Positions 1-64,000 of a stretch of 64,000 nucleotides of DNA are shown here, in pieces. The stretch spans positions 930,001 to 994,000 of the forward strand of contig CP051232.1 of the NCBI GenBank assembly GCA_017792445.1. The letters run 5' to 3'. The position numbers were made by a program, and so were the translations under genes. Positions within the stretch are counted from its first letter, which is position 1. Every line of letters begins with the position of its first letter. Under the pieces are notes generated by a model. That model made no database searches. It worked only from the letters and a program-made list of their open reading frames with translations, and was not told where the DNA came from. This stretch comes from Maritimibacter sp. (GTDB taxonomy: Bacteria; Pseudomonadota; Alphaproteobacteria; Rhodobacterales; Rhodobacteraceae).

Positions 1-554
1 GATTCCTGCGGCACGTCGTCCCGCTTGGGCAGGATGTCGGCCACTTTCTTGCCGCGGCGCTGCGCAACCTGACGGGGGCTGGATTCGTTTTTCAGCCCGT
101 CGATGGTCGCACGGATCATGTTGTAGGGGTTCTGGGTGCCGATCGACTTGGCGACGACGTCCTGAACGCCCAGCATCTCGAACACGGCGCGCATCGGACC
201 ACCGGCGATGATACCGGTACCGGCGGGCGCGGTGCGCATGACGACGCGGCCAGCGCCGTGACGGCCGAAGACGTCATGGTGCAGGGTGCGGCCTTCGCGC
301 AGCGGCACTCGGATCATCTGGCGCTTGGCTTGCTCGGTGGCTTTACGGATGGCCTCGGGGACCTCCTTGGCCTTGCCCTTGCCAAAGCCGACACGGCCCT
401 TCTGGTCGCCCACGACGACGAGCGCGGCGAAACCGAAACGCTTACCGCCTTTGACGGTCTTCGAAACGCGGTTGATCGCGACAAGGCGATCGGCGAATTC
501 CGGAGCTTCATCGCGCTCGCGACGGTTGCCCCGCTGGTTGGGTTCTCTGGCCAT
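1..554 (-). CDS. rpsE: 30S ribosomal protein S5 (3' end cut by window edge)
   Basis: This is the S5 protein of the small subunit, which helps form the decoding site and mRNA entry tunnel. About 184 residues are visible, from the ATG (complement of 552-554) to the window edge. The S5 double-stranded-RNA-binding fold is recognisable from [20 protein letters not shown] and the later [13 protein letters not shown] stretch. The C-terminus lies outside the window, so the length cannot be judged. It is the last visible gene of the spc cluster, 132 bp after rplR; that gap is longer than most in the cluster and contains a hairpin. rpmD and rplO would be expected next. Confidence 0.97.
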
Positions 555-658
555 GCGGCCTCCTTGTACGTGGCGCACCGGGCGCCGGTCAGATCCAATC
601 CAGGTGAGCCTATGGCTCCCGGATCATCGGGGCGGACAAGCCGCCCGCATAGGTCGAA

Positions 659-679
659 GGGCGCGCAAGACGCGCGCCC
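659..679 (-). other. Hairpin between rplR and rpsE
   Basis: An 8-bp perfect GC-rich stem (659-666 with 672-679) closes a 5-nt loop a few bases after the rplR stop. No T-tract follows, so it is more likely an RNA-processing or stability hairpin than a terminator. Its role is inferred only. Confidence 0.4.
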
Positions 680-686
680 GCCGTGA

Positions 687-1046
687 TCAGAACTTCAGGC
701 CGCCTTCGCGGGCCGCATCGGCCAGCGCTTTGACCTTGCCGTGGAACAGGAAGCCACCACGGTCGAAGTAACATTCCTCGACACCGGCTTTCTTGGCGCG
801 CTCGGCAATCGCGGAACCCACCTTGGCGGCGGCTTCGACGTTGTTGCGGCCCACGACACCCAGGTCCTTCTCCATCGACGAAGCCGAAGCCAGGGTCACG
901 CCCTGAACGTCGTCGATCAGCTGGACGCTGATGTTCTTGTTCGAACGATGAACCGACAGGCGCACGCGCCCGGCGTTCATCTTGCGAAGCTTGTTCCGGA
1001 CGCGCAGACGGCGCTTCTGGAACAGTTCCCGTTTGGAAAGTGCCAT
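687..1046 (-). CDS. rplR: 50S ribosomal protein L18
   Basis: L18 binds 5S rRNA and joins it to the large subunit. The 119-residue length is normal. The basic N-terminus ([19 protein letters not shown]) and the C-terminal [20 protein letters not shown] block are diagnostic of the family. It lies 11 bp downstream of rplF in the spc cluster and is expected to be co-transcribed with it. Nothing unusual is seen in the protein. Confidence 0.98.
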
Positions 1047-1057
1047 TTATCCGGTCC

Positions 1058-1591
1058 TTACTTCTTCTTACCTTCCTTGCGGAAGATATATTCGTCTTTG
1101 TACTTGATGCCCTTGCCCTTGTAGGGCTCCGGCTTCCGCCACTCGCGGATCTTCGCCGCGACTTCGCCGACACGCTGCTGATCGTTGCCTTCGACAATGA
1201 TCTCGGTCGGCTTCGGCGTGGTGACCGTGATGCCCTCGGGGACATCGAAGTTCACCTCGTGGCTGAGGCCGAGCGACAGTTTCAGGACGTTGCCCTGAGC
1301 CTGCGCACGATAGCCGACGCCGTTGATCTCGAGCTCTTTCTTGAAGCCCTCGGTCACGCCGGTCACCAGGTTCGCGACCTGGGTGCGGGACATCCCCCAC
1401 TGCTGCTTGGCACGCTTGGAGCTGCCGCGCGGAGTGACGGTGACGGTGTTGTCCTCGACCGCGATGTTCACATCATCGGTCGCGGTGAAGCTGCGGGTGC
1501 CTTTCGGTCCCTTCACTTCGACGGTCTGGCCGGACACCTTGGCTTCTACGCCAGAGGGCAGCTCGACCGGTTTTTTCCCAATACGAGACAT
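1058..1591 (-). CDS. rplF: 50S ribosomal protein L6
   Basis: L6 sits near the factor-binding centre of the large subunit. I chose the start giving [12 protein letters not shown] (177 aa). It matches the family N-terminus and is preceded by a strong AAGGAGGGG ribosome-binding site; the frame remains open 22 codons further upstream but overlaps rpsH. The C-terminal [15 protein letters not shown] signature is present, followed by a lysine-rich tail. The gap to rpsH is 10 bp, consistent with one transcript. Confidence 0.98.
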
Positions 1592-1601
1592 CAGCCCCTC
1601 C

Positions 1602-1994
1602 TTAGAAGACCGTGCAAAGCACCTCGCCGCCAACGTTCTGGCTGCGGGCGTTTGCATCCGACATCACGCCTTTCGACGTGGAGACGATCGAGACGCCGAG
1701 ACCCTGACGGACCTGCGGAACGTCCTTGACGCTCATGTAGACCCGGCGACCGGGCTTGGAGACGCGCTTGAGTTCACGAATGACCGGGGTGCCTTCGTAG
1801 TACTTCAGGCTGATTTCGATGGCCGGGTGGCCGTCGACGGTCGTCGTGGGTTCGTAGCCGCGGATGTAACCTTCGTCGGTCAGCACATCCAGGACCCAGG
1901 CACGCAGTTTCGAGGCGGGGGTGACCACGGTGGACTTGCCGCGCAGTTGCGCGTTCCGGATCCGGGTCAGCATATCTCCGAGAGGATCGTTCAT
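1602..1994 (-). CDS. rpsH: 30S ribosomal protein S8
   Basis: S8 is a primary 16S rRNA-binding protein of the platform and, in E. coli, the translational repressor of the spc operon. The protein has 130 residues, a normal length. It starts [16 protein letters not shown] and ends with the conserved [20 protein letters not shown] region that contacts helix 21. It lies 12 bp after rpsN. Whether S8 autoregulates this cluster cannot be seen from sequence alone. Confidence 0.98.
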
Positions 1995-2006
1995 TTCATA
2001 CCCTCC

Positions 2007-2312
2007 TTACCAGCTCGACTTGACCATACCGGGGATCTGCCCGGCGGAGCCCAGTTCACGCAGCATGATCCGCGAAACCTTCAGCTTACGGTAGTAAGCG
2101 TGCGGACGTCCGGTCAGCTGGCAACGGTTGTGAAGACGGGTGGCCGAGCTGTTGCGCGGCAGTTTGGCAAGCTTCAGGGAAGCGCGGAAACGCTCTTCCA
2201 TCGGCTTGGATTCGTCGTTCACGATCTCTTTCAGCGAGGCGCGTTTGGCGGCGTACTTGTCCACCAGCTTCTGGCGCTTCTTCTCGCGTTCGATCATTGC
2301 TTTCTTAGCCAT
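2007..2312 (-). CDS. rpsN: 30S ribosomal protein S14 (zinc-independent form)
   Basis: S14 belongs to the small-subunit head. At 101 aa it is the long form without the paired CxxC zinc motif; only a single Cys is seen, in NRCQLTGRP. The conserved tail [19 protein letters not shown] is intact. It lies 13 bp after rplE and 12 bp before rpsH. The long, zinc-independent version is the usual one in proteobacteria, so nothing is odd here. Confidence 0.98.
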
Positions 2313-2325
2313 GATGTGTCGCTCC

Positions 2326-2886
2326 TTAAGCGGTGAACGGCATGTTGAAGTGCTTCAACAGCGCCTTTGCTTCCGCGTCGTTCGACGCGTTGGTGGTGAT
2401 GATGATGTCCATGCCCCAGACCTCGTCGACCTTGTCGAAGTCGATTTCGGGGAACACGATGTGTTCCTTGAGGCCCATCGCAAAGTTGCCACGGCCGTCG
2501 AACGACGGCTTCACGCCGCGGAAGTCGCGGACGCGCGGCAGCGCGATGGTGATCAGGCGATCCAGGAATTCGTACATCTGGTCACCGCGCAGGGTGACTT
2601 TCGCGCCCAGCGGCATGTCTTCACGAACGCGGAAGCCGGCGATGGACTTCTTGGCGATCGTGGTGACGGCCTTCTGACCGGCGATCTTGGTCAGGTCTTC
2701 CTGAGCCGATTTCGCCTTCTTCGAGTCCTTCACGGCCTCGGCGCCACAGCCGATGTTCAGAACGATCTTCTCCAGCGAGGGGATCTGCATGTCGTTCTTG
2801 TAGCCAAACTCTTCCTTCATCGCGCCACGGATGGTGTCGCGGTAAAGGGTGCGCAGGCGGGGGGTGTAGTTCGCAGCGTCCAGCAT
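2326..2886 (-). CDS. rplE: 50S ribosomal protein L5
   Basis: L5 binds 5S rRNA with L18 and forms an intersubunit bridge. The length is 186 aa. Recognisable segments are [34 protein letters not shown] and the C-terminal [19 protein letters not shown]. The start codon overlaps the rplX stop by one base (TGATG), implying coupled translation. It is a standard member of the spc cluster. Confidence 0.98.
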
Positions 2887-3191
2887 CAGATCACGTCTCC
2901 CGTGGTCTTGGCGAAGCGGACTTTCTTGCCGTCTTCCATCTTGAAGCCGACGCGGGTCGCTTTGCCGTTTGCATCGAGGAAAGCCAGGTTCGACAGGTCG
3001 ATGGGCATCGCCTGCGGACGACGGCCGCCCTGCGTGGTCTGGGTCTGCTTGGTGTGGCGGATCGCGACGTTGATGCCTTCGACCACGGCCTTACCGGCTT
3101 TCGGGTCGACAGAGACGATCTCGCCTTCCTTGCCCTTGTCCTTGCCGGACAGGACGACGACCTTGTCGCCTTTTTTCAGTTTAGCGGCCAT
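2886..3191 (-). CDS. rplX: 50S ribosomal protein L24
   Basis: L24 is an early assembly initiator of the large subunit. The 101-aa protein has the N-terminal KOW motif ([20 protein letters not shown], about residues 6-25) and the [13 protein letters not shown] region. It is separated from rplN by one base and overlaps rplE by one base, so the three genes are probably translated as a coupled block. Confidence 0.98.
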
Positions 3192-3192
3192 C

Positions 3193-3561
3193 TTACAGCA
3201 CCTCCGGGGCGAGCGAGATGATCTTCATGAAGTTCTTGGCACGCAGTTCACGCACAACCGGCCCGAAGATACGGGTACCGACCGGCTCACCTGCGTTGTT
3301 CAGGATCACGGCGGCGTTGCGGTCAAAGCGGATGGCGGTGCCGTCTTCACGACGGACTTCCTTGGCGGTGCGCACGACGACGGCCTTACGGACGTCACCT
3401 TTCTTAACGCGGCCGCGCGGGATGGCTTCCTTCACGGAGACGACGATGATGTCGCCCACCGAAGCGTACTTACGCTTGGAACCACCCAGGACCTTGATGC
3501 ACTGAACTTTCCGGGCACCGGAGTTGTCAGCGACATCCAGATTGGTCTGCATCTGGATCAT
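3193..3561 (-). CDS. rplN: 50S ribosomal protein L14
   Basis: L14 lies at the 30S interface and is the binding site of silencing factor RsfS. The 122-aa length is standard. It begins [20 protein letters not shown], and the family core [17 protein letters not shown] is present. A 74-bp gap separates it from rpsQ; the gap holds a short GGGGGT/ACCCCC inverted repeat but no clear terminator. Confidence 0.98.
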
Positions 3562-3635
3562 TTGGTTTCTCCCGACCTATGGGGGTTGGTCTTGTTCTAC
3601 CCCCCAGGGTTTCGATCAAACCGGATGGTGGGACC

Positions 3636-3866
3636 TTAGGCGGTCACCACCTCCCAGCGTTTCGACTTCGAGACCGGCGGGCATTCTTGAATGCGCACGG
3701 TATCGCCGACCTTGAATTGGTTTTCCGGATCGTGAGCCCGGTACTTCTTGGACTTCCGAACGGTCTTGTGCAGCAGCGGGTGCTTGAAGCGACGCTCGAC
3801 CGAGACGGTGACCGTCTGGTCGTTCTTGTCCGAGGTGACGGTGCCTTGCAGGATACGTTTGGGCAT
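3636..3866 (-). CDS. rpsQ: 30S ribosomal protein S17
   Basis: S17 is a primary 16S rRNA-binding protein with an OB fold. At 76 aa it is at the short end of the family. It begins [20 protein letters not shown] and contains the [15 protein letters not shown] motif typical of S17. It follows rpmC after 4 bp, so translational coupling is likely. Confidence 0.97.
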
Positions 3867-3870
3867 AGTC

Positions 3871-4083
3871 TTACGCCTCCGACGCGGCGGCCGCCGCTTT
3901 TTCGTTCAGGATGGTCTTAACGCGCGCAACGTCGCGCTTCACCGAGCGCATGCGCGCGGTGCTTTCGAGTTGGCCCGAAGCCTGCTGAAAGCGCAGGTTG
4001 AAGGCTTCTTTCTTGAGATCGGACAGCTGATCGCGCAGCTGGTCCGGCGTCTTGTCACGCAGTTCCTTGGCATCAAGTGCCAT
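3871..4083 (-). CDS. rpmC: 50S ribosomal protein L29
   Basis: L29 is a small helical protein at the peptide exit tunnel and part of the docking site for trigger factor and SRP. The 70-aa sequence shows the two-helix pattern, with [20 protein letters not shown] and the arginine-rich [16 protein letters not shown], and ends in an alanine-rich tail. It does not follow rplP directly: a 2OG-oxygenase-like gene and a 277-bp gap lie upstream, so rpmC probably begins a separate transcription unit. Confidence 0.97.
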
Positions 4084-4360
4084 GTCGTCTTCCTTTCAAC
4101 ATCACCGGAGCGCCCCTTGGCCGGGTTACGCTGATTCCGGTGGAGTTCGTGATAGAGCGGCCCCATTACGCCCCGAGGGCGTGTTTGGCAACCCCCTTGG
4201 CGGGGAAAGCGGGTGTTTTGACCAATCTGGCTAAGGCGCAGAGGTCTGGTGCCGTCCGCCCCGCCCCCATGGGGCCGTGCTGCGCTTCGCACGATCACCC
4301 CAGCTTTTGCATCGGGGCGAGATGGTATGCGGGCAATTTCCGGCTTCGTCGGAGCGGCGC
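4084..4360. other. Non-coding gap between the oxygenase gene and rpmC
   Basis: This 277-bp stretch has no convincing gene; open frames on both strands lack family resemblance and good ribosome-binding sites. It holds a candidate minus-strand promoter and several short GC-rich inverted repeats, including CCCCATGGGG near 4265. It is the probable leader of the rpmC-rpsE transcription unit. Confidence 0.55.
4163..4191 (-). promoter_or_regulatory. Candidate promoter for the rpmC-rpsE unit
   Basis: On the minus strand a TTGCCA box (5 of 6 matches to the -35 consensus) is followed after 17 bp by TAATGG, a weak -10 match. The site lies about 80-110 bp upstream of rpmC. A promoter here would make sense because a terminator separates rplP from the downstream genes. 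It is judged by eye only. Confidence 0.35.
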
Positions 4361-4981
4361 TTATTCCCACTTATAGTTGAAGCTCACCGAGATCCGGTCG
4401 TCTTCCGACATATTCATCGGCACCTCGTGACGCAGCCAGCTTTCCCACAGCAGTACGTCGCCAACGGCGGGCTTGACGTAGATGAATGGCTTCAGGTCCT
4501 CGTCCGCGCCCTTCAACCGCGTTGGTGCGGCCATCATCATCGGCAGGCGGGGATCTTCCAGTTTCAGGGCCGACGTCCCTTCGGGCATCGCGACATAGGT
4601 CGTCCCCGAAATCACCGAATGCGGATGTATGTGGCTGGAATGGGTCCCGCCCTCGGGCAGGATGTTGATCCAAAGGTCTTCCAGCACCAGTGCCCTGTCA
4701 CCCAGATCGAAGGCGAGTTTCTCGGCGAAGGCCGCGACATGGGCGTCCAGGCACTTCACCACTTCCGCAAAGATCGGGAACCGCCACGGCAGGTCCGTCA
4801 GCGAGGCATAGGAGGTGTACCCGGGATAGTCGTTCTTCTCGCACCACTCCTGCCCCGCCTCGTCATCCTCGGCGATGGTGTAGCACGACGCCAGCAACTC
4901 GTCCTGGTCGACGGCTCCGCCAAGATCGGACAGGCCGGCCTGGTACAGGCGCGTGGCGAAGAGAGAGCGGATCGTGGACAT
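4361..4981 (-). CDS. 2OG-Fe(II) oxygenase-like protein (TIGR02466/PF13759-type) inside the S10 cluster
   Basis: This resembles the uncharacterised 2-oxoglutarate/Fe(II) oxygenase family with a cupin-like double-stranded beta-helix. I chose the start MSTIRSLFATRLYQAGL (206 aa); the open frame runs 28 codons further up into the terminator hairpin. The family core is visible: a HIHPHSVISGTTYV stretch carrying likely iron ligands, a distal LLWESWLRHEVPMN histidine, and an arginine in DDRISVSFNY suited to binding the 2OG carboxylate. It lies between rplP and rpmC, on the same strand. In E. coli the L16 arginine hydroxylase YcfD belongs to a different (JmjC) branch, so a ribosomal substrate here is only a hypothesis from position. 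Confidence 0.8.
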   Translation of the reverse strand: MSTIRSLFATRLYQAGLSDLGGAVDQDELLASCYTIAEDDEAGQEWCEKNDYPGYTSYASLTDLPWRFPIFAEVVKCLDAHVAAFAEKLAFDLGDRALVLEDLWINILPEGGTHSSHIHPHSVISGTTYVAMPEGTSALKLEDPRLPMMMAAPTRLKGADEDLKPFIYVKPAVGDVLLWESWLRHEVPMNMSEDDRISVSFNYKWE

Positions 4982-5030
4982 TGCGGCCTCATGGGTTCGG
5001 GTTGCGCCGATCCATAGGCGATGCGGCCAC

Positions 5031-5061
5031 AAAAGGAAAAGGGCGGGATTACCCCGCCCTT
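5031..5061 (-). terminator. Terminator after rplP
   Basis: A perfect 9-bp stem (AAGGGCGGG at 5039-5047 with 5053-5061) and 5-nt loop are followed on the minus strand by a T-rich tail (TTCCTTTT). It lies 38 bp beyond the rplP stop, so it should end or attenuate the rplB-rplP transcript before the oxygenase gene. Confidence 0.75.
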
Positions 5062-5072
5062 CCAAGATTTCG

Positions 5073-5099
5073 TAGAATGGGGTTCTACCCCATCCCCGC
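5073..5099 (-). repeat. Dispersed palindromic repeat, copy 1
   Basis: Read on the minus strand, this is GCGGGGATGGGG-TAGA-ACCCCATTCTACG, a 6-bp hairpin. It matches a second copy at 8565-8594 on the opposite strand almost base for base. It begins immediately after the rplP stop codon. Confidence 0.65.
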
Positions 5100-5513
5100 T
5101 TACCAGTCTTCGCGCTGAACGATACGCGACTTGATCGGCAGCTTCATCGCGGCAAGGCGCAAGGCCTCGCGGGCGATCGGCTCCGACACACCGTCGAGTT
5201 CGAACATCACGCGGCCGGGCTTGACCTTGCAGGCCCAGTAATCGACCGAACCCTTACCTTTACCCATCCGGACTTCGGTGGGCTTCGAGGTCACCGGGGT
5301 ATCCGGGAAGATCCGGATCCAGACACGGCCCTGACGCTTCATGTGACGCGTCATGGCACGACGTGCGGCCTCGATCTGGCGGGCGGTGATGCGCTCGGGC
5401 TGGATGGCCTTAAGACCAAACGTGCCGAAGTTCAGGTCGGAACCGCCCTTGGCTTCGCCACGGATCCGGCCCTTGTGCATCTTGCGGAATTTTGTGCGCT
5501 TCGGTTGCAGCAT
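5100..5513 (-). CDS. rplP: 50S ribosomal protein L16
   Basis: L16 organises the A-site region of the large subunit. The 137-aa protein starts [19 protein letters not shown] and contains the universally conserved [13 protein letters not shown] loop near residues 81-93. The arginine at residue 82 of that loop corresponds, with a one-residue offset, to the E. coli L16 arginine hydroxylated by YcfD. It follows rpsC by 12 bp and is the last gene before a terminator and the inserted oxygenase gene. Confidence 0.98.
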
Positions 5514-5525
5514 CTCTCAAACTCC

Positions 5526-6251
5526 TCAGTTGCGACGATCGCGGTCGCGACCACCGCCGGCGCCACGGGGCGCGGGACCTTCCTGGAGCTCCGCCTGACG
5601 ACGATCGCGAGCCGACGGGTCGTGCTCCATGATCTCGCCTTTGAAGATCCAGACCTTGATGCCGATGATGCCATAGGGCGTTTCGGCTTCGACGGTCGCA
5701 TAGTCGATGTCGGCGCGCAGGGTGTGCAGCGGCACACGGCCTTCGCGATACCACTCGGTCCGGGCGATCTCGGCGCCGCCAAGGCGGCCCGCGACGTTGA
5801 CCCGGATGCCCAGGGCACCCATCCGCATCGAGTTCTGCACCGCGCGCTTCATGGCGCGACGGAACGAGACACGACGTTCCAGCTGCTGAGCGATCGAGTC
5901 GGCCACCAGACGGGCGTCCAGCTCGGGCTTGCGAACCTCGACGATGTTGAGGTGCAGCTCGCTGTCGGTCATCTTCGCCAGCTTCTTGCGCAGGGTTTCG
6001 ATATCGGCGCCTTTTTTGCCGATGATCACGCCCGGACGCGCGGTGTGGACGGTCACCCGGCACTTCTTGTGCGGGCGCTCGATGATGACGCGGCTGACGC
6101 CGGCCTGCTTGCATTCCTTCTCGATGAACTCACGGATCGCGACGTCTTCGAGCAGGAGGTTGCCGTAGTCTTTGGTGTCGGCGTACCAGCGGCTGTCCCA
6201 GGTGCGGTTCACCTGCAGACGCATGCCGATCGGATTGACTTTATGACCCAT
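5526..6251 (-). CDS. rpsC: 30S ribosomal protein S3
   Basis: S3 lies at the mRNA entry site and contributes to helicase activity. The 241-aa protein has an N-terminal type-2 KH domain with the GxxG-like loop [16 protein letters not shown] (about residues 74-89) and the C-terminal S3 domain ([20 protein letters not shown]). A charged, glycine-rich tail ([13 protein letters not shown]) follows. Its first base overlaps the rplV stop. Confidence 0.98.
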
Positions 6252-6631
6252 TAGGCTTGCTCCTCAACCTGGCGGACCTTGATGGTAAGCTCCGAGAACG
6301 GCTTGTGGATCTTGCCGAACCGGCCACGTGCCCGCGGACGGCCACGCTTCATGATCAGGTTCTTACCGACCCAGGCTTCGGCGACGATGAGTTCATCGAC
6401 GTCCAGGCCGTGGTTGTTCTCGGCGTTGGCGATCGCGGACTGAAGGCATTTCTTCACGTCCTCGGCGATCCGCTTGCGGCTGAAGGTCAGGTCGTTCAGA
6501 GCCTTGTCGACCTTCTTGCCACGGATCATCGCCGCAACCAGGTTCAGTTTCTGCGGGGAAGTACGCAGCATGCGCAGCTTCGCCATCGCTTCGTTCTCCG
6601 CCACGCGGCGCGGATTCTTTTCCTTACCCAT
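6251..6631 (-). CDS. rplV: 50S ribosomal protein L22
   Basis: L22 lines the nascent-peptide exit tunnel. The 126-aa length is normal. Diagnostic segments are [40 protein letters not shown] and the tunnel-facing [13 protein letters not shown] loop. It is 5 bp from rpsS and overlaps rpsC by one base, in a tight run with rplB, rpsS and rpsC. No macrolide-resistance-type insertion is evident in the loop. Confidence 0.98.
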
Positions 6632-6636
6632 GACGC

Positions 6637-6915
6637 TTACTTCCTCTTGGCTTTCTTGTCGGCCGCGTGACCGTAGTAGGTCCGCGTCGGCGAGTATTCA
6701 CCGAACTTCTGGCCGATCATGTCTTCGGTGACCAGCACGGGAATGTGCTTCTTGCCGTTGTAGACGCCAAAGGTGAGGCCCACGAACTGCGGCAGGATGG
6801 TCGAACGACGCGACCAGATCTTGATGACTTCATTGCGGCTCGATTCACGAGCCTTCTCGGCCTTCTTGAGGACATAAGAGTCGACAAAGGGGCCTTTCCA
6901 AACTGCACGTGCCAT
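6637..6915 (-). CDS. rpsS: 30S ribosomal protein S19
   Basis: S19 forms a dimer-like unit with S13 in the 30S head. The 92-aa protein begins [18 protein letters not shown] and carries the family core [19 protein letters not shown] and the [20 protein letters not shown] stretch. It follows rplB by 3 bp. All features are standard. Confidence 0.98.
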
Positions 6916-6918
6916 GAA

Positions 6919-7761
6919 TTAGCGCCCCTTCTTCCTGGCGTGACGGCTGCGAATGATGAGCTTCGACGACGCCTTCTTGCGGCTGCGGGTCTTCGCACCC
7001 TTGGTCGGCTTGCCCCACGGGGTCACCGGGTGACGACCGCCCGAAGTCCGGCCTTCACCACCGCCGTGGGGGTGATCGATCGGGTTCATGACGACACCGC
7101 GGACGGAGGGACGCTTGCCATAGTGGCGCATCCGGCCCGCTTTACCGAAGTTCTGGTTCGAGTTGTCGGGGTTCGACACGGCACCGACGGTGGCCATGCA
7201 TTCCTGACGGACCATGCGCAGTTCGCCCGAGGACAGGCGGATCTGAGCGTAGCCACCGTCACGGCCGACGAACTGGGCATAGGTGCCCGCGGCGCGCGCG
7301 ATCTGGCCGCCCTTGCCGGGCTTCATCTCGACGTTGTGGACGATGGTACCGATCGGCAGGCCCGAGAACGGCATCGCGTTGCCCGGCTTGATGTCGGCCT
7401 TCGCCGCGGCGATCACCTTGTCGCCGACGCCAAGACGCTGCGGGGCCAGGATGTAGGCCTGCTCGCCATCGGTGTACTGCACCAGCGCGATGAACGCGGT
7501 ACGGTTGGGGTCATATTCGATGCGGACGATCACGCCTTCGACGTCAAACTTGTTCCGTTTGAAGTCGACGATGCGGTAGAGCCGCTTCGCTCCGCCACCA
7601 CGGCGGCGCTGGGTAATACGTCCGGTGTTGTTCCGGCCGCCCTTCTTGGTCAGACCCTCGGTGAGGGACTTGACAGGACGTCCTTTCCACAGCTCCGAAC
7701 GGTCGATCAGCACCAGCCCGCGCTGGCCCGGCGTCGTCGGCTTGTACGACTTGAGTGCCAT
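6919..7761 (-). CDS. rplB: 50S ribosomal protein L2
   Basis: L2 is needed for peptidyl-transferase activity and subunit joining. The 280-aa length is normal. The conserved C-terminal [20 protein letters not shown] segment, with the histidine important for peptide transfer, is intact. It is the first gene of a transcription unit separated from rplW by a terminator, a DUF4174 gene and a second terminator. It therefore needs its own promoter or readthrough. A 130-nt leader with a hairpin precedes it. Confidence 0.98.
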
Positions 7762-7812
7762 GCTTTCTGTCTTCCGTTTAGCAATGCAGACCTTTGCGGC
7801 CCGCTATGTTTG

Positions 7813-7839
7813 GGCGCTTCGTTATGTGGATGAAGCGCC
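7813..7839 (-). other. Leader hairpin upstream of rplB
   Basis: A perfect 8-bp inverted repeat (GGCGCTTC at 7813-7820, GAAGCGCC at 7832-7839) closes an 11-nt loop about 50 nt upstream of the rplB start. It could be a regulatory leader structure for this part of the split S10 operon. No T-tract follows, so it is not a plain terminator. Function is speculative. Confidence 0.4.
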
Positions 7840-7881
7840 GAGGTATAGGGCCCCGAAGGTCCCCGGTTTTCTGTTCTTGCG

Positions 7882-7913
7882 AACAAATACAAAGCCCCGG
7901 ACGAATCCGGGGC
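7882..7913 (-). terminator. Terminator after the DUF4174 gene
   Basis: An 8-bp perfect stem (GCCCCGGA with TCCGGGGC, 7894-7901 and 7906-7913) with a 4-nt loop is followed on the minus strand by TTTGTATTTG. It lies about 80 bp after the DUF4174 stop and would isolate that gene from rplB. Confidence 0.75.
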
Positions 7914-7992
7914 GTTGCGGATGACCCCCTTTAAGGAAAGTGCCCCCGGGGGTCAAGGCCAATGCGGGTGGGCTGCCCTGGCCGGCCGGGCC

Positions 7993-8442
7993 TCAGCCGC
8001 CCGACATCTCGCGGCGGCGCATCGGCATCGCGTCTATCGTGGCGAACAGCGCGTCCGGGCTGACCGGCTCGGCGCTGTTGATTTTCACGCCACCGTCCTT
8101 GCCGACCAACACCATGGCGAAGCCGTCGACCTCCAGCCCCTGCCGGATCGCGCCCTGCTGTTCGGGCGCCGTGTCGGTCAGGACGACAATGTCCCGGTCT
8201 TCCAGCGCCGGGGCCACCGCCTCCAGTTGGTCGCGCGCAGCGGTATAAGTGCCGTCATCTTCGCCCGCGCCGAACAGCAGAACGACCCGCTTGTCCCACC
8301 GGTAGCTGTTCAGATCGGACGCTGCCGGATCAAGGGGGCGGAAGATCTCCGGCCCGCTGGATTGCGCCGAGGCGCCAGAGGCCAGCGTGGCTGCGCCGAG
8401 CGCGATGGCGAGAGGAGTAAGAAGTGTACGGAAGGCGGGCAT
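7993..8442 (-). CDS. Secreted DUF4174-domain protein inside the S10 cluster
   Basis: The 149-aa protein has a clear Sec signal peptide (MPAFRTLLTPLAIALGAATL, then ASGASAQ). Its mature part resembles the thioredoxin-fold-like DUF4174 family: WDKRVVLLFGAGEDDGTYTA and later VLVGKDGGVKI. No CxxC redox motif is present, so thiol redox activity is unlikely. Function is unknown; the location is presumably periplasmic. It sits between rplW and rplB with a hairpin terminator on each side, so it should be expressed independently. A weak promoter-like TTGAAC is visible about 90 bp upstream. Confidence 0.8.
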   Translation of the reverse strand: MPAFRTLLTPLAIALGAATLASGASAQSSGPEIFRPLDPAASDLNSYRWDKRVVLLFGAGEDDGTYTAARDQLEAVAPALEDRDIVVLTDTAPEQQGAIRQGLEVDGFAMVLVGKDGGVKINSAEPVSPDALFATIDAMPMRRREMSGG

Positions 8443-8564
8443 GTTGGTGTCTCCGGGTGTCTGTGTGTCTTGGGTTCCCTTGGTCTACGCATGATGGGCG
8501 GTTTGCGTTCAATCATCTCACGGCGGGTTGAAGATGTGGCGTGTCGGGACTGATCGGTGTTCGC

Positions 8565-8594
8565 GCGGGGGATGGGGTGCAACCCCATCCTACG
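8565..8594 (+). repeat. Dispersed palindromic repeat, copy 2
   Basis: This is GCGGGGGATGGGGT, a short loop, then ACCCCATCCTACG, forming a perfect 9-bp hairpin with a 3-nt loop (8570-8590). It matches the copy at 5073-5099 on the other strand. It lies between rplW and the DUF4174 gene, upstream of the latter. Confidence 0.65.
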
Positions 8595-8651
8595 GGGCAT
8601 CCATCAAGGGCCGGGTTTCCAGGACAAAACCGCCGCCCGGACACAGGAACG

Positions 8652-8683
8652 AAAAAGGGCCCCCGCAGTTGCGAGGGCCCTTT
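8652..8683 (-). terminator. Terminator after rplW
   Basis: A 9-bp AAAGGGCCC/GGGCCCTTT stem (8654-8662 with 8675-8683) has an inner CGC/GCG extension and is followed on the minus strand by a T-tract. It lies 37 bp after the rplW stop and should end the str/rpsJ-rplW transcript. Confidence 0.8.
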
Positions 8684-8720
8684 CTAATCCGTTGGGTGGG
8701 CATTCAGCCCACCGACCGGG

Positions 8721-9014
8721 TCAAAGACCGGTCGACACGTCGATCGTGTTGCCCTCTTCGAGGGTCACGTAGGCTTTCTTGACGTCTTTCCGCTTGCCGG
8801 GACGGCCACGGAAGCGCTTGACCTTGCCTTTGGTGATGGTGGTGTTGACCGCCTTCACCTTGACACCGAACAGGCCTTCGACCGCTTCGCGGATCTGCGG
8901 CTTGGTCGAGGCCATCGCCACTTCGAAGACAACCGCGTTGGCTTCGGAAGCCATGGTCGCTTTCTCGGTGATGATCGGCTTGCGGATCACGTCGTAGAGT
9001 TCTGCTTTGCTCAT
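8721..9014 (-). CDS. rplW: 50S ribosomal protein L23
   Basis: L23 is at the tunnel exit and is the main ribosomal contact of trigger factor and SRP. The 97-aa protein begins [20 protein letters not shown] and carries [25 protein letters not shown] in two recognisable halves. It overlaps rplD by 4 bp. In most bacteria rplB follows directly; here a terminator does. Confidence 0.98.
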
Positions 9015-9628
9015 TTCAGGCGAGCCTCCAGGGCTTCGACACCGGCTTTCGTGATCACCAGGGTGTCACGGCGCAGGATGTCGTACACGTTGGCACCGAC
9101 CGAGGGCAGCACGTCGAGACCGTCGATGTTCGCCGCGGCGCGGGCAAAGCCCTCGTTCACGGTCGCACCATCGATGATCAGCGCGCGCTTCCAGCCCAGC
9201 GACTTGATCTGCTTGGCCAGCGCGGCGGTCTTGCCCTCGGACTCGGCGGAGTCGAGGATGACCAGCGAACCTTCCTTGAGCTTCGCCGACAGCGCGTGCT
9301 TCAGACCCAGCTTGCGGAATTTCTTCGGCAGGTCGTGGGCGTGGCTGCGCGGGGTCGGACCCTTGTAGATACCACCCTTCCGGAAGATCGGCGCGTTGCG
9401 GTCACCGTGGCGAGCGCCGCCGGTGCCTTTCTGGCGGTAGATCTTCTTGGTCGAATAGCTGGTCTCGGACCGGGTCTTGACCTTGTGCGTGCCCTGCTGG
9501 TCACGCGCGCGCTGCCAGCGCACGACGCGGTGCAGGATGTCGGCGCGGGGCTCCAGGCCGAAGATCTCGTCGTCGAGATCCACGGAACCGGCAGCGGCGC
9601 CATCCAGTTTGAGGACGTCGGTCTTCAT
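9011..9628 (-). CDS. rplD: 50S ribosomal protein L4
   Basis: L4 lines the exit tunnel and, in E. coli, represses the S10 operon at transcription and translation. The 205-aa length is normal. The tunnel-loop segment [20 protein letters not shown] is intact, and a [20 protein letters not shown] stretch follows. The gene overlaps rplC and rplW by 4 bp each, implying coupled translation. Whether L4 acts on the rpsJ leader here is unknown. Confidence 0.98.
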
Positions 9629-10497
9629 TTCTCTTCGCCTCCTTCCGAAGCGGCGTCGTCACCACCTTCGGACTTCTCGGCCTCGATCGAGGCTTCGGCT
9701 TCTTTCAGCGCGGCTTCCTCGGCGGCGGCCTGCTCGGCGGCAAGGCGTTCGGCTTCGGCTGCCTCGGCGGCGGCGGCTTCCTCAGCGGCCTGAGCGGCGA
9801 GACGCTCGGCTTCCTCGGCGGCCGACTTCAGCGCGGCCGGATAGATCACGTTTTCGGGCGTCGGCTTCTTCACCGCGTCCTTGATGGTGACCCAGCCACC
9901 CTTGTGGCCCGGCACGGCGCCCTTGACCATGATCAGGCCACGGTCGGCGTCGGTCTTGACGACCTGCAGGTTCTGCGTGGTCACGCGGGCAGCGCCCATG
10001 TGGCCGGCCATCTTCTTGCCTTTGAACACGCGACCCGGGTCCTGACACTGACCGGTCGAGCCGTGCGAACGGTGGCTGATCGACACACCGTGCGAGGCGC
10101 GCAGACCACCGAAGTTGTGGCGTTTCATGGCACCGGCGAAGCCTTTACCGATCGAAGTTCCCGACACGTCGACGAACTGACCTTCGAAGTAATGGTTCGC
10201 GGTGATTTCCTCGCCCACGTTGATCAGGTTCTCGGGGGCAACCCGGAACTCGGCGATCTTCCGCTTCGGTTCGACCTTGGCGGCGGCGAAGACGCCACGC
10301 ATCGGGGCCGAGGTCCGCTTGGCCTTGGCGGTTCCGGCACCAAGCTGAACGGCGCTGTAGCCGTCTTTCTCGACGGTGCGCGTCGCCACGACCTGCAGCT
10401 TGTCCAGCTGCAGAACGGTGACCGGCACCTGCTTGCCGTCTTCCTGGAAGATACGGGTCATCCCGACCTTCTTTGCGATAACTCCAGAGCGCAACAT
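9625..10497 (-). CDS. rplC: 50S ribosomal protein L3 with a long Ala/Glu-rich C-terminal extension
   Basis: L3 is an early assembly protein near the peptidyl-transferase centre. Residues 1 to about 220 are a normal L3, including [20 protein letters not shown] and [18 protein letters not shown]. Residues about 221-290 are an added tail rich in Ala and Glu (with repeated AERLAA segments) that is predicted to be helical or coiled coil and ends in an acidic, glycine-containing stretch. The E. coli protein stops at about 209 residues. The tail stays in frame and ends next to rplD with a 4-bp overlap, so it is not a frameshift artefact. Confidence 0.97.
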
Positions 10498-10512
10498 TGT
10501 CCGTTACCCCCC

Positions 10513-10827
10513 TTAAACCGAGATCTGCACGTCGACGCCGGCAGCCAGGTCGAGCTTCATCAGCGCGTCCACGGTCTGCGGGGTCGGGTCCACGATGTCC
10601 AGAAGGCGCTTGTGAGTACGGATTTCCCACTGGTCGCGCGACTTCTTGTCGACGTGCGGACCGCGCAGAACGGTGAACTTCTCGATCTTGTTCGGCAGCG
10701 GGATCGGCCCGCGCACCTGGGCGCCGGTCCGCTTGGCGGTGTTGACGATTTCCTGCGTGCTGGCATCCAGCACACGGTAATCGAACGCCTTCAGGCGGAT
10801 ACGGATGTTTTGGCTTTGAACTGCCAT
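10513..10827 (-). CDS. rpsJ: 30S ribosomal protein S10
   Basis: S10 (NusE) is a 30S head protein and also a transcription antitermination factor with NusB. The 104-aa protein shows [20 protein letters not shown], the [20 protein letters not shown] loop and the C-terminal [16 protein letters not shown]. It lies 150 bp after tuf and 15 bp before rplC. The intergenic region upstream holds two strong hairpins that may form a leader or attenuator. Confidence 0.98.
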
Positions 10828-10851
10828 TTTCTTTTCCTTTTCAGTTGAGAG

Positions 10852-10874
10852 GAGGGGCGGTTCAGCCGCCCCTC
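10852..10874 (-). other. Hairpin in the rpsJ leader
   Basis: A perfect 9-bp stem (GAGGGGCGG/CCGCCCCTC) with a 5-nt loop lies about 25 nt upstream of the rpsJ start. The following minus-strand bases are CTCTCAACTG rather than a T-run, so it is not a standard terminator. It may be an attenuator or translation-control structure. Confidence 0.5.
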
Positions 10875-10916
10875 TTCGAACCGGTTTCAGCCCGAAGGCC
10901 GGTGGTCCGGGCTTTC

Positions 10917-10936
10917 GGCGACCCCGTGGGGTCGCC
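10917..10936 (-). other. Second hairpin between tuf and rpsJ
   Basis: A perfect 8-bp stem (GGCGACCC/GGGTCGCC) with a 4-nt loop lies about 42 bp after the tuf stop. There is no T-tract. It may stabilise the tuf 3' end or mark a processing site between tuf and rpsJ. Confidence 0.45.
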
Positions 10937-10977
10937 CGCCGCCCGTACGGCGAGTTTGCTCAGGCCTGGGCCGTTGC

Positions 10978-12153
10978 TTACTCGATGATTTCCGACACGA
11001 CGCCGGCGCCGACGGTGCGGCCGCCTTCACGGATGGCGAAGCGCAGGCCGTTTTCCATCGCGATCGGCGCGATCAGTTCAACCGTGAACGACACGTTGTC
11101 GCCCGGCATCACCATCTCGGTGCCGTCGGCCAGGGTCACGGTGCCGGTCACGTCCGTGGTCCGGAAGTAGAACTGCGGACGGTAGTTCGCGAAGAACGGG
11201 GTGTGACGGCCACCTTCCTCTTTGGTGAGGATGTAGGCCTCGGCCTTGAACTTCGTGTGCGGCTTCACCGAACCCGGCTTGCAGAGAACCTGGCCACGCT
11301 CGACGCCTTCACGGTCGATACCGCGCAGCAGCGCGCCGATGTTGTCGCCGGCTTCACCGCGGTCCAGCAGCTTGCGGAACATTTCCACGCCGGTGCAGGT
11401 CGTCTTCTTGGTGTCCTTGATGCCGACGATTTCCAGTTCGTCGCCCACGTTCACCACGCCACGCTCGACACGGCCGGTCACAACGGTGCCGCGGCCCGAG
11501 ATCGAGAACACGTCTTCGATCGGCATCAGGAACGGCTGGTCCACAGCACGCTCGGGGGTCGGGATGTACTCGTCGACGGCGGCGAGAAGTTCCTTGATCT
11601 TCTCTTCACCGATCTCCGGGTTGTCGCCGTTCATGGCGGCCAGAGCCGAACCCGCGATGATCGGAATGTCGTCGCCCGGGAACTCGTACGAGCTCAGCAG
11701 TTCGCGAACTTCCATCTCGACCAGCTCGAGCAGTTCCTCGTCGTCCACCTGGTCGACCTTGTTCAGGAACACGACCAGCGCCGGAACGCCGACCTGACGG
11801 GCCAGCAGGATGTGCTCGCGCGTCTGCGGCATCGGGCCGTCAGCGGCGTTCACAACCAGGATCGCGCCGTCCATCTGGGCGGCACCGGTGATCATGTTCT
11901 TCACGTAGTCGGCGTGGCCGGGGCAGTCGACGTGCGCATAGTGACGGTTCTCGGTCTCGTATTCCACGTGAGCGGTCGAGATCGTGATGCCGCGGGCCTT
12001 CTCTTCCGGCGCGCCGTCAATCTGGTCATACGCACGGAAGTCACCGAAGTACTTCGTGATGGCCGCCGTCAGCGTCGTCTTGCCATGGTCAACGTGGCCA
12101 ATCGTGCCGATGTTGACGTGCGGTTTGTTACGTTCAAACTTTTCCTTAGCCAT
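10978..12153 (-). CDS. tuf: Elongation factor Tu
   Basis: EF-Tu is the GTPase that delivers aminoacyl-tRNA to the ribosome. The 391-aa length is normal for alphaproteobacteria. GTP-binding motifs are intact: [10 protein letters not shown] (about residues 19-28), DCPGHADYV and NKVDQVDD. Domain 2 ([13 protein letters not shown]) and the domain 3 end ([11 protein letters not shown]) are present. It lies 79 bp after fusA, with a compound hairpin repeat between them. A second tuf copy may exist elsewhere but is not in this window. Confidence 0.99.
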
Positions 12154-12175
12154 GGTGGCCTCCTTGTTCTTTTGC

Positions 12176-12227
12176 GGTGCGCATCATCGCGCACCCTACG
12201 GGGTAGGGTGCGTGGTCTCCCACGCAC
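12176..12227. repeat. Compound REP-like element of three overlapping hairpins between fusA and tuf
   Basis: Three palindromes overlap: GGTGCGC/GCGCACC (12176-12195), CGCACCCTA/TAGGGTGCG (12190-12212) and GTGCGTGG/CCACGCAC (12208-12227). Because they share arms, neighbouring hairpins are mutually exclusive. The structure resembles dispersed interspersed-palindrome elements and fills most of the fusA-tuf gap. Confidence 0.65.
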
Positions 12228-12232
12228 CGCAC

Positions 12233-14356
12233 TTAGGCGTACTTCGACTGGATCTCGTCCGAGATGTTCTGCGGCACCGGTTCGTAATGGTCGAACTGCA
12301 TCGTGAACTGCGCGCGGCCCGAGGACATCGAGCGCAGGTTGTTGATGTAGCCGAACATGTTGGCCAGCGGCACGAAGGCGTTGATGGCGATCGCGTTGCC
12401 GCGGTTCTCCTGGCCCTGCACCTGACCCCGGCGGGACGTCAGATCGCCGATGATGTTGCCGGTGTATTCTTCCGGCGTCAGCACCTCGACCTTCATGATC
12501 GGTTCCAGAAGCTTGGCGCCGGCTTTCCGCATCCCTTCGCGCATACCCATGCGGGCCGCGATTTCGAAGGCGAGAACGCTGGAGTCAACGTCGTGGAACT
12601 TACCGTCGACCAGAGCAACCTTGAAGTCGATCACCGGGAAGCCTGCCAGCGGACCGGAGTCCATGACCGACTTGATGCCCTTCTCGACGCCGGGGATGTA
12701 TTCCTTCGGCACCGCACCGCCGACGATGCGCGACTCGAAGGAGTAACCTTCGCCCGGCTCGGTCGGGGTGATGATGAGCTTGACCTCGGCGAACTGACCC
12801 GAACCACCCGACTGTTTCTTGTGGGTGTAGGTGTGCTCGACCTCTTTCGAGATGGTCTCGCGATAGGCCACCTGCGGCGCACCGATGTTCGCCTCGACCT
12901 TGAACTCGCGCTTCAGACGGTCAACCAGGATGTCCAAGTGAAGTTCGCCCATGCCCTTCATGATGGTCTGACCGGACTCGATGTCGGTCTCGACGCGGAA
13001 GGACGGGTCTTCGGCGGCAAGGCGCTGCAGACCCTGGGACATCTTCTCCTGGTCGGCCTTCGTCTTCGGCTCGACCGCGATCTCGATAACCGGATCGGGG
13101 AAGGTCATGGTTTCGAGGACGACCTGCTTCTGGCTGTCGCACAGGGTGTCACCGGTGGTGGTCTCTTTCAGACCGGCCAGCGCGATGATGTCGCCCGCGA
13201 ACGCCTCGTCGATCTCTTCACGGTTGTTCGAGTGCATCATCATCATACGACCGATGCGCTCGCGCTTGCCCTTCGTCGAGTTCGTGATCGAGTCGCCCTT
13301 CTTGAGGACGCCCGAGTAGATCCGGGTGAAGGTCAGCGAGCCGACGAACGGGTCGTTCATGATTTTGAACGCGAGGCCCGAGAAAGGCTCGTCGTCGTTG
13401 GCGTGACGCGCGATGTTACGCTCTTCCGTTTCGTCGTCCGGCGAGAAGCCCATGTACGGCGGAACGTCAAGCGGACCCGGCAGGAAGTCGACAACGGCGT
13501 TCAGCAGCGGCTGGACACCTTTGTTCTTGAAGGCCGAACCACCCAGAACCGGAACGAAGGACAGCGACAGCGTGCCCTTGCGGATCAGTTTCCGCAGGGT
13601 CGGGACGTCGGGCTCTTCGCCTTCCAGGTAGGCTTCCATGGCGTCGTCGTCCTGCTCGACGGCGTTCTCGATCAGGGTCGAGCGCCACTCGTCGGCCAGG
13701 TCTTTCAGTTCGTCACGGATCGGACCGCGCACCCACGAGGCGCCCAGGTCTTCGCCCTTCCAGACCCACTCTTCCATGGTCACGAGGTCGACGATGCCTT
13801 CCAGCTGATCCTCGGCGCCGATCGGGAAGTTCACCGGAACGGGGGTCGCGCCGGTGCGGTCCTTGATCATCTTCACGCAGTTGAAGAAGTCCGCGCCGAT
13901 CTTGTCCATTTTGTTGACGAACACGATGCGCGGAACCTTGTAGCGGTCAGCCTGACGCCACACGGTTTCGGTCTGCGGCTCGACGCCCGCGTTACCGTCC
14001 AGAAGACAGATCGCGCCGTCGAGAACGGCCAGCGAACGCTCCACCTCGATGGTGAAGTCCACGTGGCCGGGGGTGTCGATGATGTTGTAGCGGAACTTGG
14101 TGTCCGAGGTGCCTTCCTCGGTCGGATCTTCCTGCCACTGCCAGAACGTCGTCGTGGCAGCAGAGGTGATCGTGATGCCACGCTCCTGCTCCTGTTCCAT
14201 CCAGTCCATGGTGGCGGCGCCATCGTGAACTTCGCCGATCTTGTGGGACCGGCCGGTGTAGTACAGGATCCGCTCGGTCGTCGTGGTTTTGCCGGCGTCG
14301 ATGTGCGCCATGATACCGAAGTTACGGTAGCGCTCGAGGGGGTAGTCGCGTGCCAT
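12233..14356 (-). CDS. fusA: Elongation factor G
   Basis: EF-G is the translocase GTPase of translation. The 707-aa length is typical. The G1 motif [19 protein letters not shown] (about residues 17-35), [16 protein letters not shown] (G3) and [10 protein letters not shown] (G4) are intact, followed by EF-G domains II to V through [16 protein letters not shown]. It lies 21 bp after rpsG in the str operon. The long antisense frame opposite it is a codon-use artefact. Confidence 0.99.
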
Positions 14357-14377
14357 TGGAGGGCCCTTAGATCTGAA

Positions 14378-14851
<474 letters not shown>

Positions 14852-14861
14852 TCAGATCCTC

Positions 14862-15233
14862 TTATTTCGGCTTCTTGGCGCCGTACTTCGACCGGCGCTG
14901 CTTACGGTCCTTGACGCCCTGGGTATCCAGAACACCGCGGAGGATGTGGTAACGAACGCCCGGAAGGTCTTTCACACGGCCGCCACGGATCAGGACCACC
15001 GAGTGCTCCTGCAGGTTGTGGCTTTCACCCGGGATGTAGCTGATGACCTCGTAACCGTTCGTCAGGCGCACCTTGGCAACCTTACGCATGGCCGAGTTCG
15101 GCTTCTTCGGCGTCGTCGTGTAGACACGCGTGCAGACGCCACGCTTTTGCGGGCAGCTCTCCAAGTGCTGAGACTTGGACCGTTTGACTTTGGGCTGCCG
15201 CGGCTTGCGGATCAGCTGTTGGATCGTTGGCAT
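14862..15233 (-). CDS. rpsL: 30S ribosomal protein S12
   Basis: S12 controls decoding accuracy. The 123-aa protein has both streptomycin-relevant loops in wild-type form: TPKKPNSA, with Lys at residue 43, and [12 protein letters not shown], with Lys at residue 88. Asp89, next to that lysine, is the residue methylthiolated by RimO in E. coli. It is the first gene of the str operon, about 210 nt downstream of a near-consensus promoter. Confidence 0.98.
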
Positions 15234-15549
15234 TCCGGTTTATTCCCCGTGTTGCAACACTTCATGTTCATCTCTGGGGCGCGCGTCCCCGGTTCATCTG
15301 GCGTGCTCCGCGCGTCCGCAAAACACGAAAACCGCCCCCGTCCCCGTTCGCGGGAACGATGCGGTGGGCATTCAGAGGATCGAGGCATATGCCTGGATCG
15401 TGACCACTACAGTTCTGTTAAAGGCAGGAGGCCCCCTGCCCAAGTGCGCGCCGTATAGGGTGAGTCCCGACCCTTGTCAACAGCCCGCCCTCCCGGCGCG
15501 TCAAGCAGAGAGCGTCACCGCCTGTAGGTGGGGAACGACGCCCCTGCTG
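15234..15549. other. Upstream region of the str operon
   Basis: This 316-bp region between the DMT gene and rpsL has no credible gene. It contains the str promoter and a 5' untranslated leader of about 210 nt with an inverted repeat (GCATATGC near 15388) and several short GC-rich palindromes. Plus-strand frames here are shadows without ribosome-binding sites or family resemblance. Confidence 0.65.
15452..15480 (-). promoter_or_regulatory. str operon promoter
   Basis: On the minus strand there is a perfect TTGACA -35 (15475-15480), a 17-bp spacer and TATACG -10 (15452-15457). This is the best promoter match seen in the window and lies directly upstream of rpsL. It should drive at least rpsL to rplW. 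Confidence 0.8.
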
Positions 15550-16455
15550 TCAACGGATGCGGAGCGCTTTCGGAGTGGATCGGCTGAGGTTTCTTTCCCG
15601 GTAAAACGTGTAGACCCCCGTCGCAACCACGATCGCCGCGCCCAGCAACGTTAGCCGGTCCGGCCAGTCGCCAAAGACGACGAACCCCAGCAGCAGGGCC
15701 CAAAGCAGGCTGGTGTACCGAAACGGCGCGATCACCGCGACCTCGCCCACCCGCATCGCCGAGACAGAGAACACATAGCCCCCGATCAGCAGAACCGAGG
15801 CCATGCCCATCTGCATCGCCGCCAGCCCGGAAACCGGCTGCCACTCTATGAAGATCGAGCCGATGCCGAAGAAGATCATGACCGCGACCGCGTTGAAGAA
15901 GGCGACCGTCATCGACGGCACGTCGGACGATAGCTGGCGGGACAGAAGATCCCGCACGGTCACAAGAGCCACGGCGATCAGCGCGTAGATCGAGTAGAAG
16001 TTGAACCCTTCGCCCCCCGGCCGCACGATCAGCATCACCCCCGCGAAGCCGACGAGGATCGCGCTGATCCGGCGCCAGCCGACGGTCTCTCCCAGAAACA
16101 GTGCGCCCGCCAGCGTGACCGACAGCGGCATCGCCTGCAGGATCGCGGTCGCGTTGGCGATGGGCATGTTGAAGAAGGCCGAAACGAAGAAATAGGCCGC
16201 GCCGATCTCGGTCACGTTCCGGATCGCGATGAGCGTCCAGTCACGGCGCGAGAAGTTGAAGCGCAGGCCACCCAGCGCGCGGGCCAAAAGGTACATCCAG
16301 ACCGAGGTGGCGATCCCGCGCAGGAACACCGCCTGAAACATAGGCAACTCGTCCGACAGCGCCTTCATCGCGGTGTCGTTCATGGTGAAGCAGGCCATGG
16401 AGCCCGCCATGAGGGCCGCGCCGCGCAGGTTGTCGGAATTGGATGACGTCGTCAT
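15550..16455 (-). CDS. DMT-superfamily (EamA) transporter
   Basis: A 301-aa inner-membrane protein with about ten hydrophobic helices, arranged as two EamA repeats. The N-terminal half opens with GAALMAGSMACFTMNDTAMK, and the second half ends with a helix in TLLGAAIVVATGVYTFYRER. Family members export or import metabolites such as amino acids, nucleosides or drugs; the substrate cannot be read here. It lies upstream of the str promoter on the same strand and is not part of the ribosomal operon. Confidence 0.85.
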   Translation of the reverse strand: MTTSSNSDNLRGAALMAGSMACFTMNDTAMKALSDELPMFQAVFLRGIATSVWMYLLARALGGLRFNFSRRDWTLIAIRNVTEIGAAYFFVSAFFNMPIANATAILQAMPLSVTLAGALFLGETVGWRRISAILVGFAGVMLIVRPGGEGFNFYSIYALIAVALVTVRDLLSRQLSSDVPSMTVAFFNAVAVMIFFGIGSIFIEWQPVSGLAAMQMGMASVLLIGGYVFSVSAMRVGEVAVIAPFRYTSLLWALLLGFVVFGDWPDRLTLLGAAIVVATGVYTFYRERNLSRSTPKALRIR

Positions 16456-16578
16456 GCTTCGGCAGCTATCAGCGAAACCCGGGCCGCGCCAGAGCCGAAG
16501 TGCGCGGGGCGAGACACGGGCCTTGAGAAGTGCGTGCGGCGCAGGAATTCCCGGAACGTCCTGCCCGTAAGCGCGACT

Positions 16579-17388
16579 TCAATCGATGTGTTTGAACGCC
16601 CCAAGCTTGCGGCCGAAGTTCTCGCGCAGGATCGCGTCGATTTCCTTGTTCGGCAGTTGCAGCTTCTCGCCCGTCCGATGCGGGTTTGCCTTATTGTCCT
16701 GATGGATCGTGCGGACATAGGCATAGTGCTGGGTGTCCGACCATGCGTTGAAGAACTGCGGCAACTGCCGGTGGTCCACCTTGTAGATATTGTCGCGCCA
16801 GCTGACCGGCGCGATCAGCGCCGCCCCCACGCTGATCGGCGTGCGTTCGCACGTGGGGTAGACGATCGTCTTGTCGTCCCGCCGCTCAAGATAGAAACCA
16901 AGGTTGTGGGCGATAGCGGTCGGGTTGTCGATACCGCCCACAGCCGCCGCCTTGGGCGCGATGTCCTTAAGCCGCGCGATGAAGCCGTTGTCCAGCGCAT
17001 CGTCGTCGTCGAACCGGAAGGTGGTGCGGTGCGTGAACCCCTCTGACGGGATCTCGGCAAAGGCGGCGCGGATACCGGCGTAGTGATGCTGCGGCTCGGC
17101 CTCGATGATGCGGATCGCCGGGACTCTGGCGCACATCTCCTTCAGTCGGTCCTTCCACGCGGCGGGCATGTTCGCACCGACCAGCAGGATGCAGGTAAAG
17201 TCCGGGTCGGTCTGTTGCGCCAGCGACGGCAGGCAGTAGACCTCGAACAGCCGGAACCGCCGCTCCAGACGTTCCGGGTCGAACAGGAAGGCTTCCATGT
17301 CCTCGATCGTCTCGAAGCCCGGATAGAAATTCCCGATCGTCGCGAAGGAAAACCGGATCAGCCCGATCACCTGGTTTCGGATGTCCAT
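16579..17388 (-). CDS. Putative rhamnosyltransferase-like glycosyltransferase (PF11316 type)
   Basis: A 269-aa cytoplasmic protein resembling the putative rhamnosyl-transferase family. It has an acidic nucleotide-sugar/metal motif FRFDDDDALD (about residues 125-133), which fits a DxD-type GT-A fold, and a FSFATIGNFYPGFETIEDM start. The acceptor is unknown. A second, unrelated glycosyltransferase is divergently oriented 136 bp away, so the two may decorate the same glycan. No polysaccharide locus surrounds them. Confidence 0.75.
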   Translation of the reverse strand: MDIRNQVIGLIRFSFATIGNFYPGFETIEDMEAFLFDPERLERRFRLFEVYCLPSLAQQTDPDFTCILLVGANMPAAWKDRLKEMCARVPAIRIIEAEPQHHYAGIRAAFAEIPSEGFTHRTTFRFDDDDALDNGFIARLKDIAPKAAAVGGIDNPTAIAHNLGFYLERRDDKTIVYPTCERTPISVGAALIAPVSWRDNIYKVDHRQLPQFFNAWSDTQHYAYVRTIHQDNKANPHRTGEKLQLPNKEIDAILRENFGRKLGAFKHID

Positions 17389-17524
17389 ATGCGCCTGCCG
17401 TTACCGCCCCGGCGCGGACAGTGGCAGCCGCGCCGCGCCCGGTCAACCTTGGGTGGGGCGCTAGGTTTACGTGGCGCGCCGGGCGGGTATACCTGCGACA
17501 GGGAACCGGCAGGGATTAGGTGTC

Positions 17525-18526
17525 ATGACGCAGAGTTCGGAGTTTCTCGTGGCCGCAGGAATGCGGAACGAGGGCGCCTTTCTCGTCGAGTGGGTCACGT
17601 GGTACCGGATGCTTGGGTTCGACATCCTGATCGCGACGAACGATTGCACGGATCATTCACCCCAGCTGCTGAACCTGCTGCACGAGGCGGGCTGGCTGAC
17701 ACATACCACCCATTCGCCCGATCCCGGCACCCCGCCCAAGCGCACCGCGCACCGCGCCATCCGCAACCACACGCAGACCGCCGCTCATGAATGGCTTCTG
17801 GTCTGCGACGTGGACGAGTTTCTTGTCTTCCATATCGGAGACGGCACGGTTGCCAGCTACCTTGGCGATACGTCGGACAACCGGTTCCACGGCATCGGCT
17901 TCCACTGGAAGTGCTTCGGCACCTCGGGTCACGCCAGGTGGGAGGATGCGCTTCAGCACCGTTTCTTCACTCGCGCGGCAGAGACGGATCACAAGGCCAA
18001 TACCTCGTTCAAATCGCTGATCCGCAGACCACTGGACTTCGCGGTCTATGGCGCGCACAGCCCGCAGCGGTTCCTTGGCCCCGGCATCTGGGGCGAGGCC
18101 GGAAACGTCTGGCTGGATGGCGAGGGGCGCAAGCTGGGCCGCTACAACCCGGACGGCGCGGCGCAGCGCGCGACGGCGCCCGACCGGGTCACGCATGTCG
18201 GCGCGCAGATGAACCACTACATCACCCGCACGCCCGAGAGCTATGCGCTGAAGCGCGGCATCGCCAGCCCCTCGGCGGGGAAGGACCGATACACCGACGA
18301 GTTCTGGGACAACTACAACCGAAACGAGGTCGAAGACCTGTCGGCCCTGCGCTATGCCCCCCGCTTCGATCCGCTGTATGCCAAGGCGATGGCGATCCCC
18401 GGCGTCGCGCGGCTGCACCACCTTTGCTGCGCGGACTACGTGGTGCGGCTGGCGGATGCGGCGGGCGCGGATCCAAGGAAGGACCCGCGCTTCACGCGCC
18501 ACATGGATCTTGCCGCCTCGTCCTGA
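17525..18526 (+). CDS. Glycosyltransferase family 2/92-like protein
   Basis: A 333-aa protein of the Glyco_tranf_2_4 (PF13704) kind. I chose the ATG giving MTQSSEFLVAAGMRNEGAF; the frame extends 18 codons upstream without family resemblance. Motifs are NEGAFLVEWVTWYRMLGFD (about residues 15-33), DVDEF (95-99) as the metal-binding DxD, and NHYITRTPESYALKR near the C-terminus, as in GT92-like enzymes. The donor and acceptor are unknown. It is divergent from the rhamnosyltransferase-like gene. Confidence 0.78.
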   Translation: MTQSSEFLVAAGMRNEGAFLVEWVTWYRMLGFDILIATNDCTDHSPQLLNLLHEAGWLTHTTHSPDPGTPPKRTAHRAIRNHTQTAAHEWLLVCDVDEFLVFHIGDGTVASYLGDTSDNRFHGIGFHWKCFGTSGHARWEDALQHRFFTRAAETDHKANTSFKSLIRRPLDFAVYGAHSPQRFLGPGIWGEAGNVWLDGEGRKLGRYNPDGAAQRATAPDRVTHVGAQMNHYITRTPESYALKRGIASPSAGKDRYTDEFWDNYNRNEVEDLSALRYAPRFDPLYAKAMAIPGVARLHHLCCADYVVRLADAAGADPRKDPRFTRHMDLAASS

Positions 18527-18541
18527 GCGGCGCGTGTTGGT

Positions 18542-19627
18542 TCAGACGATCTCGCGCGCGGTGATCGTGTAGACGAAATCGTCAGGAGAAAGTTCGTCCT
18601 GCTCGACGCCGTCGATCTCGGCATGCGGGTACATCAGGAACGGCAGCGTGCCGGACGTGGCCCCCGGCAGCACGACATCATGGGCGTCGTTGTAGACCAG
18701 CCAGTTGCCCTCGGCGGAACCGAACAGCGCGGCGCGGACGTCCTGCACCTCGGGATCGGCCAGCGTCAGGGTCTTCGGCGGCTCCTCCAGCACGACCTTG
18801 CGCACGTCGGCCGGGTCGGCGGGGATCCAGCCGATGCCCTCGACAAAGACCTCGGCGCGGCAGTGCTGCGCCTTGGTCACCGTCTCGGACCCGGCGCCAA
18901 GGCTTTTGTAGCCGAAGGCCGACGGCGCGACGCGCAGACCGTAGAGATCGCGCGCCGGAAGACCGGCGGCGCGGGCAAGGCCCACGTACAGCGCGTTCAG
19001 GTCGGCGCACTTGCCGGTCAGGTCGCCCAGCGTCAGCATCGAGGCCACGTCGCCCAGCCCGCAGCCCCTTGTCTCCGGGTTCCGCTCGGTGCTTTCGACG
19101 ACCCAGTCGAAGATCGCGCGCGCCTTGGTCAGGTCGTCCGGAATACCGTCCGTGATCATCAGCGCGGTCTCGCGGACGATGCCATCGGTGGGGATCAGGT
19201 CTGTCGGGGCGGTGTGGCGGGCGCGCTCGTCAGCCGTCAGCGAGGCGCCGGTGGTGTCGAACGTCACCGCACGGCTTTGCGTGGCGGCGCGCGAAACCAC
19301 ATCCAGCGTGGCCGGAGTGTCGCCCGCGTCCCACGCGGCATGGACAAAGGCAATGCCCTGCGCGTTGTCCACCACCAGTTCGGCCCGATCGGCTGTGGTG
19401 GTGAAGGTCGTGTCGCCGGGGCGCGACCACTCTGCCGCGGTCAGCGAGGGTACCGGCACCCAGACCTGCGCGGGCGCGCCCGCGCGGGGCAACGCGACGC
19501 TGGTGGTCAGGGTAAAGCCCCGCCAGCCATTCGGCCGGGGTGCATAGCCGGCAGCGGCCAGCCCCATGGACGGTGCGGCGGCTGCGGCGGCGGACGCGAT
19601 CAGGAAAGTGCGGCGGTCAAGGATCAT
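18542..19627 (-). CDS. Transglutaminase-like protein with Tat-type signal
   Basis: A 361-aa protein with an N-terminal DRRTFLIASAAAAA region resembling a twin-arginine signal, so export is likely. The transglutaminase-like core carries a complete papain-like triad: Cys207 in TGKCADLN, His255 in AQHCRAEVF and Asp271 in IPADPAD. Bacterial members are often peptidases or amidases rather than cross-linkers. It is convergent with the upstream glycosyltransferase and 101 bp from dgcA on the same strand; a functional link is not evident. Confidence 0.82.
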   Translation of the reverse strand: MILDRRTFLIASAAAAAAPSMGLAAAGYAPRPNGWRGFTLTTSVALPRAGAPAQVWVPVPSLTAAEWSRPGDTTFTTTADRAELVVDNAQGIAFVHAAWDAGDTPATLDVVSRAATQSRAVTFDTTGASLTADERARHTAPTDLIPTDGIVRETALMITDGIPDDLTKARAIFDWVVESTERNPETRGCGLGDVASMLTLGDLTGKCADLNALYVGLARAAGLPARDLYGLRVAPSAFGYKSLGAGSETVTKAQHCRAEVFVEGIGWIPADPADVRKVVLEEPPKTLTLADPEVQDVRAALFGSAEGNWLVYNDAHDVVLPGATSGTLPFLMYPHAEIDGVEQDELSPDDFVYTITAREIV

Positions 19628-19728
19628 CGGGCGTACCCCTTGGTTCGGTGGACCTGTTGCGCGCGGCTATAGGAGGTCAGCCGCAACGGCGCAAGCGACC
19701 TGCCCTCACCGAATTTTCCCCGCCGAAA

Positions 19729-20724
19729 TCAGCCCCAAAGCGCCGCGGACGGCGGATGCGCGCCCGCGTCGTCGTAGAACATCGGATCCTCGCGGTCCGT
19801 CGACAGCAGCAGCGGCGGATCGAGGTCGACCACCGTCGCCCCCTGCGCCACCAGATGCGCGGGCGCCATCGCCAGCGACGACCCCATCATGCAGCCGACC
19901 ATGATGCCATAGCCCTCGGCCAACGCAGCCTCGCGCAGGGCCAGTGCCTCGGTCAGGCCGCCGGTCTTGTCGAGCTTGATGTTGACGATGTCGTACTTGC
20001 CCTTGAGCTTCGGCAGCGACGTCCGGTCGTGGCAGCTTTCGTCGGCACAGACCGGCAAAGGACGGTCGATACCCAGAAGCGCCCCGTCATCCCCGGCGGG
20101 CAACGGCTGTTCCACCATGTCGACGCCAAGGTCGGGCAGTACGGCGGCCATCTCGCGGTAGGTGTCCAGCGTCCAGCCCTCGTTCGCGTCGATCACGATA
20201 CGGGACTGCGGCGCCCCCTCGCGAACGGCGCGCAGGCGGGCGATGTCGCCCTCGCCGCCCAGCTTGACCTTCAACACCGGGCGGTGCGCGTTCTCGGCCG
20301 CCTTAGCGCGCATGTCGTCGGGTTCGCCCAGCGACAGGGTGAAGACGGTCGGCACCGGCTTGGGCTCTGGCAGGCCTGCCAGTTCCCAGACCCGCTTGCC
20401 TGCCGCCTTGGCCTCCCAGTCCCACAGCGCGCAGTCCACTGCGTTCCGTGCGGCACCCGGCTTCATCGCGGTCAGCAACCCCTGCCGGTCCAGCCCGGCC
20501 TTCAACTGCGCCTCGACCGCAAGGATCTCGTCCGTCGAGCTTTCCAGTGTCTCGTTGTAGCGCGGGTAAGGGGTGCATTCGCCGCGCCCGACGATGCCGT
20601 CGCGTTCGATGGTGACGGTCAGCACCCAGGCTTCGGTCCGCACCCAGGGCTTCTTGTCGCCGCGCCCCGAGATGACAAAGCTGCCTGCGATCTTGAAGGC
20701 GTCCTGCGTGATGTCGAGTTTCAT
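19729..20724 (-). CDS. dgcA: N-acetyl-D-glutamate racemase DgcA (enolase superfamily)
   Basis: A 331-aa enolase-superfamily enzyme of the dipeptide-epimerase-like subgroup; the DgcA assignment comes mostly from its DUF1611 partner. The start MKLDITQDAFKIAGSF gives a normal length; a frame runs far upstream but overlaps dgcN. Catalytic residues are all visible: KVK (152-154), metal ligands Asp179 (VIDANEGW), Glu205 (VEQPLP) and Asp228 (CADES), and Lys250 (NIKLDKTGG). In the DgcN-DgcA pathway, N-acetyl-D-Glu is converted to N-acetyl-L-Glu. It lies 97 bp downstream of dgcN on the same strand. Confidence 0.8.
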   Translation of the reverse strand: MKLDITQDAFKIAGSFVISGRGDKKPWVRTEAWVLTVTIERDGIVGRGECTPYPRYNETLESSTDEILAVEAQLKAGLDRQGLLTAMKPGAARNAVDCALWDWEAKAAGKRVWELAGLPEPKPVPTVFTLSLGEPDDMRAKAAENAHRPVLKVKLGGEGDIARLRAVREGAPQSRIVIDANEGWTLDTYREMAAVLPDLGVDMVEQPLPAGDDGALLGIDRPLPVCADESCHDRTSLPKLKGKYDIVNIKLDKTGGLTEALALREAALAEGYGIMVGCMMGSSLAMAPAHLVAQGATVVDLDPPLLLSTDREDPMFYDDAGAHPPSAALWG

Positions 20725-20773
20725 GGCGCTCCCCCAGTCGTTACTCGTGCCGTGTATCGTGTCGTAAACGTTT

Positions 20774-20794
20774 CGGGGGCCATGACGGCCCCCG
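20774..20794 (-). other. Hairpin between dgcN and dgcA
   Basis: A perfect 8-bp CGGGGGCC/GGCCCCCG stem with a 5-nt loop lies about 27 bp after the dgcN stop. There is no T-tract on the minus strand. It could set differential expression of dgcN over dgcA. Confidence 0.45.
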
Positions 20795-20821
20795 CGTTTG
20801 GTCTCTTTGCCCGCAGGCGGA

Positions 20822-21823
20822 TCAGATGGCGTCCAGCGCGTCGGCCAGACGCTCGGCACCCTGACGGAACGGGTCGGCGGTGGGAAGGCCCATCTGCTTC
20901 TCGACCTTCTCCAGATACGACAGCGCCTCGTCCTCGCCCATGCCGGCAGTGTTGATCGACACGCCGACGACCTGGCAAGCCGGGTTCGCCACCTTCGCCA
21001 GCGGCAGCGCGGTGTCCCGCAGCGCTTCCAGCGTCGGCAGGTCATATTCGGGCAGGCCGCGCATGTGGGTCCGTGTGGGTTCGTGGCACAACACCAGCGC
21101 GTCGGGCTGGCCGCCATGGACCAGCGCCAGCGTGACGCCCGAGTAGGACACGTGGAACAGGCTGCCCTGCCCCTCGATCATGTCCCAATGGTCGTCGTCG
21201 TTGTCCGGCGTAAGCCACTCGATCGAGCCGGCCATGAAGTCGGCGACCACCGCGTCCAGCGGAACGCCGTTGCCGGTGATCAGGATGCCGGTCTGGCCAG
21301 TGGCGCGGAACGACGACTTCATGCCGCGCTCCTTCATCACCTTGTCCATCGCCAGCGCGGTGTACATCTTGCCGACCGAGCAATCGGTGCCGACGGCGAG
21401 GCAGCGCTTACCCGACCGTTTCTTGCCGTTCGCGATCGGGTATTTCACCGACGGCACGCGCACGTCGTGCAGTTGGCGGCCGCAGGACTTGGCGACGGCG
21501 GCAAGGTCCTCTTCATCGCGCAGAAGGTTGTGCAGGCCCGACGCAAGATCGAAGCCCTCTTCCAGCGCCGCGATCAGGACTTTCTTCCATTCCTGGCTGA
21601 TCACGCCGCCACGGTTGGCGACGCCGATCACCAGCGTCTTGGCGCCCGCGTCCTTGGCGGCGGCAAGATCCATGTCCTCGATCCTGAGATCCGCCTTGCA
21701 GCCGTCCATCCGGTACTGGCCCAGCGCGTATTGCGGACGCCAGTCCTTGATGCCTTGGGCGACCTTGGCCGCCAGCCCGTCAGGGGCATCGCCGAGGAAC
21801 AGTAGATAGGGGGTCTCGATCAT
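20822..21823 (-). CDS. dgcN: DUF1611 N-acetyltransferase DgcN
   Basis: A 333-aa DUF1611 protein. I chose MIETPYLLFLGDAPDG, with a GGAG ribosome-binding site, over an ATG 21 codons upstream. A P-loop-like GTDCSVGK lies at about residues 145-152, and a conserved DMIEGQGSLFHVSYSG stretch follows. DUF1611 proteins paired with DgcA have been described as D-glutamate N-acetyltransferases; the first step would make N-acetyl-D-Glu, which DgcA then epimerises. The gene pair is typical of marine bacteria. The assignment depends on that pairing. Confidence 0.78.
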   Translation of the reverse strand: MIETPYLLFLGDAPDGLAAKVAQGIKDWRPQYALGQYRMDGCKADLRIEDMDLAAAKDAGAKTLVIGVANRGGVISQEWKKVLIAALEEGFDLASGLHNLLRDEEDLAAVAKSCGRQLHDVRVPSVKYPIANGKKRSGKRCLAVGTDCSVGKMYTALAMDKVMKERGMKSSFRATGQTGILITGNGVPLDAVVADFMAGSIEWLTPDNDDDHWDMIEGQGSLFHVSYSGVTLALVHGGQPDALVLCHEPTRTHMRGLPEYDLPTLEALRDTALPLAKVANPACQVVGVSINTAGMGEDEALSYLEKVEKQMGLPTADPFRQGAERLADALDAI

Positions 21824-22142
21824 TGCGCGTTTCTCCGTTTTCTGACGAGATAGTCTAGCGGCGGGCAAGTCGAGGATGTTTGCCAAGTTCGGCGGATTGC
21901 AGGGTCAACGCGCAAATCTCTGCGTCGTTTTGACGATATGTGCGAAGATTCTCCGGCAGATCGTCGGATGCTCGAAAGATGTGCAGTTTGCGAACACGCA
22001 TGCGCGCCTTCCGTCCCACCCTGCGTCTTGTGCCGCATTGGCGAAAGGCCCGCTGCGCCGCAAAAAGCGGGTTGCACACGTGAAAGCAACAATATATCGA
22101 GAGCGGCGCTGAACTTGAAATCTTGTTGCGAAGAGGTTCCGA
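21824..22142. other. Divergent regulatory region between dgcN and mcl1
   Basis: This 319-bp region has no gene. It contains repeated TTTGC-type boxes: TTTGCCAA (21879-21886), TTTGCGAA (21987-21994) and GTTGCGAA (22125-22132, next to the mcl1 start), plus inverted TTTGCG at 21911-21916. A small CCCGCT/AGCGGG hairpin lies near 22050-22072. It should hold promoters for both flanking genes. Confidence 0.55.
22071..22098 (+). promoter_or_regulatory. Candidate mcl1 promoter with inverted repeat
   Basis: A GTTGC-N10-GCAAC inverted repeat (22071-22090) is directly followed by TATATC (22093-22098). TTGCAC to TATATC has a short 15-bp spacer. It lies 45 bp upstream of mcl1. Weak visual evidence only. 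Confidence 0.35.
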
Positions 22143-23102
22143 ATGTCCTTCCGCATACAGCCCGCCGCCCCTGCCTGCCCGAACCGCTGCCAGCTGTTCG
22201 GCCCCGGCTCGCGTCCTGCGATCTTCGAGAAAATGGCGGCCAGCGCGGCGGACGTGATCAACCTCGACCTCGAGGATTCCGTGGCGCCCGACGACAAGGT
22301 GCAGGCGCGCGCCAACGTGATCGAGGCGATCGGCGACGTGGACTGGGGCGACAAGACGCTGTCGGTGCGGATCAACGGACTGGACACGCCTTATTGGTAC
22401 CGCGACGTGATCGAGGTGGTCGAGAAGGCGTCGCACCGTCTGGACCGCATCATGATCCCGAAAGTCGGCTGTGCCGCCGATCTGTATGCGGTGGACGCCC
22501 TCGTGACCGCGGCTGAACGCGCCGTCGGCCGCGAGAAGCCCATCAAGTTCGAAGTCATCATCGAAAGTGCAGCCGGCATCGCGCATGTGGAGGACATCGC
22601 CGCCGGCTCCCCGCGCCTTGAGGCCATGAGCCTCGGCGCGGCCGATTTCGCCGCGTCCATGGGGATGCAGACCACCGGCATCGGCGGCACGCAGGAAGAC
22701 TATTACATGGTGCGCGAGGGCCAGCGGTACTGGCCCGACCCGTGGCATTGGGCGCAAGCCGCCATCGTCGCCGCCTGCCGCACCCACGGGGTTCTGCCTG
22801 TCGATGGCCCGTTCGGGGATTTCTCGGACGACGACGGCTTCGTCGCCCAGTCGCGCCGCTCCGCCACGTTGGGCATGGTCGGCAAGTGGGCGATCCACCC
22901 CAAACAGGTGGCACTGGCGAACGAGGTCTTCACCCCCTCCGCCGAAAAGGTGACCGAAGCGCGCGAGATCCTTGCCGCGATGGAGGACGCCAAGGCCAGC
23001 GGCGCCGGCGCGACGGTCTACAAGGGCCGGCTGGTCGACATCGCGTCGATCAAGCAGGCCGAGGTGATCGTGCGCCAGGCCGAGATGATCGGCGCCGCCT
23101 GA
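22143..23102 (+). CDS. mcl1: L-malyl-CoA/beta-methylmalyl-CoA lyase
   Basis: A 319-aa CitE-family lyase very similar, as I recall it, to Mcl1 of Rhodobacter sphaeroides. It reversibly cleaves beta-methylmalyl-CoA to glyoxylate and propionyl-CoA, and malyl-CoA to glyoxylate and acetyl-CoA. These are steps of the ethylmalonyl-CoA pathway and related C1/C2 routes. Motifs are LFGPGSRPAIFEKMAASAAD, LDLEDSV (41-47), Glu141 in FEVIIESAAG and Asp168 in LGAADFAASMG as Mg ligands, and KWAIHPKQ. It stands alone, divergent from dgcN; other pathway genes are not in the window. Confidence 0.93.
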   Translation: MSFRIQPAAPACPNRCQLFGPGSRPAIFEKMAASAADVINLDLEDSVAPDDKVQARANVIEAIGDVDWGDKTLSVRINGLDTPYWYRDVIEVVEKASHRLDRIMIPKVGCAADLYAVDALVTAAERAVGREKPIKFEVIIESAAGIAHVEDIAAGSPRLEAMSLGAADFAASMGMQTTGIGGTQEDYYMVREGQRYWPDPWHWAQAAIVAACRTHGVLPVDGPFGDFSDDDGFVAQSRRSATLGMVGKWAIHPKQVALANEVFTPSAEKVTEAREILAAMEDAKASGAGATVYKGRLVDIASIKQAEVIVRQAEMIGAA

Positions 23103-23124
23103 CCGGGTCGGGCGGCGCGGACCG

Positions 23125-24774
23125 TCACAGGAGAAAGTCGCTTTCGGTCACGCCGGTCACCTGATCCAGTTCGATACGCATGTCGGTGCCGCCGTCGCCG
23201 TCGGCATCCACGAACACAATGGTGTCGCCCGAGGTGTTCACGCTTGTGCGTATGCTGGGCCCCGTCCCGGAATAGGGGCCAAGGATCGACAGGTCGAATA
23301 CGCCCGACAGCATCCCGCTGAAATCCAGAACGTCCGTTCCTGGCGTGAAGTCCAGGATGACATCCGAACCGCCGGACGGGCTGTCGGACACGCGGCTGAA
23401 CACAAAGATATCCTGCCCGTCGCCTCCGGTCATCGTGTCAGAGCCAAGCCCGCCCTTCAGCGTGTCGTTGCCGTCGTTGCCAAGCATGATGTCGCCGCCG
23501 ACACCGCCGAAAAGGAAATCGTCGCCTTCGCCGCCGTCCATGATGTCGACCCCGGCGCGGCCCAGCAGGATGTCGTCGCCCGCGTCGCCGTTCAGCACGT
23601 CGTCGCCGCGCCCGCCGTCCACGGTGTCACTTCCGCTGCCGCCGGACAGCGTATCGCGCGACCCGTCGCCCGAAATATAGTTGTCGGCCACGTTACCGTT
23701 AACAATGTTCTGCGAACTGTTGCCCGCGCCGTCGAGGTCGGTTGCACCGACGAGGGTCAGGTTCTCGATGAACCCGCCCAGCGCGAAACCGACTGAGGCA
23801 TAGACCGTGTCCACCCCGCCCCCCGGGCTTTCAAACACCTCTGTAGTGCTGTCATCGACCCAGTAGGTATCGGCCCCGCCACCGCCATCGACAACGCCGA
23901 TCAGAGTGCCGCCGCGACCGTCGTACACGTCGTTGCCGTCACCCAGTTCGATACGGCCTTCGATGATGCCGGTGTTGTAAATCAGGTTCGTGGTTTCGTC
24001 GGCCTCGATTGCGAGGCCGCCGATTGCAACCCGGATCTCTCCGGAATTCGAGAAGTCCAGCACCGCCGCGCCGATGTTGCCGTTAAGTTCGACACCGATC
24101 TCCTGAGCAATGATGCTACCCGTGTTCCGGGCGATGGCGACGGTATCGACGTTGCCGATGGAAAGTCCGATTGTTCCAATGACAGTGCCAGCATTCACGA
24201 CCTCTGTGTCGTCGCCGCTCACGATAATTGCGTCGACTCCCTGGCCGCCGGTTATGGTTCCGTAATTCACCAGTTGCGCGTTGTCGCCGACAAGCCACGC
24301 CGCGTAGGTGTTGTGGGATGTCATTTCCCCGTAGTTGATAACCCTGTTGCCCTCGCCCGAGAAGTACACCCCGACGGATGAGGCGGTAATCGCGCCGTGG
24401 TTCGTCAGCGACGACAGGCTGGCGCGCACATCCACGCCTTCGCCCCCAGATCCCGTGATGCTTCCATAGTTGACGATGTCGTGGCCCGTGTCGCTAAGCG
24501 AGTTTCCGAGGAACTGAATTCCGTCGCCGCCGGCGTTGACCGACGCATTCGCGCCGATCACCACGTCAAAGTTGTTCGAGCCGGACGTCGCGACAATGCC
24601 GTCGTCTCCGGCAAAGATGTCGCCATCAAGAAAATATTCCAAATTGTCCAAATCAACCGCATCGAACCCGTCTGCGTCCGAAGCGACGTAATACCCCTCG
24701 CGGGTAAACCACGTATCGCCGCTCCCCGAGACGACGACCCCAGTCAACGTGTTTCCTGTATACTGCACTGCCAT
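23125..24774 (-). CDS. RTX calcium-binding protein with a 23-residue solenoid repeat
   Basis: A 549-aa secreted-type protein. Residues about 76-271 hold eight clear N-[YHATS]-G-x-[IVM] repeats (starting 102, 125, 147, 170, 194, 217, 243, 267), 22-26 residues apart, suggesting a parallel beta-helix. Residues about 352-452 hold GGxGxDxxx nonapeptides (for example GGSGSDTVDGGRGDDVL) that should bind calcium. No N-terminal signal peptide is seen; the last residues, ESDFLL, fit a type I secretion signal. No T1SS genes are nearby. The function could be a surface-layer or adhesin-like protein. The ribosome-binding site AAGGAGGC is strong. Confidence 0.85.
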   Translation of the reverse strand: MAVQYTGNTLTGVVVSGSGDTWFTREGYYVASDADGFDAVDLDNLEYFLDGDIFAGDDGIVATSGSNNFDVVIGANASVNAGGDGIQFLGNSLSDTGHDIVNYGSITGSGGEGVDVRASLSSLTNHGAITASSVGVYFSGEGNRVINYGEMTSHNTYAAWLVGDNAQLVNYGTITGGQGVDAIIVSGDDTEVVNAGTVIGTIGLSIGNVDTVAIARNTGSIIAQEIGVELNGNIGAAVLDFSNSGEIRVAIGGLAIEADETTNLIYNTGIIEGRIELGDGNDVYDGRGGTLIGVVDGGGGADTYWVDDSTTEVFESPGGGVDTVYASVGFALGGFIENLTLVGATDLDGAGNSSQNIVNGNVADNYISGDGSRDTLSGGSGSDTVDGGRGDDVLNGDAGDDILLGRAGVDIMDGGEGDDFLFGGVGGDIMLGNDGNDTLKGGLGSDTMTGGDGQDIFVFSRVSDSPSGGSDVILDFTPGTDVLDFSGMLSGVFDLSILGPYSGTGPSIRTSVNTSGDTIVFVDADGDGGTDMRIELDQVTGVTESDFLL

Positions 24775-24929
24775 GATTGCCTCCTTAAAAAATGCTTACC
24801 TTCCGGGCTATTGCCAAACCGGCACCATTCCGGCCCAAATCAGTGCGCATCTCAAAGCTAGCGCGGCAGAAGACCCGGTATGGATGTTTGGAATAGCACC
24901 GTTAAGTAGCGTGTTAAACACATGCAGTG

Positions 24930-25373
24930 CTACGCCCGCTCGTCCTTCGGGCTGCCCATGATGACGTATGTCGTGATCGCGCTGACCATCGGCTGCGCGC
25001 CCAGCACCTCGCGGTGGAACCGCTGATAGGCGGCAAGGTCGGGGCATTCCACTCGCATCAGGTATTCGATGGTGCCGGTGGTGTTGTGCAACTCGCGCAC
25101 CTCTGGGGCCAGCCGCATCGCGCGTTCGAAGGCGTCGAGCGCGGTGGAATTGTGGTTCGACAGGCCAACGCCGACATAGGCCGTGAACCCGTGGCCAAGC
25201 CGGGCGGCGTCAAGGACGGCGCGATAGCCCTTGATGATGCCCGAGCGTTCCAGTTCCTGAACGCGCCGAAGGCAGGCGGACGGAGAAAGGCCGACCTCTG
25301 CCGCAAGGGTGATGTTGCTGATCCGCCCATCGCGGGACAGAATACGCAATATGTGATCGTCTATGCGGTCCAT
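24930..25373 (-). CDS. Lrp/AsnC-family transcriptional regulator
   Basis: A 147-aa regulator. I chose the ATG giving MDRIDDHILRILSRDG; the longer frame would need a TTG. The N-terminal winged helix-turn-helix (about residues 15-45, ITLAAEVGLSPSACLRRVQE) and the C-terminal RAM effector domain with GTIEYLMRVEC are clear. It is divergent from a LysE-type exporter gene 83 bp away, the usual arrangement for an Lrp regulator of an amino-acid exporter. The effector is probably an amino acid. Confidence 0.88.
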   Translation of the reverse strand: MDRIDDHILRILSRDGRISNITLAAEVGLSPSACLRRVQELERSGIIKGYRAVLDAARLGHGFTAYVGVGLSNHNSTALDAFERAMRLAPEVRELHNTTGTIEYLMRVECPDLAAYQRFHREVLGAQPMVSAITTYVIMGSPKDERA

Positions 25374-25456
25374 AAGCGCCAATAGTTGTCAATTTTTCGC
25401 CTCAGGCAACGCAAATCGCAACCTCATGCGGCTGAGATCGTGAAAGATTGCGCCGC

Positions 25457-26056
25457 ATGGATACCGCATACCTTCCCGCCCTCGCGCTGTTCGCGCTGGT
25501 TCAGACCGGCACGCCGGGGCCGAACAACCTTATGCTGCTCGCCTCGGGCGCCAACTTCGGCTATCGCCGAACGATCCCGCATATCCTTGGCATCGCGGTA
25601 GGCGTGGCGGTGATGAACCTGCTGGTGGGCCTTGGCCTTGCCCGCGCGTTCGATGTGTTCCCGCCGCTGCACCTGATCCTGACGGCGCTTAGCGTGACCT
25701 ACCTGCTTTGGCTGGCATGGAAGATCGCCAACGCCGCGCCACCAGAGCCGGGCGCGGCCGAAGGCGCGCCGATGACCGGGCTACAGGCGGCGCTGTTTCA
25801 ATGGGTGAACCCGAAAGCGTGGACGATGGTGCTGGCGGCGATCACGCTTTATGCACCGGGTCGGGACCTGCCTGCGATCGGGCTGGTGATCGCGACGTTC
25901 GCGGTGATCTCGCTGCCGGTGATCAGCCTGTGGGCCGCCGCCGGACAACAGGCCCGGCGGCTTCTGCACAAGCCCGCCTGCATCCGGGCGTTCAACTGGA
26001 CGATGGCGGGGCTGCTGGTGCTGTCGCTGATCCCGGTGCTGTGGACCTCTACCTGA
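25457..26056 (+). CDS. LysE-family amino-acid exporter
   Basis: A 199-aa inner-membrane protein with about six helices. The start ATG was preferred to a TTG three codons upstream. The family motif GTPGPNNLML lies near residue 18, followed by FQWVNPKAWTMVLAAITLY. The likely role is export of an amino acid or similar metabolite, controlled by the divergent Lrp gene. Its 3' end overlaps the end of the convergent AraC gene by 8 bp. Confidence 0.85.
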   Translation: MDTAYLPALALFALVQTGTPGPNNLMLLASGANFGYRRTIPHILGIAVGVAVMNLLVGLGLARAFDVFPPLHLILTALSVTYLLWLAWKIANAAPPEPGAAEGAPMTGLQAALFQWVNPKAWTMVLAAITLYAPGRDLPAIGLVIATFAVISLPVISLWAAAGQQARRLLHKPACIRAFNWTMAGLLVLSLIPVLWTST

Positions 26057-26885
26057 GCGGCACGCAAACCTCGGTCAGCAGGTCCTCGGGCGCGGTGTCG
26101 ACGGGGGCGTTCAGATAGACCTCGACGGGCGGGTGATCGCCCAGTTCCTCGCCCGACTCCGGCAGCCAAGAACCGTAGAGATGCGCATAGGCCGCTTTCA
26201 GCCCCGGATACGGTCCCTTGTAGTGCATCACCGCATAGCGCCCGCCGGGCAGGTGCAATTCTTCCAGCGGCGCATCCACGGCGGCGCCGCTGTCGACGCT
26301 GATCCCCGCGAAGCTGCGCAAATCGGCTTCGGCCACCGCGTCGGGGTCGTCATAGTAGACGCCGATCATCTGGCTGCCGTGCGGCCACAGGGCGCGGGTC
26401 GCGAACAGCATCGCGCATTTCTCGAATTTCTCGGCGACGTCCATATAGTCGCCACGGTGGGGCAGACCGGCAAGGCGCCGGGCGGGCTGGGTCATGATCT
26501 CGATGGGAAACACGGGGTAGGTTCCTTTCTCTGGTTTCAGAAGCGGCGACCGAAGCTCGCCGCGGTTTCGGAACGCACCCGGAGTCATGCCGAACGCATC
26601 GCCAAAGGCCCGGTAAAAGCTTTGCTTGCTGGCGTAGCCCGCCCGCTCGGCCACCGTCTCCAGCGACCATTCAGAGTGGATCAGCCACCCGGCGGCGCGA
26701 TGCAGACGCAACCGCCGCACCGCCTGTGCGCAGGTTTCGCCGGTCATCGCGCAGAACACGCGGTGCCAGTGAAACCGCGACATCGCGGCGACGTCGGCCA
26801 GAGCGTCAAGCGACAGGTCGCCCGCGGGATTGTCGTGGATGTAATCCAGCACCCGCAGCAGCCTGTCTTCGTAGCGTCCCGCCAT
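26049..26885 (-). CDS. AraC-type regulator with GyrI-like effector domain
   Basis: A 278-aa regulator. Residues about 8-105 are an AraC DNA-binding domain with two helix-turn-helix motifs (LDALADVAAMSRFHWHRVF and ETVAERAGYASKQSFYRAFG). Residues about 125-278 are a GyrI-like/BacR-type small-molecule domain (RRLAGLPHRGDYMD and HYKGPYPGLKAAYAHLYGSW). The architecture suggests sensing of a hydrophobic or cationic compound. The divergent SDR gene 119 bp away is a plausible target. Confidence 0.88.
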   Translation of the reverse strand: MAGRYEDRLLRVLDYIHDNPAGDLSLDALADVAAMSRFHWHRVFCAMTGETCAQAVRRLRLHRAAGWLIHSEWSLETVAERAGYASKQSFYRAFGDAFGMTPGAFRNRGELRSPLLKPEKGTYPVFPIEIMTQPARRLAGLPHRGDYMDVAEKFEKCAMLFATRALWPHGSQMIGVYYDDPDAVAEADLRSFAGISVDSGAAVDAPLEELHLPGGRYAVMHYKGPYPGLKAAYAHLYGSWLPESGEELGDHPPVEVYLNAPVDTAPEDLLTEVCVPLR

Positions 26886-27004
26886 TCCGTATCCTCCGGT
26901 TCGTTCCGGGACCCTTGTGCCCTGCCCCCGGTTCGCAAATCTTGCCGACTTGCAGCGGCGGGCGCGAGGTGCAAGTTTCCCGCCGACGGACAGGAGGAAC
27001 GGAC

Positions 27005-27709
27005 ATGACCGAGCAGAAGGTGGCGCTGATCACGGCGGGAGGCTCCGGCATGGGAGCGGATGCGGCGCGACGGCTGGCGGCGGACGGGTTCCGAGTGGCG
27101 ATCCTGTCGTCCTCGGGCAAGGGCGAAGCGCTGGCGGAAGAACTGGGCGGCGTGGGCGTGACAGGCTCAAACCTCGACCCCGCGACGCATCAGGCGCTGG
27201 TCGACCGCGCGATGGAGACATGGGGCCGGATCGACGTGCTGGTGAACTCGGCGGGCGACGGACCGAAAGGCGGCGTGCTCGACATCACCGACGAGGACTG
27301 GCACCGGGGCATGGAAGCCTACCTGCTGAACGTGATCCGCCCCTGCCGGTTGGTCGTGCCGGTCATGGCCGCGAACGGCGGCGGCGCAATCATCAACATC
27401 TCGACCTTCGCGGCCTACGAACCGGACCCGCGCTTTCCGACCTCGGGCGTGTTCCGCGCGGCGCTGGGGAACTTCACCAAGCTTCTGTCGGACAAGCACG
27501 GTCCCGACGGCATCACCGTCAACAACATCCTGCCGGGCTTCATCGACAGCCGCCCGCACAACGACGAACGGCTTGCCCCCGTTCCTCTGGGCCGCGCGGG
27601 GACGATGGCCGAGGTGTCGGGGCTGATCTCGTACCTTGCCGGTCCCGAGGGCCGATACGTCACCGGGCAGAACCTGCGCATCGACGGGGGCATCACGCGG
27701 GGGGTCTGA
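27005..27709 (+). CDS. SDR-family protein with altered catalytic YxxxK
   Basis: A 234-aa short-chain dehydrogenase/reductase fold. The start MTEQKVALITAGGSGMG follows a GGAGG site; the longer frame overlaps the AraC gene. The NAD(P)-binding TAGGSGMG (10-17), NSAG (81-84) and Ser133 are present, but the expected catalytic Tyr and Lys positions read Ser147 and Arg151 (TSGVFRAAL). The rest of the fold, including LPGFIDS and the C-terminal DGGITRG, is normal. It may act by a different mechanism or be non-redox. Homologues with this same replacement are, as I recall, known. Confidence 0.82.
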   Translation: MTEQKVALITAGGSGMGADAARRLAADGFRVAILSSSGKGEALAEELGGVGVTGSNLDPATHQALVDRAMETWGRIDVLVNSAGDGPKGGVLDITDEDWHRGMEAYLLNVIRPCRLVVPVMAANGGGAIINISTFAAYEPDPRFPTSGVFRAALGNFTKLLSDKHGPDGITVNNILPGFIDSRPHNDERLAPVPLGRAGTMAEVSGLISYLAGPEGRYVTGQNLRIDGGITRGV

Positions 27710-27783
27710 CCCCGCGCAGCCCGTTGCAAAGAACGTCCGGCATCGTCATATAGCGCGCAACCGCTCACTCTCAGGGACCACCC

Positions 27784-28746
27784 ATGACCCACTACCTCGA
27801 ATTCGAAAAGCCGCTTGCCGAGATCGAAGGCAAGGCCAACGAACTCCGGGCGCTCGCACGGACGAGCGAGGGAATGGACGTCGAGAAAGAGGCCGCCGCG
27901 CTGGACCAGAAAGCATCCCAGATGCTGAAGGACCTGTACAAGAACCTGATCCCGTGGCGGAAATGCCAGGTGGCGCGGCATCCCGACCGGCCGCACTGCA
28001 AGGATTATATCGAGGCTCTGTTCACCGAGTACACGCCGCTGGCCGGCGACCGGAACTTTGCCGACGATCACGCGGTGATGGGCGGGCTGGCCCGGTTCGG
28101 CGACCGCTCTGTCGTGGTGATCGGCCACGAGAAGGGCAATGACACCAAAAGCCGGATCGAACGCAATTTCGGCATGGCACGCCCGGAAGGCTATCGGAAG
28201 GCGATCCGCCTGATGGACCTTGCCGACCGCTTCAACCTGCCGGTCATCGCACTTGTGGACACCCCCGGCGCCTATCCCGGCAAGGGCGCGGAGGAACGCG
28301 GCCAGTCCGAGGCGATTGCCCGCTCGACCCAGCGCTGCCTGCAGCTTGGCGTGCCGATGGTGTCGGTGATCATCGGCGAGGGCGGATCCGGTGGCGCGGT
28401 GGCCTTTGCCACGGCCAACAAGGTCGCGATGCTGGAACATTCGATCTACTCGGTCATTTCGCCCGAGGGCTGCGCGTCGATCCTGTGGAAGGACGCCGAG
28501 AAGATGAGGGAAGCGGCGGAAGCGCTGCGCCTGACGGCGCAGGATCTCAGCAAGCTTGGCGTGATCGACAAGATCATCCCCGAACCGCTGGGCGGTGCCC
28601 ATCGCGACCCGCTGGCCGCCACGGATGGCGTGCGCAAGGCGCTGGAGGCGATGCTGAAAGGGCTCGACGGCAAGGACCGCGATGCGCTGGTCAAGGATCG
28701 GCGCAAGAAGTTCCTGTCGATGGGGTCGAAGGGACTGGCGGCCTGA
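27784..28746 (+). CDS. accA: Acetyl-CoA carboxylase carboxyltransferase subunit alpha
   Basis: AccA, with AccD, transfers carboxyl from biotin to acetyl-CoA to start fatty-acid synthesis. The 320-aa length is normal. It begins [20 protein letters not shown] and carries [37 protein letters not shown], the [20 protein letters not shown] segment and [17 protein letters not shown]. It stands alone, 74 bp after the SDR gene, and is followed by a hairpin element. Confidence 0.97.
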
Positions 28747-28771
28747 CGCCGCACTAGCCCGCCGGGCCAGA

Positions 28772-28828
28772 GGGGGCTCTGCCCCCGTCGCTGCGCGACT
28801 CCCCCGAGGTATTTCGGAAGAGAAGAAG
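28772..28828 (+). repeat. 3'-end hairpin element, copy A
   Basis: GGGGGC-TCT-GCCCCC, a second small palindrome, then CTCCCCCGAGGTATTT and an AGAAGAAG end. It starts 25 nt after the accA stop in the same orientation. It is the archetype of the family discussed in the findings. Confidence 0.7.
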
Positions 28829-29013
28829 CGTGCGGAGGCCGTCGTGGCATGCCTGCCGCCCTTTTGCGTGTGTCGGGTCGCCCGGGCGGCGTCGTTCATG
28901 AAATCGTCATGGCGCGCCCTACATGTCTCTGGCAACACGGGCGCCGACGGGCGCGGCGATTCCGCGGCGCGGGCGCGAGGCCCGCAAGATCAATCGGGTA
29001 ACGAGGACAGGAC

Positions 29014-30405
29014 ATGACAGGGTTTACCTTGGGCTGGGAAGAATGGCTTGCGCTGCCCGAACTGGGGCTGCCGGCGATCAAGGCGAAGGTCGATACCGGC
29101 GCGCGGACCTCGGCGCTGCACGCCTTCGCCATCGAGCCTTTCGGTCCCGCCGAGCGCCCGATGGTGCGTTTCGGCATCCACCCGAACCCGGACGATCCGA
29201 AGCTGGAGATCATGTGCTCGGCCCCGCTGAAGGACCAGCGCGAGGTGACATCGTCGAACGGCGAGACCGAGTATCGCTATGTGATCGAGACCGACATCCT
29301 GATCGGTGGGCGGAGCTGGCCGATCGAGATTTCGCTGACCGACCGCAGCGGCATGGCCTACCGGATGCTGCTGGGGCGCTCGGCGCTGCAGGACGATGTG
29401 CAGGTCGCGCCGTCGGCCAGTTTCCAACAGCCTGAACTGAGCTTCGACGAGTATCGCGCCGTGCCACGGTCCAAATGGACGAAGCGCGTGCTGCGCATGG
29501 CGATCCTGACGCGCGAGCCCGACAATTATTCCAGCAAACGGCTCGTCGCCGCGGCCGAGGCGCGCGGCCATACGATGGAGGTGATCGACACCTCGCGCTG
29601 CTACATGCACATCCAGGGCGTCGGCGGCGAAGTCCACTATGACGGCCGCAAGCTGCCCCATTACGACGCGATCATTCCGCGCATCGGCGCGACGATCACC
29701 AACTACGGCACCGCCGTGGTGCGTCAGTTCGAGGGGATGGGCACCTTCTGCCTGACCGGATCCGAGGGGATCTCGGTTTCGCGCGACAAGCTGCACGCGC
29801 ATCAGGTTCTGGCGCGGCACCGGATCGGCATGCCCGACACCGCCTTCGCGCGCAGCCCGAAGGACTCGAAGAACCTGATCAACCTCGTGGGCGACGCCCC
29901 GGTGATCCTGAAGCTGCTGGAAAGCACGCAGGGCAAGGGCGTGGTGCTGGCCGAGACGCGGAAGGCGGCGGACAGCGTGATCTCGGCCTTTCGGGGTCTG
30001 CGGGCCGATTTCCTTGTGCAGCATTTCGTCAAGGAAGCGTCGGGCGAGGATATCCGCTGTGTCGTGCTGGGTGGCAAGGTCGTCGCCTCGATGCGGCGGC
30101 AGGGTACGCCCGGCGATTTCCGGTCGAACCTGCATCAGGGTGGCACGGCGAGTACGGTGAAAATCACCCGGCAGGAACGCGAGACGGCGTTGCGCGCCGC
30201 GAAGGCGATGCGGCTGGATTTTGCGGGCGTCGATCTGCTGCGCAGCGACAGTGGGCCGAAGGTGCTGGAAGTGAACTCGTCCCCGGGCCTCGAAGGCGTC
30301 GAGGGCGTGACCGGACAGGACATCGCGACGAAGGTGATCGAGCATATCGAGAAGAAGCTTGGCACCCGCACGGTCCGGGCGGCCGCAGGATCGCGGACGG
30401 GATAG
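29014..30405 (+). CDS. rimK: RimB-RimK fusion: retropepsin-like protease plus S6 glutamate ligase
   Basis: A 463-aa fusion. Residues about 5-145 are the ATP-dependent zinc-protease/RimB-like domain, with the aspartic-protease-type [13 protein letters not shown] (Asp27). Residues about 160-450 are an ATP-grasp RimK domain ([34 protein letters not shown] and [12 protein letters not shown]). RimK adds glutamates to the C-terminus of ribosomal protein S6; RimB is reported to process those tails in Pseudomonas. Joining the two would keep opposing activities together. It has a clear start and is convergent with a PPOX gene. Confidence 0.85.
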
Positions 30406-30411
30406 CCCCGG

Positions 30412-31053
30412 TCAGTACAGCCGCGTTTCCCCGTCGCGCTTCACGATGCCGTCGACCTCGGCAACGGTGTCGGACAGCGCGCCATGGGCCACCATCATCT
30501 CTCCCAGCGTCGGGATCGTCTCGCGCGCAGGCCATCCGTCAACATCCCAGACGCCGCCGCGCACGAAAGCCTTAGGGCAATGGCACAGCACCCGGTTCAC
30601 GCGGATCAGTAACGCGGCCTGAGCGGGCTTGCCCTGAACCGACAGGCTGTCGCACAGGTCCCGGTCAACGACCAGCCGCGCCTCGCCAGAGATGCGCAGG
30701 GTGTCGCGATGTCCGGGAATGACGCAGATCAGCCCGACCTGCGGATCGCGCAGCAGATCCTCGAACGCGTCGACCCGGTTGTTTCCCAGCCGGTCGGGCA
30801 GTGCCAGAAGACGCGGCGACAGCACCTTCAGAAACCCTGGAGGATCGCCGCGAGGGCTGAGGTCGATCTGTCCGTCCGGGCGGCGGGTCGAGAGGAACAC
30901 CAGCGATGTGGCTGCAAGAAAGCGTTCCGCAAGAGGGTCGATATGGTCAATGACCTTGTCGCTGACATAGCGGGACGGCATCTTGTAGTGCTGCCGCAAT
31001 TCCTCTGGCGACGTGATCGCCTCGTCCACCTGGTATCCGAAAACCTCGGGCAT
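30412..31053 (-). CDS. PPOX-type FMN-dependent flavoprotein (paralogue 2)
   Basis: A 213-aa pyridoxamine-5'-phosphate-oxidase-fold protein of the MSMEG_1061-like kind. The core has FLSTRRPDGQIDLSPRGDPP, ALPDRLGNNRVDAFEDLLRD and CHCPKAFVRGGVW. Such proteins bind FMN or related cofactors and reduce small electrophiles; the substrate is unknown. It is clearly related to the next gene upstream (ALPDWRGNNRIDSLRNIVRD), indicating tandem duplication. The 80-bp gap suggests it may be in the same operon. Confidence 0.82.
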   Translation of the reverse strand: MPEVFGYQVDEAITSPEELRQHYKMPSRYVSDKVIDHIDPLAERFLAATSLVFLSTRRPDGQIDLSPRGDPPGFLKVLSPRLLALPDRLGNNRVDAFEDLLRDPQVGLICVIPGHRDTLRISGEARLVVDRDLCDSLSVQGKPAQAALLIRVNRVLCHCPKAFVRGGVWDVDGWPARETIPTLGEMMVAHGALSDTVAEVDGIVKRDGETRLY

Positions 31054-31133
31054 ACGCCTCGCCTTTCCGTTGGGTCACGGTCAGGACGATGCCACGGAAG
31101 TTCCGCGCAAGGCCAGTTCCGAAACTGTACCGC

Positions 31134-31742
31134 CTACCAGAGCCGGGGCTTGGCGTATTCCGGGTAGGTGCGGTCGTAGGCTTCGCCGTCAAAACCTTCG
31201 TCGATTTCCTTGACGAAATCGCCCGCGCTCGGCACCGCGTCGCTTTCGTCGCCACGGGACCAGAGGCCCGAGCGGATCAGGGCCTTGGCGCACTGGAAAT
31301 AGATCTCGGCGATCTCGACCACGATGGCCGCGCGCGGGTGCATACCCTTCTGCTCGAAGCTTTGCAGCAGGGCCGGATCGGCGCTGATCCGGCCGGTGCC
31401 GTTCACCCGCACCACGTTCTGCGAGCCGGGCACCATGAACATCAGCGAGACGCGCGGGTCGCGGACGATGTTGCGCAGGCTGTCGATCCGGTTGTTGCCG
31501 CGCCAGTCCGGCAGCGCCAGCCTATGCGGGTCCAGCTCGGCAACCACGGGGCCGTCATCGCCGCGCGGGCTGGCGTCGGTACCCTCGGGGCCGACCGTCG
31601 ACAGGATACAGAAGCGCGAGGCCATGATCCATTTGCGGTACATCGGCGTCATCTGCGGCACGACCTTGGTCAGCGAGCGTTCCACCGGCGGCTCGGGATA
31701 CAGCGCCTCGAGCGCGGCGATGTCTTCGATGTAGTCCATCAT
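31134..31742 (-). CDS. PPOX-type FMN-dependent flavoprotein (paralogue 1)
   Basis: A 202-aa PPOX-fold protein. Motifs are FCILSTVGPEGTDASPRGDD, ALPDWRGNNRIDSLRNIVRD and FQCAKALIRSGLW. Its start overlaps the plsC stop by 4 bp, so it is the fourth gene of the ftsE-ftsX-plsC operon. There is no obvious reason for a flavoprotein to join division and phospholipid genes. The function is unknown. Confidence 0.82.
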   Translation of the reverse strand: MMDYIEDIAALEALYPEPPVERSLTKVVPQMTPMYRKWIMASRFCILSTVGPEGTDASPRGDDGPVVAELDPHRLALPDWRGNNRIDSLRNIVRDPRVSLMFMVPGSQNVVRVNGTGRISADPALLQSFEQKGMHPRAAIVVEIAEIYFQCAKALIRSGLWSRGDESDAVPSAGDFVKEIDEGFDGEAYDRTYPEYAKPRLW

Positions 31743-32464
31743 TGGAACTCCAGCTGGAAACCGGCCTCGGCCAGGAGGCCGTTGGAGGCGGTTTCGACCT
31801 CGGCCTCCAGCCGTTGCATGTAGGTGTCGCGGTCGAGCCCGGCTTCGATCCGGGGCAGGAACTCAAGCACGGCAAGACCGGGCTTGCGGTAGATGCCCGT
31901 GCGCGCCCAGAACAGGCCGACATTGGTGGCGGCGGGCACGCAGTCCTGACCAAGCTGTTCGTACAGCACGGCGCTGCCGACCTTGTACTGGCGCTGAACG
32001 CCGGGGGCGACGCGGGTGCCCTGCGGATAGATGATCAGCTGTCCGGGCAGCGCCGCGCCCTTCTCGACATCCTCGATCATCCGCGCGATGGCGGCGCCGC
32101 GCTTGCCGCGATCGACCGGGACGCAGCCGATGCGCAGGGCGAACCAGCCGAGGATCGGCGCCCACTTCAATTCCTTCTTCATGATGAACTTGGGACGCGG
32201 CAGCACCGAGCACAGCATGATGATGTCGAGAAAGGACTGGTGTTTGGAGGCGATCAGAACCTCGTCCGTCGGCACCGGGCCGCGGATCTCGGTCTTCAGC
32301 CCGACCAGCCAGCGCGCGGACCAGCGCACATAGCGGCAATAGGTGTGGATCCCGTCATAGGCGCCCTTGGGCGACCGGATCGCGGGGATGATGTACCATA
32401 CCGCCAGCACCGCCATCGCGAGATACATTTGCACCACGAAGATCAGCGAGCGGATCCACTGCAT
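31739..32464 (-). CDS. plsC: 1-acyl-sn-glycerol-3-phosphate acyltransferase
   Basis: A 241-aa inner-membrane acyltransferase making phosphatidic acid. The start MQWIRSLIFVVQMYLAM overlaps the ftsX stop by one base; the longer open frame runs antisense-like through ftsX and is not real. The catalytic HxxxxD motif is in SKHQSFLDI, with IYPQGTR downstream. An N-terminal hydrophobic helix anchors the protein. It is coupled to ftsX and to the following PPOX gene. Confidence 0.92.
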   Translation of the reverse strand: MQWIRSLIFVVQMYLAMAVLAVWYIIPAIRSPKGAYDGIHTYCRYVRWSARWLVGLKTEIRGPVPTDEVLIASKHQSFLDIIMLCSVLPRPKFIMKKELKWAPILGWFALRIGCVPVDRGKRGAAIARMIEDVEKGAALPGQLIIYPQGTRVAPGVQRQYKVGSAVLYEQLGQDCVPAATNVGLFWARTGIYRKPGLAVLEFLPRIEAGLDRDTYMQRLEAEVETASNGLLAEAGFQLEFQ

Positions 32465-33366
32465 TACATCAACTCCCTCAGGGACCGGAAAGCGGCAGTC
32501 CGGGTTGCCCAGAAGGCCACGATAGCGGCAAGCACGGGGATCACCAGCGGCCAGAGCCAGTGCCAGCCCTGAAAGCCCAGCCCGGTCAGGAACCCGCCCT
32601 CGGTCGAGGCCGAAGGCAGCAGGGCAATCGCCGCCATGCCCGCCACCGTGCCCGCCGCCGCGCCGGTGACCGCTCGCAGGGTGAAGCGGCGCACGAAGGC
32701 CCGGGCGATGTAGACGTCGCGCGCGCCGACCAGTCGGAGTACGCGGATCACCTGCGCATTGGCGGCCAGCGCGGCATTGGCGGCCAGCGTGATCATCGCC
32801 GCGGTCGCAGCGCCGATCAGCAGGATCGACAGCAGGCCGAGCGTCCGCAGGCGGCTGGCGGCGGACACCAGCGGTCGCCGCCAGCGGGTGTGGTCGTCCA
32901 GCACCGCGCCCGGCGCCTCGGCGGTCAGGCGCAGGCGCAGGCCCTCGGAATCGTAGCCGTCGCCATCCTCGATCACTTCGATCATGCGCGGCACCGGAAG
33001 CGCCTCGATCGGCAGGTCCGGTCCGAACCACGGCTCCAACAACGCTCGCTGTTCCTCGTCCGTCAGGACGCGAACCTCGGCGATGCCGGGCGTCGTCTCC
33101 AGCACCTGCATCGCGGCGCGGACCTGCGCGTCCTCCTGCCCCGCCGGGGCGGAAATCCGAACGGTGGCGGTGCGGGCCAGTTCGTTGCCCCAGTTGGTGG
33201 CAAGGCGGCCCGTCGCCAAAGACAGCGCCAGCGCGAAAACGGCAAGGAAGGCCATCGCGCCCGACGTGAACAGCGTCAGCCACGCGGTGTGGCCGGTAGG
33301 CGGAACCACGCGGTCGGCCTGATGGTCGCCGCGCGCGACGCCCACGATGTCGCCCAGAACGCTCAT
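32464..33366 (-). CDS. ftsX: Cell-division ABC permease FtsX
   Basis: FtsX is the membrane partner of FtsE and activates peptidoglycan hydrolases at the septum. The 300-aa protein has an N-terminal helix (LTLFTSGAMAFLAVFALALS), a large periplasmic loop (about residues 60-165) and three more helices. It overlaps ftsE by 4 bp (ATGA). Sequence conservation in the family is low, but the partner and topology are decisive. Confidence 0.9.
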   Translation of the reverse strand: MSVLGDIVGVARGDHQADRVVPPTGHTAWLTLFTSGAMAFLAVFALALSLATGRLATNWGNELARTATVRISAPAGQEDAQVRAAMQVLETTPGIAEVRVLTDEEQRALLEPWFGPDLPIEALPVPRMIEVIEDGDGYDSEGLRLRLTAEAPGAVLDDHTRWRRPLVSAASRLRTLGLLSILLIGAATAAMITLAANAALAANAQVIRVLRLVGARDVYIARAFVRRFTLRAVTGAAAGTVAGMAAIALLPSASTEGGFLTGLGFQGWHWLWPLVIPVLAAIVAFWATRTAAFRSLRELM

Positions 33367-34040
33367 AGGTCGGCTCCCGCAAGCTGAAGCTGACGGTCGC
33401 GGATGCGCAGCACGCGCGCCTGCACCTGCGCCTTGGCCGACCGGATCAGGTTCAGGTCGTGGGTGGCGATCACGATGGTCTTGCCCATCCGGTTGAGCTC
33501 GACCAGCAGTGTCAGAAGACGCAGCGACATTTCCCAGTCGATGTTCCCGGTGGGCTCGTCGGCGATGATGATCTCGGGCGCCATGATCACGGCGCGCGCC
33601 AGTGCCGCCCGTTGCCGTTCACCGCCCGACAGTTCTGGAGGCAGCGACCGCGCCTGCGCCGACAGACCGACCCACGACAGCAGGTCGGACAGGTTGGCAA
33701 CCTCGTTGATTGTATCCCGACCGGAAACAGTAAGAGGCAGCGCGACGTTCTCTTCCACGGACAGGTGATCAAGGAACTCGCAGTCCTGATGCACCACACC
33801 CACACGCCGCCGAAGCCGCGCGATGTCGTCGCGGCCCATGTCCCGCACGTCCTGCCCGAAGGCCGACACCCGCCCGGCGGTCGGCAGAAGATCGCCATAG
33901 CAAAGCTTGAGAAAGGTGGTCTTCCCTGCCCCGGACGGCCCGGTCAGGAAATGGAACGAGCCGGGCTGCAAGGTCAGGCTTATTCCGGATAGAAGCTCGC
34001 CGCCGCCGTAACTGTAGGACACGTCGTCGAGCTCGATCAC
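33363..34040 (-). CDS. ftsE: Cell-division ATP-binding protein FtsE
   Basis: FtsE is the ATPase of the FtsEX complex. I chose a GTG start giving VIELDDVSYSYGGG (225 aa, the normal length); an ATG 32 codons upstream adds a non-homologous segment. The Walker A GPSGAGKTT, the LSGGERQR signature and Walker B IIIADEPTGN are intact, and HQDCEFLDHLSVEENV is typical of FtsE. It is the first gene of an operon with ftsX, plsC and a PPOX gene, divergent from the zinc-ribbon gene. Confidence 0.93.
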   Translation of the reverse strand: MIELDDVSYSYGGGELLSGISLTLQPGSFHFLTGPSGAGKTTFLKLCYGDLLPTAGRVSAFGQDVRDMGRDDIARLRRRVGVVHQDCEFLDHLSVEENVALPLTVSGRDTINEVANLSDLLSWVGLSAQARSLPPELSGGERQRAALARAVIMAPEIIIADEPTGNIDWEMSLRLLTLLVELNRMGKTIVIATHDLNLIRSAKAQVQARVLRIRDRQLQLAGADL

Positions 34041-34207
34041 CTGGGCACCCCGATCTGTGTTAAGACTGCGGCTCTTTTGCCGAACTTGGGGATCGGTTGC
34101 AATCGGGCCCGGCGCAAAAGCTTTGAATTGCCCCAAGGGCCTGATAAACCCTGTGGAAAAGCGGAAGGGATCGTGAGGTACCTCTGGGGCGATCCGAAAG
34201 GGACGTT

Positions 34208-35173
34208 ATGCGGCTGATTTGCCCGAACTGCGGCGCGACATACGAAGTTGACGCGGGCCTGATCCCGCCCGCCGGACGTGACGTCCAGTGTTCGAATTGC
34301 GGCCACGGCTGGTTCCAGCATCCCGAAGGCGTCGAGCCCGAGGATGAAGAGGACGCGCTGGACGCCGCTTTCGCGGCGGATGTTTCCGCAACCGAGACAG
34401 ACGATCAGGGCGAGAGCGCCGGCGACGACCCCGCACGCGCCCGCGCCGCCTATGAAGACACCTACGAGGAAGATTACGAGGACGACGCGGAAGAAAGCGT
34501 CCCGCCCGCATGGGAAACGCCCTCCGAAGAGGAAGACGGAGAGGTCTACGGCGACGACGACGCGGCCCCCGACGACGACTATGACGAAGACTACGAGGAC
34601 GAAGAGGACCAGCCCGTCGCTGCTCCGAACCGCCGCGAGCTCGAGCCCGAGATAGCCGATATCCTGCGCGAGGAAGCCGAACGGGAGTCGGCCGCACGCC
34701 GCGCCGAAGCGGCGACCGAGATGCAGTCGCAGCCCGACCTTGGGCTTGACGAGGACGACACGCCGCAGGATCGCTCTGCCGCCGCGCGTGACCGCATGGC
34801 GAAGATGCGCGGTCACACCGAGGACGAGATCGACGATACCCCCGGCACCCGCAGCGGCCTGCTTCCCGACGTGGACGAGATCAATTCGACCCTGCGCGGA
34901 CAGGACGAGCGCGAAACCGTCGACACGATGCCGGAGATGGCACCGCCGCCCGCCGAAACCGGGATGAGCTTCCGCTCTGGCTTTCTCATCGTCGTGATCA
35001 TCGTCGCGATCCTTGTGGCGGTATACGCTTTCGCTCCGGATATCGCCGACACGGCGCCCGCGGCAGAACCCGCCTTGCGGGCGTATGTCGACGCGGTGAA
35101 CCAGGTGCGGGTCGCGGTGAATGGCGGGATCGAGAGCATCGTCGTCAGGATCAACGGCCTGATCGGAGGCTAG
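34208..35173 (+). CDS. MJ0042-type zinc-ribbon membrane protein with acidic linker
   Basis: A 321-aa protein. Residues 1-35 form a zinc ribbon with CPNC (5-8) and CSNC (28-31). Residues about 45-250 are strongly acidic and low in complexity (DYDEDYEDEEDQ and similar), probably disordered. A single membrane helix lies at about 259-275, with a short C-terminal part outside. Alphaproteobacteria commonly carry such a protein next to ftsE; its function is unknown. The link with FtsEX is inferred from position. Confidence 0.85.
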   Translation: MRLICPNCGATYEVDAGLIPPAGRDVQCSNCGHGWFQHPEGVEPEDEEDALDAAFAADVSATETDDQGESAGDDPARARAAYEDTYEEDYEDDAEESVPPAWETPSEEEDGEVYGDDDAAPDDDYDEDYEDEEDQPVAAPNRRELEPEIADILREEAERESAARRAEAATEMQSQPDLGLDEDDTPQDRSAAARDRMAKMRGHTEDEIDDTPGTRSGLLPDVDEINSTLRGQDERETVDTMPEMAPPPAETGMSFRSGFLIVVIIVAILVAVYAFAPDIADTAPAAEPALRAYVDAVNQVRVAVNGGIESIVVRINGLIGG

Positions 35174-35207
35174 CGCCCCGCCTCGCGGCGCGAAGGGGTC
35201 GAAAGCG

Positions 35208-37160
35208 ATGCGATACCGGCCGGAAATCGACGGATTGCGCGCAGTCGCCGTGCTTCCGGTCGTGCTGTTCCATGCGGGGGTTCCGGGCTTCGGCGGCGGC
35301 TATGTCGGGGTCGACGTGTTCTTCGTCATCTCGGGCTTCCTGATCACCGGCCTTCTGCTTCAGGACATCCAGGACGACCGGTTCTCGATCCTGACCTTCT
35401 ACGAACGCCGGGCCCGCCGCATCCTGCCCGCGCTGTTCGTCGTGATGGCGGCATGCATCCCTTTCGCAGTGGCGCTGATGCTGCCGGGCGACATCGCCTT
35501 GTTCGGGCGCAGCGTCCTCGCGGCCGGGACCTTCTGGTCCAACATCCTGTTCTGGCTAGAAACCGGGTATTTCGCACCCACGGCGGAAGAGCTTCCGCTG
35601 CTGCACACCTGGAGCCTGTCGGTCGAGGAACAGTTCTACATCCTGTTTCCGCTGATCCTGCTTGCGCTGGTTCGCTGGCGGCGTTCCTGGCTGGTGCCCG
35701 GACTGCTGGCGATGGCGCTGGCGAGTTTCGCGTTGGCCCTGTGGGGGGCGCGGGCGTGGCCGGTCGCGAACTTCTTCCTGTCGCCGACCCGGTTCTGGGA
35801 ATTGCTGGCTGGCGCGCTTTGCACGGTTGCGATGCCGAAGGTCCGCGCGCACTGGCTGCCGGCGGCGGCCGGACTGGTGATGATCGCCGCAGCCATCGCG
35901 GCCTACCACGGCGACCTGCCCTTCCCCTCGCATTACACCCTGCTGCCGGTCGCGGGCACCTGCCTTGTGCTGCTGTTCGCGTCCGAGACCGAGCCTGTGG
36001 GCCGCACCCTTGCGCTGCGTGGGCCGGTGGCCGTCGGTCTTGTCAGCTACTCCCTGTACCTCTGGCACCAACCGGTTTTGGTCTTCGCCCGCATGCGCTG
36101 GCCGGACGGGCTGCATTGGACCGCCCTCGTCGCGCTGTTCGCGCTGACCGGCGCGCTTGCGTGGCTGTCGTGGCGTTTTGTCGAACGGCCGTTCCGCCAG
36201 CGCGACCGCGTCTCGCGCGATGCCGTGTTCGGTCTGTCACTGGCGGCCATCGCCAGCTTTTCGGTGCTGGGCGCGGCGGTGGGCTATGGCGACGGCTGGC
36301 GCTCGCCTTACTATGCCATTCTGCCCGCCGACCGCCGGGCGATGGTTCAGATGATCGACGCAGAGCGGCAGGCGAACGCCGTGGTCGAGACCGAAGGCTT
36401 CGACGACGGCACTTGCGTGTTCAGCACCGCGACGCTTGATCCCGAAACCCGGGCGCGGATCCGCGACTGCCGCGACAGGTTCGGCCCCGGCGTGATGGTT
36501 CTGGGCGACAGCCACGGTGTCGATATCATGGGCGTGATGGTCGCGACCGCGCCGGAAGAACCCTTCGTCGTCGGCATCGTCTCGCCCGGTTGCCGCCCGC
36601 ACGGACCGCTGCGCGGCTGCCCCTATGCCGACACAGCCGACCTTCTGCCGGATGGAGACTTCCGCGCCATCGTGTTCTCGCAGGCCGCCTTCTATCTGCT
36701 GCGCAATGCCACCGGCAACGCCGCAGCCCGGACGGATTTCATGGGCGACGCGCTGCCGTTCGACGGCTTCACACCACATGGGGAACGCATCGGGGCGGTG
36801 GTGGACTACCTCGAAACGCTGGCCCCACACGCGCCGGTGCTGTGGCTTGGCCCGAGGCTGGAGCCGCACGTGAACGTCGACAGCATGGCATGGCGCGGTT
36901 GCCGTTATCCCTATGCCCTGCGTCCCGGTCAGCGGGACGCCTTTGCCCGGCTTGACGATGCCGTGGCGAAGCGGCTGGAAAGCTCACCGGTCGCCTATGT
37001 CTCGCAGCAGGACCTTGTGGAGCTGCGCCTGCCCGAGGACCTGACGGATTGCGAGGGGCTCTACTTCCTTGACGGCGATCACTACAGCGCCGCCGGTGAG
37101 CGCCGGTTCGGGCTACGGATGCAACTGATGGATCGTGTCAGAGACCTGACCGGCGGCTAG
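35208..37160 (+). CDS. OafB-like acyltransferase (Acyltransferase-3 + SGNH)
   Basis: A 650-aa inner-membrane O-acyltransferase. Residues about 5-340 are an Acyltransferase-3 domain with about ten helices, beginning YRPEIDGLRAVAVLPVVLFH, with the FYERRARRILPA motif. The C-terminal half is an SGNH hydrolase-like domain with VLGDSHGVD and a catalytic-type DGDH (622-625). This two-domain form usually acetylates O-antigen or other cell-surface sugars. The acceptor is unknown; no polysaccharide locus adjoins it. It lies 34 bp after the zinc-ribbon gene. Confidence 0.88.
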   Translation: MRYRPEIDGLRAVAVLPVVLFHAGVPGFGGGYVGVDVFFVISGFLITGLLLQDIQDDRFSILTFYERRARRILPALFVVMAACIPFAVALMLPGDIALFGRSVLAAGTFWSNILFWLETGYFAPTAEELPLLHTWSLSVEEQFYILFPLILLALVRWRRSWLVPGLLAMALASFALALWGARAWPVANFFLSPTRFWELLAGALCTVAMPKVRAHWLPAAAGLVMIAAAIAAYHGDLPFPSHYTLLPVAGTCLVLLFASETEPVGRTLALRGPVAVGLVSYSLYLWHQPVLVFARMRWPDGLHWTALVALFALTGALAWLSWRFVERPFRQRDRVSRDAVFGLSLAAIASFSVLGAAVGYGDGWRSPYYAILPADRRAMVQMIDAERQANAVVETEGFDDGTCVFSTATLDPETRARIRDCRDRFGPGVMVLGDSHGVDIMGVMVATAPEEPFVVGIVSPGCRPHGPLRGCPYADTADLLPDGDFRAIVFSQAAFYLLRNATGNAAARTDFMGDALPFDGFTPHGERIGAVVDYLETLAPHAPVLWLGPRLEPHVNVDSMAWRGCRYPYALRPGQRDAFARLDDAVAKRLESSPVAYVSQQDLVELRLPEDLTDCEGLYFLDGDHYSAAGERRFGLRMQLMDRVRDLTGG

Positions 37161-37169
37161 GGACGGCTG

Positions 37170-39764
37170 TCAGAACCGGTCCAGCAGCCGCCGCAGGTAA
37201 TCGAGTTCTTCGTCGGGCCGGGTCTGCTCGGCAGAGCGGCGGCGCAGTTCCTCGAGAAGTTCGCGCGCACGACCGTAGATGTCGTCACCCTGAAGCATCT
37301 CTTCGTTGGTGCCGATCTGACCGTTCGCCCCCGGCTCGCGGCCCAGCGGATCGCGGGCCTGACTGTTGTCGGCCTGTCCCTGCGCCTCGCCCTGCTGGCC
37401 CTGGTTGTTCTGCTCCTGAGCCATCATCTCGCCGAGGTTCCGCATCCCCTCGCGCAGCGCCTCGATGGCGTCGGACTGGCTGTCCAGAGCGCCTGCAAGA
37501 TCGTCGTTGCGCAGCGCTTCCTCGGCCTCGTCCATGGCGCGGCCGGCGCGGTCCAGCGCCTCGCCGGCGGCGTCGCCCTCGGGGGTGCCCGCGCCCGGCA
37601 TGTTGTTGCGCTGGCGGTTCAGTTCCTCACGAAGGGCCTGCTGGCGGTCGGCAAGCGCTTCGCCGTCAAGTTCACCCTGACCTTGCCCCTGCCCTTGGCC
37701 CTGACCATTCGATCCGTTCGGCGGGCCGCTTTGACCCTGCCCCTGACCCTGACCGTCGCCCTGCTGCTGGCCGTTGCCCTGCTGACCGTCCTCGCCACGT
37801 TCGCCCTGCTGGCCGTTTTGGCCGAACTGGTCCTGAAGGTCGCCGAAGGTCTCGTCGCTGAGATCCTGCTGATCGCGCAGCATCTCGCCCAGCCCTTCCA
37901 TAGCTTCCTGCCCCGGCGAGCCCTGACCGTTGCCCTCGGTGATCTCGAGGTTCTCGAGCATCTCCGCCAGACGCTCCATCAGCTCCATGGCCTCGTCCAT
38001 GCGGCCTTCTTCCATAAGCTGCTGCAGCCGTTCCATCAGCGCTTCGATCTGGTCGCCGGTGATCTCCTGCCGTTCGCCCTGCGCCTGGTCCTGTCCGTCC
38101 GGGTTCTCGCCGTTCTGGCGCTGCTGCTCTGCCAGCTGACGCATGTAGTCCTGCGTCGCCTCGCGCAGTTCGCGCATCAGTTCCGCGATCTCTTCGTCGG
38201 TCGCGCCGTTGCGCATCGCTTCTTCCAGGCGCTCGCGCGCCTCGCGCAGGCGCTCCAGCGCGTCGGACAGGCTGCCGTCTTCGATCAGGACGGCAAGGTC
38301 CCACAGGATCTGCGCGATCTCGTCGCGCTGTTCCTCGGTCATGCCGTACTGGTTGAACAGCTCCAGCTGACGCTGCAACGTCCGCAGCTTCAGATAGGCG
38401 GTGTCGCTGTCGAAAACCTCGTCCGGGTGATAGCTGACCGCGCGCAGAACCTGCGCCACGCGGCGGCCGTTCTCGTCACGGTTCCACAGCATGTCGCGGC
38501 GCATCTCGATGATCGCGCCGGCAAGCGGGTCGAAAAAGCGGCGCCCCGGCAGGACGACGTGGGCAGGCTCGGATTGTCCTTCCTGCCCAAGGTCGTCGGT
38601 CGCGTAGAACACCATCGTCACGGGCAGCGTCGCCCACGGGTGTTCCGCGAGGTTCTCGATCAGGACTTCCTCGAACTCGGACCGGTCGCCAGAGATCGTC
38701 ATGGGAAGGTCCAGCGTGATCGGCTCGCGCGGTTCGGGATCGGGAGCCAGACCATAGCGGCGGTCGATCGCGGCAAGGTCCAGCGTGATCTCGGCCCGGC
38801 CCGCGACGACGCCATAGTCGTCGCTGACCGAGAAGGTCTGGCGCATCTCGCCCGACAGCCCACGCTCGGGCTCGCCGAGGATGGCGATCTGCGGGGCCGT
38901 GTCCGGCGTGACGCTGATGTCCCACGCGGCGCCGTTCGGGCCGTCGATGGCGATACGCCCGGCCTGCGTGACCTCGAAGTTCTGCGCCTCGTCGCTGGCG
39001 GCGGGCACCTCCTGCGTCCGGCCCGAGACCGTTTCGGTCACCGTCAGATCGCCAACGTCGCCATACAGGCGGATCGTGACGCGGCTGGCCTCGGGAACCT
39101 CGAAGGTGCCGGGCTTGATGTCGTTGAGATACAGCGAGGGCTTGCCGGTGTAAGCGGGCGGTTCGACCCAGCCTTCCCAGCTGGGGCCCTGCGCAACGGT
39201 GCTGCTGCCGCCGGGTACGGCCTCGGACACCGTGGCGACCGACAGGAAAGACCCGAACAGCAGCGCCACCGCGAAGGCCAGCGCCGCCACGAAGCGCAGC
39301 GCATAGGGGTCGCGGTCGGCAATGCGAAGGTTCGGCTCGACGGCGCGGGCGGAAGCGGCGCGCTCGGCCATGCGGGTGACATGCGCCTTCCACACCGCCT
39401 GACTCGCGGCGTCGGTCGCGCCGATTGCCTGCGTATCGGCCAGCGCGGAAATCGGGCGGCCGGGAAGCGTGCGGTCCAGACGGTCCAGCGCCTCGGCCCG
39501 CGAGGGCCAGTGGAACCGGCGAATGCCGTACCAAAGCGCACCGATCAGTCCGAGAACAGCGACGACAATGCCGGCCCACGTGACTTCCAGCGGCAAGGTT
39601 TCGTGAACCCCAAGCATCAGCGCGGCAAGCGCCAGCAGAAGGACGGTCCAGAGCGGCCAGAATGCCCGAAGCGCGCGTTCGGCGACCATGCCCGTGCGGG
39701 TCAGGGCCAGCGGCCAGCGCAAACGGTCGAGTGCGGCGTCAGAAAGCTTCGTCGTCTCGGTCAT
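37170..39764 (-). CDS. TIGR02302/DUF4175 membrane protein with Gln/Gly-rich tract
   Basis: An 864-aa protein with two N-terminal helices (about residues 30-80), another near 157-175, then a large domain and long helices of Glu, Arg and Met character. Residues about 610-720 are extremely Gln/Gly/Asn-rich (GQGQGQGQSGPPNGS and similar). The family is alphaproteobacterial and uncharacterised. The low-complexity tract gives a long G/C-skewed DNA segment. It overlaps nothing and lies 36 bp after lysA on the same strand. Confidence 0.85.
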   Translation of the reverse strand: MTETTKLSDAALDRLRWPLALTRTGMVAERALRAFWPLWTVLLLALAALMLGVHETLPLEVTWAGIVVAVLGLIGALWYGIRRFHWPSRAEALDRLDRTLPGRPISALADTQAIGATDAASQAVWKAHVTRMAERAASARAVEPNLRIADRDPYALRFVAALAFAVALLFGSFLSVATVSEAVPGGSSTVAQGPSWEGWVEPPAYTGKPSLYLNDIKPGTFEVPEASRVTIRLYGDVGDLTVTETVSGRTQEVPAASDEAQNFEVTQAGRIAIDGPNGAAWDISVTPDTAPQIAILGEPERGLSGEMRQTFSVSDDYGVVAGRAEITLDLAAIDRRYGLAPDPEPREPITLDLPMTISGDRSEFEEVLIENLAEHPWATLPVTMVFYATDDLGQEGQSEPAHVVLPGRRFFDPLAGAIIEMRRDMLWNRDENGRRVAQVLRAVSYHPDEVFDSDTAYLKLRTLQRQLELFNQYGMTEEQRDEIAQILWDLAVLIEDGSLSDALERLREARERLEEAMRNGATDEEIAELMRELREATQDYMRQLAEQQRQNGENPDGQDQAQGERQEITGDQIEALMERLQQLMEEGRMDEAMELMERLAEMLENLEITEGNGQGSPGQEAMEGLGEMLRDQQDLSDETFGDLQDQFGQNGQQGERGEDGQQGNGQQQGDGQGQGQGQSGPPNGSNGQGQGQGQGQGELDGEALADRQQALREELNRQRNNMPGAGTPEGDAAGEALDRAGRAMDEAEEALRNDDLAGALDSQSDAIEALREGMRNLGEMMAQEQNNQGQQGEAQGQADNSQARDPLGREPGANGQIGTNEEMLQGDDIYGRARELLEELRRRSAEQTRPDEELDYLRRLLDRF

Positions 39765-39800
39765 GTACCCGTGCCATCGGTTGTCGCGCCGGATCGCGCG

Positions 39801-41066
39801 TTACAACCATGCAGGCACCTTATCGCGGGCGATGATTTCGTCAAAGGAAGGTCGCGGGCGGATGACGGCAAATTGATCTTCGTGCACCAGCACTTCGGGG
39901 ATAAGCGGCCGCGTGTTGTACTCTGACGACATCACCGCGCCATAGGCCCCGGCGGACCGGAAGGCGACCAGATCGCCCGCCGCGACGGGCGGCATCTGCC
40001 GCTGCTTGGCGAAGGTATCCCCGGATTCGCAGACCGGTCCCACGATGTCGTAAGGTGCGTATTCGACGCCCGCCGCCGGCTCGATCACCGGCACGATGTC
40101 ATGATGACTGCCGTACATCGCAGGCCGGATCAGGTCGTTCATCGCACTGTCGAGAATGAGAAAATCGCGGCCCTCGCCGGACTTCACGTAGATCACGCCG
40201 CTGACGAGGATGCCTGCATTCCCGGCGATCAGCCGGCCCGGTTCGATCTCGACCTCGCAGCCGGTGGGGCCGATGACGTCCTTGACCATCTCGCAGTAAT
40301 CGGTGGGCAACGGAGGCGCCGCGTTCGAGCGTTCGTACGGGATGCCAAGCCCGCCGCCCAGATCGAGGCGGCGAATGGCATGACCGTCGGCGCGAAGCTG
40401 TTCCGTAAGCGACACGACCAGATTGTAGGCATCGCGGAAAGGCTGGAGATCGGTCAGCTGGCTGCCGATGTGCACGTCGATTCCCACGACCTCCAGCCCC
40501 GGCAGCGCGGCGACTTCGGCATAGACCTCGCGCGCACGGGCGATCGGGATGCCGAACTTGTTCTCTTTCTTGCCTGTGGCGATCTTCTCGTGCGTCTTCG
40601 CATCCACGTCCGGGTTCACCCGCACGGTCACGGGCACCGTGACGCCCATGGATGCCGCAACCTCGGACAGCAGCCGCATCTCGGGCTCGCTTTCAAGGTT
40701 GATCTGGCGGACGCCGCCTTCCAGCACCTGCCGCATCTCTTCGCGCGTCTTGCCGACGCCCGAGAACACGATGCGGTCGCCCGAGAAACCGGCGGCCCTG
40801 GCGCGGGCATACTCGCCGCCCGACACGACGTCGACACCGGCGCCAAGCTGTTCCAGCACCCGCAGGACAGCTTGGTTCGAGTTCGCCTTCATCGCGTAAC
40901 AGACAAGGTGCGGCACCCCGTCCAGCCCGTCGTCGAAGAGCTTGAAATGCCGGGTCAGCGTGGCGGTCGAATAGACGTAGAACGGCGTTCCCACCGCTGC
41001 CGCGATCTCGGGGACGGGGACGTCCTCGGCGTGGAGGAGACCGTCACGATACAGAAAATGATCCAT
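39801..41066 (-). CDS. lysA: Diaminopimelate decarboxylase
   Basis: LysA makes L-lysine from meso-diaminopimelate. The 421-aa protein has the PLP lysine Lys60 in CYAMKANSN, the glycine-rich loop RLDLGGGLGIPY, the IEPGRLIAGNAG phosphate/substrate region and the catalytic cysteine in GPVCESGDTF. Length and motifs are normal. In many relatives lysA follows a small lipoprotein gene and argH; here a DsrE gene is the neighbour on the same strand. Confidence 0.96.
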   Translation of the reverse strand: MDHFLYRDGLLHAEDVPVPEIAAAVGTPFYVYSTATLTRHFKLFDDGLDGVPHLVCYAMKANSNQAVLRVLEQLGAGVDVVSGGEYARARAAGFSGDRIVFSGVGKTREEMRQVLEGGVRQINLESEPEMRLLSEVAASMGVTVPVTVRVNPDVDAKTHEKIATGKKENKFGIPIARAREVYAEVAALPGLEVVGIDVHIGSQLTDLQPFRDAYNLVVSLTEQLRADGHAIRRLDLGGGLGIPYERSNAAPPLPTDYCEMVKDVIGPTGCEVEIEPGRLIAGNAGILVSGVIYVKSGEGRDFLILDSAMNDLIRPAMYGSHHDIVPVIEPAAGVEYAPYDIVGPVCESGDTFAKQRQMPPVAAGDLVAFRSAGAYGAVMSSEYNTRPLIPEVLVHEDQFAVIRPRPSFDEIIARDKVPAWL

Positions 41067-41181
41067 CGCCCGAAGCCTTTCGCTGATGCCCGGGCGTCAT
41101 GGCAAAAAGGCGGGGGCGATGCAATGGATCACGCATGAAACAGTCGGGCCGCACCAGCCGGGAAGGTCCCGGCACGGCGGG

Positions 41182-41541
41182 TCAGTAACACAGCATGGTA
41201 TCCGCCGCCGCGGCGACCTCGACCAGCTTCTCCGGCATCGCGAAAGAGGCGTTCAGACCGTCCAGCAAATCGTCACCGTACCCGCGCGCTTTCGCGGATT
41301 TGCCGGACACAAGGAACCGCGTGCCCTTCGCGCCATGGCGGGCAAGATGCTCGCCCACGACGCCGGTGCCTTCGCCCTCAAGTTCCCGATGCGCCTGTGC
41401 CAGAAGGTGAACGCCGTCGCCCGCAAGGAAGACGGTCACGTCGTGCCCTTCGGTCTGCGCTGTCAGCGCGATCAGCAGGCCAAGCGTCGCCTTGTTCGGA
41501 TCGGCCGGGCCGGTGTGGATGTGAACCAGTGTCGTGGTCAT
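41182..41541 (-). CDS. DsrE-family protein
   Basis: A 119-aa DsrE-like protein. The start MTTTLVHIHTGPADPNKATL was chosen over an upstream start 21 codons away. The segments HDVTVFLAGDGVHLL and FAMPEKLVEVAAAADTMLCY are typical of the DsrE/YchN fold. One cysteine lies at the extreme C-terminus (Cys118). Some family members relay sulfur; whether this one does is unknown. It lies 115 bp upstream of lysA on the same strand. Confidence 0.8.
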   Translation of the reverse strand: MTTTLVHIHTGPADPNKATLGLLIALTAQTEGHDVTVFLAGDGVHLLAQAHRELEGEGTGVVGEHLARHGAKGTRFLVSGKSAKARGYGDDLLDGLNASFAMPEKLVEVAAAADTMLCY

Positions 41542-41623
41542 GGGGCCCCCTCGCATTTCATGACTGATGCGAGGGGATGCTACCCCGGTTCGGCGCCCCG
41601 CCAAAGGGCGCTGAAAGGCGGTG

Positions 41624-43012
41624 TCAGCCGAAAACCTCGGTCAGCGCGCCGTCGATGGCGTCGGTGATCCGGTCGATCTCGGCAGGCGTGGCGATCAGCG
41701 CGGGGCTGAGACACAGCGTGGTGTTCATCCCCGGCAGCGAACGGTTGGTGCAGCCGATGATGACGCCCCGCGCCATCGCGGCGGCGACCACGGCCTGCGC
41801 CTTCTTCTCTTCGACCGGCTGCTTCGTCTCGCGGTCGGCCACCAGTTCGGCGCCGCAGAACAGGCCCTTGCCGCGCACGTCGCCGACGACGGCGTGCTTC
41901 TCTTTCAGCGCGGCGAGATTCCCCATCAGGCGCTCGCCCATGGCAAGACAGTTCTCCAGCAGGCCTTCGTCCTCGATGATGCGCATGTTTTCCAGCGCCG
42001 CCGCCGGACCGGCGGTGCAGCCACCGAAGGTCGAGATGTCGCGGAAGTAGGACAGCGGATCGCTGGCATCGTCCTTGAACATCTCGAAGACCTTCTCGGT
42101 CGTCACCGTGCAGGAGATCGCCGCGTAGCCCGAGGCGACGCCCTTGGCCATCGTCACGAAGTCCGGCTCGACGCCCCAGTTCTGGTAACCGAACCAGGTG
42201 CCGGTGCGGCCCAGCCCGCAGACGACCTCGTCGATATGCAGCAGAATGTCGTACTTGCGGCAGATCTCCTGCACGCGGGGCCAGTAGCCCTCGGGCGGCA
42301 CGATGACGCCGCCGCCGGCGGTGACGGGTTCAAGACAGATCGCGCCGACGGTGTCGGGCCCTTCGCGCAGGATCACTTCCTCGATGGCGTCCGCGGCGCG
42401 GCGACCATACTCTTCGCCCGACAGGTCCTCCCACTGTTTGCGGTACTCAAGGCAGTGCGGCACCCGCACGAAGCCATCCGGGAACGGGCCGTAAAGCGCA
42501 CCGCGTTCGTCCTGCCCGCCCGCGCCGAGACAGGCGATGGTGGTGCCGTGATAATCGCGGTCGCGGTACAGGATCTTCCACTTCTTGCCGCCGTGGAAGC
42601 GCTGCGAAATCTGGCGGACCATCTTGAACGCCTTCTCGTTCGCCTCGGAGCCGCTGTTGGAATAGTAGACGCGGCTCATGCCCGGCATCTTCTCCAGCAG
42701 CTTCTCGGCAAACAGCGCGCCGGGGACCGACCCCATCGAGCCGCCGAAGAAGTTCATCTTCACCAGCTGATCGCGCACCGCGTCAGCGATGGTCTCGCGG
42801 CCATAGCCCACGTTGACGGTCCAGACGCCGCCAGAGACGGCGTCGATGTATTCCTTGCCGGTGGCGTCCCAGACCTTCATGCCGCGCCCCTCGACGATCA
42901 CGCGGGGATCGATCGTCTCGTACGGTTTGTGCTGGGTCAGGTGATGCCAGACGTGGGCGCGGTCGGCCGCGACCACGTGGGACAGGTCATTGGGGGTGAG
43001 GTTCACGTTCAT
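41624..43012 (-). CDS. Class III PLP aminotransferase, taurine:pyruvate type
   Basis: A 462-aa class III (omega) aminotransferase. The PLP-lysine region VTMAKGVASGYAAISC and the HIDEVVCGLGRTGTWF segment are intact, and VNVGYGRETIADAV, SNSGSEANEKAFKMVRQ and RDRDYHGTT are conserved. The N-terminal SGGVWTVNVGYG region is like taurine:pyruvate aminotransferase, but other omega-amino donors are possible. It follows an MFS carrier gene by 87 bp, so the carrier may import its substrate. No sulfoacetaldehyde enzymes are nearby. Confidence 0.78.
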   Translation of the reverse strand: MNVNLTPNDLSHVVAADRAHVWHHLTQHKPYETIDPRVIVEGRGMKVWDATGKEYIDAVSGGVWTVNVGYGRETIADAVRDQLVKMNFFGGSMGSVPGALFAEKLLEKMPGMSRVYYSNSGSEANEKAFKMVRQISQRFHGGKKWKILYRDRDYHGTTIACLGAGGQDERGALYGPFPDGFVRVPHCLEYRKQWEDLSGEEYGRRAADAIEEVILREGPDTVGAICLEPVTAGGGVIVPPEGYWPRVQEICRKYDILLHIDEVVCGLGRTGTWFGYQNWGVEPDFVTMAKGVASGYAAISCTVTTEKVFEMFKDDASDPLSYFRDISTFGGCTAGPAAALENMRIIEDEGLLENCLAMGERLMGNLAALKEKHAVVGDVRGKGLFCGAELVADRETKQPVEEKKAQAVVAAAMARGVIIGCTNRSLPGMNTTLCLSPALIATPAEIDRITDAIDGALTEVFG

Positions 43013-43099
43013 CTTGGGCCTCCGGTGTGTCTGGGTCGCGTGGGGTCTAACAGGCGGGGACGCGACAGGGCGCGTCTGAAAGCGACATGGTGCGTGGCG

Positions 43100-44317
43100 T
43101 CAGGCATGGGCCATCCCCGCCCGCCGCCGCGTGGTGAAGAAGATGTAGCCGACAATCGCGAGGTTCAGAAGGTTCCAACCGATGCCGTTCAGGAATGCCA
43201 TCGTGTAGCTGCCCGTCTGGTCGTAGATCCAGCCCGACATCCAGCCGCCCAGCGCCATCCCGAGAATGGTGGCGAAGATCACAAGGCCGACACGGGCGCC
43301 CGCCTCGCGCGCGGGCATGTATTCGCGGACGATCAGCGCATAGCTCGGGACGATGCCGCCCTGGCTGAGACCGAAGACCAGCGAGACGGCATAAAGCGAC
43401 GCCATGCCGCCCGCAGGAAGGTAAAGGAACAACGCGATGCATTGCAGCGTCGAGCCGACCAGCAGCGTCATCACGCCGCCCAGCCGATCCGCCAGCAGGC
43501 CCGAGACGAAGCGCGAGACCACCCCGCCCCACAGCATCAGCGACAGCATCTCTGTGCCGACTGCCGGGCCATAGCCAAGATCGGTACACAACGCGACGAT
43601 ATGGACCTGCGGCATCGACATCGCGACACAGCAGCCGACCCCGGCGATCACAAGCGCCCATTGCAGCACGGCAGGCGACAGGTTGACCCGCCCGCGATTG
43701 AGGTTCGAGACCGCGTCGGCCTCGGCCTGCGCCTCGGGCGGCACCCGGCGGCGCAACGCCAAGGCGCCGGGGATCATCAAAGCAAGCGTGATGACGGCAA
43801 GTGTCAGATAGACCGCCGTCCAGCCCCGGTTCACCAGCACGTCCGACAGAAGCCACGGCCAGACCGCGCCCGACAGGTAATTTCCCGCCGCCGCGATGCC
43901 GACCGCAACGCCGCGACGACGCAGGAACCATTGCGAGATATCGGCAATCAGCGGCCCGAAGCTGGCCGCGGTACCGAAGCCGATCAGAAGCTGGCAGGCC
44001 GCGAGCATTAGGATGCCGCCGCTCATCGACGCCAGCGCGAAGCCCAGGGCGTTGGACACCGCCGCGATCAGCAGGACACGGGTGACACCGAACCGATCGA
44101 TGGCGCGGCCAAGCAACAGGTTGCCCAGCGCATAGCCCACCATCGTCAGCGTCCACGGCAGCGAAGCGTCGGCGCGCGATACGCCGAACTCGGCCTCGAC
44201 CGAGGGCAGCACCATGATGACCGCCCACATGCCGACATTCCCTATCGACGCCACGGCCAGCGTGATCGCCAGCCGGGTCCAGGAATAGCGGGTATCGAGA
44301 AGGGACGCGGAACTCAT
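43100..44317 (-). CDS. MFS transporter
   Basis: A 405-aa MFS carrier with about 12 helices. It begins SWTRLAITLAVASIGNVGMW and contains the MFS loop GRAIDRFGVTRVL between helices 2 and 3 and the later LLADRLGGVMTLL. It resembles the oxalate/monocarboxylate MFS group; the substrate is unknown. It is on the same strand as the aminotransferase downstream and the AroQ/AroE-like/HpaI genes upstream, separated from the latter by a hairpin element. Confidence 0.85.
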   Translation of the reverse strand: MSSASLLDTRYSWTRLAITLAVASIGNVGMWAVIMVLPSVEAEFGVSRADASLPWTLTMVGYALGNLLLGRAIDRFGVTRVLLIAAVSNALGFALASMSGGILMLAACQLLIGFGTAASFGPLIADISQWFLRRRGVAVGIAAAGNYLSGAVWPWLLSDVLVNRGWTAVYLTLAVITLALMIPGALALRRRVPPEAQAEADAVSNLNRGRVNLSPAVLQWALVIAGVGCCVAMSMPQVHIVALCTDLGYGPAVGTEMLSLMLWGGVVSRFVSGLLADRLGGVMTLLVGSTLQCIALFLYLPAGGMASLYAVSLVFGLSQGGIVPSYALIVREYMPAREAGARVGLVIFATILGMALGGWMSGWIYDQTGSYTMAFLNGIGWNLLNLAIVGYIFFTTRRRAGMAHA

Positions 44318-44383
44318 GCCCGGACGCTAGGGGGCGGCGCGGGGAATGTCCAACCCCCGCGGCTGCCGGGCACTGGCGCGCAT

Positions 44384-44441
44384 GGGGGCTCCGCCCCCGT
44401 CGCTTCGCGACTCCCCCGAGGTATTTTTGAAAGAGAAGAAG
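44384..44441 (+). repeat. 3'-end hairpin element, copy B
   Basis: GGGGGC-TCC-GCCCCC, CGCTTCGCG, CTCCCCCGAGGTATTT and an AGAGAAGAAG end, nearly identical to copy A. It lies between the HpaI-type aldolase and the MFS gene (both minus), with its GAAGAAG end nearest the aldolase stop, so it is the one copy not oriented with the preceding gene. Confidence 0.7.
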
Positions 44442-44467
44442 ACCCCGGAGTCAGGCAGGGCGGGCCC

Positions 44468-45244
44468 CTACCCGCCGAGCTTGTCCTTCCACGCTTTCGC
44501 ACGCGCCAGCGCGCCGCGGCGCAGGATGGTCACGTCGAGGTCGACAGCGGTGAAGACCGAGCCCGCGTCCACCATCTCTTCAAGCAGCGAGTCGTCGGGC
44601 GACAGGAAGCCCGCCGGTTTGCCCGCGGCCCGGATGCGGCGGATCGCATCGGCGCAGGCCTTGCGGACCTCGGGGTGGCCGTTCTGCCCGATGTAGCCCA
44701 GCGAGGCCGCCATGTCGGCAGGCCCCACGAAGATTGCGTCCACGCCGGGGACGGCGGCGATTTCTTCCAGCCGGTCCACCGCTTCCTTCGTCTCGATCTG
44801 AAGGATCAGGCAGATCTCGTCGCGCGCCTTGCGGCCATAGTCGGCCACGGCGCCCCAGCGGCTGGCGCGCATGACGCCAGCGACGCCGCGCATGCCGTCG
44901 GGCGGATAGGACACCGCCGCCACGGCGAGTTCGGCTTCTTCGGGTGTCTGGATGTAGGGGATCATCACCGTCTGGGCGCCGGCATCGAGGAATTTCTTGA
45001 TCTGCAGCGGGTCCAGCCCGGTGGGACGCACCGCGCAGGACACGTCATAAGGCGCCGCCGCCTGCAGCATCGGCTGCACGTTCAAGGGATCCATCGGCGA
45101 GTGTTCGGTGTCGAACATCATCCAGTCGTAGCCGGTGTTTGCCAGCATCTCGGCCATCGCCGGATCGGGGATCGAGCACCAGATGCCCACTTGCGGTTTG
45201 CCGGCGAGGATCGCCTCCTTGAACCGGTTCTTGGGGATTTCCAT
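44468..45244 (-). CDS. HpcH/HpaI-type aldolase
   Basis: A 258-aa class II pyruvate aldolase of the HpaI/GarL family, which cleaves or makes 4-hydroxy-2-oxo acids. It has the family active-site residues His48 in FDTEHSP, Arg73 in VRPTG, and metal ligands Glu151 and Asp177 (IETKEA, GPADMAAS). It is the last gene of an aroQ/aroE-like/aldolase operon, 27 bp after the AroE-like gene. The natural substrate is not known. Confidence 0.88.
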   Translation of the reverse strand: MEIPKNRFKEAILAGKPQVGIWCSIPDPAMAEMLANTGYDWMMFDTEHSPMDPLNVQPMLQAAAPYDVSCAVRPTGLDPLQIKKFLDAGAQTVMIPYIQTPEEAELAVAAVSYPPDGMRGVAGVMRASRWGAVADYGRKARDEICLILQIETKEAVDRLEEIAAVPGVDAIFVGPADMAASLGYIGQNGHPEVRKACADAIRRIRAAGKPAGFLSPDDSLLEEMVDAGSVFTAVDLDVTILRRGALARAKAWKDKLGG

Positions 45245-45271
45245 TGTGTCGCTCCTCCCTTGGCTTGTTCG

Positions 45272-46114
45272 TTAATACGTTAACCGTGACACGCGGCGGA
45301 GTACATCCGGCGTCGTCGAAGGCAGGCCGAAGAATTCGAGATAGGCCGGGATCTGCTCGAACAGCATGTCGGCGCCGACCTGCGTGGCGCAGCCACGGGC
45401 GCGGGCGGCGGCGAGGAAGGCTGTCTCTTCTCGTTTCATCACCACCTCGCCGACGAAGGTCTCGGGCGCGATGCGCGCGACGTCCATCGGCATCGGGTCG
45501 CCCGCCTTCATGCCCAGCGGCGTTGCGTTCACGACGATGTCCCAGCCGTCCGGGTCGTTCGATCCGGTCGAGACGGCGACGTCCGGGTAGCTTTCGCCAA
45601 GCCGACCGGCCAGCCGTTCGGCAGCGGCGCCGTTTACGTCGAAAAGCCCCAGCCGGGACAGACCCGCCTTGGCCAGCGACGCGGCGATGGCAGAGCCGAC
45701 GCCGCCCGAGCCCACCACCAGCGCCGAGCGTCCGGCGATCTCGCACCCCTTCCGCAAGAGACCGCGCGCGAAGCCCTCGCCGTCGAACATGTCGCCGACC
45801 AGCCTGCCTTCGCCGTCGGCTTTCACCGCGTTGCAGGCGCCGCAGATCCGGACCGCGGGCGAGACCTCGTCCAGCAGGTCCACCACGGACACCTTGTGCG
45901 GCATTGTGATCAGGGCGCCTGCGAAGTTCGTCAGCCGCGCGACCATGCGCATGAACTGCGGGAAGTCGTCAGGCCCGCAGCCCATCGGCACCACGACGCA
46001 ATCCACGCCGCGTTCCTCGAAGAACGGGTTGTAGATCATCGGCGCGCGGAAACTTTCGGTCGGCACGCCGAGATGGGCGATGATCCTTGTGTGGCCGGTG
46101 ATCAGCTGTGTCAT
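45272..46114 (-). CDS. Shikimate dehydrogenase-like (AroE family) oxidoreductase
   Basis: A 280-aa AroE-family protein. The catalytic lysine (Lys74 in ITMPHK) and aspartate (Asp111 in GDMFDGEG) are present, and NAD(P) binds at GSGGVG (135-140). The usual shikimate-binding SxSxSP near the N-terminus reads PTESFRAP, and the canonical GxNTD reads GDMFD. It may be a quinate/shikimate-dehydrogenase-like enzyme for a related cyclic acid rather than the biosynthetic AroE. It is 10 bp after aroQ. Confidence 0.82.
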   Translation of the reverse strand: MTQLITGHTRIIAHLGVPTESFRAPMIYNPFFEERGVDCVVVPMGCGPDDFPQFMRMVARLTNFAGALITMPHKVSVVDLLDEVSPAVRICGACNAVKADGEGRLVGDMFDGEGFARGLLRKGCEIAGRSALVVGSGGVGSAIAASLAKAGLSRLGLFDVNGAAAERLAGRLGESYPDVAVSTGSNDPDGWDIVVNATPLGMKAGDPMPMDVARIAPETFVGEVVMKREETAFLAAARARGCATQVGADMLFEQIPAYLEFFGLPSTTPDVLRRVSRLTY

Positions 46115-46124
46115 CGCGCCGGCC

Positions 46125-46559
46125 TCAGGCGGCCAGGGTGCAGACGCGGCGGACGGCGGCCTCGTAGCCCTCGATCCCCAGCCCCGCGATGACGCCGTCG
46201 GCGCGCATCGAAACGTAAGAGTGATGCCGGAAGCTCTCGCGTTTGTGGACGTTGGAGATGTGGATCTCGATCACCGGGCCCACGAAGGTGTTCAGCGCGT
46301 CCAGCACCGCGACCGAGGTATGGGTCAAGGCAGCGGGGTTGATGACGATGCCGCAGGCCTGTTCGCGCGCCTCGTGGATCCAGTCGACGATCTGGCCCTC
46401 CCAGTTCGACTGCATCAGCTTGAGGTCGAAGCCGTCGGCCAGCACGGCGCGGCAGTTGCGCTCGACGTCTTCCAGGGTGTCGTGGCCGTAGATCTCGGGC
46501 TGGCGCTTGCCCAGCAGGTTCAGGTTGGGTCCGTTCAGGATGTAGATCGTCTTGGCCAT
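46125..46559 (-). CDS. aroQ: Type II 3-dehydroquinate dehydratase
   Basis: A 144-aa type II dehydroquinase. The start [20 protein letters not shown] is the family N-terminus; the longer frame adds non-homologous residues. Catalytic Tyr24 (PEIYG), the [10 protein letters not shown] loop, His100 (EIHISN) and FRHHSYVS are intact. It converts 3-dehydroquinate to 3-dehydroshikimate, for either aromatic biosynthesis or quinate catabolism. Operon partners are an AroE-like gene and an aldolase, with a divergent MarR gene, suggesting catabolism. Confidence 0.93.
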
Positions 46560-46735
46560 GTCGTTCCTCGCCTCAAGTCCGGCGCGCCGGTGCGGCGCGG
46601 TGGCTGCCGAATAGCACATCCCGAAGCCCGCGCCATCCCGCCCGCGCAGATCAGGCTTGCCGCGACGCAAGCGGCCGTGTCACAACAACGGACCAGAAGT
46701 TCACGGGGAAACGATTTCGGGAGGCGGGAACGGGT

Positions 46736-47194
46736 ATGGCCGGCGACGGAACGCGAAGCTTTGGCGTGCTGACGGAGATGTCCGGCTTTCTGCTGTCGAT
46801 GGCGCAGGCGCATGTCTACCGGATGGACGAGCAGCTTGAGGCGCTGGAAGGGCTCAGCACCGCGCAATTGTCGGTGCTGACGGTGATCCACGAGAACCCG
46901 GGCATTCGGCACGGCGAGGTCGCCGAGATGCTGGTGATCAAGCTGGCCTACATGACGAAGCTTCTGAAAGGATTCGAGTCCTCCGGCTGGGTCGAGCGCC
47001 AGTCAGACCCGGCGGACCGCCGTGCGATCCATCTGTCGCTGACCCCAGAGGGCAAAGCGGTGGTCGGCCGCACGCTGCCACGGCTGCTGGCGCATGACGC
47101 GGAGCGGCCGAATGGACTGACGCCGCGCGAGATCGGGCAGTTGAAGCGGCTTCTGACGAAGTATCTCGGCCTGCCGGAACGCGACGAGGGCTAG
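46736..47194 (+). CDS. MarR-family regulator
   Basis: A 152-aa MarR-type winged-helix regulator. The DNA-binding region spans about residues 55-95 (IRHGEVAEMLVIKLAYMTKL), and the MarR wing reads RQSDPADRRAIHLSLTPEGK. It is divergent from the aroQ operon, 176 bp away, which is the likely target. The ligand would be an aromatic or cyclic acid if that pairing is right. Its 3' end meets a bidirectional terminator shared with the class II aldolase. Confidence 0.85.
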   Translation: MAGDGTRSFGVLTEMSGFLLSMAQAHVYRMDEQLEALEGLSTAQLSVLTVIHENPGIRHGEVAEMLVIKLAYMTKLLKGFESSGWVERQSDPADRRAIHLSLTPEGKAVVGRTLPRLLAHDAERPNGLTPREIGQLKRLLTKYLGLPERDEG

Positions 47195-47221
47195 GCGGAC
47201 GTATCGCCGATAGCGCGGACC

Positions 47222-47243
47222 GGGGGGCTCCGCCCGTTCGCCC
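47222..47243 (+). repeat. 3'-end hairpin element, copy E (partial)
   Basis: GGGGGGCTCCGCCCG, then TTCGCCCC; only the first part of the element is kept. It starts 27 nt after the MarR stop in the same orientation, then a bidirectional terminator follows. This is a weaker family member. Confidence 0.5.
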
Positions 47244-47246
47244 CTC

Positions 47247-47267
47247 AAAAGGTCCCCCGGACCTTTT
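47247..47267. terminator. Bidirectional terminator between MarR and class II aldolase genes
   Basis: A perfect 9-bp stem (AAAAGGTCC/GGACCTTTT) with a 3-nt CCC loop. The A-run and T-run at each end let it act in both directions. It lies between convergent genes, 52 bp after the MarR stop and 22 bp from the aldolase stop. Confidence 0.75.
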
Positions 47268-47289
47268 GCCGCCAAAGGCGGACCGGGGC

Positions 47290-47937
47290 TCACTCCTGCA
47301 GGCCATAGCCTTTCACTTTCTCCAGCACCCGGTCGATTTCCTCGACGCTCAGCAACGGAGGTTCGCCGAAGGGCAGGCAGCCGAGGTACTGCTTGGCCAG
47401 CGCCTCGACCTCCACCGCCAGCCACATCGCCTTTTCCAGCGTGCTGCCGCAGGCGATGCTGCCGTGATGCGCCAGAAGGCACGCCGCCCGGTCTTCGAGC
47501 GCCGCGACGGCAAGTTCCGACAACTCTGCGGTTCCGAAGGTCGCGTAGGGCGCGCAGCGAATGTCGTGCCCGCCGGCGACCGCCACCATGTAGTGCAGCG
47601 GCGGGATGCCCTTTTCCATGATCGCCAGCGTCGTGCAGGCGGTCGGATGCGCATGCACCACCGCGTTCATCTCGGGCTTGGCGCGCAGGATGTCGAGGTG
47701 AAACCGGAACTCGGTCGAGGGCTTCAACGCCCCTTCGCGGCTGCCGTCGAAGCTCAGCCAGACGATGTCTTCGGGCTTCATCTTCGCATAGGGCTGGCCG
47801 GAGGGCGTGATCAGGATCCCGTCGCCCTCGCGCACCGAGATATTGCCCGACGTGCCCTGGTTCAGGCCGCTGCTGTTCATCTCGAGACAGGCGTCGATGA
47901 TCGCCTGCCGCACCTCGACACTTCCCTTCACCGGCAT
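47290..47937 (-). CDS. Class II aldolase/adducin (FucA-like)
   Basis: A 215-aa zinc-dependent aldolase of the L-fuculose-phosphate type. GTSGNIS (28-34) binds phosphate. The catalytic Glu76 and zinc ligands His95, His97 and His157 are visible in ALKPSTEF, VVHAHPTA and LLAHHGS. The real substrate may be fuculose-1-P, rhamnulose-1-P or another ketose. It lies downstream of a hairpin element that follows the aldose 1-epimerase gene on the same strand. Confidence 0.88.
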   Translation of the reverse strand: MPVKGSVEVRQAIIDACLEMNSSGLNQGTSGNISVREGDGILITPSGQPYAKMKPEDIVWLSFDGSREGALKPSTEFRFHLDILRAKPEMNAVVHAHPTACTTLAIMEKGIPPLHYMVAVAGGHDIRCAPYATFGTAELSELAVAALEDRAACLLAHHGSIACGSTLEKAMWLAVEVEALAKQYLGCLPFGEPPLLSVEEIDRVLEKVKGYGLQE

Positions 47938-47948
47938 GCCCTCCTCAG

Positions 47949-47996
47949 CTTCTTCGGACCGGAAATATCCCGGGGGTCCGGGGGCAGAGCCCCCGG
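47949..47996 (-). repeat. 3'-end hairpin element, copy F
   Basis: On the minus strand: CCGGGGGC-TCT-GCCCCCGG (8-bp stem), then ACCCCCGGGATATTT and a GAAGAAG end. It begins 7 nt after the aldose 1-epimerase stop, in that gene's orientation. It resembles copy C in having GGATATTT. Confidence 0.65.
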
Positions 47997-48003
47997 CTTT
48001 GGC

Positions 48004-49002
48004 CTACCGCGCAAACCGCCACTCGGTCACCTGTTGCCAGTCGTCTCCGGGACGCAGCACGAAGCTGGGGAACTCCGGATGTGCCGTGGCGCCCGGCCAG
48101 AACTGCGCTTCCAGCGCGACGCCGCAATAGGCGACAGGCGAAGGGCCGTCGTTGCCTGCGTATTGCGGCAGGTCGAGGATATGGCCGTCGAACACCTGCA
48201 CACCCGGCTCGGTGGTGGACATCTCCATCCGCACGCCGCTTTGGCCTTGCAAAGACGCCACCGGCCGCAGCGCGACGCGCGCGCGGGACAGGCAGAAGCT
48301 GTTGTCGATCAGCCCCTCGGCCCCGGCCTCCAGCGCGCGGCCCTCGCGATAGTCAAAGCGGGTGCCGTCGACCGGAAGGATCTCTCCGGTCACGATCATG
48401 TCCTCGTCGCGCGGCAGCACGTGATCGGCGGCAAGGGTCAGCACTTGTCCCTTCACCGTGGGCGCGTCGTCCATCCGCCAATAGCTGTGGTTGGCAAGGT
48501 TCATCAGCGTCGGAGCGTCGGTTTCGGCATCGACCGTCAGGCGCAGCGTGGCGTCGTCCAGCACATCGAACCGGGCAGTCACAACGCGGTTGCCGGGAAA
48601 GCCCGCCTCGCCGTCCGGAGCCTTCACCCGGAGAACCGCGTGCGACGGACCTTCGTCCACGATCTCCCAGACGCGCCGGTGAAACGCGGCGTCGCCGCCG
48701 TGGATGGTGTGCCGGCCCTCGAAGTTCTTGGTGAACTCGAAGCGGGTGCCGTCGATCTCGGCGGTGCCGCCGGCGATGCGGTTCACCACCGGGCCCATCA
48801 GGCCGCCGCAGCTTGCCATCTTGCCTTCGTAGGCGGCCAGTTCCGGGCTGCCGACCGTCAGCGAATGCGCCACGCCCTCCAGCCGCACGTCCTGCAGGTT
48901 CGCCCCGTAGGTCAGCACGGCGACCGACAGCGGCCCGTTGCCCAGCAGAAGCCGGTAAACGGTCTCGCCGTCCTGCGTCGTGCCAAAGGTTTCCACCGCC
49001 AT
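48004..49002 (-). CDS. galM: Aldose 1-epimerase (mutarotase)
   Basis: A 332-aa GalM-type enzyme interconverting alpha and beta anomers of aldoses. I took the ATG giving MAVETFGTTQDGETVYRLLL; the longer frame is antisense-like through the lactonase gene. The active site is visible: GRHTIHGG (97-103), His172 in NLANHSYW and Glu298 in VALEAQFWP. It is the last gene of a dgoA-lactonase-galM operon, 2 bp after the lactonase gene. Confidence 0.88.
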   Translation of the reverse strand: MAVETFGTTQDGETVYRLLLGNGPLSVAVLTYGANLQDVRLEGVAHSLTVGSPELAAYEGKMASCGGLMGPVVNRIAGGTAEIDGTRFEFTKNFEGRHTIHGGDAAFHRRVWEIVDEGPSHAVLRVKAPDGEAGFPGNRVVTARFDVLDDATLRLTVDAETDAPTLMNLANHSYWRMDDAPTVKGQVLTLAADHVLPRDEDMIVTGEILPVDGTRFDYREGRALEAGAEGLIDNSFCLSRARVALRPVASLQGQSGVRMEMSTTEPGVQVFDGHILDLPQYAGNDGPSPVAYCGVALEAQFWPGATAHPEFPSFVLRPGDDWQQVTEWRFAR

Positions 49003-49004
49003 AC

Positions 49005-49859
49005 TCAGATCTCCACGCGCGGCTCTGGCAGCCCGCGGGCGCCGGAAGCGAATTGATAGGTCATTCCGTTCTCGGACCGCGCGGCCTCTTCGGGCGGCAG
49101 GTTCTCGAGCGCGGTGGTGACGTAGACCGTCGACAGGTCCGGGCCACCGAAGGCGGGGCAGGACGTGTGCGCCGCCGGGATCTCGTGCGCCTCGATGAAC
49201 GCGCCCGAGGGATCGTAGACCGCGACGCGGTAGCCGCCCCACTGGGCATTCCAGAAGTTGCCCTCGACGTCGGTAACCGCGCCGTCGGGGGCGAAGTCCT
49301 CGCCGGCGAAGTCGAGAAAGACCTCTTTCTCTCCGGCGGGCCAGCCATCCGCGTCAAGTGCCACGCGCCAGACAATCCCGGCGCGGGAACAGGCGTAGTA
49401 GGCGGCGGCGCCGTCCGGGGTGAAGCAGATCGCGTTGGGGATGGTGATGTCCGAGACGATCTTGCGAAGCTCGCCATCGTACCAGCGATAGATCGCGCCC
49501 TTGCCGTCTTCCGCCTGCTTGCCCATCGTGCCGATCCAGAACCCGCCCTGCCGGTCGGCGCGGCCATCGTTCGAGCGGGTCGTCTCGTCTTCGGTTTCCA
49601 GCCCGCAGACATAGGTTTCGTCACCGGTTTCGAGGTCGAAGGTGAACAACCGCGTCTCGCTGGCGATCAGCAGGCGGTCGCGGTCGATCCAGCCCGCGGC
49701 GGTGACGATCTCGTCGAACTGCCAGCGCCACGGCGCGCCGTCGCGTTGGGTCAGAAGCTGGTTTGACAGGATGTCGAACCAGAACAGCTGCTGGCGCTCC
49801 GGGTGCCACAGCGGCCCCTCGCCCAGTTCGCAACGGCGGTTGTCGTAAACGTCGCTCAT
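49005..49859 (-). CDS. SMP-30/gluconolactonase-family lactonase
   Basis: A 284-aa beta-propeller lactonase. It starts [18 protein letters not shown], overlapping the dgoA stop by 4 bp. Metal ligands are the Glu in GEGPLW, Asn in [11 protein letters not shown] and Asp in [25 protein letters not shown] is the substrate loop. It would hydrolyse an aldonolactone, probably galactonolactone given its neighbours. It lies in the middle of a galactonate-type operon. Confidence 0.88.
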
Positions 49860-50461
49860 ACCCACACCTCGTCATATGCGGCAACGGTCTCTGCCGCGTT
49901 GGCGGCGGTGACCTCGACCGGGTTGCCGGGCTTGTACAGCGAAGAGCCGATGCCGAAGCCGTCGATCCCCGCCGCATGCCACGCGGCAAAGTCGGTCGGA
50001 CCGACACCGCCCACCGCGTAGACCTGCGTTCCGTCCGGCAGCACGGCGCGCAGAGCCTTAAGGCCGGCGGGTCCCATCTGGGCCGCCGGGAAGATCTTCA
50101 GCCCGGTCGCGCCCCATTTCAGCGCGTTGAAGCACTCGGTTGCGCTGAATACGCCGGGATAGCTTTGCATGCCCGCATCGACCGTCGTGCGGATCACCGC
50201 CTCGTCGCAATTCGGCGAAACGATCAGCTTCCCGCCAACGGAATGCACGCGCGCAACATCTTCCGGGGTCAGCACGGTGCCCGCGCCGATCAGAGCGGTG
50301 TCACCGTGGGCATCGACCATCGCCTCGATGCTGTCGAAGGGGCGCGGAGAGTTCAGCGGAACCTCGATCCGGTCGATCCCCGCCTCGATCAGCGCGGCTG
50401 CGGTGGCCACCGCATCGTCGGGTGTGATGCCGCGCAGAATGGCGATCAGGTTGCGGCTCAT
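49856..50461 (-). CDS. dgoA: 2-dehydro-3-deoxy-6-phosphogalactonate aldolase
   Basis: A 201-aa KDPG/KDPGal class I aldolase. The catalytic lysine is Lys122 in GLKIFPAAQ, with Arg10 and Glu33 (RIEVPLNSP) at the active site. The GAGTVL (59-64) and SPNCDEAV segments fit DgoA. It splits KDPGal to pyruvate and glyceraldehyde-3-phosphate. It leads the operon dgoA-lactonase-galM, but dgoK and dgoD are not nearby. Confidence 0.88.
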
Positions 50462-50697
50462 GGAAATCCCCCCTTGAAGGAGCTGCCTGTGCGCGAATGC
50501 GCTTCGGGCCGAAATTGAACCTCCCTCGCAGGGCAGGGTTGCCGCGCGCCGGGTGCGAGGTCAAGGCGACCCCCGGAGACCGCCCGAACCCGTGGCGGAT
50601 ATGTGCACATCTGTGGCCATCCTGCCGCCCCGCCGCGCGCCTGCTCTGGCGGAGTCCGGACCGTGGGGCTAGACCGGTGACGGGACAAGAGGACGCG

Positions 50698-51504
50698 ATG
50701 GACGCCAAATTGCTGGTCGTGGGAGGAAACAGCCGGGTCGGGCAATTGCTGCGCCGGCCTTTCCGCGATGCGCCGGTAACGTGGTGCGCCCGCAGCGGCG
50801 CTGACATGACGTGGACGTTGATGGACGGCCCGGCGACTCTGGCGCCCGCGCTTCGTGGACAGGATGCGGTTCTATGCCTCGCGGGCGCGACACCGGGAGC
50901 GGACAGCTTCGACCTGAACGCCGAAGTCGCGCTGGCGGTGATCGAGGCGGCGCGGCAGGCGGGCTGCCCGCGGGTGTTCCTGTTCTCGTCGATGGCCGTC
51001 TACGGCCCCGGCGCCGGCCACGCAGAGGACGGCCCCTGCGCCCCGGCCACCGCCTATGGCGCGTCGAAGCTGGACATGGAGCGGCGCGCCGCAAAGGCGG
51101 CAGGCGGCGTCGCGGTGACCGCGCTGCGGCTGGGCAACGTCGCTGGCGCGGACGCGCTGTTTCGCAACATCGCGGCCGGACGGGCGATCACGCTGGACCG
51201 GTTCGCCGACGGGGCGACGCCCGCCCGTTCGTATATCGACCCCACGCTGCTGGCAGAGGTGCTGGTGGCGCTGGCCCGTCAGTCGGACCTGCCGCCGGTG
51301 CTGAACCTCGCCGCCGATCCGCCGGTAGAAATGGCGGCCTTGATGGATGCGGCGGACGCGGGCTATGACACCCGGCCCGCGCCAGAGACCGCGCTGCGCG
51401 AGGTTTCGATGGACCTGTCGCGTCTGAAGGCGCTGGTCCCCCTTCCCGACCGCCCGGCACCCGCCCTGCTTGCCGGGCTGGCGGAAGCAAAGGTTGCGGC
51501 ATGA
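50698..51504 (+). CDS. NAD-dependent epimerase/dehydratase-family protein
   Basis: A 268-aa extended-SDR. I chose the ATG giving MDAKLLVVGGNSRVGQLLRR, with AGAGGA upstream. The NAD-binding VGGNSRVG is near the N-terminus, and a YxxxK-type ATAYGASKLDMER follows an LFSSMAVYG serine region. It is likely to modify a nucleotide sugar. It overlaps the sugar-transferase gene by 4 bp, so the two may build or attach one sugar of a surface glycan. It is divergent from dgoA. Confidence 0.82.
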   Translation: MDAKLLVVGGNSRVGQLLRRPFRDAPVTWCARSGADMTWTLMDGPATLAPALRGQDAVLCLAGATPGADSFDLNAEVALAVIEAARQAGCPRVFLFSSMAVYGPGAGHAEDGPCAPATAYGASKLDMERRAAKAAGGVAVTALRLGNVAGADALFRNIAAGRAITLDRFADGATPARSYIDPTLLAEVLVALARQSDLPPVLNLAADPPVEMAALMDAADAGYDTRPAPETALREVSMDLSRLKALVPLPDRPAPALLAGLAEAKVAA

Positions 51505-52160
51505 CCCCCGGCAAGCGCGCGCTCGACCTGATCCTTGCGCTGCTGTTGTCGGTGGTGCTTGCGCCCGTGGCTTTGGTGATCGCGCTGTTGATCCTCGTCC
51601 GCGACGGCAGGCCGGTATTCTATGTTTCGGAACGGATGAAGACCGCGTCCGAGCCGTTCCAGCTTTGGAAATTCCGTACGATGACGGTGGTCGACACCGA
51701 CAGCGGCGTCTCGGGTGGCGACAAGGCCGCGCGGCTGACGAAGCATGGCCGGTTCCTGCGGCGGACACGGATGGACGAGATCCCGCAGCTTTGGAACGTG
51801 CTGCGCGGCGACATCAGCTTTGTCGGCCCCCGCCCGCCGCTGCGCCTGTATGTCCAGCGCTTCCCGGAGTTGTACGTCGAAGTGCTGCAAAGCCGGCCTG
51901 GCATCACCGGACTGGCGACGCTGTACTATCACCGGCACGAGGAAAGGCTGCTGGCCGACTGCGAGACCGCGCAAGAAACCGACGCGGTCTATTCCCGCCG
52001 CTGCGTCCCCCGCAAAGCCGAACTGGACCTGATCTACCGCAAGCGGCGCTCGGTCGCGATGGACCTGCGGCTGATCGCGATGACCGCCGCACGGGCCGCC
52101 GGCCGCGACCTGAAAAGCTGTGGGCTGCTGGGCGGACGGCGCGACCGGAACCGGCCGTAG
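51501..52160 (+). CDS. Exopolysaccharide sugar (phosphoglycosyl) transferase
   Basis: A 219-aa PglC/WbaP-type initiating transferase that moves a sugar-1-phosphate to undecaprenyl phosphate. The N-terminal reentrant helix ALDLILALLLSVVLAPVALV is followed by QLWKFRTM and the DE motif in RMDEIPQLWNVLRG, then FVGPRPP. Length is normal. It is coupled to the epimerase gene; no other polysaccharide genes are nearby. Confidence 0.88.
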   Translation: MTPGKRALDLILALLLSVVLAPVALVIALLILVRDGRPVFYVSERMKTASEPFQLWKFRTMTVVDTDSGVSGGDKAARLTKHGRFLRRTRMDEIPQLWNVLRGDISFVGPRPPLRLYVQRFPELYVEVLQSRPGITGLATLYYHRHEERLLADCETAQETDAVYSRRCVPRKAELDLIYRKRRSVAMDLRLIAMTAARAAGRDLKSCGLLGGRRDRNRP

Positions 52161-52162
52161 CC

Positions 52163-52993
52163 TTAGCCGCGCGCGGGGTCCGCCGGGTAGGTGCCGAGGA
52201 TCTTCAGGTACGAGGTGAAGTATTCCAGCTCTTCCAGCGCGCGGGCGACGTGCGGGTCGTCCGGGTGCCCCTGAATGTCGGCGTAGAATTGGGTCGCGGT
52301 GAACGAGCCGTCGACCATGTAGCTTTCCAGCTTGGTCATGTTGACGCCATTCGTCGCGAAGCCGCCCATCGCCTTGTAAAGCGCGGCGGGAATGTTCCGC
52401 ACGCGAAACACGAAGGTCGTCATCATGCGGTCGTCCCGGCGGTCATGCTCGGGCTTCGGCGACATGATCAGGAACCGGGTCGTGTTGTGCGCGTGGTCCT
52501 CGATGTGTCGGGCAAGGATGTTCAGCCCGTAGATCTCTGCCGCGAGATCCGAGGCCAGCACACCCTCGGTCCGCAGACCGGCCTTCGACAGTTCCTCGGC
52601 CGCGCCGGCGCTGTCGGCTGCGGCTTCGCCCTTGATTCCGTATTCCGACAGGAACGCGGCGCATTGCGGGATCAGCACCAGATGGGCGCGGACCTTCTCG
52701 ATATCCTCGATCGGCACGCCCGGCAGCGCCATCAGCGAGATGTGAACCCGCACGAAGGCCTCGTCGACGATGTGCAGCCCGCTTTCCGGCAGCAGCCGGT
52801 GGATGTCGGCCACGCGGCCATAGGTCGTGTTCTCGACCGGCAGCATCGCAAGGTCCGCAGCGCCCGTATTCACGGCTGAAATCACGTCTTCAAACGTGTG
52901 GCAGGGCAGCGCCTCCATGTCCGGTCGCGCGTCTCGGCAGGCCTGATGAGAATAGGCGCCGGGCTCCCCTTGGAATGCGATACGTCCGCTCAT
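52163..52993 (-). CDS. pheA: Prephenate dehydratase
   Basis: A 276-aa stand-alone prephenate dehydratase (phenylalanine biosynthesis). It begins MSGRIAFQGEPGAYSHQACR, and residues about 1-180 are the PDT domain with the catalytic TRF motif in NTTRFLIM. The C-terminal ACT domain (about 190-276) carries GVNMTKLESYM, the phenylalanine-sensing region. It is convergent with the sugar-transferase gene and divergent from cycM. Confidence 0.95.
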   Translation of the reverse strand: MSGRIAFQGEPGAYSHQACRDARPDMEALPCHTFEDVISAVNTGAADLAMLPVENTTYGRVADIHRLLPESGLHIVDEAFVRVHISLMALPGVPIEDIEKVRAHLVLIPQCAAFLSEYGIKGEAAADSAGAAEELSKAGLRTEGVLASDLAAEIYGLNILARHIEDHAHNTTRFLIMSPKPEHDRRDDRMMTTFVFRVRNIPAALYKAMGGFATNGVNMTKLESYMVDGSFTATQFYADIQGHPDDPHVARALEELEYFTSYLKILGTYPADPARG

Positions 52994-53050
52994 TTCGTGT
53001 AAGGTCCGCCAAAAATGCCGAAAAGGTCGTTTGGTCGCGCCTCATATCCC

Positions 53051-53080
53051 TTGAACCGGAGGAAGGGAACCGGATAGATA
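53051..53080 (+). promoter_or_regulatory. Candidate cycM promoter
   Basis: TTGAAC (5 of 6 to the -35 consensus apart from the final base) is followed after 18 bp by TAGATA, a weak -10. It lies 32 bp upstream of the cycM start. It is visual evidence only. Confidence 0.4.
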
Positions 53081-53111
53081 GCGCCGGAATCTGGACGGAG
53101 CTAGGCGCGAT

Positions 53112-53633
53112 ATGTTCGACACAATGACGGTAACCAAGATCGTGGGCGGCTTCTGCGGCACGTTCCTGATCTTCCTTCTTGGCGGCTGGGTTGGCGAGAC
53201 CCTGTACCACGTCGGCGAATCCGGTCACGGCGACGAGCATCACCAAGCCTACACGATCGAGGTCGAGGACAGCGACAGCGCCGCCGAGCCCGAGCCCGAA
53301 GTGGACTTCGCCGAGGTTTACGCCGCCGCCGACGCCGCTGCGGGCGAGCGCCTGTTCCGCCCCTGCCAGGCCTGCCACAAGGTCGAGCCCGGCGCGAACG
53401 GCACCGGCCCGACGCTGTATGGCGTGGTTGGCCGCGGCATCGACACGGTCGATGGCTATGCCTACTCCGGCGCGCTGGAGCAGATCGGCGAGACCTGGAC
53501 CCCCGAGAACCTGAGCCACTTCCTGGAAGATCCGCGCGGCGCTGCGCCGGGCACCAAGATGACCTACGGCGGCATGGACGATGTCGAGGACCGCGCCAAC
53601 CTGATCGCGTGGCTGGACAGCCTCGACGACTGA
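53112..53633 (+). CDS. cycM: Membrane-anchored class I cytochrome c (CycM/c552-like)
   Basis: A 173-aa cytochrome with an uncleaved N-terminal anchor (about residues 9-30), an acidic linker (about 48-66) and a class I cytochrome c domain. The heme is bound by CQACH (85-89), and Met150 in GTKMTYGG is the axial ligand. It resembles CycM of Paracoccus, which carries electrons from the bc1 complex to terminal oxidase. It is followed by a strong terminator. Confidence 0.9.
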   Translation: MFDTMTVTKIVGGFCGTFLIFLLGGWVGETLYHVGESGHGDEHHQAYTIEVEDSDSAAEPEPEVDFAEVYAAADAAAGERLFRPCQACHKVEPGANGTGPTLYGVVGRGIDTVDGYAYSGALEQIGETWTPENLSHFLEDPRGAAPGTKMTYGGMDDVEDRANLIAWLDSLDD

Positions 53634-53659
53634 TCGCCCGCCGATCAAGCAGTTTTGCC

Positions 53660-53689
53660 AAGGGCCGCCCCCCAAAGGGCGGCCCTTTT
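53660..53689 (+). terminator. Terminator after cycM
   Basis: A perfect 11-bp stem (AAGGGCCGCCC/GGGCGGCCCTT) with a 6-nt loop and a trailing TT. It lies 26 bp after the cycM stop. Typical intrinsic terminator, although the T-run is short. Confidence 0.8.
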
Positions 53690-53717
53690 GCATGTGTAAC
53701 GGCCGGATCACGCGCGT

Positions 53718-53748
53718 TTGACGGACTGCAACTTGCTATTAGGATATT
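53718..53748 (+). promoter_or_regulatory. Candidate promoter for the yejABEF operon
   Basis: A TTGACG box (53718-53723) is followed after 19 bp by GATATT (53743-53748), within an AT-rich tract (to about 53761) unusual for this genome. The spacer is long, so the exact boxes are uncertain, but this is the most AT-rich stretch upstream of yejA. Confidence 0.35.
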
Positions 53749-53838
53749 TTTCTTAAAATTCGCGCAAGACACGCCCGACAGACACGCTAGGCTGTACCTG
53801 GTGCAAAGCACCCGCCTGTCCCTTGGAAGGAGCCCGAC

Positions 53839-55716
53839 ATGCCCCGAACCGCAACCATGATCCGCCGGATCGCCCTGCCCGCCGCGCTGGCCGCCCTTGC
53901 CGCCACCGCCCATGCGCAGGAGACCGACGAAGAGGTCATCGTCGCACACGGGGTGTCGAACTTCGGCGAACTGAAATACCCCGAGGGCTTCGCCCATCTC
54001 GACTATGTCAATCCGGACGCACCCAAGGGCGGCGAGATCAGCGAATGGGCGTCGGGCAACTTCGACAGCTTCAACAACTACACCCGCAAGGGCGTATCGG
54101 CGGCGCTGACCGAACTGATGTACGAGGACATGCTGGCCGCCACGGCGGACGATCCCTACGGCCTGTACTGCTATCTGTGCGAGACGCTGGAATATCCCGA
54201 AAGCCGCGACTGGGTGATCTTCAACCTGCGCGACGACGTGAAGTTCTGGGACGGCACCACGATGACCGCCGAGGACATCAAGTTCACGTTCGAGCTGTTC
54301 ATGGAACAGGGCATCACCGAATACGTGAACGTGGTGAAAAGCTATATCGAAAGCGTCGAGGTGCTGGACGAGTACCGCGTGAAATTCACCTTCACGGACG
54401 AAGCCCCCCGCCGTGACGTCATCGGAATCGCTGGCGGCACCAACGCCTTCTCGAAGGCGTGGTTCGAGGAAACCGGCGCACGGCTGGACGAAAGCACGCT
54501 TGAACCCTTCATGGCGACCGGCGCCTACAAGGTCGACAGCTTCGATGTCGGGCGCCAGATCATCTATCGCTACGACGAGAACTTCTGGGGCGCCGACCAC
54601 CCCCTGAACATCGGCCATAACAATTTCGAGACGATCCGCGTCGAGTATTACGCCGACAGCTCTGCCGCGTTCGAGGCATTCAAGGCAGGCGAATACACCT
54701 TCCGGATCGAGAACTCGTCGAAGGACTGGGCGACCGGCTACAACTTCCCCGCCGTGCAGAAGGGCTGGGTGAAGACCGCAGAACTGCCGGACGGCAACAT
54801 CGGCTCGGGCCAGTCTTTCGTCTTCAACCTTCGCGACCCGAAGTGGCAGGATCCGAAGGTCCGCGCAGCGGTTCGGATGATGTTCAACTTCGAATGGTCG
54901 AACGACACGCTGTTCTACGGGCTGTACGAACGGGTGAACTCGTTCTGGGAGAACTCGCCTCTCGAAGCCACCGGCACCCCGACCGAGGCCGAGGTCGCGC
55001 TGCTTCAACCGCTGGTGGACGAGGGATTGCTTGACGCGTCGATACTCACCGACGAAGCCGTGATGGCGCCGGTCAACGAGGCGTCCGAGAACCTGCCGGG
55101 CCGCCGCGTGCGCCGCGAAGCCGCCAACCTTCTGGAAGAGGCGGGCTGGACCGCCGGCAGCGGCGGCTTCCGCACCAAGGACGGCCAGCCCCTGACGCTG
55201 ACCGTACTCTCCTATAGCCCGACCTTCGACCGTATCATCAACCCCTACATCCAGAACCTCCGCTCGATCGGGATCGACGCCAAGCTGGAACGCGTCGACA
55301 TCTCGCAATATGTCGACCGCCGCCGCAGCAGCGACTACGACCTTGTGAACCACACCTTCTCGATGGGGTTTGAGCCGGGCATCGGCCTGTACCAGTGGTA
55401 CGGCTCGGACACGGCAGAAGACAGCTCGCGCAACCTGATGGGCCTGCAGGATGAAGCCGTCGACCGGCTGATCGAGATCGTTGTCGATGCCCCGACGCTG
55501 GACGAGCTTGCCACCGCGACCCACGCGCTTGACCGCGTCCTGCGCGCCAAGGGATTCTGGGTGCCGCAGTGGTTCAAGAACGTGAACACCGTCGCCTACT
55601 ACGACATGTACCGTCACCCCGAAGACCTGCCGCCGCTGGCGCTTGGGTACCTGAGCTTCTGGTGGTACGACGAGGACGCCGCGGCCGACCTTCGTTCTGC
55701 CGGCGCAGTGAAGTAA
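53839..55716 (+). CDS. yejA: Peptide ABC transporter substrate-binding protein YejA
   Basis: A 625-aa periplasmic solute-binding protein (SBP_bac_5 type). It has a signal peptide ending AATAHA, and the mature part begins with [39 protein letters not shown] is typical of the family, and residues [16 protein letters not shown] resemble YejA, which imports microcin C-like and other oligopeptides. The start has a GGAAGGAG site. It leads the complete yejABEF operon, 13 bp before yejB. Confidence 0.9.
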
Positions 55717-55729
55717 GGAGCTTCTCCCC

Positions 55730-56827
55730 TTGGGAGCCTATATTCTTCGCAGATTCCTGCTGGTGATCCCTACCCTACTGGGGATCATGATCGTGAACTT
55801 CGTTCTGACCCAGTTTGTGCCCGGCGGCCCGATCGAACAGATCATCGCCAACATGGAAGGCACGGGCGACGTGTTCGAGTCGATCTCGGGCGGCGGCAAC
55901 GAAGCCGCCACGAACGCCGCCGGCGGTGGCGGCGGCGCGGGTGACCGCTATCTCGGCGCGCGCGGCCTGCCGCCAGAGTTCATCGAGGAACTCGAGCGCG
56001 AATTCGGCTTCGACAAGCCGCCGCTTGAACGGTTCCTGACGATGATGTGGAACTATCTGCATTTCGACTTTGGCGAGAGCTATTTCCGATCCATCAGCGT
56101 GGTCGACCTGATCATCGAAAAGATGCCGGTCTCGATCTCTCTCGGGCTGTGGTCGACGCTGATCGCCTACCTGATCTCGATCCCGCTGGGCATCCGCAAG
56201 GCGGTGAAGGACGGCACCTCGTTCGACACCTGGACCTCGTCGGCAATCATCGTGGGCTACGCGATCCCGGGGTTCCTGTTCGCGATCCTGCTGCTGGTGC
56301 TGTTCGCGGGTGGGTCGTACTGGAAAATCTTCCCGCTCAGGGGACTGACCTCGGACAACTGGGACCAGCTGACGCTGATCGGCAAGATCGCCGACTATTT
56401 CTGGCACATCACTCTGCCGGTCATCGCCTCGCTGATCTCCAGTTTCGCAACGCTGACGCTGCTGACCAAGAACTCGTTCCTCGACGAGATCAAGAAGCAG
56501 TACGTGATGACCGCCCGCGCCAAGGGCCTGTCCGAGCGCCGAGTGCTGTACGGCCACGTGTTCCGCAACGCGATGCTGATCGTGATCGCAGGCTTCCCGG
56601 CGGTGTTCATCGGCGTGTTCTTCTCGGGGTCGATCATCATCGAAACGATCTTCTCGCTGGACGGTCTGGGCCGCCTGGGCTTCGAGGCGGCGGTCGCCCG
56701 CGACTATCCGGTGATCTTCGGCACGCTCTTCGTATTCGGGCTGATGTCGCTGGTGATCGGCATCATCTCGGACCTGATGTATGTCTTCGTCGACCCGCGG
56801 ATCGACTTCGAGCGGCGGGAGGCCTGA
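55730..56827 (+). CDS. yejB: Peptide ABC transporter permease YejB
   Basis: A 365-aa permease with a TTG start and an AAGGAG site. The N-terminal helix ([20 protein letters not shown]) is followed by a glycine-rich periplasmic insert (about residues 55-85), then the permease domain ending in the EAA loop ([19 protein letters not shown]). Such an insert is seen in other YejB proteins. It lies 13 bp after yejA and is followed directly by yejE. Confidence 0.9.
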
Positions 56828-56828
56828 G

Positions 56829-58037
56829 ATGGATCAGACGCACCAGCCCAGCACCGCCCCCGCCGGTCTGCAGCCCGAACCCACGCCCGGCGATCCCGCG
56901 GCACCGGTGCCGCCCGTCCGCCGCCGGCGGATGACCCTGTCGCCGCTGAACCAGCGCCGCTGGCGCAACTTCAAGCGCAACCGCCGCGCCTATTGGTCGG
57001 CGATCATCTTCGGCATCCTGTTCGGCCTGTCGCTGTTCGCCGAGTTCCTTGCCAACGACAAGCCGATCCTCGTGAACTACCGCGGCGACTACTACATGCC
57101 GATCTTCAAGTTCTATCCCGAGACCCAGTTCGGCGGCGATTTCGCGACCGAGGCAGTCTATGCCGATATCGAGGTAAAGTGCCTGATCGTCTCGGGCGGG
57201 CTGGAAAGCTGCTTCGACGACCCCGAAGGCGTGATGGCGCAGGCCGAGACCGGCACGGTCGATGGCGAGGCGATCGAACAAGGCTGGATGCTTTGGCCGC
57301 CGATCCCCTATTCCTACAACACGATCAACGACATCTCAGGCACCGCGCCGTCGGCGCCGGACAGCCAGCACTGGCTGGGGACCGACGACACCGCCCGCGA
57401 CGTGCTGGCGCGGGTAATCTACGGCTTTCGGCTGTCGATTCTGTTCACCATCATCGTGACCTCGATTGCCAGCGTCGTGGGCATCATCGCGGGCGCGGTG
57501 CAGGGCTTCTTCGGCGGGTGGCTGGACCTTGTGTTCCAGCGCCTGATCGAGATCTGGGTCTCCACCCCGTCGCTTTACATCATCATCATCATGTTCGCGA
57601 TCCTGGGCCGAAGTTTCTGGCTGCTGGTGTTCCTGACCGCGCTGTTCGGCTGGCCCGCACTGGTGGGCGTGGTGCGCGCGGAATTCCTGCGCGCACGCAA
57701 CTTCGAATACGTCCGCGCGGCGCGGGCGCTGGGGGTCGGCAACTGGACCATCATGTTCCGCCACATGCTGCCGAACGCGATGGTCGCCACCCTGACCATG
57801 CTGCCCTTCATTATCACCGGCACCATCGGCACGCTGGCCTCGCTGGACTTCCTTGGCTTCGGCCTGCCCTCATCGGCCCCGTCGCTGGGTGAACTGACGC
57901 TTCAGGCCAAGCAGAACCTGCAGGCGCCGTGGCTGGCCTTCACGGCGTTCTTCACCTTCGCCATCATGCTGTCGCTTCTCGTCTTCGTCTTCGAAGGCAT
58001 CCGCGACGCCTTCGACCCCAGAAAGACCTTCGCATGA
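56829..58037 (+). CDS. yejE: Peptide ABC transporter permease YejE
   Basis: A 402-aa permease. The start MDQTHQPSTAPAGL is 1 bp after yejB; the longer frame overlaps yejB. The N-terminal proline-rich segment (about residues 1-30) precedes LNQRRWRNFKRNRRAYWS and the membrane domain, with the EAA loop RNFEYVRAARALGVGNW. It ends in [15 protein letters not shown], typical of YejE. It overlaps yejF by 4 bp. Confidence 0.9.
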   Translation: MDQTHQPSTAPAGLQPEPTPGDPAAPVPPVRRRRMTLSPLNQRRWRNFKRNRRAYWSAIIFGILFGLSLFAEFLANDKPILVNYRGDYYMPIFKFYPETQFGGDFATEAVYADIEVKCLIVSGGLESCFDDPEGVMAQAETGTVDGEAIEQGWMLWPPIPYSYNTINDISGTAPSAPDSQHWLGTDDTARDVLARVIYGFRLSILFTIIVTSIASVVGIIAGAVQGFFGGWLDLVFQRLIEIWVSTPSLYIIIIMFAILGRSFWLLVFLTALFGWPALVGVVRAEFLRARNFEYVRAARALGVGNWTIMFRHMLPNAMVATLTMLPFIITGTIGTLASLDFLGFGLPSSAPSLGELTLQAKQNLQAPWLAFTAFFTFAIMLSLLVFVFEGIRDAFDPRKTFA

Positions 58038-59635
58038 CGCCGATCCTCGAAGTCCGCGACCTGAACGTGCGCTTCCGCCAGGACGGCGCGACGGTGCACG
58101 CGGTGAAGGGCAACAGCTTCACCGTCGGCAAGGGCGAAACCGTGGCCCTTGTGGGCGAGTCCGGTTCGGGCAAGTCGGTGACGGCGCTCAGCACCGTCTC
58201 TCTGCTGCCCGACAGCGCCGAGGTGGACGGCTCGGTCCTTTACAAGGGCCAACAGATGGTCGGCGCCTCGTTCGAGGAACTGAAGAACGTGCGCGGCAAC
58301 GACATCTCGTTCATCTTCCAGGAACCGATGACCTCGCTCAACCCGCTCCACACGCTTGAAAAGCAGCTGCGCGAGTCGATCGAACTGCACCAGGGCCTGC
58401 GCGGCGCGGCGGTCAAGGACCGGATCGTCGAACTGCTGACCAAGGTGGGCATCCGTGATGCCGAAACGCGGCTGAAGGACTACCCGCACCAGCTGTCCGG
58501 CGGCCAGCGGCAGCGTGTGATGATCGCGATGGCGCTGGCGAACGGGCCGGACCTTCTGATCGCGGACGAACCGACCACCGCACTGGACGTCACGATCCAG
58601 GCGCAGATCCTCGACCTGCTGGCCGAACTGAAGGACGCCGAGGGGATGAGTCTGTTGTTCATCACCCATGACCTGAACATCGTCCGGCGCTTCGCCGACC
58701 GGGTCTGCGTGATGAAGGACGGCGAGATCGTCGAACAGGGCACCACCGCCGAGATCTTCGACAACCCGACCCACCCCTACACCATCAAGCTGCTCAGCGC
58801 CGAGGCGGCGGGCCATCCCCTGCCCGTCCCGGCCAACGCACCCGAGATCGTCGAGACTGAGCATCTGCGCATCTGGTTCCCGATCCAGCGTGGCCTGCTG
58901 CGCAAGGTCGTGGGTCACGTGAAAGCGGTGAACGACGCCTCCGTCAGCGTGCGCGCGGGCGAGACGCTGGGGATCGTGGGCGAATCCGGGTCCGGCAAAA
59001 CGACGCTGGCGCTGGCGATCATGAAGCTGATCTCGTCGGAGGGGAAAATCGTCTTCGACGGCCGCCCGATCCAGAACCTTCGCAGCGGCGCAATGCGCGA
59101 CCTGCGATCGGAAATGCAGATCGTGTTCCAGGACCCCTACGGTTCGCTCAGCCCCCGGATGACGGTCGAGCAGATCATATCGGAGGGGCTGAAGATCCAT
59201 GGCTCCGAAGATCATCGCCCCCAGCGCGAGCTGGTGGCCGAGATCATGACCGAGGTCGGCCTCGACCCGGCCCTGATGGATCGCTACCCGCACGAATTCT
59301 CCGGCGGCCAGCGGCAGCGCATCGCAATCGCCCGCGCCATGGTGCTGCGCCCCAAACTGGTGGTGCTGGACGAACCGACGTCTGCGCTGGACATGACGGT
59401 GCAGGTCCAGATCGTCGACTTGCTGCGCCGTCTGCAGGAAAAGCACGGGCTGGCCTACCTGTTCATCAGCCACGACCTGCGGGTGGTGCGCGCGCTGTCG
59501 CACCGGGTCTTCGTAATGAAACAGGGCGACGTGGTGGAATCGGGAACCGCAGAAGAAATCTTCGAGAACCCGCAATCCGACTACACGAAGGAACTGATGG
59601 CCGCCGCCTTCATGGACGACGCCGCCGTCGCCTGA
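58034..59635 (+). CDS. yejF: Peptide ABC transporter double ATPase YejF
   Basis: A 533-aa protein with two fused ATP-binding domains. The first has [16 protein letters not shown] and [11 protein letters not shown] (about residues 40-185); the second has [17 protein letters not shown] and [13 protein letters not shown] (about residues 315-460). The start [14 protein letters not shown] overlaps yejE by 4 bp. It completes the transporter, with one double ATPase for the two permeases. Confidence 0.93.
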
Positions 59636-59658
59636 TCCTGCCCGCGTTGCGCATCATT

Positions 59659-59720
59659 GGGGCTTTGCCCCCGCCGCGCGTGCCGCGCGTCTCCCCCAGG
59701 ATATTTTGGGACCAAAGAAG
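59659..59720 (+). repeat. 3'-end hairpin element, copy C
   Basis: GGGGC-TTT-GCCCC, a GC-rich palindrome, CTCCCCCAGGATATTT and an AAAGAAG end. It starts 23 nt after the yejF stop in the same orientation. Its end faces copy D. Confidence 0.65.
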
Positions 59721-59736
59721 CGCCGCGCGTGGGCTG

Positions 59737-59802
59737 CTTCTTCTCTTTCGAAATACCTCGGGGGGAGCGCGCAATCTGCGCGCGGGGGGCAGCGCCCCCC
59801 GG
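59737..59802 (-). repeat. 3'-end hairpin element, copy D
   Basis: On the minus strand: CCGGGGGGC-GCTGCCCCCC, GCGCGCAGATTGCGCGC, CTCCCCCCGAGGTATTT and AGAGAAGAAG. It begins 19 nt after the dacF stop in the same orientation. With copy C it forms a pair with facing 3' ends between convergent genes. Confidence 0.65.
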
Positions 59803-59821
59803 CACCTTGCGGCACTTTGGC

Positions 59822-61282
59822 TTAGGACGCCGGGCCCATGGTGGTGCAGGCGATGTTGCGCGCCTTCAGCCGTTCGCAGGCCATCTCGGCGGCTTCGGCG
59901 GTGAGCCCGACGAAGTTCGCTTCGAACCCCTTGTTGCTCTGCTTCACCTTCCGCAGCGCCTCGTCCAGCGTGCCAAGTTCGGTCAGCGCGGTCTGCAACA
60001 GCACCCGCTCGGCCTGATAGCGCGAGCTATACAGGCCCACGTTGATGCCCCAGTGGCGGTCGCCGCTGGTGGACAGCCGTTCGACCACGACGCGTTCCGC
60101 CTCGACCACCGGATCGGGGGCCGCGGCCACCTCGGTCGTCAGCGACGCCGGGCGTGGCACCGGGAGGGGCGCAGGTTCGCCGACCGGAAGCGCGGCGGTC
60201 ACCACGCCCGGGTTCGACGGCGGCGGCGTGCGGGCGCCTTCGGGCAGGGTCGAGGCCGCGGGCGCCGTCGCCTCGATGGCGACCACCGTTTCCTCGATGG
60301 TCTCGGCCATCGCGACCAGCAATTCGTCCGGCAGCGCCTCGACGCCGGGTCCGGGCCGCAGGCGCGGCATCGGGCTGCGGTCCGGCGCGCGCTGCGCATA
60401 GCGGATGCGGCCGAGGTCCGCACCCGGCGTATAGGCCGGCTTGGCCGGGCGGCGCACGGCCACGCGGGACGGCGCCTTGGAAAAGCCGAGGTCCAGCAGG
60501 CGCGCCATTTCCTCGTTCCGCCACGGGGTCGAACGTCCACCGAAGACGGCGGCGATGATGCGTACCCCGCCCCGCTCTGCCGAGGCGACGAGGTTGAAGC
60601 CCGCGGCGCGGGTGTAGCCGGTCTTGATCCCGTCGGCGCCCTTGTAGGCGCTCAGGAAGCGGCGGTTCGTGTTCGCCACCTCGCGCAGCCCGGCATCGGT
60701 CGTGATGCGGCTGAACAGGTTGTAGTATTCAGGATAATCGTAGAACAGGTGCCGCCCCAGCAGCGCCATGTCCCGCGCGGTCGACAAGTGCGCACTGTCG
60801 GTCAGGCCGTGGGCGTTGCGGAAGGTCGTGTTCCGCATCCCCATCGCCTTGGCGGTCCGGTTCATCCGTTCGGCGAAGGCCGCCTCGGAGCCCGAGATCG
60901 CCTCGCCCAGCGCGGTCGCCGCGTCGTTGGCCGACTTGATCGCCGCCGCCCGCACCAGGTACCGCAGCTTGATCCGCTGCCCCGGGCGCAGGCCGAGTTT
61001 CGAGGGCGGCTCTGACGCCGCGAATTTCGAGATGGTCACCTCGGTGTCCATTGTGATCTCGCCGTGTTCCACGGCCTGAAAGACGATGTACAACGTCATC
61101 ATCTTGGTCAGCGATGCCGGGTGGAGCCGGGTTTCGGAGTTGTCCGAATGCAGGACCTCTCCGGTCCTGGCGTCTATCACATATGCTGCATAAGGCGCTG
61201 CTGCCGCCGACAGGGGCGCGAAGAATGCTACAATAACGAAGAATAGACCCAGACGGGCCATGTGCTTAAGGCGCGCGGTCAC
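59822..61282 (-). CDS. dacF: D-alanyl-D-alanine carboxypeptidase with SPOR domain
   Basis: A 486-aa penicillin-binding protein trimming peptidoglycan pentapeptides. The signal segment (ends PLSAAAAPYAAY) is followed by the S-x-x-K motif (Ser57-Lys60, SLTK), SAN (117-119) and KTG (220-222). A proline-rich linker (about residues 280-410) leads to a SPOR-like domain (about 410-486) that could bind denuded septal glycan. The SPOR tail ties it to division. It is on the minus strand, 206 bp beyond the stop of a HAD hydrolase gene. Confidence 0.9.
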   Translation of the reverse strand: MTARLKHMARLGLFFVIVAFFAPLSAAAAPYAAYVIDARTGEVLHSDNSETRLHPASLTKMMTLYIVFQAVEHGEITMDTEVTISKFAASEPPSKLGLRPGQRIKLRYLVRAAAIKSANDAATALGEAISGSEAAFAERMNRTAKAMGMRNTTFRNAHGLTDSAHLSTARDMALLGRHLFYDYPEYYNLFSRITTDAGLREVANTNRRFLSAYKGADGIKTGYTRAAGFNLVASAERGGVRIIAAVFGGRSTPWRNEEMARLLDLGFSKAPSRVAVRRPAKPAYTPGADLGRIRYAQRAPDRSPMPRLRPGPGVEALPDELLVAMAETIEETVVAIEATAPAASTLPEGARTPPPSNPGVVTAALPVGEPAPLPVPRPASLTTEVAAAPDPVVEAERVVVERLSTSGDRHWGINVGLYSSRYQAERVLLQTALTELGTLDEALRKVKQSNKGFEANFVGLTAEAAEMACERLKARNIACTTMGPAS

Positions 61283-61488
61283 GTCACCAATCCTGTACTG
61301 CCTCGTTCCGCCGGATCGTTTGTCGCCCGGTCAAATCATTGAGGTCAGCGTAGCATGGCCCCCGAAAGCCGAAAACAGAAGATTTTCAATGTGTTTGAAA
61401 TACCTCTTCAAGCGACGCGCGACATGTTGCGGATAGGCCGCGCGCGACCGCTAGATGTTTCCTTTGTGGCGAGAATGTGGCAGCGCGG
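61283..61488. other. Gap between HAD and carboxypeptidase genes
   Basis: This 206-bp stretch has no credible gene. It should hold the dacF promoter on the minus strand, but I see no near-consensus boxes or strong terminator hairpin. Confidence 0.4.
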
Positions 61489-62190
61489 CTATTCAAATTC
61501 GAACAATAGTGGCATCAATGCACCAAGATTGGGGATCTCGCGGAAGCGGCCGTGCCCCTCGGGCGGCTCTGCATGTTCCAGCGCCCAGGTCTGGCCGTGC
61601 GGGACATAGACGCCCCAGCCGCCCGCCTCGATCGCGGGCAGCACGTCGGATTTCATGGAGTTGCCCACCATCATCGCCCGTGCAGGCCCGTCGGCGTGGC
61701 TGGTGAAGATCCGCGAATAGACCGGCGCGGTCTTGTCCGAGACGATCTCGACCCCGTCGAACAGATCGCCCAGCCCCGACTGCGCCAGCTTGCGTTCTTG
61801 GTCCAGCAGGTCGCCCTTGGTGATCAGCAGCACCCGATATCGCTCGGCCGCCGCGGCGACGGCATCCTCGGCATGCGGCAAAAGCTCGATCGGGTGGCGC
61901 AGCATCTCCTGACCTGCCGCGATGATTTCCGAGATCACGGTCGCCGGCACCCGGCTGTCGGTCACCTCGATCGCGGTCTCGATCATCGACAGCATGAAGC
62001 CCTTGATGCCGAATCCGTAGTGGCCGATGTTGCGCCGCTCGGCCTCCAGCAGGCGCCGGTCAAGGTGATCGGGATCGGCGTGGTCCGCCAACAGCTCGGA
62101 GAATCGGTCCTGCGTGATGCGGTAGAACTGCTCGTTGTGCCACAATGTGTCGTCCGCATCGAACGCGATCGTCGTTAACTTTTCCGCCAT
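61489..62190 (-). CDS. HAD-family hydrolase
   Basis: A 233-aa HAD phosphatase-like protein. Motif I is FDADDTLWHNE (nucleophile Asp10, acid Asp12), motif II is LLITKGDL, and motif IV is VGNSMKSDVLPAIEAG. The cap region (about residues 18-100) resembles phosphoglycolate phosphatase-type caps. The substrate is unknown. It is divergent from clpS. Confidence 0.85.
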   Translation of the reverse strand: MAEKLTTIAFDADDTLWHNEQFYRITQDRFSELLADHADPDHLDRRLLEAERRNIGHYGFGIKGFMLSMIETAIEVTDSRVPATVISEIIAAGQEMLRHPIELLPHAEDAVAAAAERYRVLLITKGDLLDQERKLAQSGLGDLFDGVEIVSDKTAPVYSRIFTSHADGPARAMMVGNSMKSDVLPAIEAGGWGVYVPHGQTWALEHAEPPEGHGRFREIPNLGALMPLLFEFE

Positions 62191-62236
62191 CCGTCCAACT
62201 TACTCTGTATAGGGCGCCACAGGGCCATGGCCCCCC

Positions 62237-62266
62237 TTTTCATGGGGAACGGTGACCTTATATAGT
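62237..62266 (+). promoter_or_regulatory. clpS promoter
   Basis: A TTTTCA -35 (4 of 6) is followed after 18 bp by TATAGT (5 of 6), about 33 bp before the clpS start. A start at 62252, upstream of this -10 box, would then be impossible, which supports the start at 62300. Confidence 0.5.
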
Positions 62267-62299
62267 CGCTCCAGGCAATCAAGACATTCGGCGGAGTTT

Positions 62300-62644
62300 A
62301 TGCACGGGATGCATTGGCCCGAGATCATGACGAACAAGGACGATGACGGCGGGGATACCGGCGTCGTGGTGGAGACGCGTGCGAAGACGAAACGCCCGCC
62401 CCTCTACAAGGTCCTGCTTCTGAACGACGACTTCACGCCGATGGAGTTCGTGGTCCACGTGCTGGAGCGTTTCTTCGGCATGAACCACGCGCAGGCGTTC
62501 GAACTGATGCTGACCGTCCACAAGAAAGGCGTCGCCGTGGTCGGCGTGTTCAGCTTCGAGATTGCCGAGACCAAGGTGGGTCAGGTCATGGACTTCGCCC
62601 GCCGGCACCAGCATCCGCTGCAGTGCACCATGGAAAAGGAATAG
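62300..62644 (+). CDS. clpS: ATP-dependent Clp protease adaptor ClpS
   Basis: A 114-aa ClpS protein that passes N-degron substrates to ClpA. I chose the ATG giving [10 protein letters not shown], with GGAG upstream; a further ATG at 62327 is an alternative. The core [20 protein letters not shown] is intact, followed by THE-region-like [19 protein letters not shown]. Length is normal. It is 19 bp from rsmC, so co-transcription is likely. Confidence 0.95.
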
Positions 62645-62663
62645 GGCCCCGGGCCCGCACCCC

Positions 62664-63656
62664 ATGTCCTCGACACGACTGACCACCGCGTTGGAAAACG
62701 GCGCGTGCCAGCTGCCCGATGCCGGCCGCATCGCGGTGTTCCGCCCGCGCGCCGGCGCGGACCTTTCGGCGCTGCCGAAGGACCGCGTGCAGGTGATACA
62801 GGGCTTCCGCCCCGACCACGACGTTTTCGCGTCGCAGGGCTACGACACCGGCATCGCGCCCAAGGGCGACTTTGCCGCCGCGCTGGTCTGCGTGCCCCGC
62901 GCCAAGGCCGAGGCGCGCGCCCTGGTGGCGCAGGCGGCGGCCCTGACCGGCGGCACCGTGATCGTTGACGGGCAGAAGGACGACGGCGTGGAAAGCCTGC
63001 TGCGCGATTGCCGCAAGCTTGGCAGCGTGGGCGAGGTGATCTCGAAAGCGCACGGCAAGATCTTCACCGCGACCGGCGACTTCTCGGCCTGGGCCGCGCC
63101 GGAAGCCGGGCAGGACATCGGAGGCTTCGTCACCGCGCCGGGCGTGTTCTCTGCCGACGGGATCGACGCCGGATCCGCCGCGCTGGCCGAGGTGCTGCCG
63201 CAGGCGATGCCAAAGCGGGTCGTCGACCTTGGCGCCGGATGGGGCTATCTGGCGGCGGAGGTCCTGAAGCGCAGCGGGGTCGAGGAACTGCATCTGGTCG
63301 AGGCCGAAAGCGCCGCGCTGGATTGCGCCCGTCTGAACGTCACCGATCCCCGCGCACAGTTCCACTGGGCCGACGCGCTGACGTGGCGGCCCGGCTCGCC
63401 GGTGGACGCCGTCGTGTCGAACCCGCCCTTCCATACCAGCCGCGCCGCCGACCCCGCGCTTGGCCGCGGCTTCATCGCGGCGGCGGCCGCAATGCTCAAA
63501 CCCTCGGGCCGTCTCTGGATGGTTGCGAACCGTCACCTGCCCTACGAGACCGAGGCCCGCGCGCGCTTTCGCGAGGTCGAGGAACTGGCCGGGACCGGCC
63601 GGTTCAAGATCCTTTGCGCCGCGAAACCCATTGCCGCAAAGGGCGCTTCCCGATAG
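62664..63656 (+). CDS. rsmC: RsmC-like 16S rRNA (guanine-N2) methyltransferase
   Basis: A 330-aa methyltransferase of the RsmC/RlmG type. The N-terminal half is a degenerate MTase-like domain; the C-terminal half has VVDLGAGWGYLAAE (SAM binding), LVEAESAALDCARLN and the catalytic VSNPPFHT. It should methylate guanine in 16S rRNA, but RlmG-like 23S activity cannot be excluded. It follows clpS by 19 bp. Confidence 0.85.
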   Translation: MSSTRLTTALENGACQLPDAGRIAVFRPRAGADLSALPKDRVQVIQGFRPDHDVFASQGYDTGIAPKGDFAAALVCVPRAKAEARALVAQAAALTGGTVIVDGQKDDGVESLLRDCRKLGSVGEVISKAHGKIFTATGDFSAWAAPEAGQDIGGFVTAPGVFSADGIDAGSAALAEVLPQAMPKRVVDLGAGWGYLAAEVLKRSGVEELHLVEAESAALDCARLNVTDPRAQFHWADALTWRPGSPVDAVVSNPPFHTSRAADPALGRGFIAAAAAMLKPSGRLWMVANRHLPYETEARARFREVEELAGTGRFKILCAAKPIAAKGASR

Positions 63657-63702
63657 CGGGAACCCCCGCTAGGCTGCCCCTCAGGAATCAGGACACTCAC
63701 TC

Positions 63703-64000
63703 ATGTCTTTCTCCATCGCAGGCAAGACCGCCATCGTGACCGGCGCCGCAAACGGCGTGGGTCTCGCGATCGCGCGGCACTTCCTCGAAATGGATGCCAA
63801 CGTCGTCTTCGCCGACATGGACGAAGAGGGCCTTGTGCGCGAGATCGGCGAAGAGGCGTCGAAAGACGACTCCCGCGCCCGCTATTTCGCCGGCGACCTG
63901 CGCGAGAAGCTGTCGATCGCCAACCTGCTCTCGGCGACCATCGACGCGTTCGACACCGTCGACATCCTCGTCAACGCCAGCCGTCAGGTCGCTTATTCCG
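63703..64000 (+). CDS. SDR-family oxidoreductase (3' end cut by window edge)
   Basis: The first 99 residues of a short-chain dehydrogenase/reductase are visible. TGAANGVGLAIARHF is the NAD(P)-binding motif and VDILVNASR the NxAG-like segment. The catalytic region lies outside the window. The start MSFSIAGKTAIV is 46 bp after rsmC. No substrate can be guessed. Confidence 0.85.
   Translation, partial: MSFSIAGKTAIVTGAANGVGLAIARHFLEMDANVVFADMDEEGLVREIGEEASKDDSRARYFAGDLREKLSIANLLSATIDAFDTVDILVNASRQVAYS

Follow-up and report, generated by a model that had tools for sequence, protein, structure and literature searches.

The presence of a small oxygenase-like gene between rplP and rpmC in Rhodobacteraceae genomes co-varies with ribosomal protein L16 (uL16), the product of rplP, much more strongly than with any of 11 other proteins encoded in the same ribosomal protein cluster. 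This is a new result; our literature search found no recognisable paper tying a TIGR02466/PF13759 oxygenase to L16 or to the ribosomal cluster. We consider a functional tie between the oxygenase and L16 to be somewhat more probable than its absence, and hydroxylation of L16 would most likely be the form of this tie. The gene was identified in a stretch of 64,000 nucleotides of Maritimibacter sp. (contig CP051232.1, positions 930,001 to 994,000), referred to below as the window, from a 4.68-Mb genome assembled as a single contig.

The oxygenase gene was confirmed to be real and to lie between rplP and rpmC, as the earlier note had described; it encodes a single-domain protein. The open reading frame starts with ATG, occupies positions 4361..4981 (-) of the window and encodes 206 amino acids. 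The product matched TIGR02466 along its full length (residues 5-205, 280.7 bits, cut-off 62.5) and PF13759 as its sole Pfam domain (120.6 bits, cut-off 27), in agreement with the family proposed previously. Both rplP (5100..5513, PF00252) and rpmC, which encodes L29 and served as a linkage control (3871..4083, PF00831), lie on the same (-) strand as the oxygenase gene, at distances of 118 bp and 277 bp, respectively. The Rho-independent terminator noticed earlier between rplP and the oxygenase gene was found at 5037..5063 (-) as a 12-pair stem followed by a T-rich tail, and the 80-nt stretch around it folds with -42 kcal/mol (z -4.8 against shuffles). Outside the window, the same genome has another, distantly related PF13759 gene (G000:C1:3693605-3694168); its product is 27% identical to the oxygenase and has the same HxH...H motif.

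The distribution of the gene was surveyed in 149 family genomes, each representing a different genus, by joining tables for the oxygenase, rplP and rpmC and by counting matches above 80 bits as orthologues. An orthologue was present in 90/149 genomes; in a larger draw, matches at E 1e-30 or better were found in 166/265 genomes. The gene was located between rplP and rpmC on one contig in 67/90 carriers, and beside rplP, rpmC or both in another 19/90, where the cluster is broken or rearranged or the contig ends. Only two carriers (G089 and G132) had it elsewhere while rplP and rpmC were contiguous, and in the remaining two its location was uninformative. The gap between rplP and rpmC in the 67 linked carriers had a median of 2366 bp (945-19681), and among gene-less genomes with a contiguous gap it was 320 bp or less in 34/41. 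In G128 (contig C1), about 249 kb separate rplP from rpmC on the same contig, and the oxygenase gene stays with rplP; in G045 (contig C1) the distance is about 206 kb, again within one contig, and the gene stays with rpmC. One in-frame TAG was seen in the orthologue match of G043:C6:55685-56299 and in that of G022:C329:3776-4390, which may reflect disruption of the gene, a boundary effect or an error in sequencing.

The gene has the same direction as rplP in 42/67 linked carriers. In a ribosomal protein tree of 100 rows, its presence required at least 12 changes and its orientation at least 15. A gene that flips this frequently, and that is separated from rplP by a terminator, is not linked to rplP by co-transcription, and the doubt about co-transcription raised in the earlier note proved justified. 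Co-transcription is not maintained and the arrangement is not fixed either, so that the place of the gene by itself could be inherited passively.

The interval between rplP and rpmC is otherwise a site of unrelated cargo. In 169 loci with both flanks, 451 open reading frames fell into 252 clusters, of which 212 occurred in a single locus only. Together with two clusters that we interpret as out-of-frame ORFs overlapping it, the oxygenase covered 126/169 loci; no other cluster was found in more than 5 loci, which leaves the oxygenase as the sole conserved gene between rplP and rpmC. Of the twelve cluster junctions, just two opened beyond 350 bp, rplP/rpmC in 71/118 genomes and rplW/rplB in 44/111, while the remaining ten never did so in 117-120 genomes. 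At the rplW/rplB junction, the window contains a gene of the DUF4174 family (7993-8442, 81 bits). As this gene was present there in 1/111 genomes only, it was dropped as a control trait, and the open or closed state of the rplW/rplB gap was used instead. The part of PMC3305630 available to us describes insertions in conserved operons as common in roseobacters, and reports that the rpmD-rplO gap is variable in a similar way in Ruegeria pomeroyi and relatives.

These observations suit an explanation in which the rplP-rpmC junction is merely permissive and the gene, useful for something non-ribosomal, such as a small molecule or another protein, has inherited its place. The single-locus cargo, the second open junction with its DUF4174 gene, the insertions known in roseobacters, the changes of orientation and the two carriers with the gene elsewhere all speak in its favor. 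Moreover, linkage to rplP, whose conservation the earlier note had proposed to check, holds across the family but was not seen beyond it: none of the 20 top-scoring orthologues found elsewhere (41-66% identity) had rplP, rpmC or rpsC nearby, in flanks of about 8 kb per side or up to the contig end. Passive inheritance of this kind is a serious possibility, although we give it clearly less than an even chance; it does not predict an amino-acid co-variation that is specific to L16.

We tested 12 ribosomal proteins, all of this one cluster, for residues that follow the presence of the gene. The first tree comprised 100 rows: 57/90 carriers, G170 and G399 (family genomes from the class draw), and 41 rows drawn from the 48 genomes that lack the gene but have rplP or rpmC; row L251, filled to 27%, was dropped. 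A replication set consisted of 60 genomes not used before, 59 of them of new genera (G439 belongs to the window's genus), and comprised 43 genomes with the gene and 17 without it. These were taken from the best-scoring rplP rows (43/77 carriers and 17/30 gene-less), with low-scoring L16s left out, and the replication test for residues 18 and 25 was fixed in writing before the new genomes were examined. A 120-row set combined the first 100 rows with 20 of the 60 replication genomes and thus overlaps with the replication set in these 20. Genomes were classed as gene-less from search results; G136 (row L204) contains a 20-residue fragment of an orthologue (75%) and may carry the gene unlinked, and G483 (row L272), scored as gene-less, is 64% complete.

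L16 was already the outlier among the 12 proteins in the first 100 rows. In 1705 residue tests on the 120-row tree, the best three residues were L16 residues 18, 79 and 25, and the leading co-varying residues of L16 were 18, 25, 79, 95 and 112. Histidine at position 18 (codon at 5460..5462 (-), Arg in the window genome) was found in 45/58 gene-less genomes versus 18/62 carriers, and serine at position 25 (codon at 5439..5441 (-), Ser in the window genome) in 57/62 carriers versus 17/58 gene-less genomes. Residue 18 scored 7.8 to 0 in 14 independent pairs. At the level of genes, the residue-pair test gave P 0.0008 for L16 and at least 0.17 for every other protein. A likelihood-ratio test of correlated evolution (670 columns) gave a mean of 8.31 for L16 (P 0.0001), and the lowest P of any other protein was 0.11. 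In phylogenetic regression, L16 reached z 8.34, with 0/3000 traits simulated on the same tree as extreme, and the other proteins at most 1.99. The z of L16 was 7.7 in the subset of 111 rows that have both rplW and rplB. It was 8.85 when rplP and rpmC were left out of the tree (next rpsC, 3.09), and 8.35 after the removal of the two doubtful gene-less rows, G136 and G483 (next rpsC, 2.35).

The replication set showed the same bias, with Ser25 in 43/43 carriers versus 7/17 gene-less genomes and His18 in 10/43 versus 11/17. In these genomes alone L16 had z 3.8 to 4.8 and rpsC 0.4 to 0.6, a comparison of two proteins only, made by regression and not by the pair statistic; starred-branch independent pairs amounted to just 2 usable pairs.

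The other residue of the best three, 79, is Thr in the window genome, which is the commoner residue of gene-less genomes. It lies three positions before Arg82 (codons 79 to 82, 5268..5279 (-)), the arginine that matches E. coli Arg81 by the VRMGKGKG motif. In E. coli, Arg81 of L16 is the site of YcfD, according to the portion of PMC4295552 that we consulted. The earlier note had pointed to the VRMGKGKG loop, and the loop is indeed kept; as an argument for the oxygenase it fails, because it is invariant whether or not the oxygenase is there (99/100 family rows). The fitted rates, although rough, suggest that gene loss occurred mainly in lineages with His18 or Thr79.

Homologous recombination that gains or loses the gene could also swap the adjoining rplP allele, and a mark on L16 would then reflect mere linkage. 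For this explanation, rplP is the nearest upstream gene, and the state of the rplP/rpmC gap alone (2 rows missing) gave z 4.4 for rplP, 3.1 for rpsQ, 2.4 for rpsC and 2.3 for rpmC; residues of rpsQ and rpmC also ranked high in one residue test. However, rpmC, which adjoins the gene equally, stayed near background with gene presence (z 1.8-2.0; likelihood-ratio mean 4.85, P 0.98), and rplP was marked less by gap state than by gene presence (8.4). The strongest site, codon 18, is located in rplP at the opposite end from the insertion. At synonymous sites, which may be saturated, rplP came first without being set apart (rplP 3.07, rpsC 2.86, rplB 2.60); its narrow lead is what linkage would leave, but there is no clear excess in rplP only. 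The second insertion site was negative as well: the open or closed state of the rplW/rplB gap (9 rows missing) left the neighbour rplB unmarked (z 1.65). Among genomes with an open rplP/rpmC gap alone (58 with the gene and 13 without it), L16 was still first (z 2.76, P 0.013). Taken together, rpmC, the synonymous sites and the second insertion site argue against mere linkage, which we regard as improbable.

Carriers in which the gene is away from rplP gave a divided answer. All four truly unlinked carriers had Ser25 and a positive L16 score, contrary to linkage, but His18 was present in 2/4 and Thr79 in 3/4 of them, as linkage would allow. In these carriers most of the other proteins lean the same way as L16, and a positive L16 score also occurs in 14/58 gene-less rows. 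A prediction fixed in writing beforehand, that five carriers whose gene lies on another contig would be devoid of His18, failed: 3/5 have it, and Ser25 was present in 5/5. Additionally, a correlation of evolutionary rates (n 57) placed the oxygenase no closer to L16 (partial r 0.16, P 0.015) than to L22 (0.24) or L14 (0.23). The earlier note's proposal of an independent ribosomal oxygenase at L16 thus gained the co-variation as evidence beyond position, but within the family only: outside it, where the residues of L16 do not follow the gene, Ser25 was found in 0/12 carriers tested, and four contrasts, each made within a family, showed no consistent shift of L16 residues. Two non-carriers in this test, G334 and G199, hold weaker TIGR02466 relatives.

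The best overall explanation, which we put forward tentatively and at somewhat under an even chance, is that the oxygenase is coupled to L16 and probably acts on it or on a partner of L16. The gene would have arrived early in the history of the family, presumably once, in the gap that separates the two halves of the ribosomal protein cluster, and would mostly have stayed there. Its product would most likely hydroxylate an L16 residue, or else a protein or RNA partner in contact with L16, while the large subunit is being assembled or earlier; in E. coli this task falls to the unrelated YcfD. Gene-less genomes are mostly of one L16 type (His18, Thr79), as if the state of L16 decided whether the enzyme is dispensable. 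Both the role of L16 as the substrate and the position of a modified residue are conjectural here. The oxygenase is unrelated to YcfD and probably ribosomal. The more specific proposal, of a second, independently evolved bacterial ribosomal oxygenase of the PF13759 family, with a three-histidine iron site, encoded in the cluster, acting on uL16 in Rhodobacteraceae and dispensable mainly with His18 and Thr79, is a speculative one that we hold to be rather less likely than the coupling as such.

The absence of YcfD, suggested earlier as a check, adds little. The window genome has no JmjC_2 (PF08007) match, and only 4/149 family genomes have one over the cut-off. As few genomes of the family have a YcfD-type domain in any case, its absence is no strong complementarity, and 3/4 of the positive genomes (G011, G126 and G144) carry the oxygenase.

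The structure model of the oxygenase (pLDDT 91.6) is predicted to have the double-stranded beta-helix fold of Fe(II)/2-oxoglutarate oxygenases, with Foldseek matches to 2OG oxygenases at E about 1e-6, and two solved orthologues, 3bvc and 2rg4, ranked at the top (TM 0.96). They were followed by a Burkholderia protein, the prolyl hydroxylase of P. putida (one entry with EF-Tu) and others, including PHD2. The matches to the P. putida enzyme and PHD2 had TM about 0.5-0.6 and 9-15% identity, and the model thus points to a prolyl-hydroxylase-like group. The 2-His-1-carboxylate motif of known 2OG hydroxylases, HxD/E...H, is replaced by HxH...H (H117, H119 and H185), and R196 lies 11 residues after H185, near the distance of about 10 residues past the distal His typical of an Arg/Lys that we take to be a 2OG residue. 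H117, H119, H185 and R196 were invariant in 29/29 aligned rows. As judged by sequence, the metal ligands would be three histidines, and the enzyme is expected to use iron and 2-oxoglutarate. An engineered three-histidine site in human prolyl 4-hydroxylase (Asp414 to His) had no detectable activity, as reported in the section of PMC2767507 seen. Both this result and the departure from HxD/E weigh against the preferred explanation. A role of the oxygenase in hydroxylating prolines of some other protein of translation, e.g., EF-Tu or uS12, with L16 co-varying only indirectly, would fit the tuf gene in the same window, the P. putida and PHD2 folds and the action of OGFOD1 on uS12 (PMC4396695, in extract), but it is very unlikely, since matches at 9-15% identity do not define substrates and the HxH metal motif differs.

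The co-variation provides a concrete, testable partner for a family whose two solved structures have so far had no explanation. If the preferred explanation is true, hydroxylation of the ribosome at L16 evolved on at least two occasions, in enzymes of unrelated origin, and a relative of prolyl hydroxylases with three histidines would be a protein hydroxylase, against the expectation from the engineered prolyl 4-hydroxylase.

The closest known relatives are the solved orthologues themselves, 3bvc (Roseovarius nubinhibens ISM_01780) and 2rg4 (Oceanicola granulosus), at phmmer E about 1e-108; both entries are titled uncharacterized, and in both species the orthologue likewise lies in the rplP-rpmC interval (L066 and L103). 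More distant are the 2OG-Fe(II) oxygenases of cyanophages and pelagiphages (PHROG 81, 108 bits), which are encoded in phage genomes and are 27-29% identical to the oxygenase; the three compared have the same HxH...H and Arg. In one pelagiphage, a PF13759 relative (L344:211-798) is located between genes annotated as putative UvsY and UvsW. The Pseudomonas prolyl hydroxylase of EF-Tu (4iw3, 4j25) and PHD2 share a similar fold but differ in the metal motif. With YcfD (RoxA), the JmjC-type ribosomal oxygenase of L16 Arg81, the oxygenase would share both its proposed partner, L16, and its proposed chemistry, but it belongs to a different family, lacks a match to the JmjC_2 domain (PF08007) of YcfD/NO66/MINA53-type ribosomal oxygenases, and has HxH where YcfD has HxD. 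In contrast to YcfD, to which the consulted part of PMC4295552 ascribes added dimerisation and winged-helix domains, the oxygenase is a protein of 206 amino acids.
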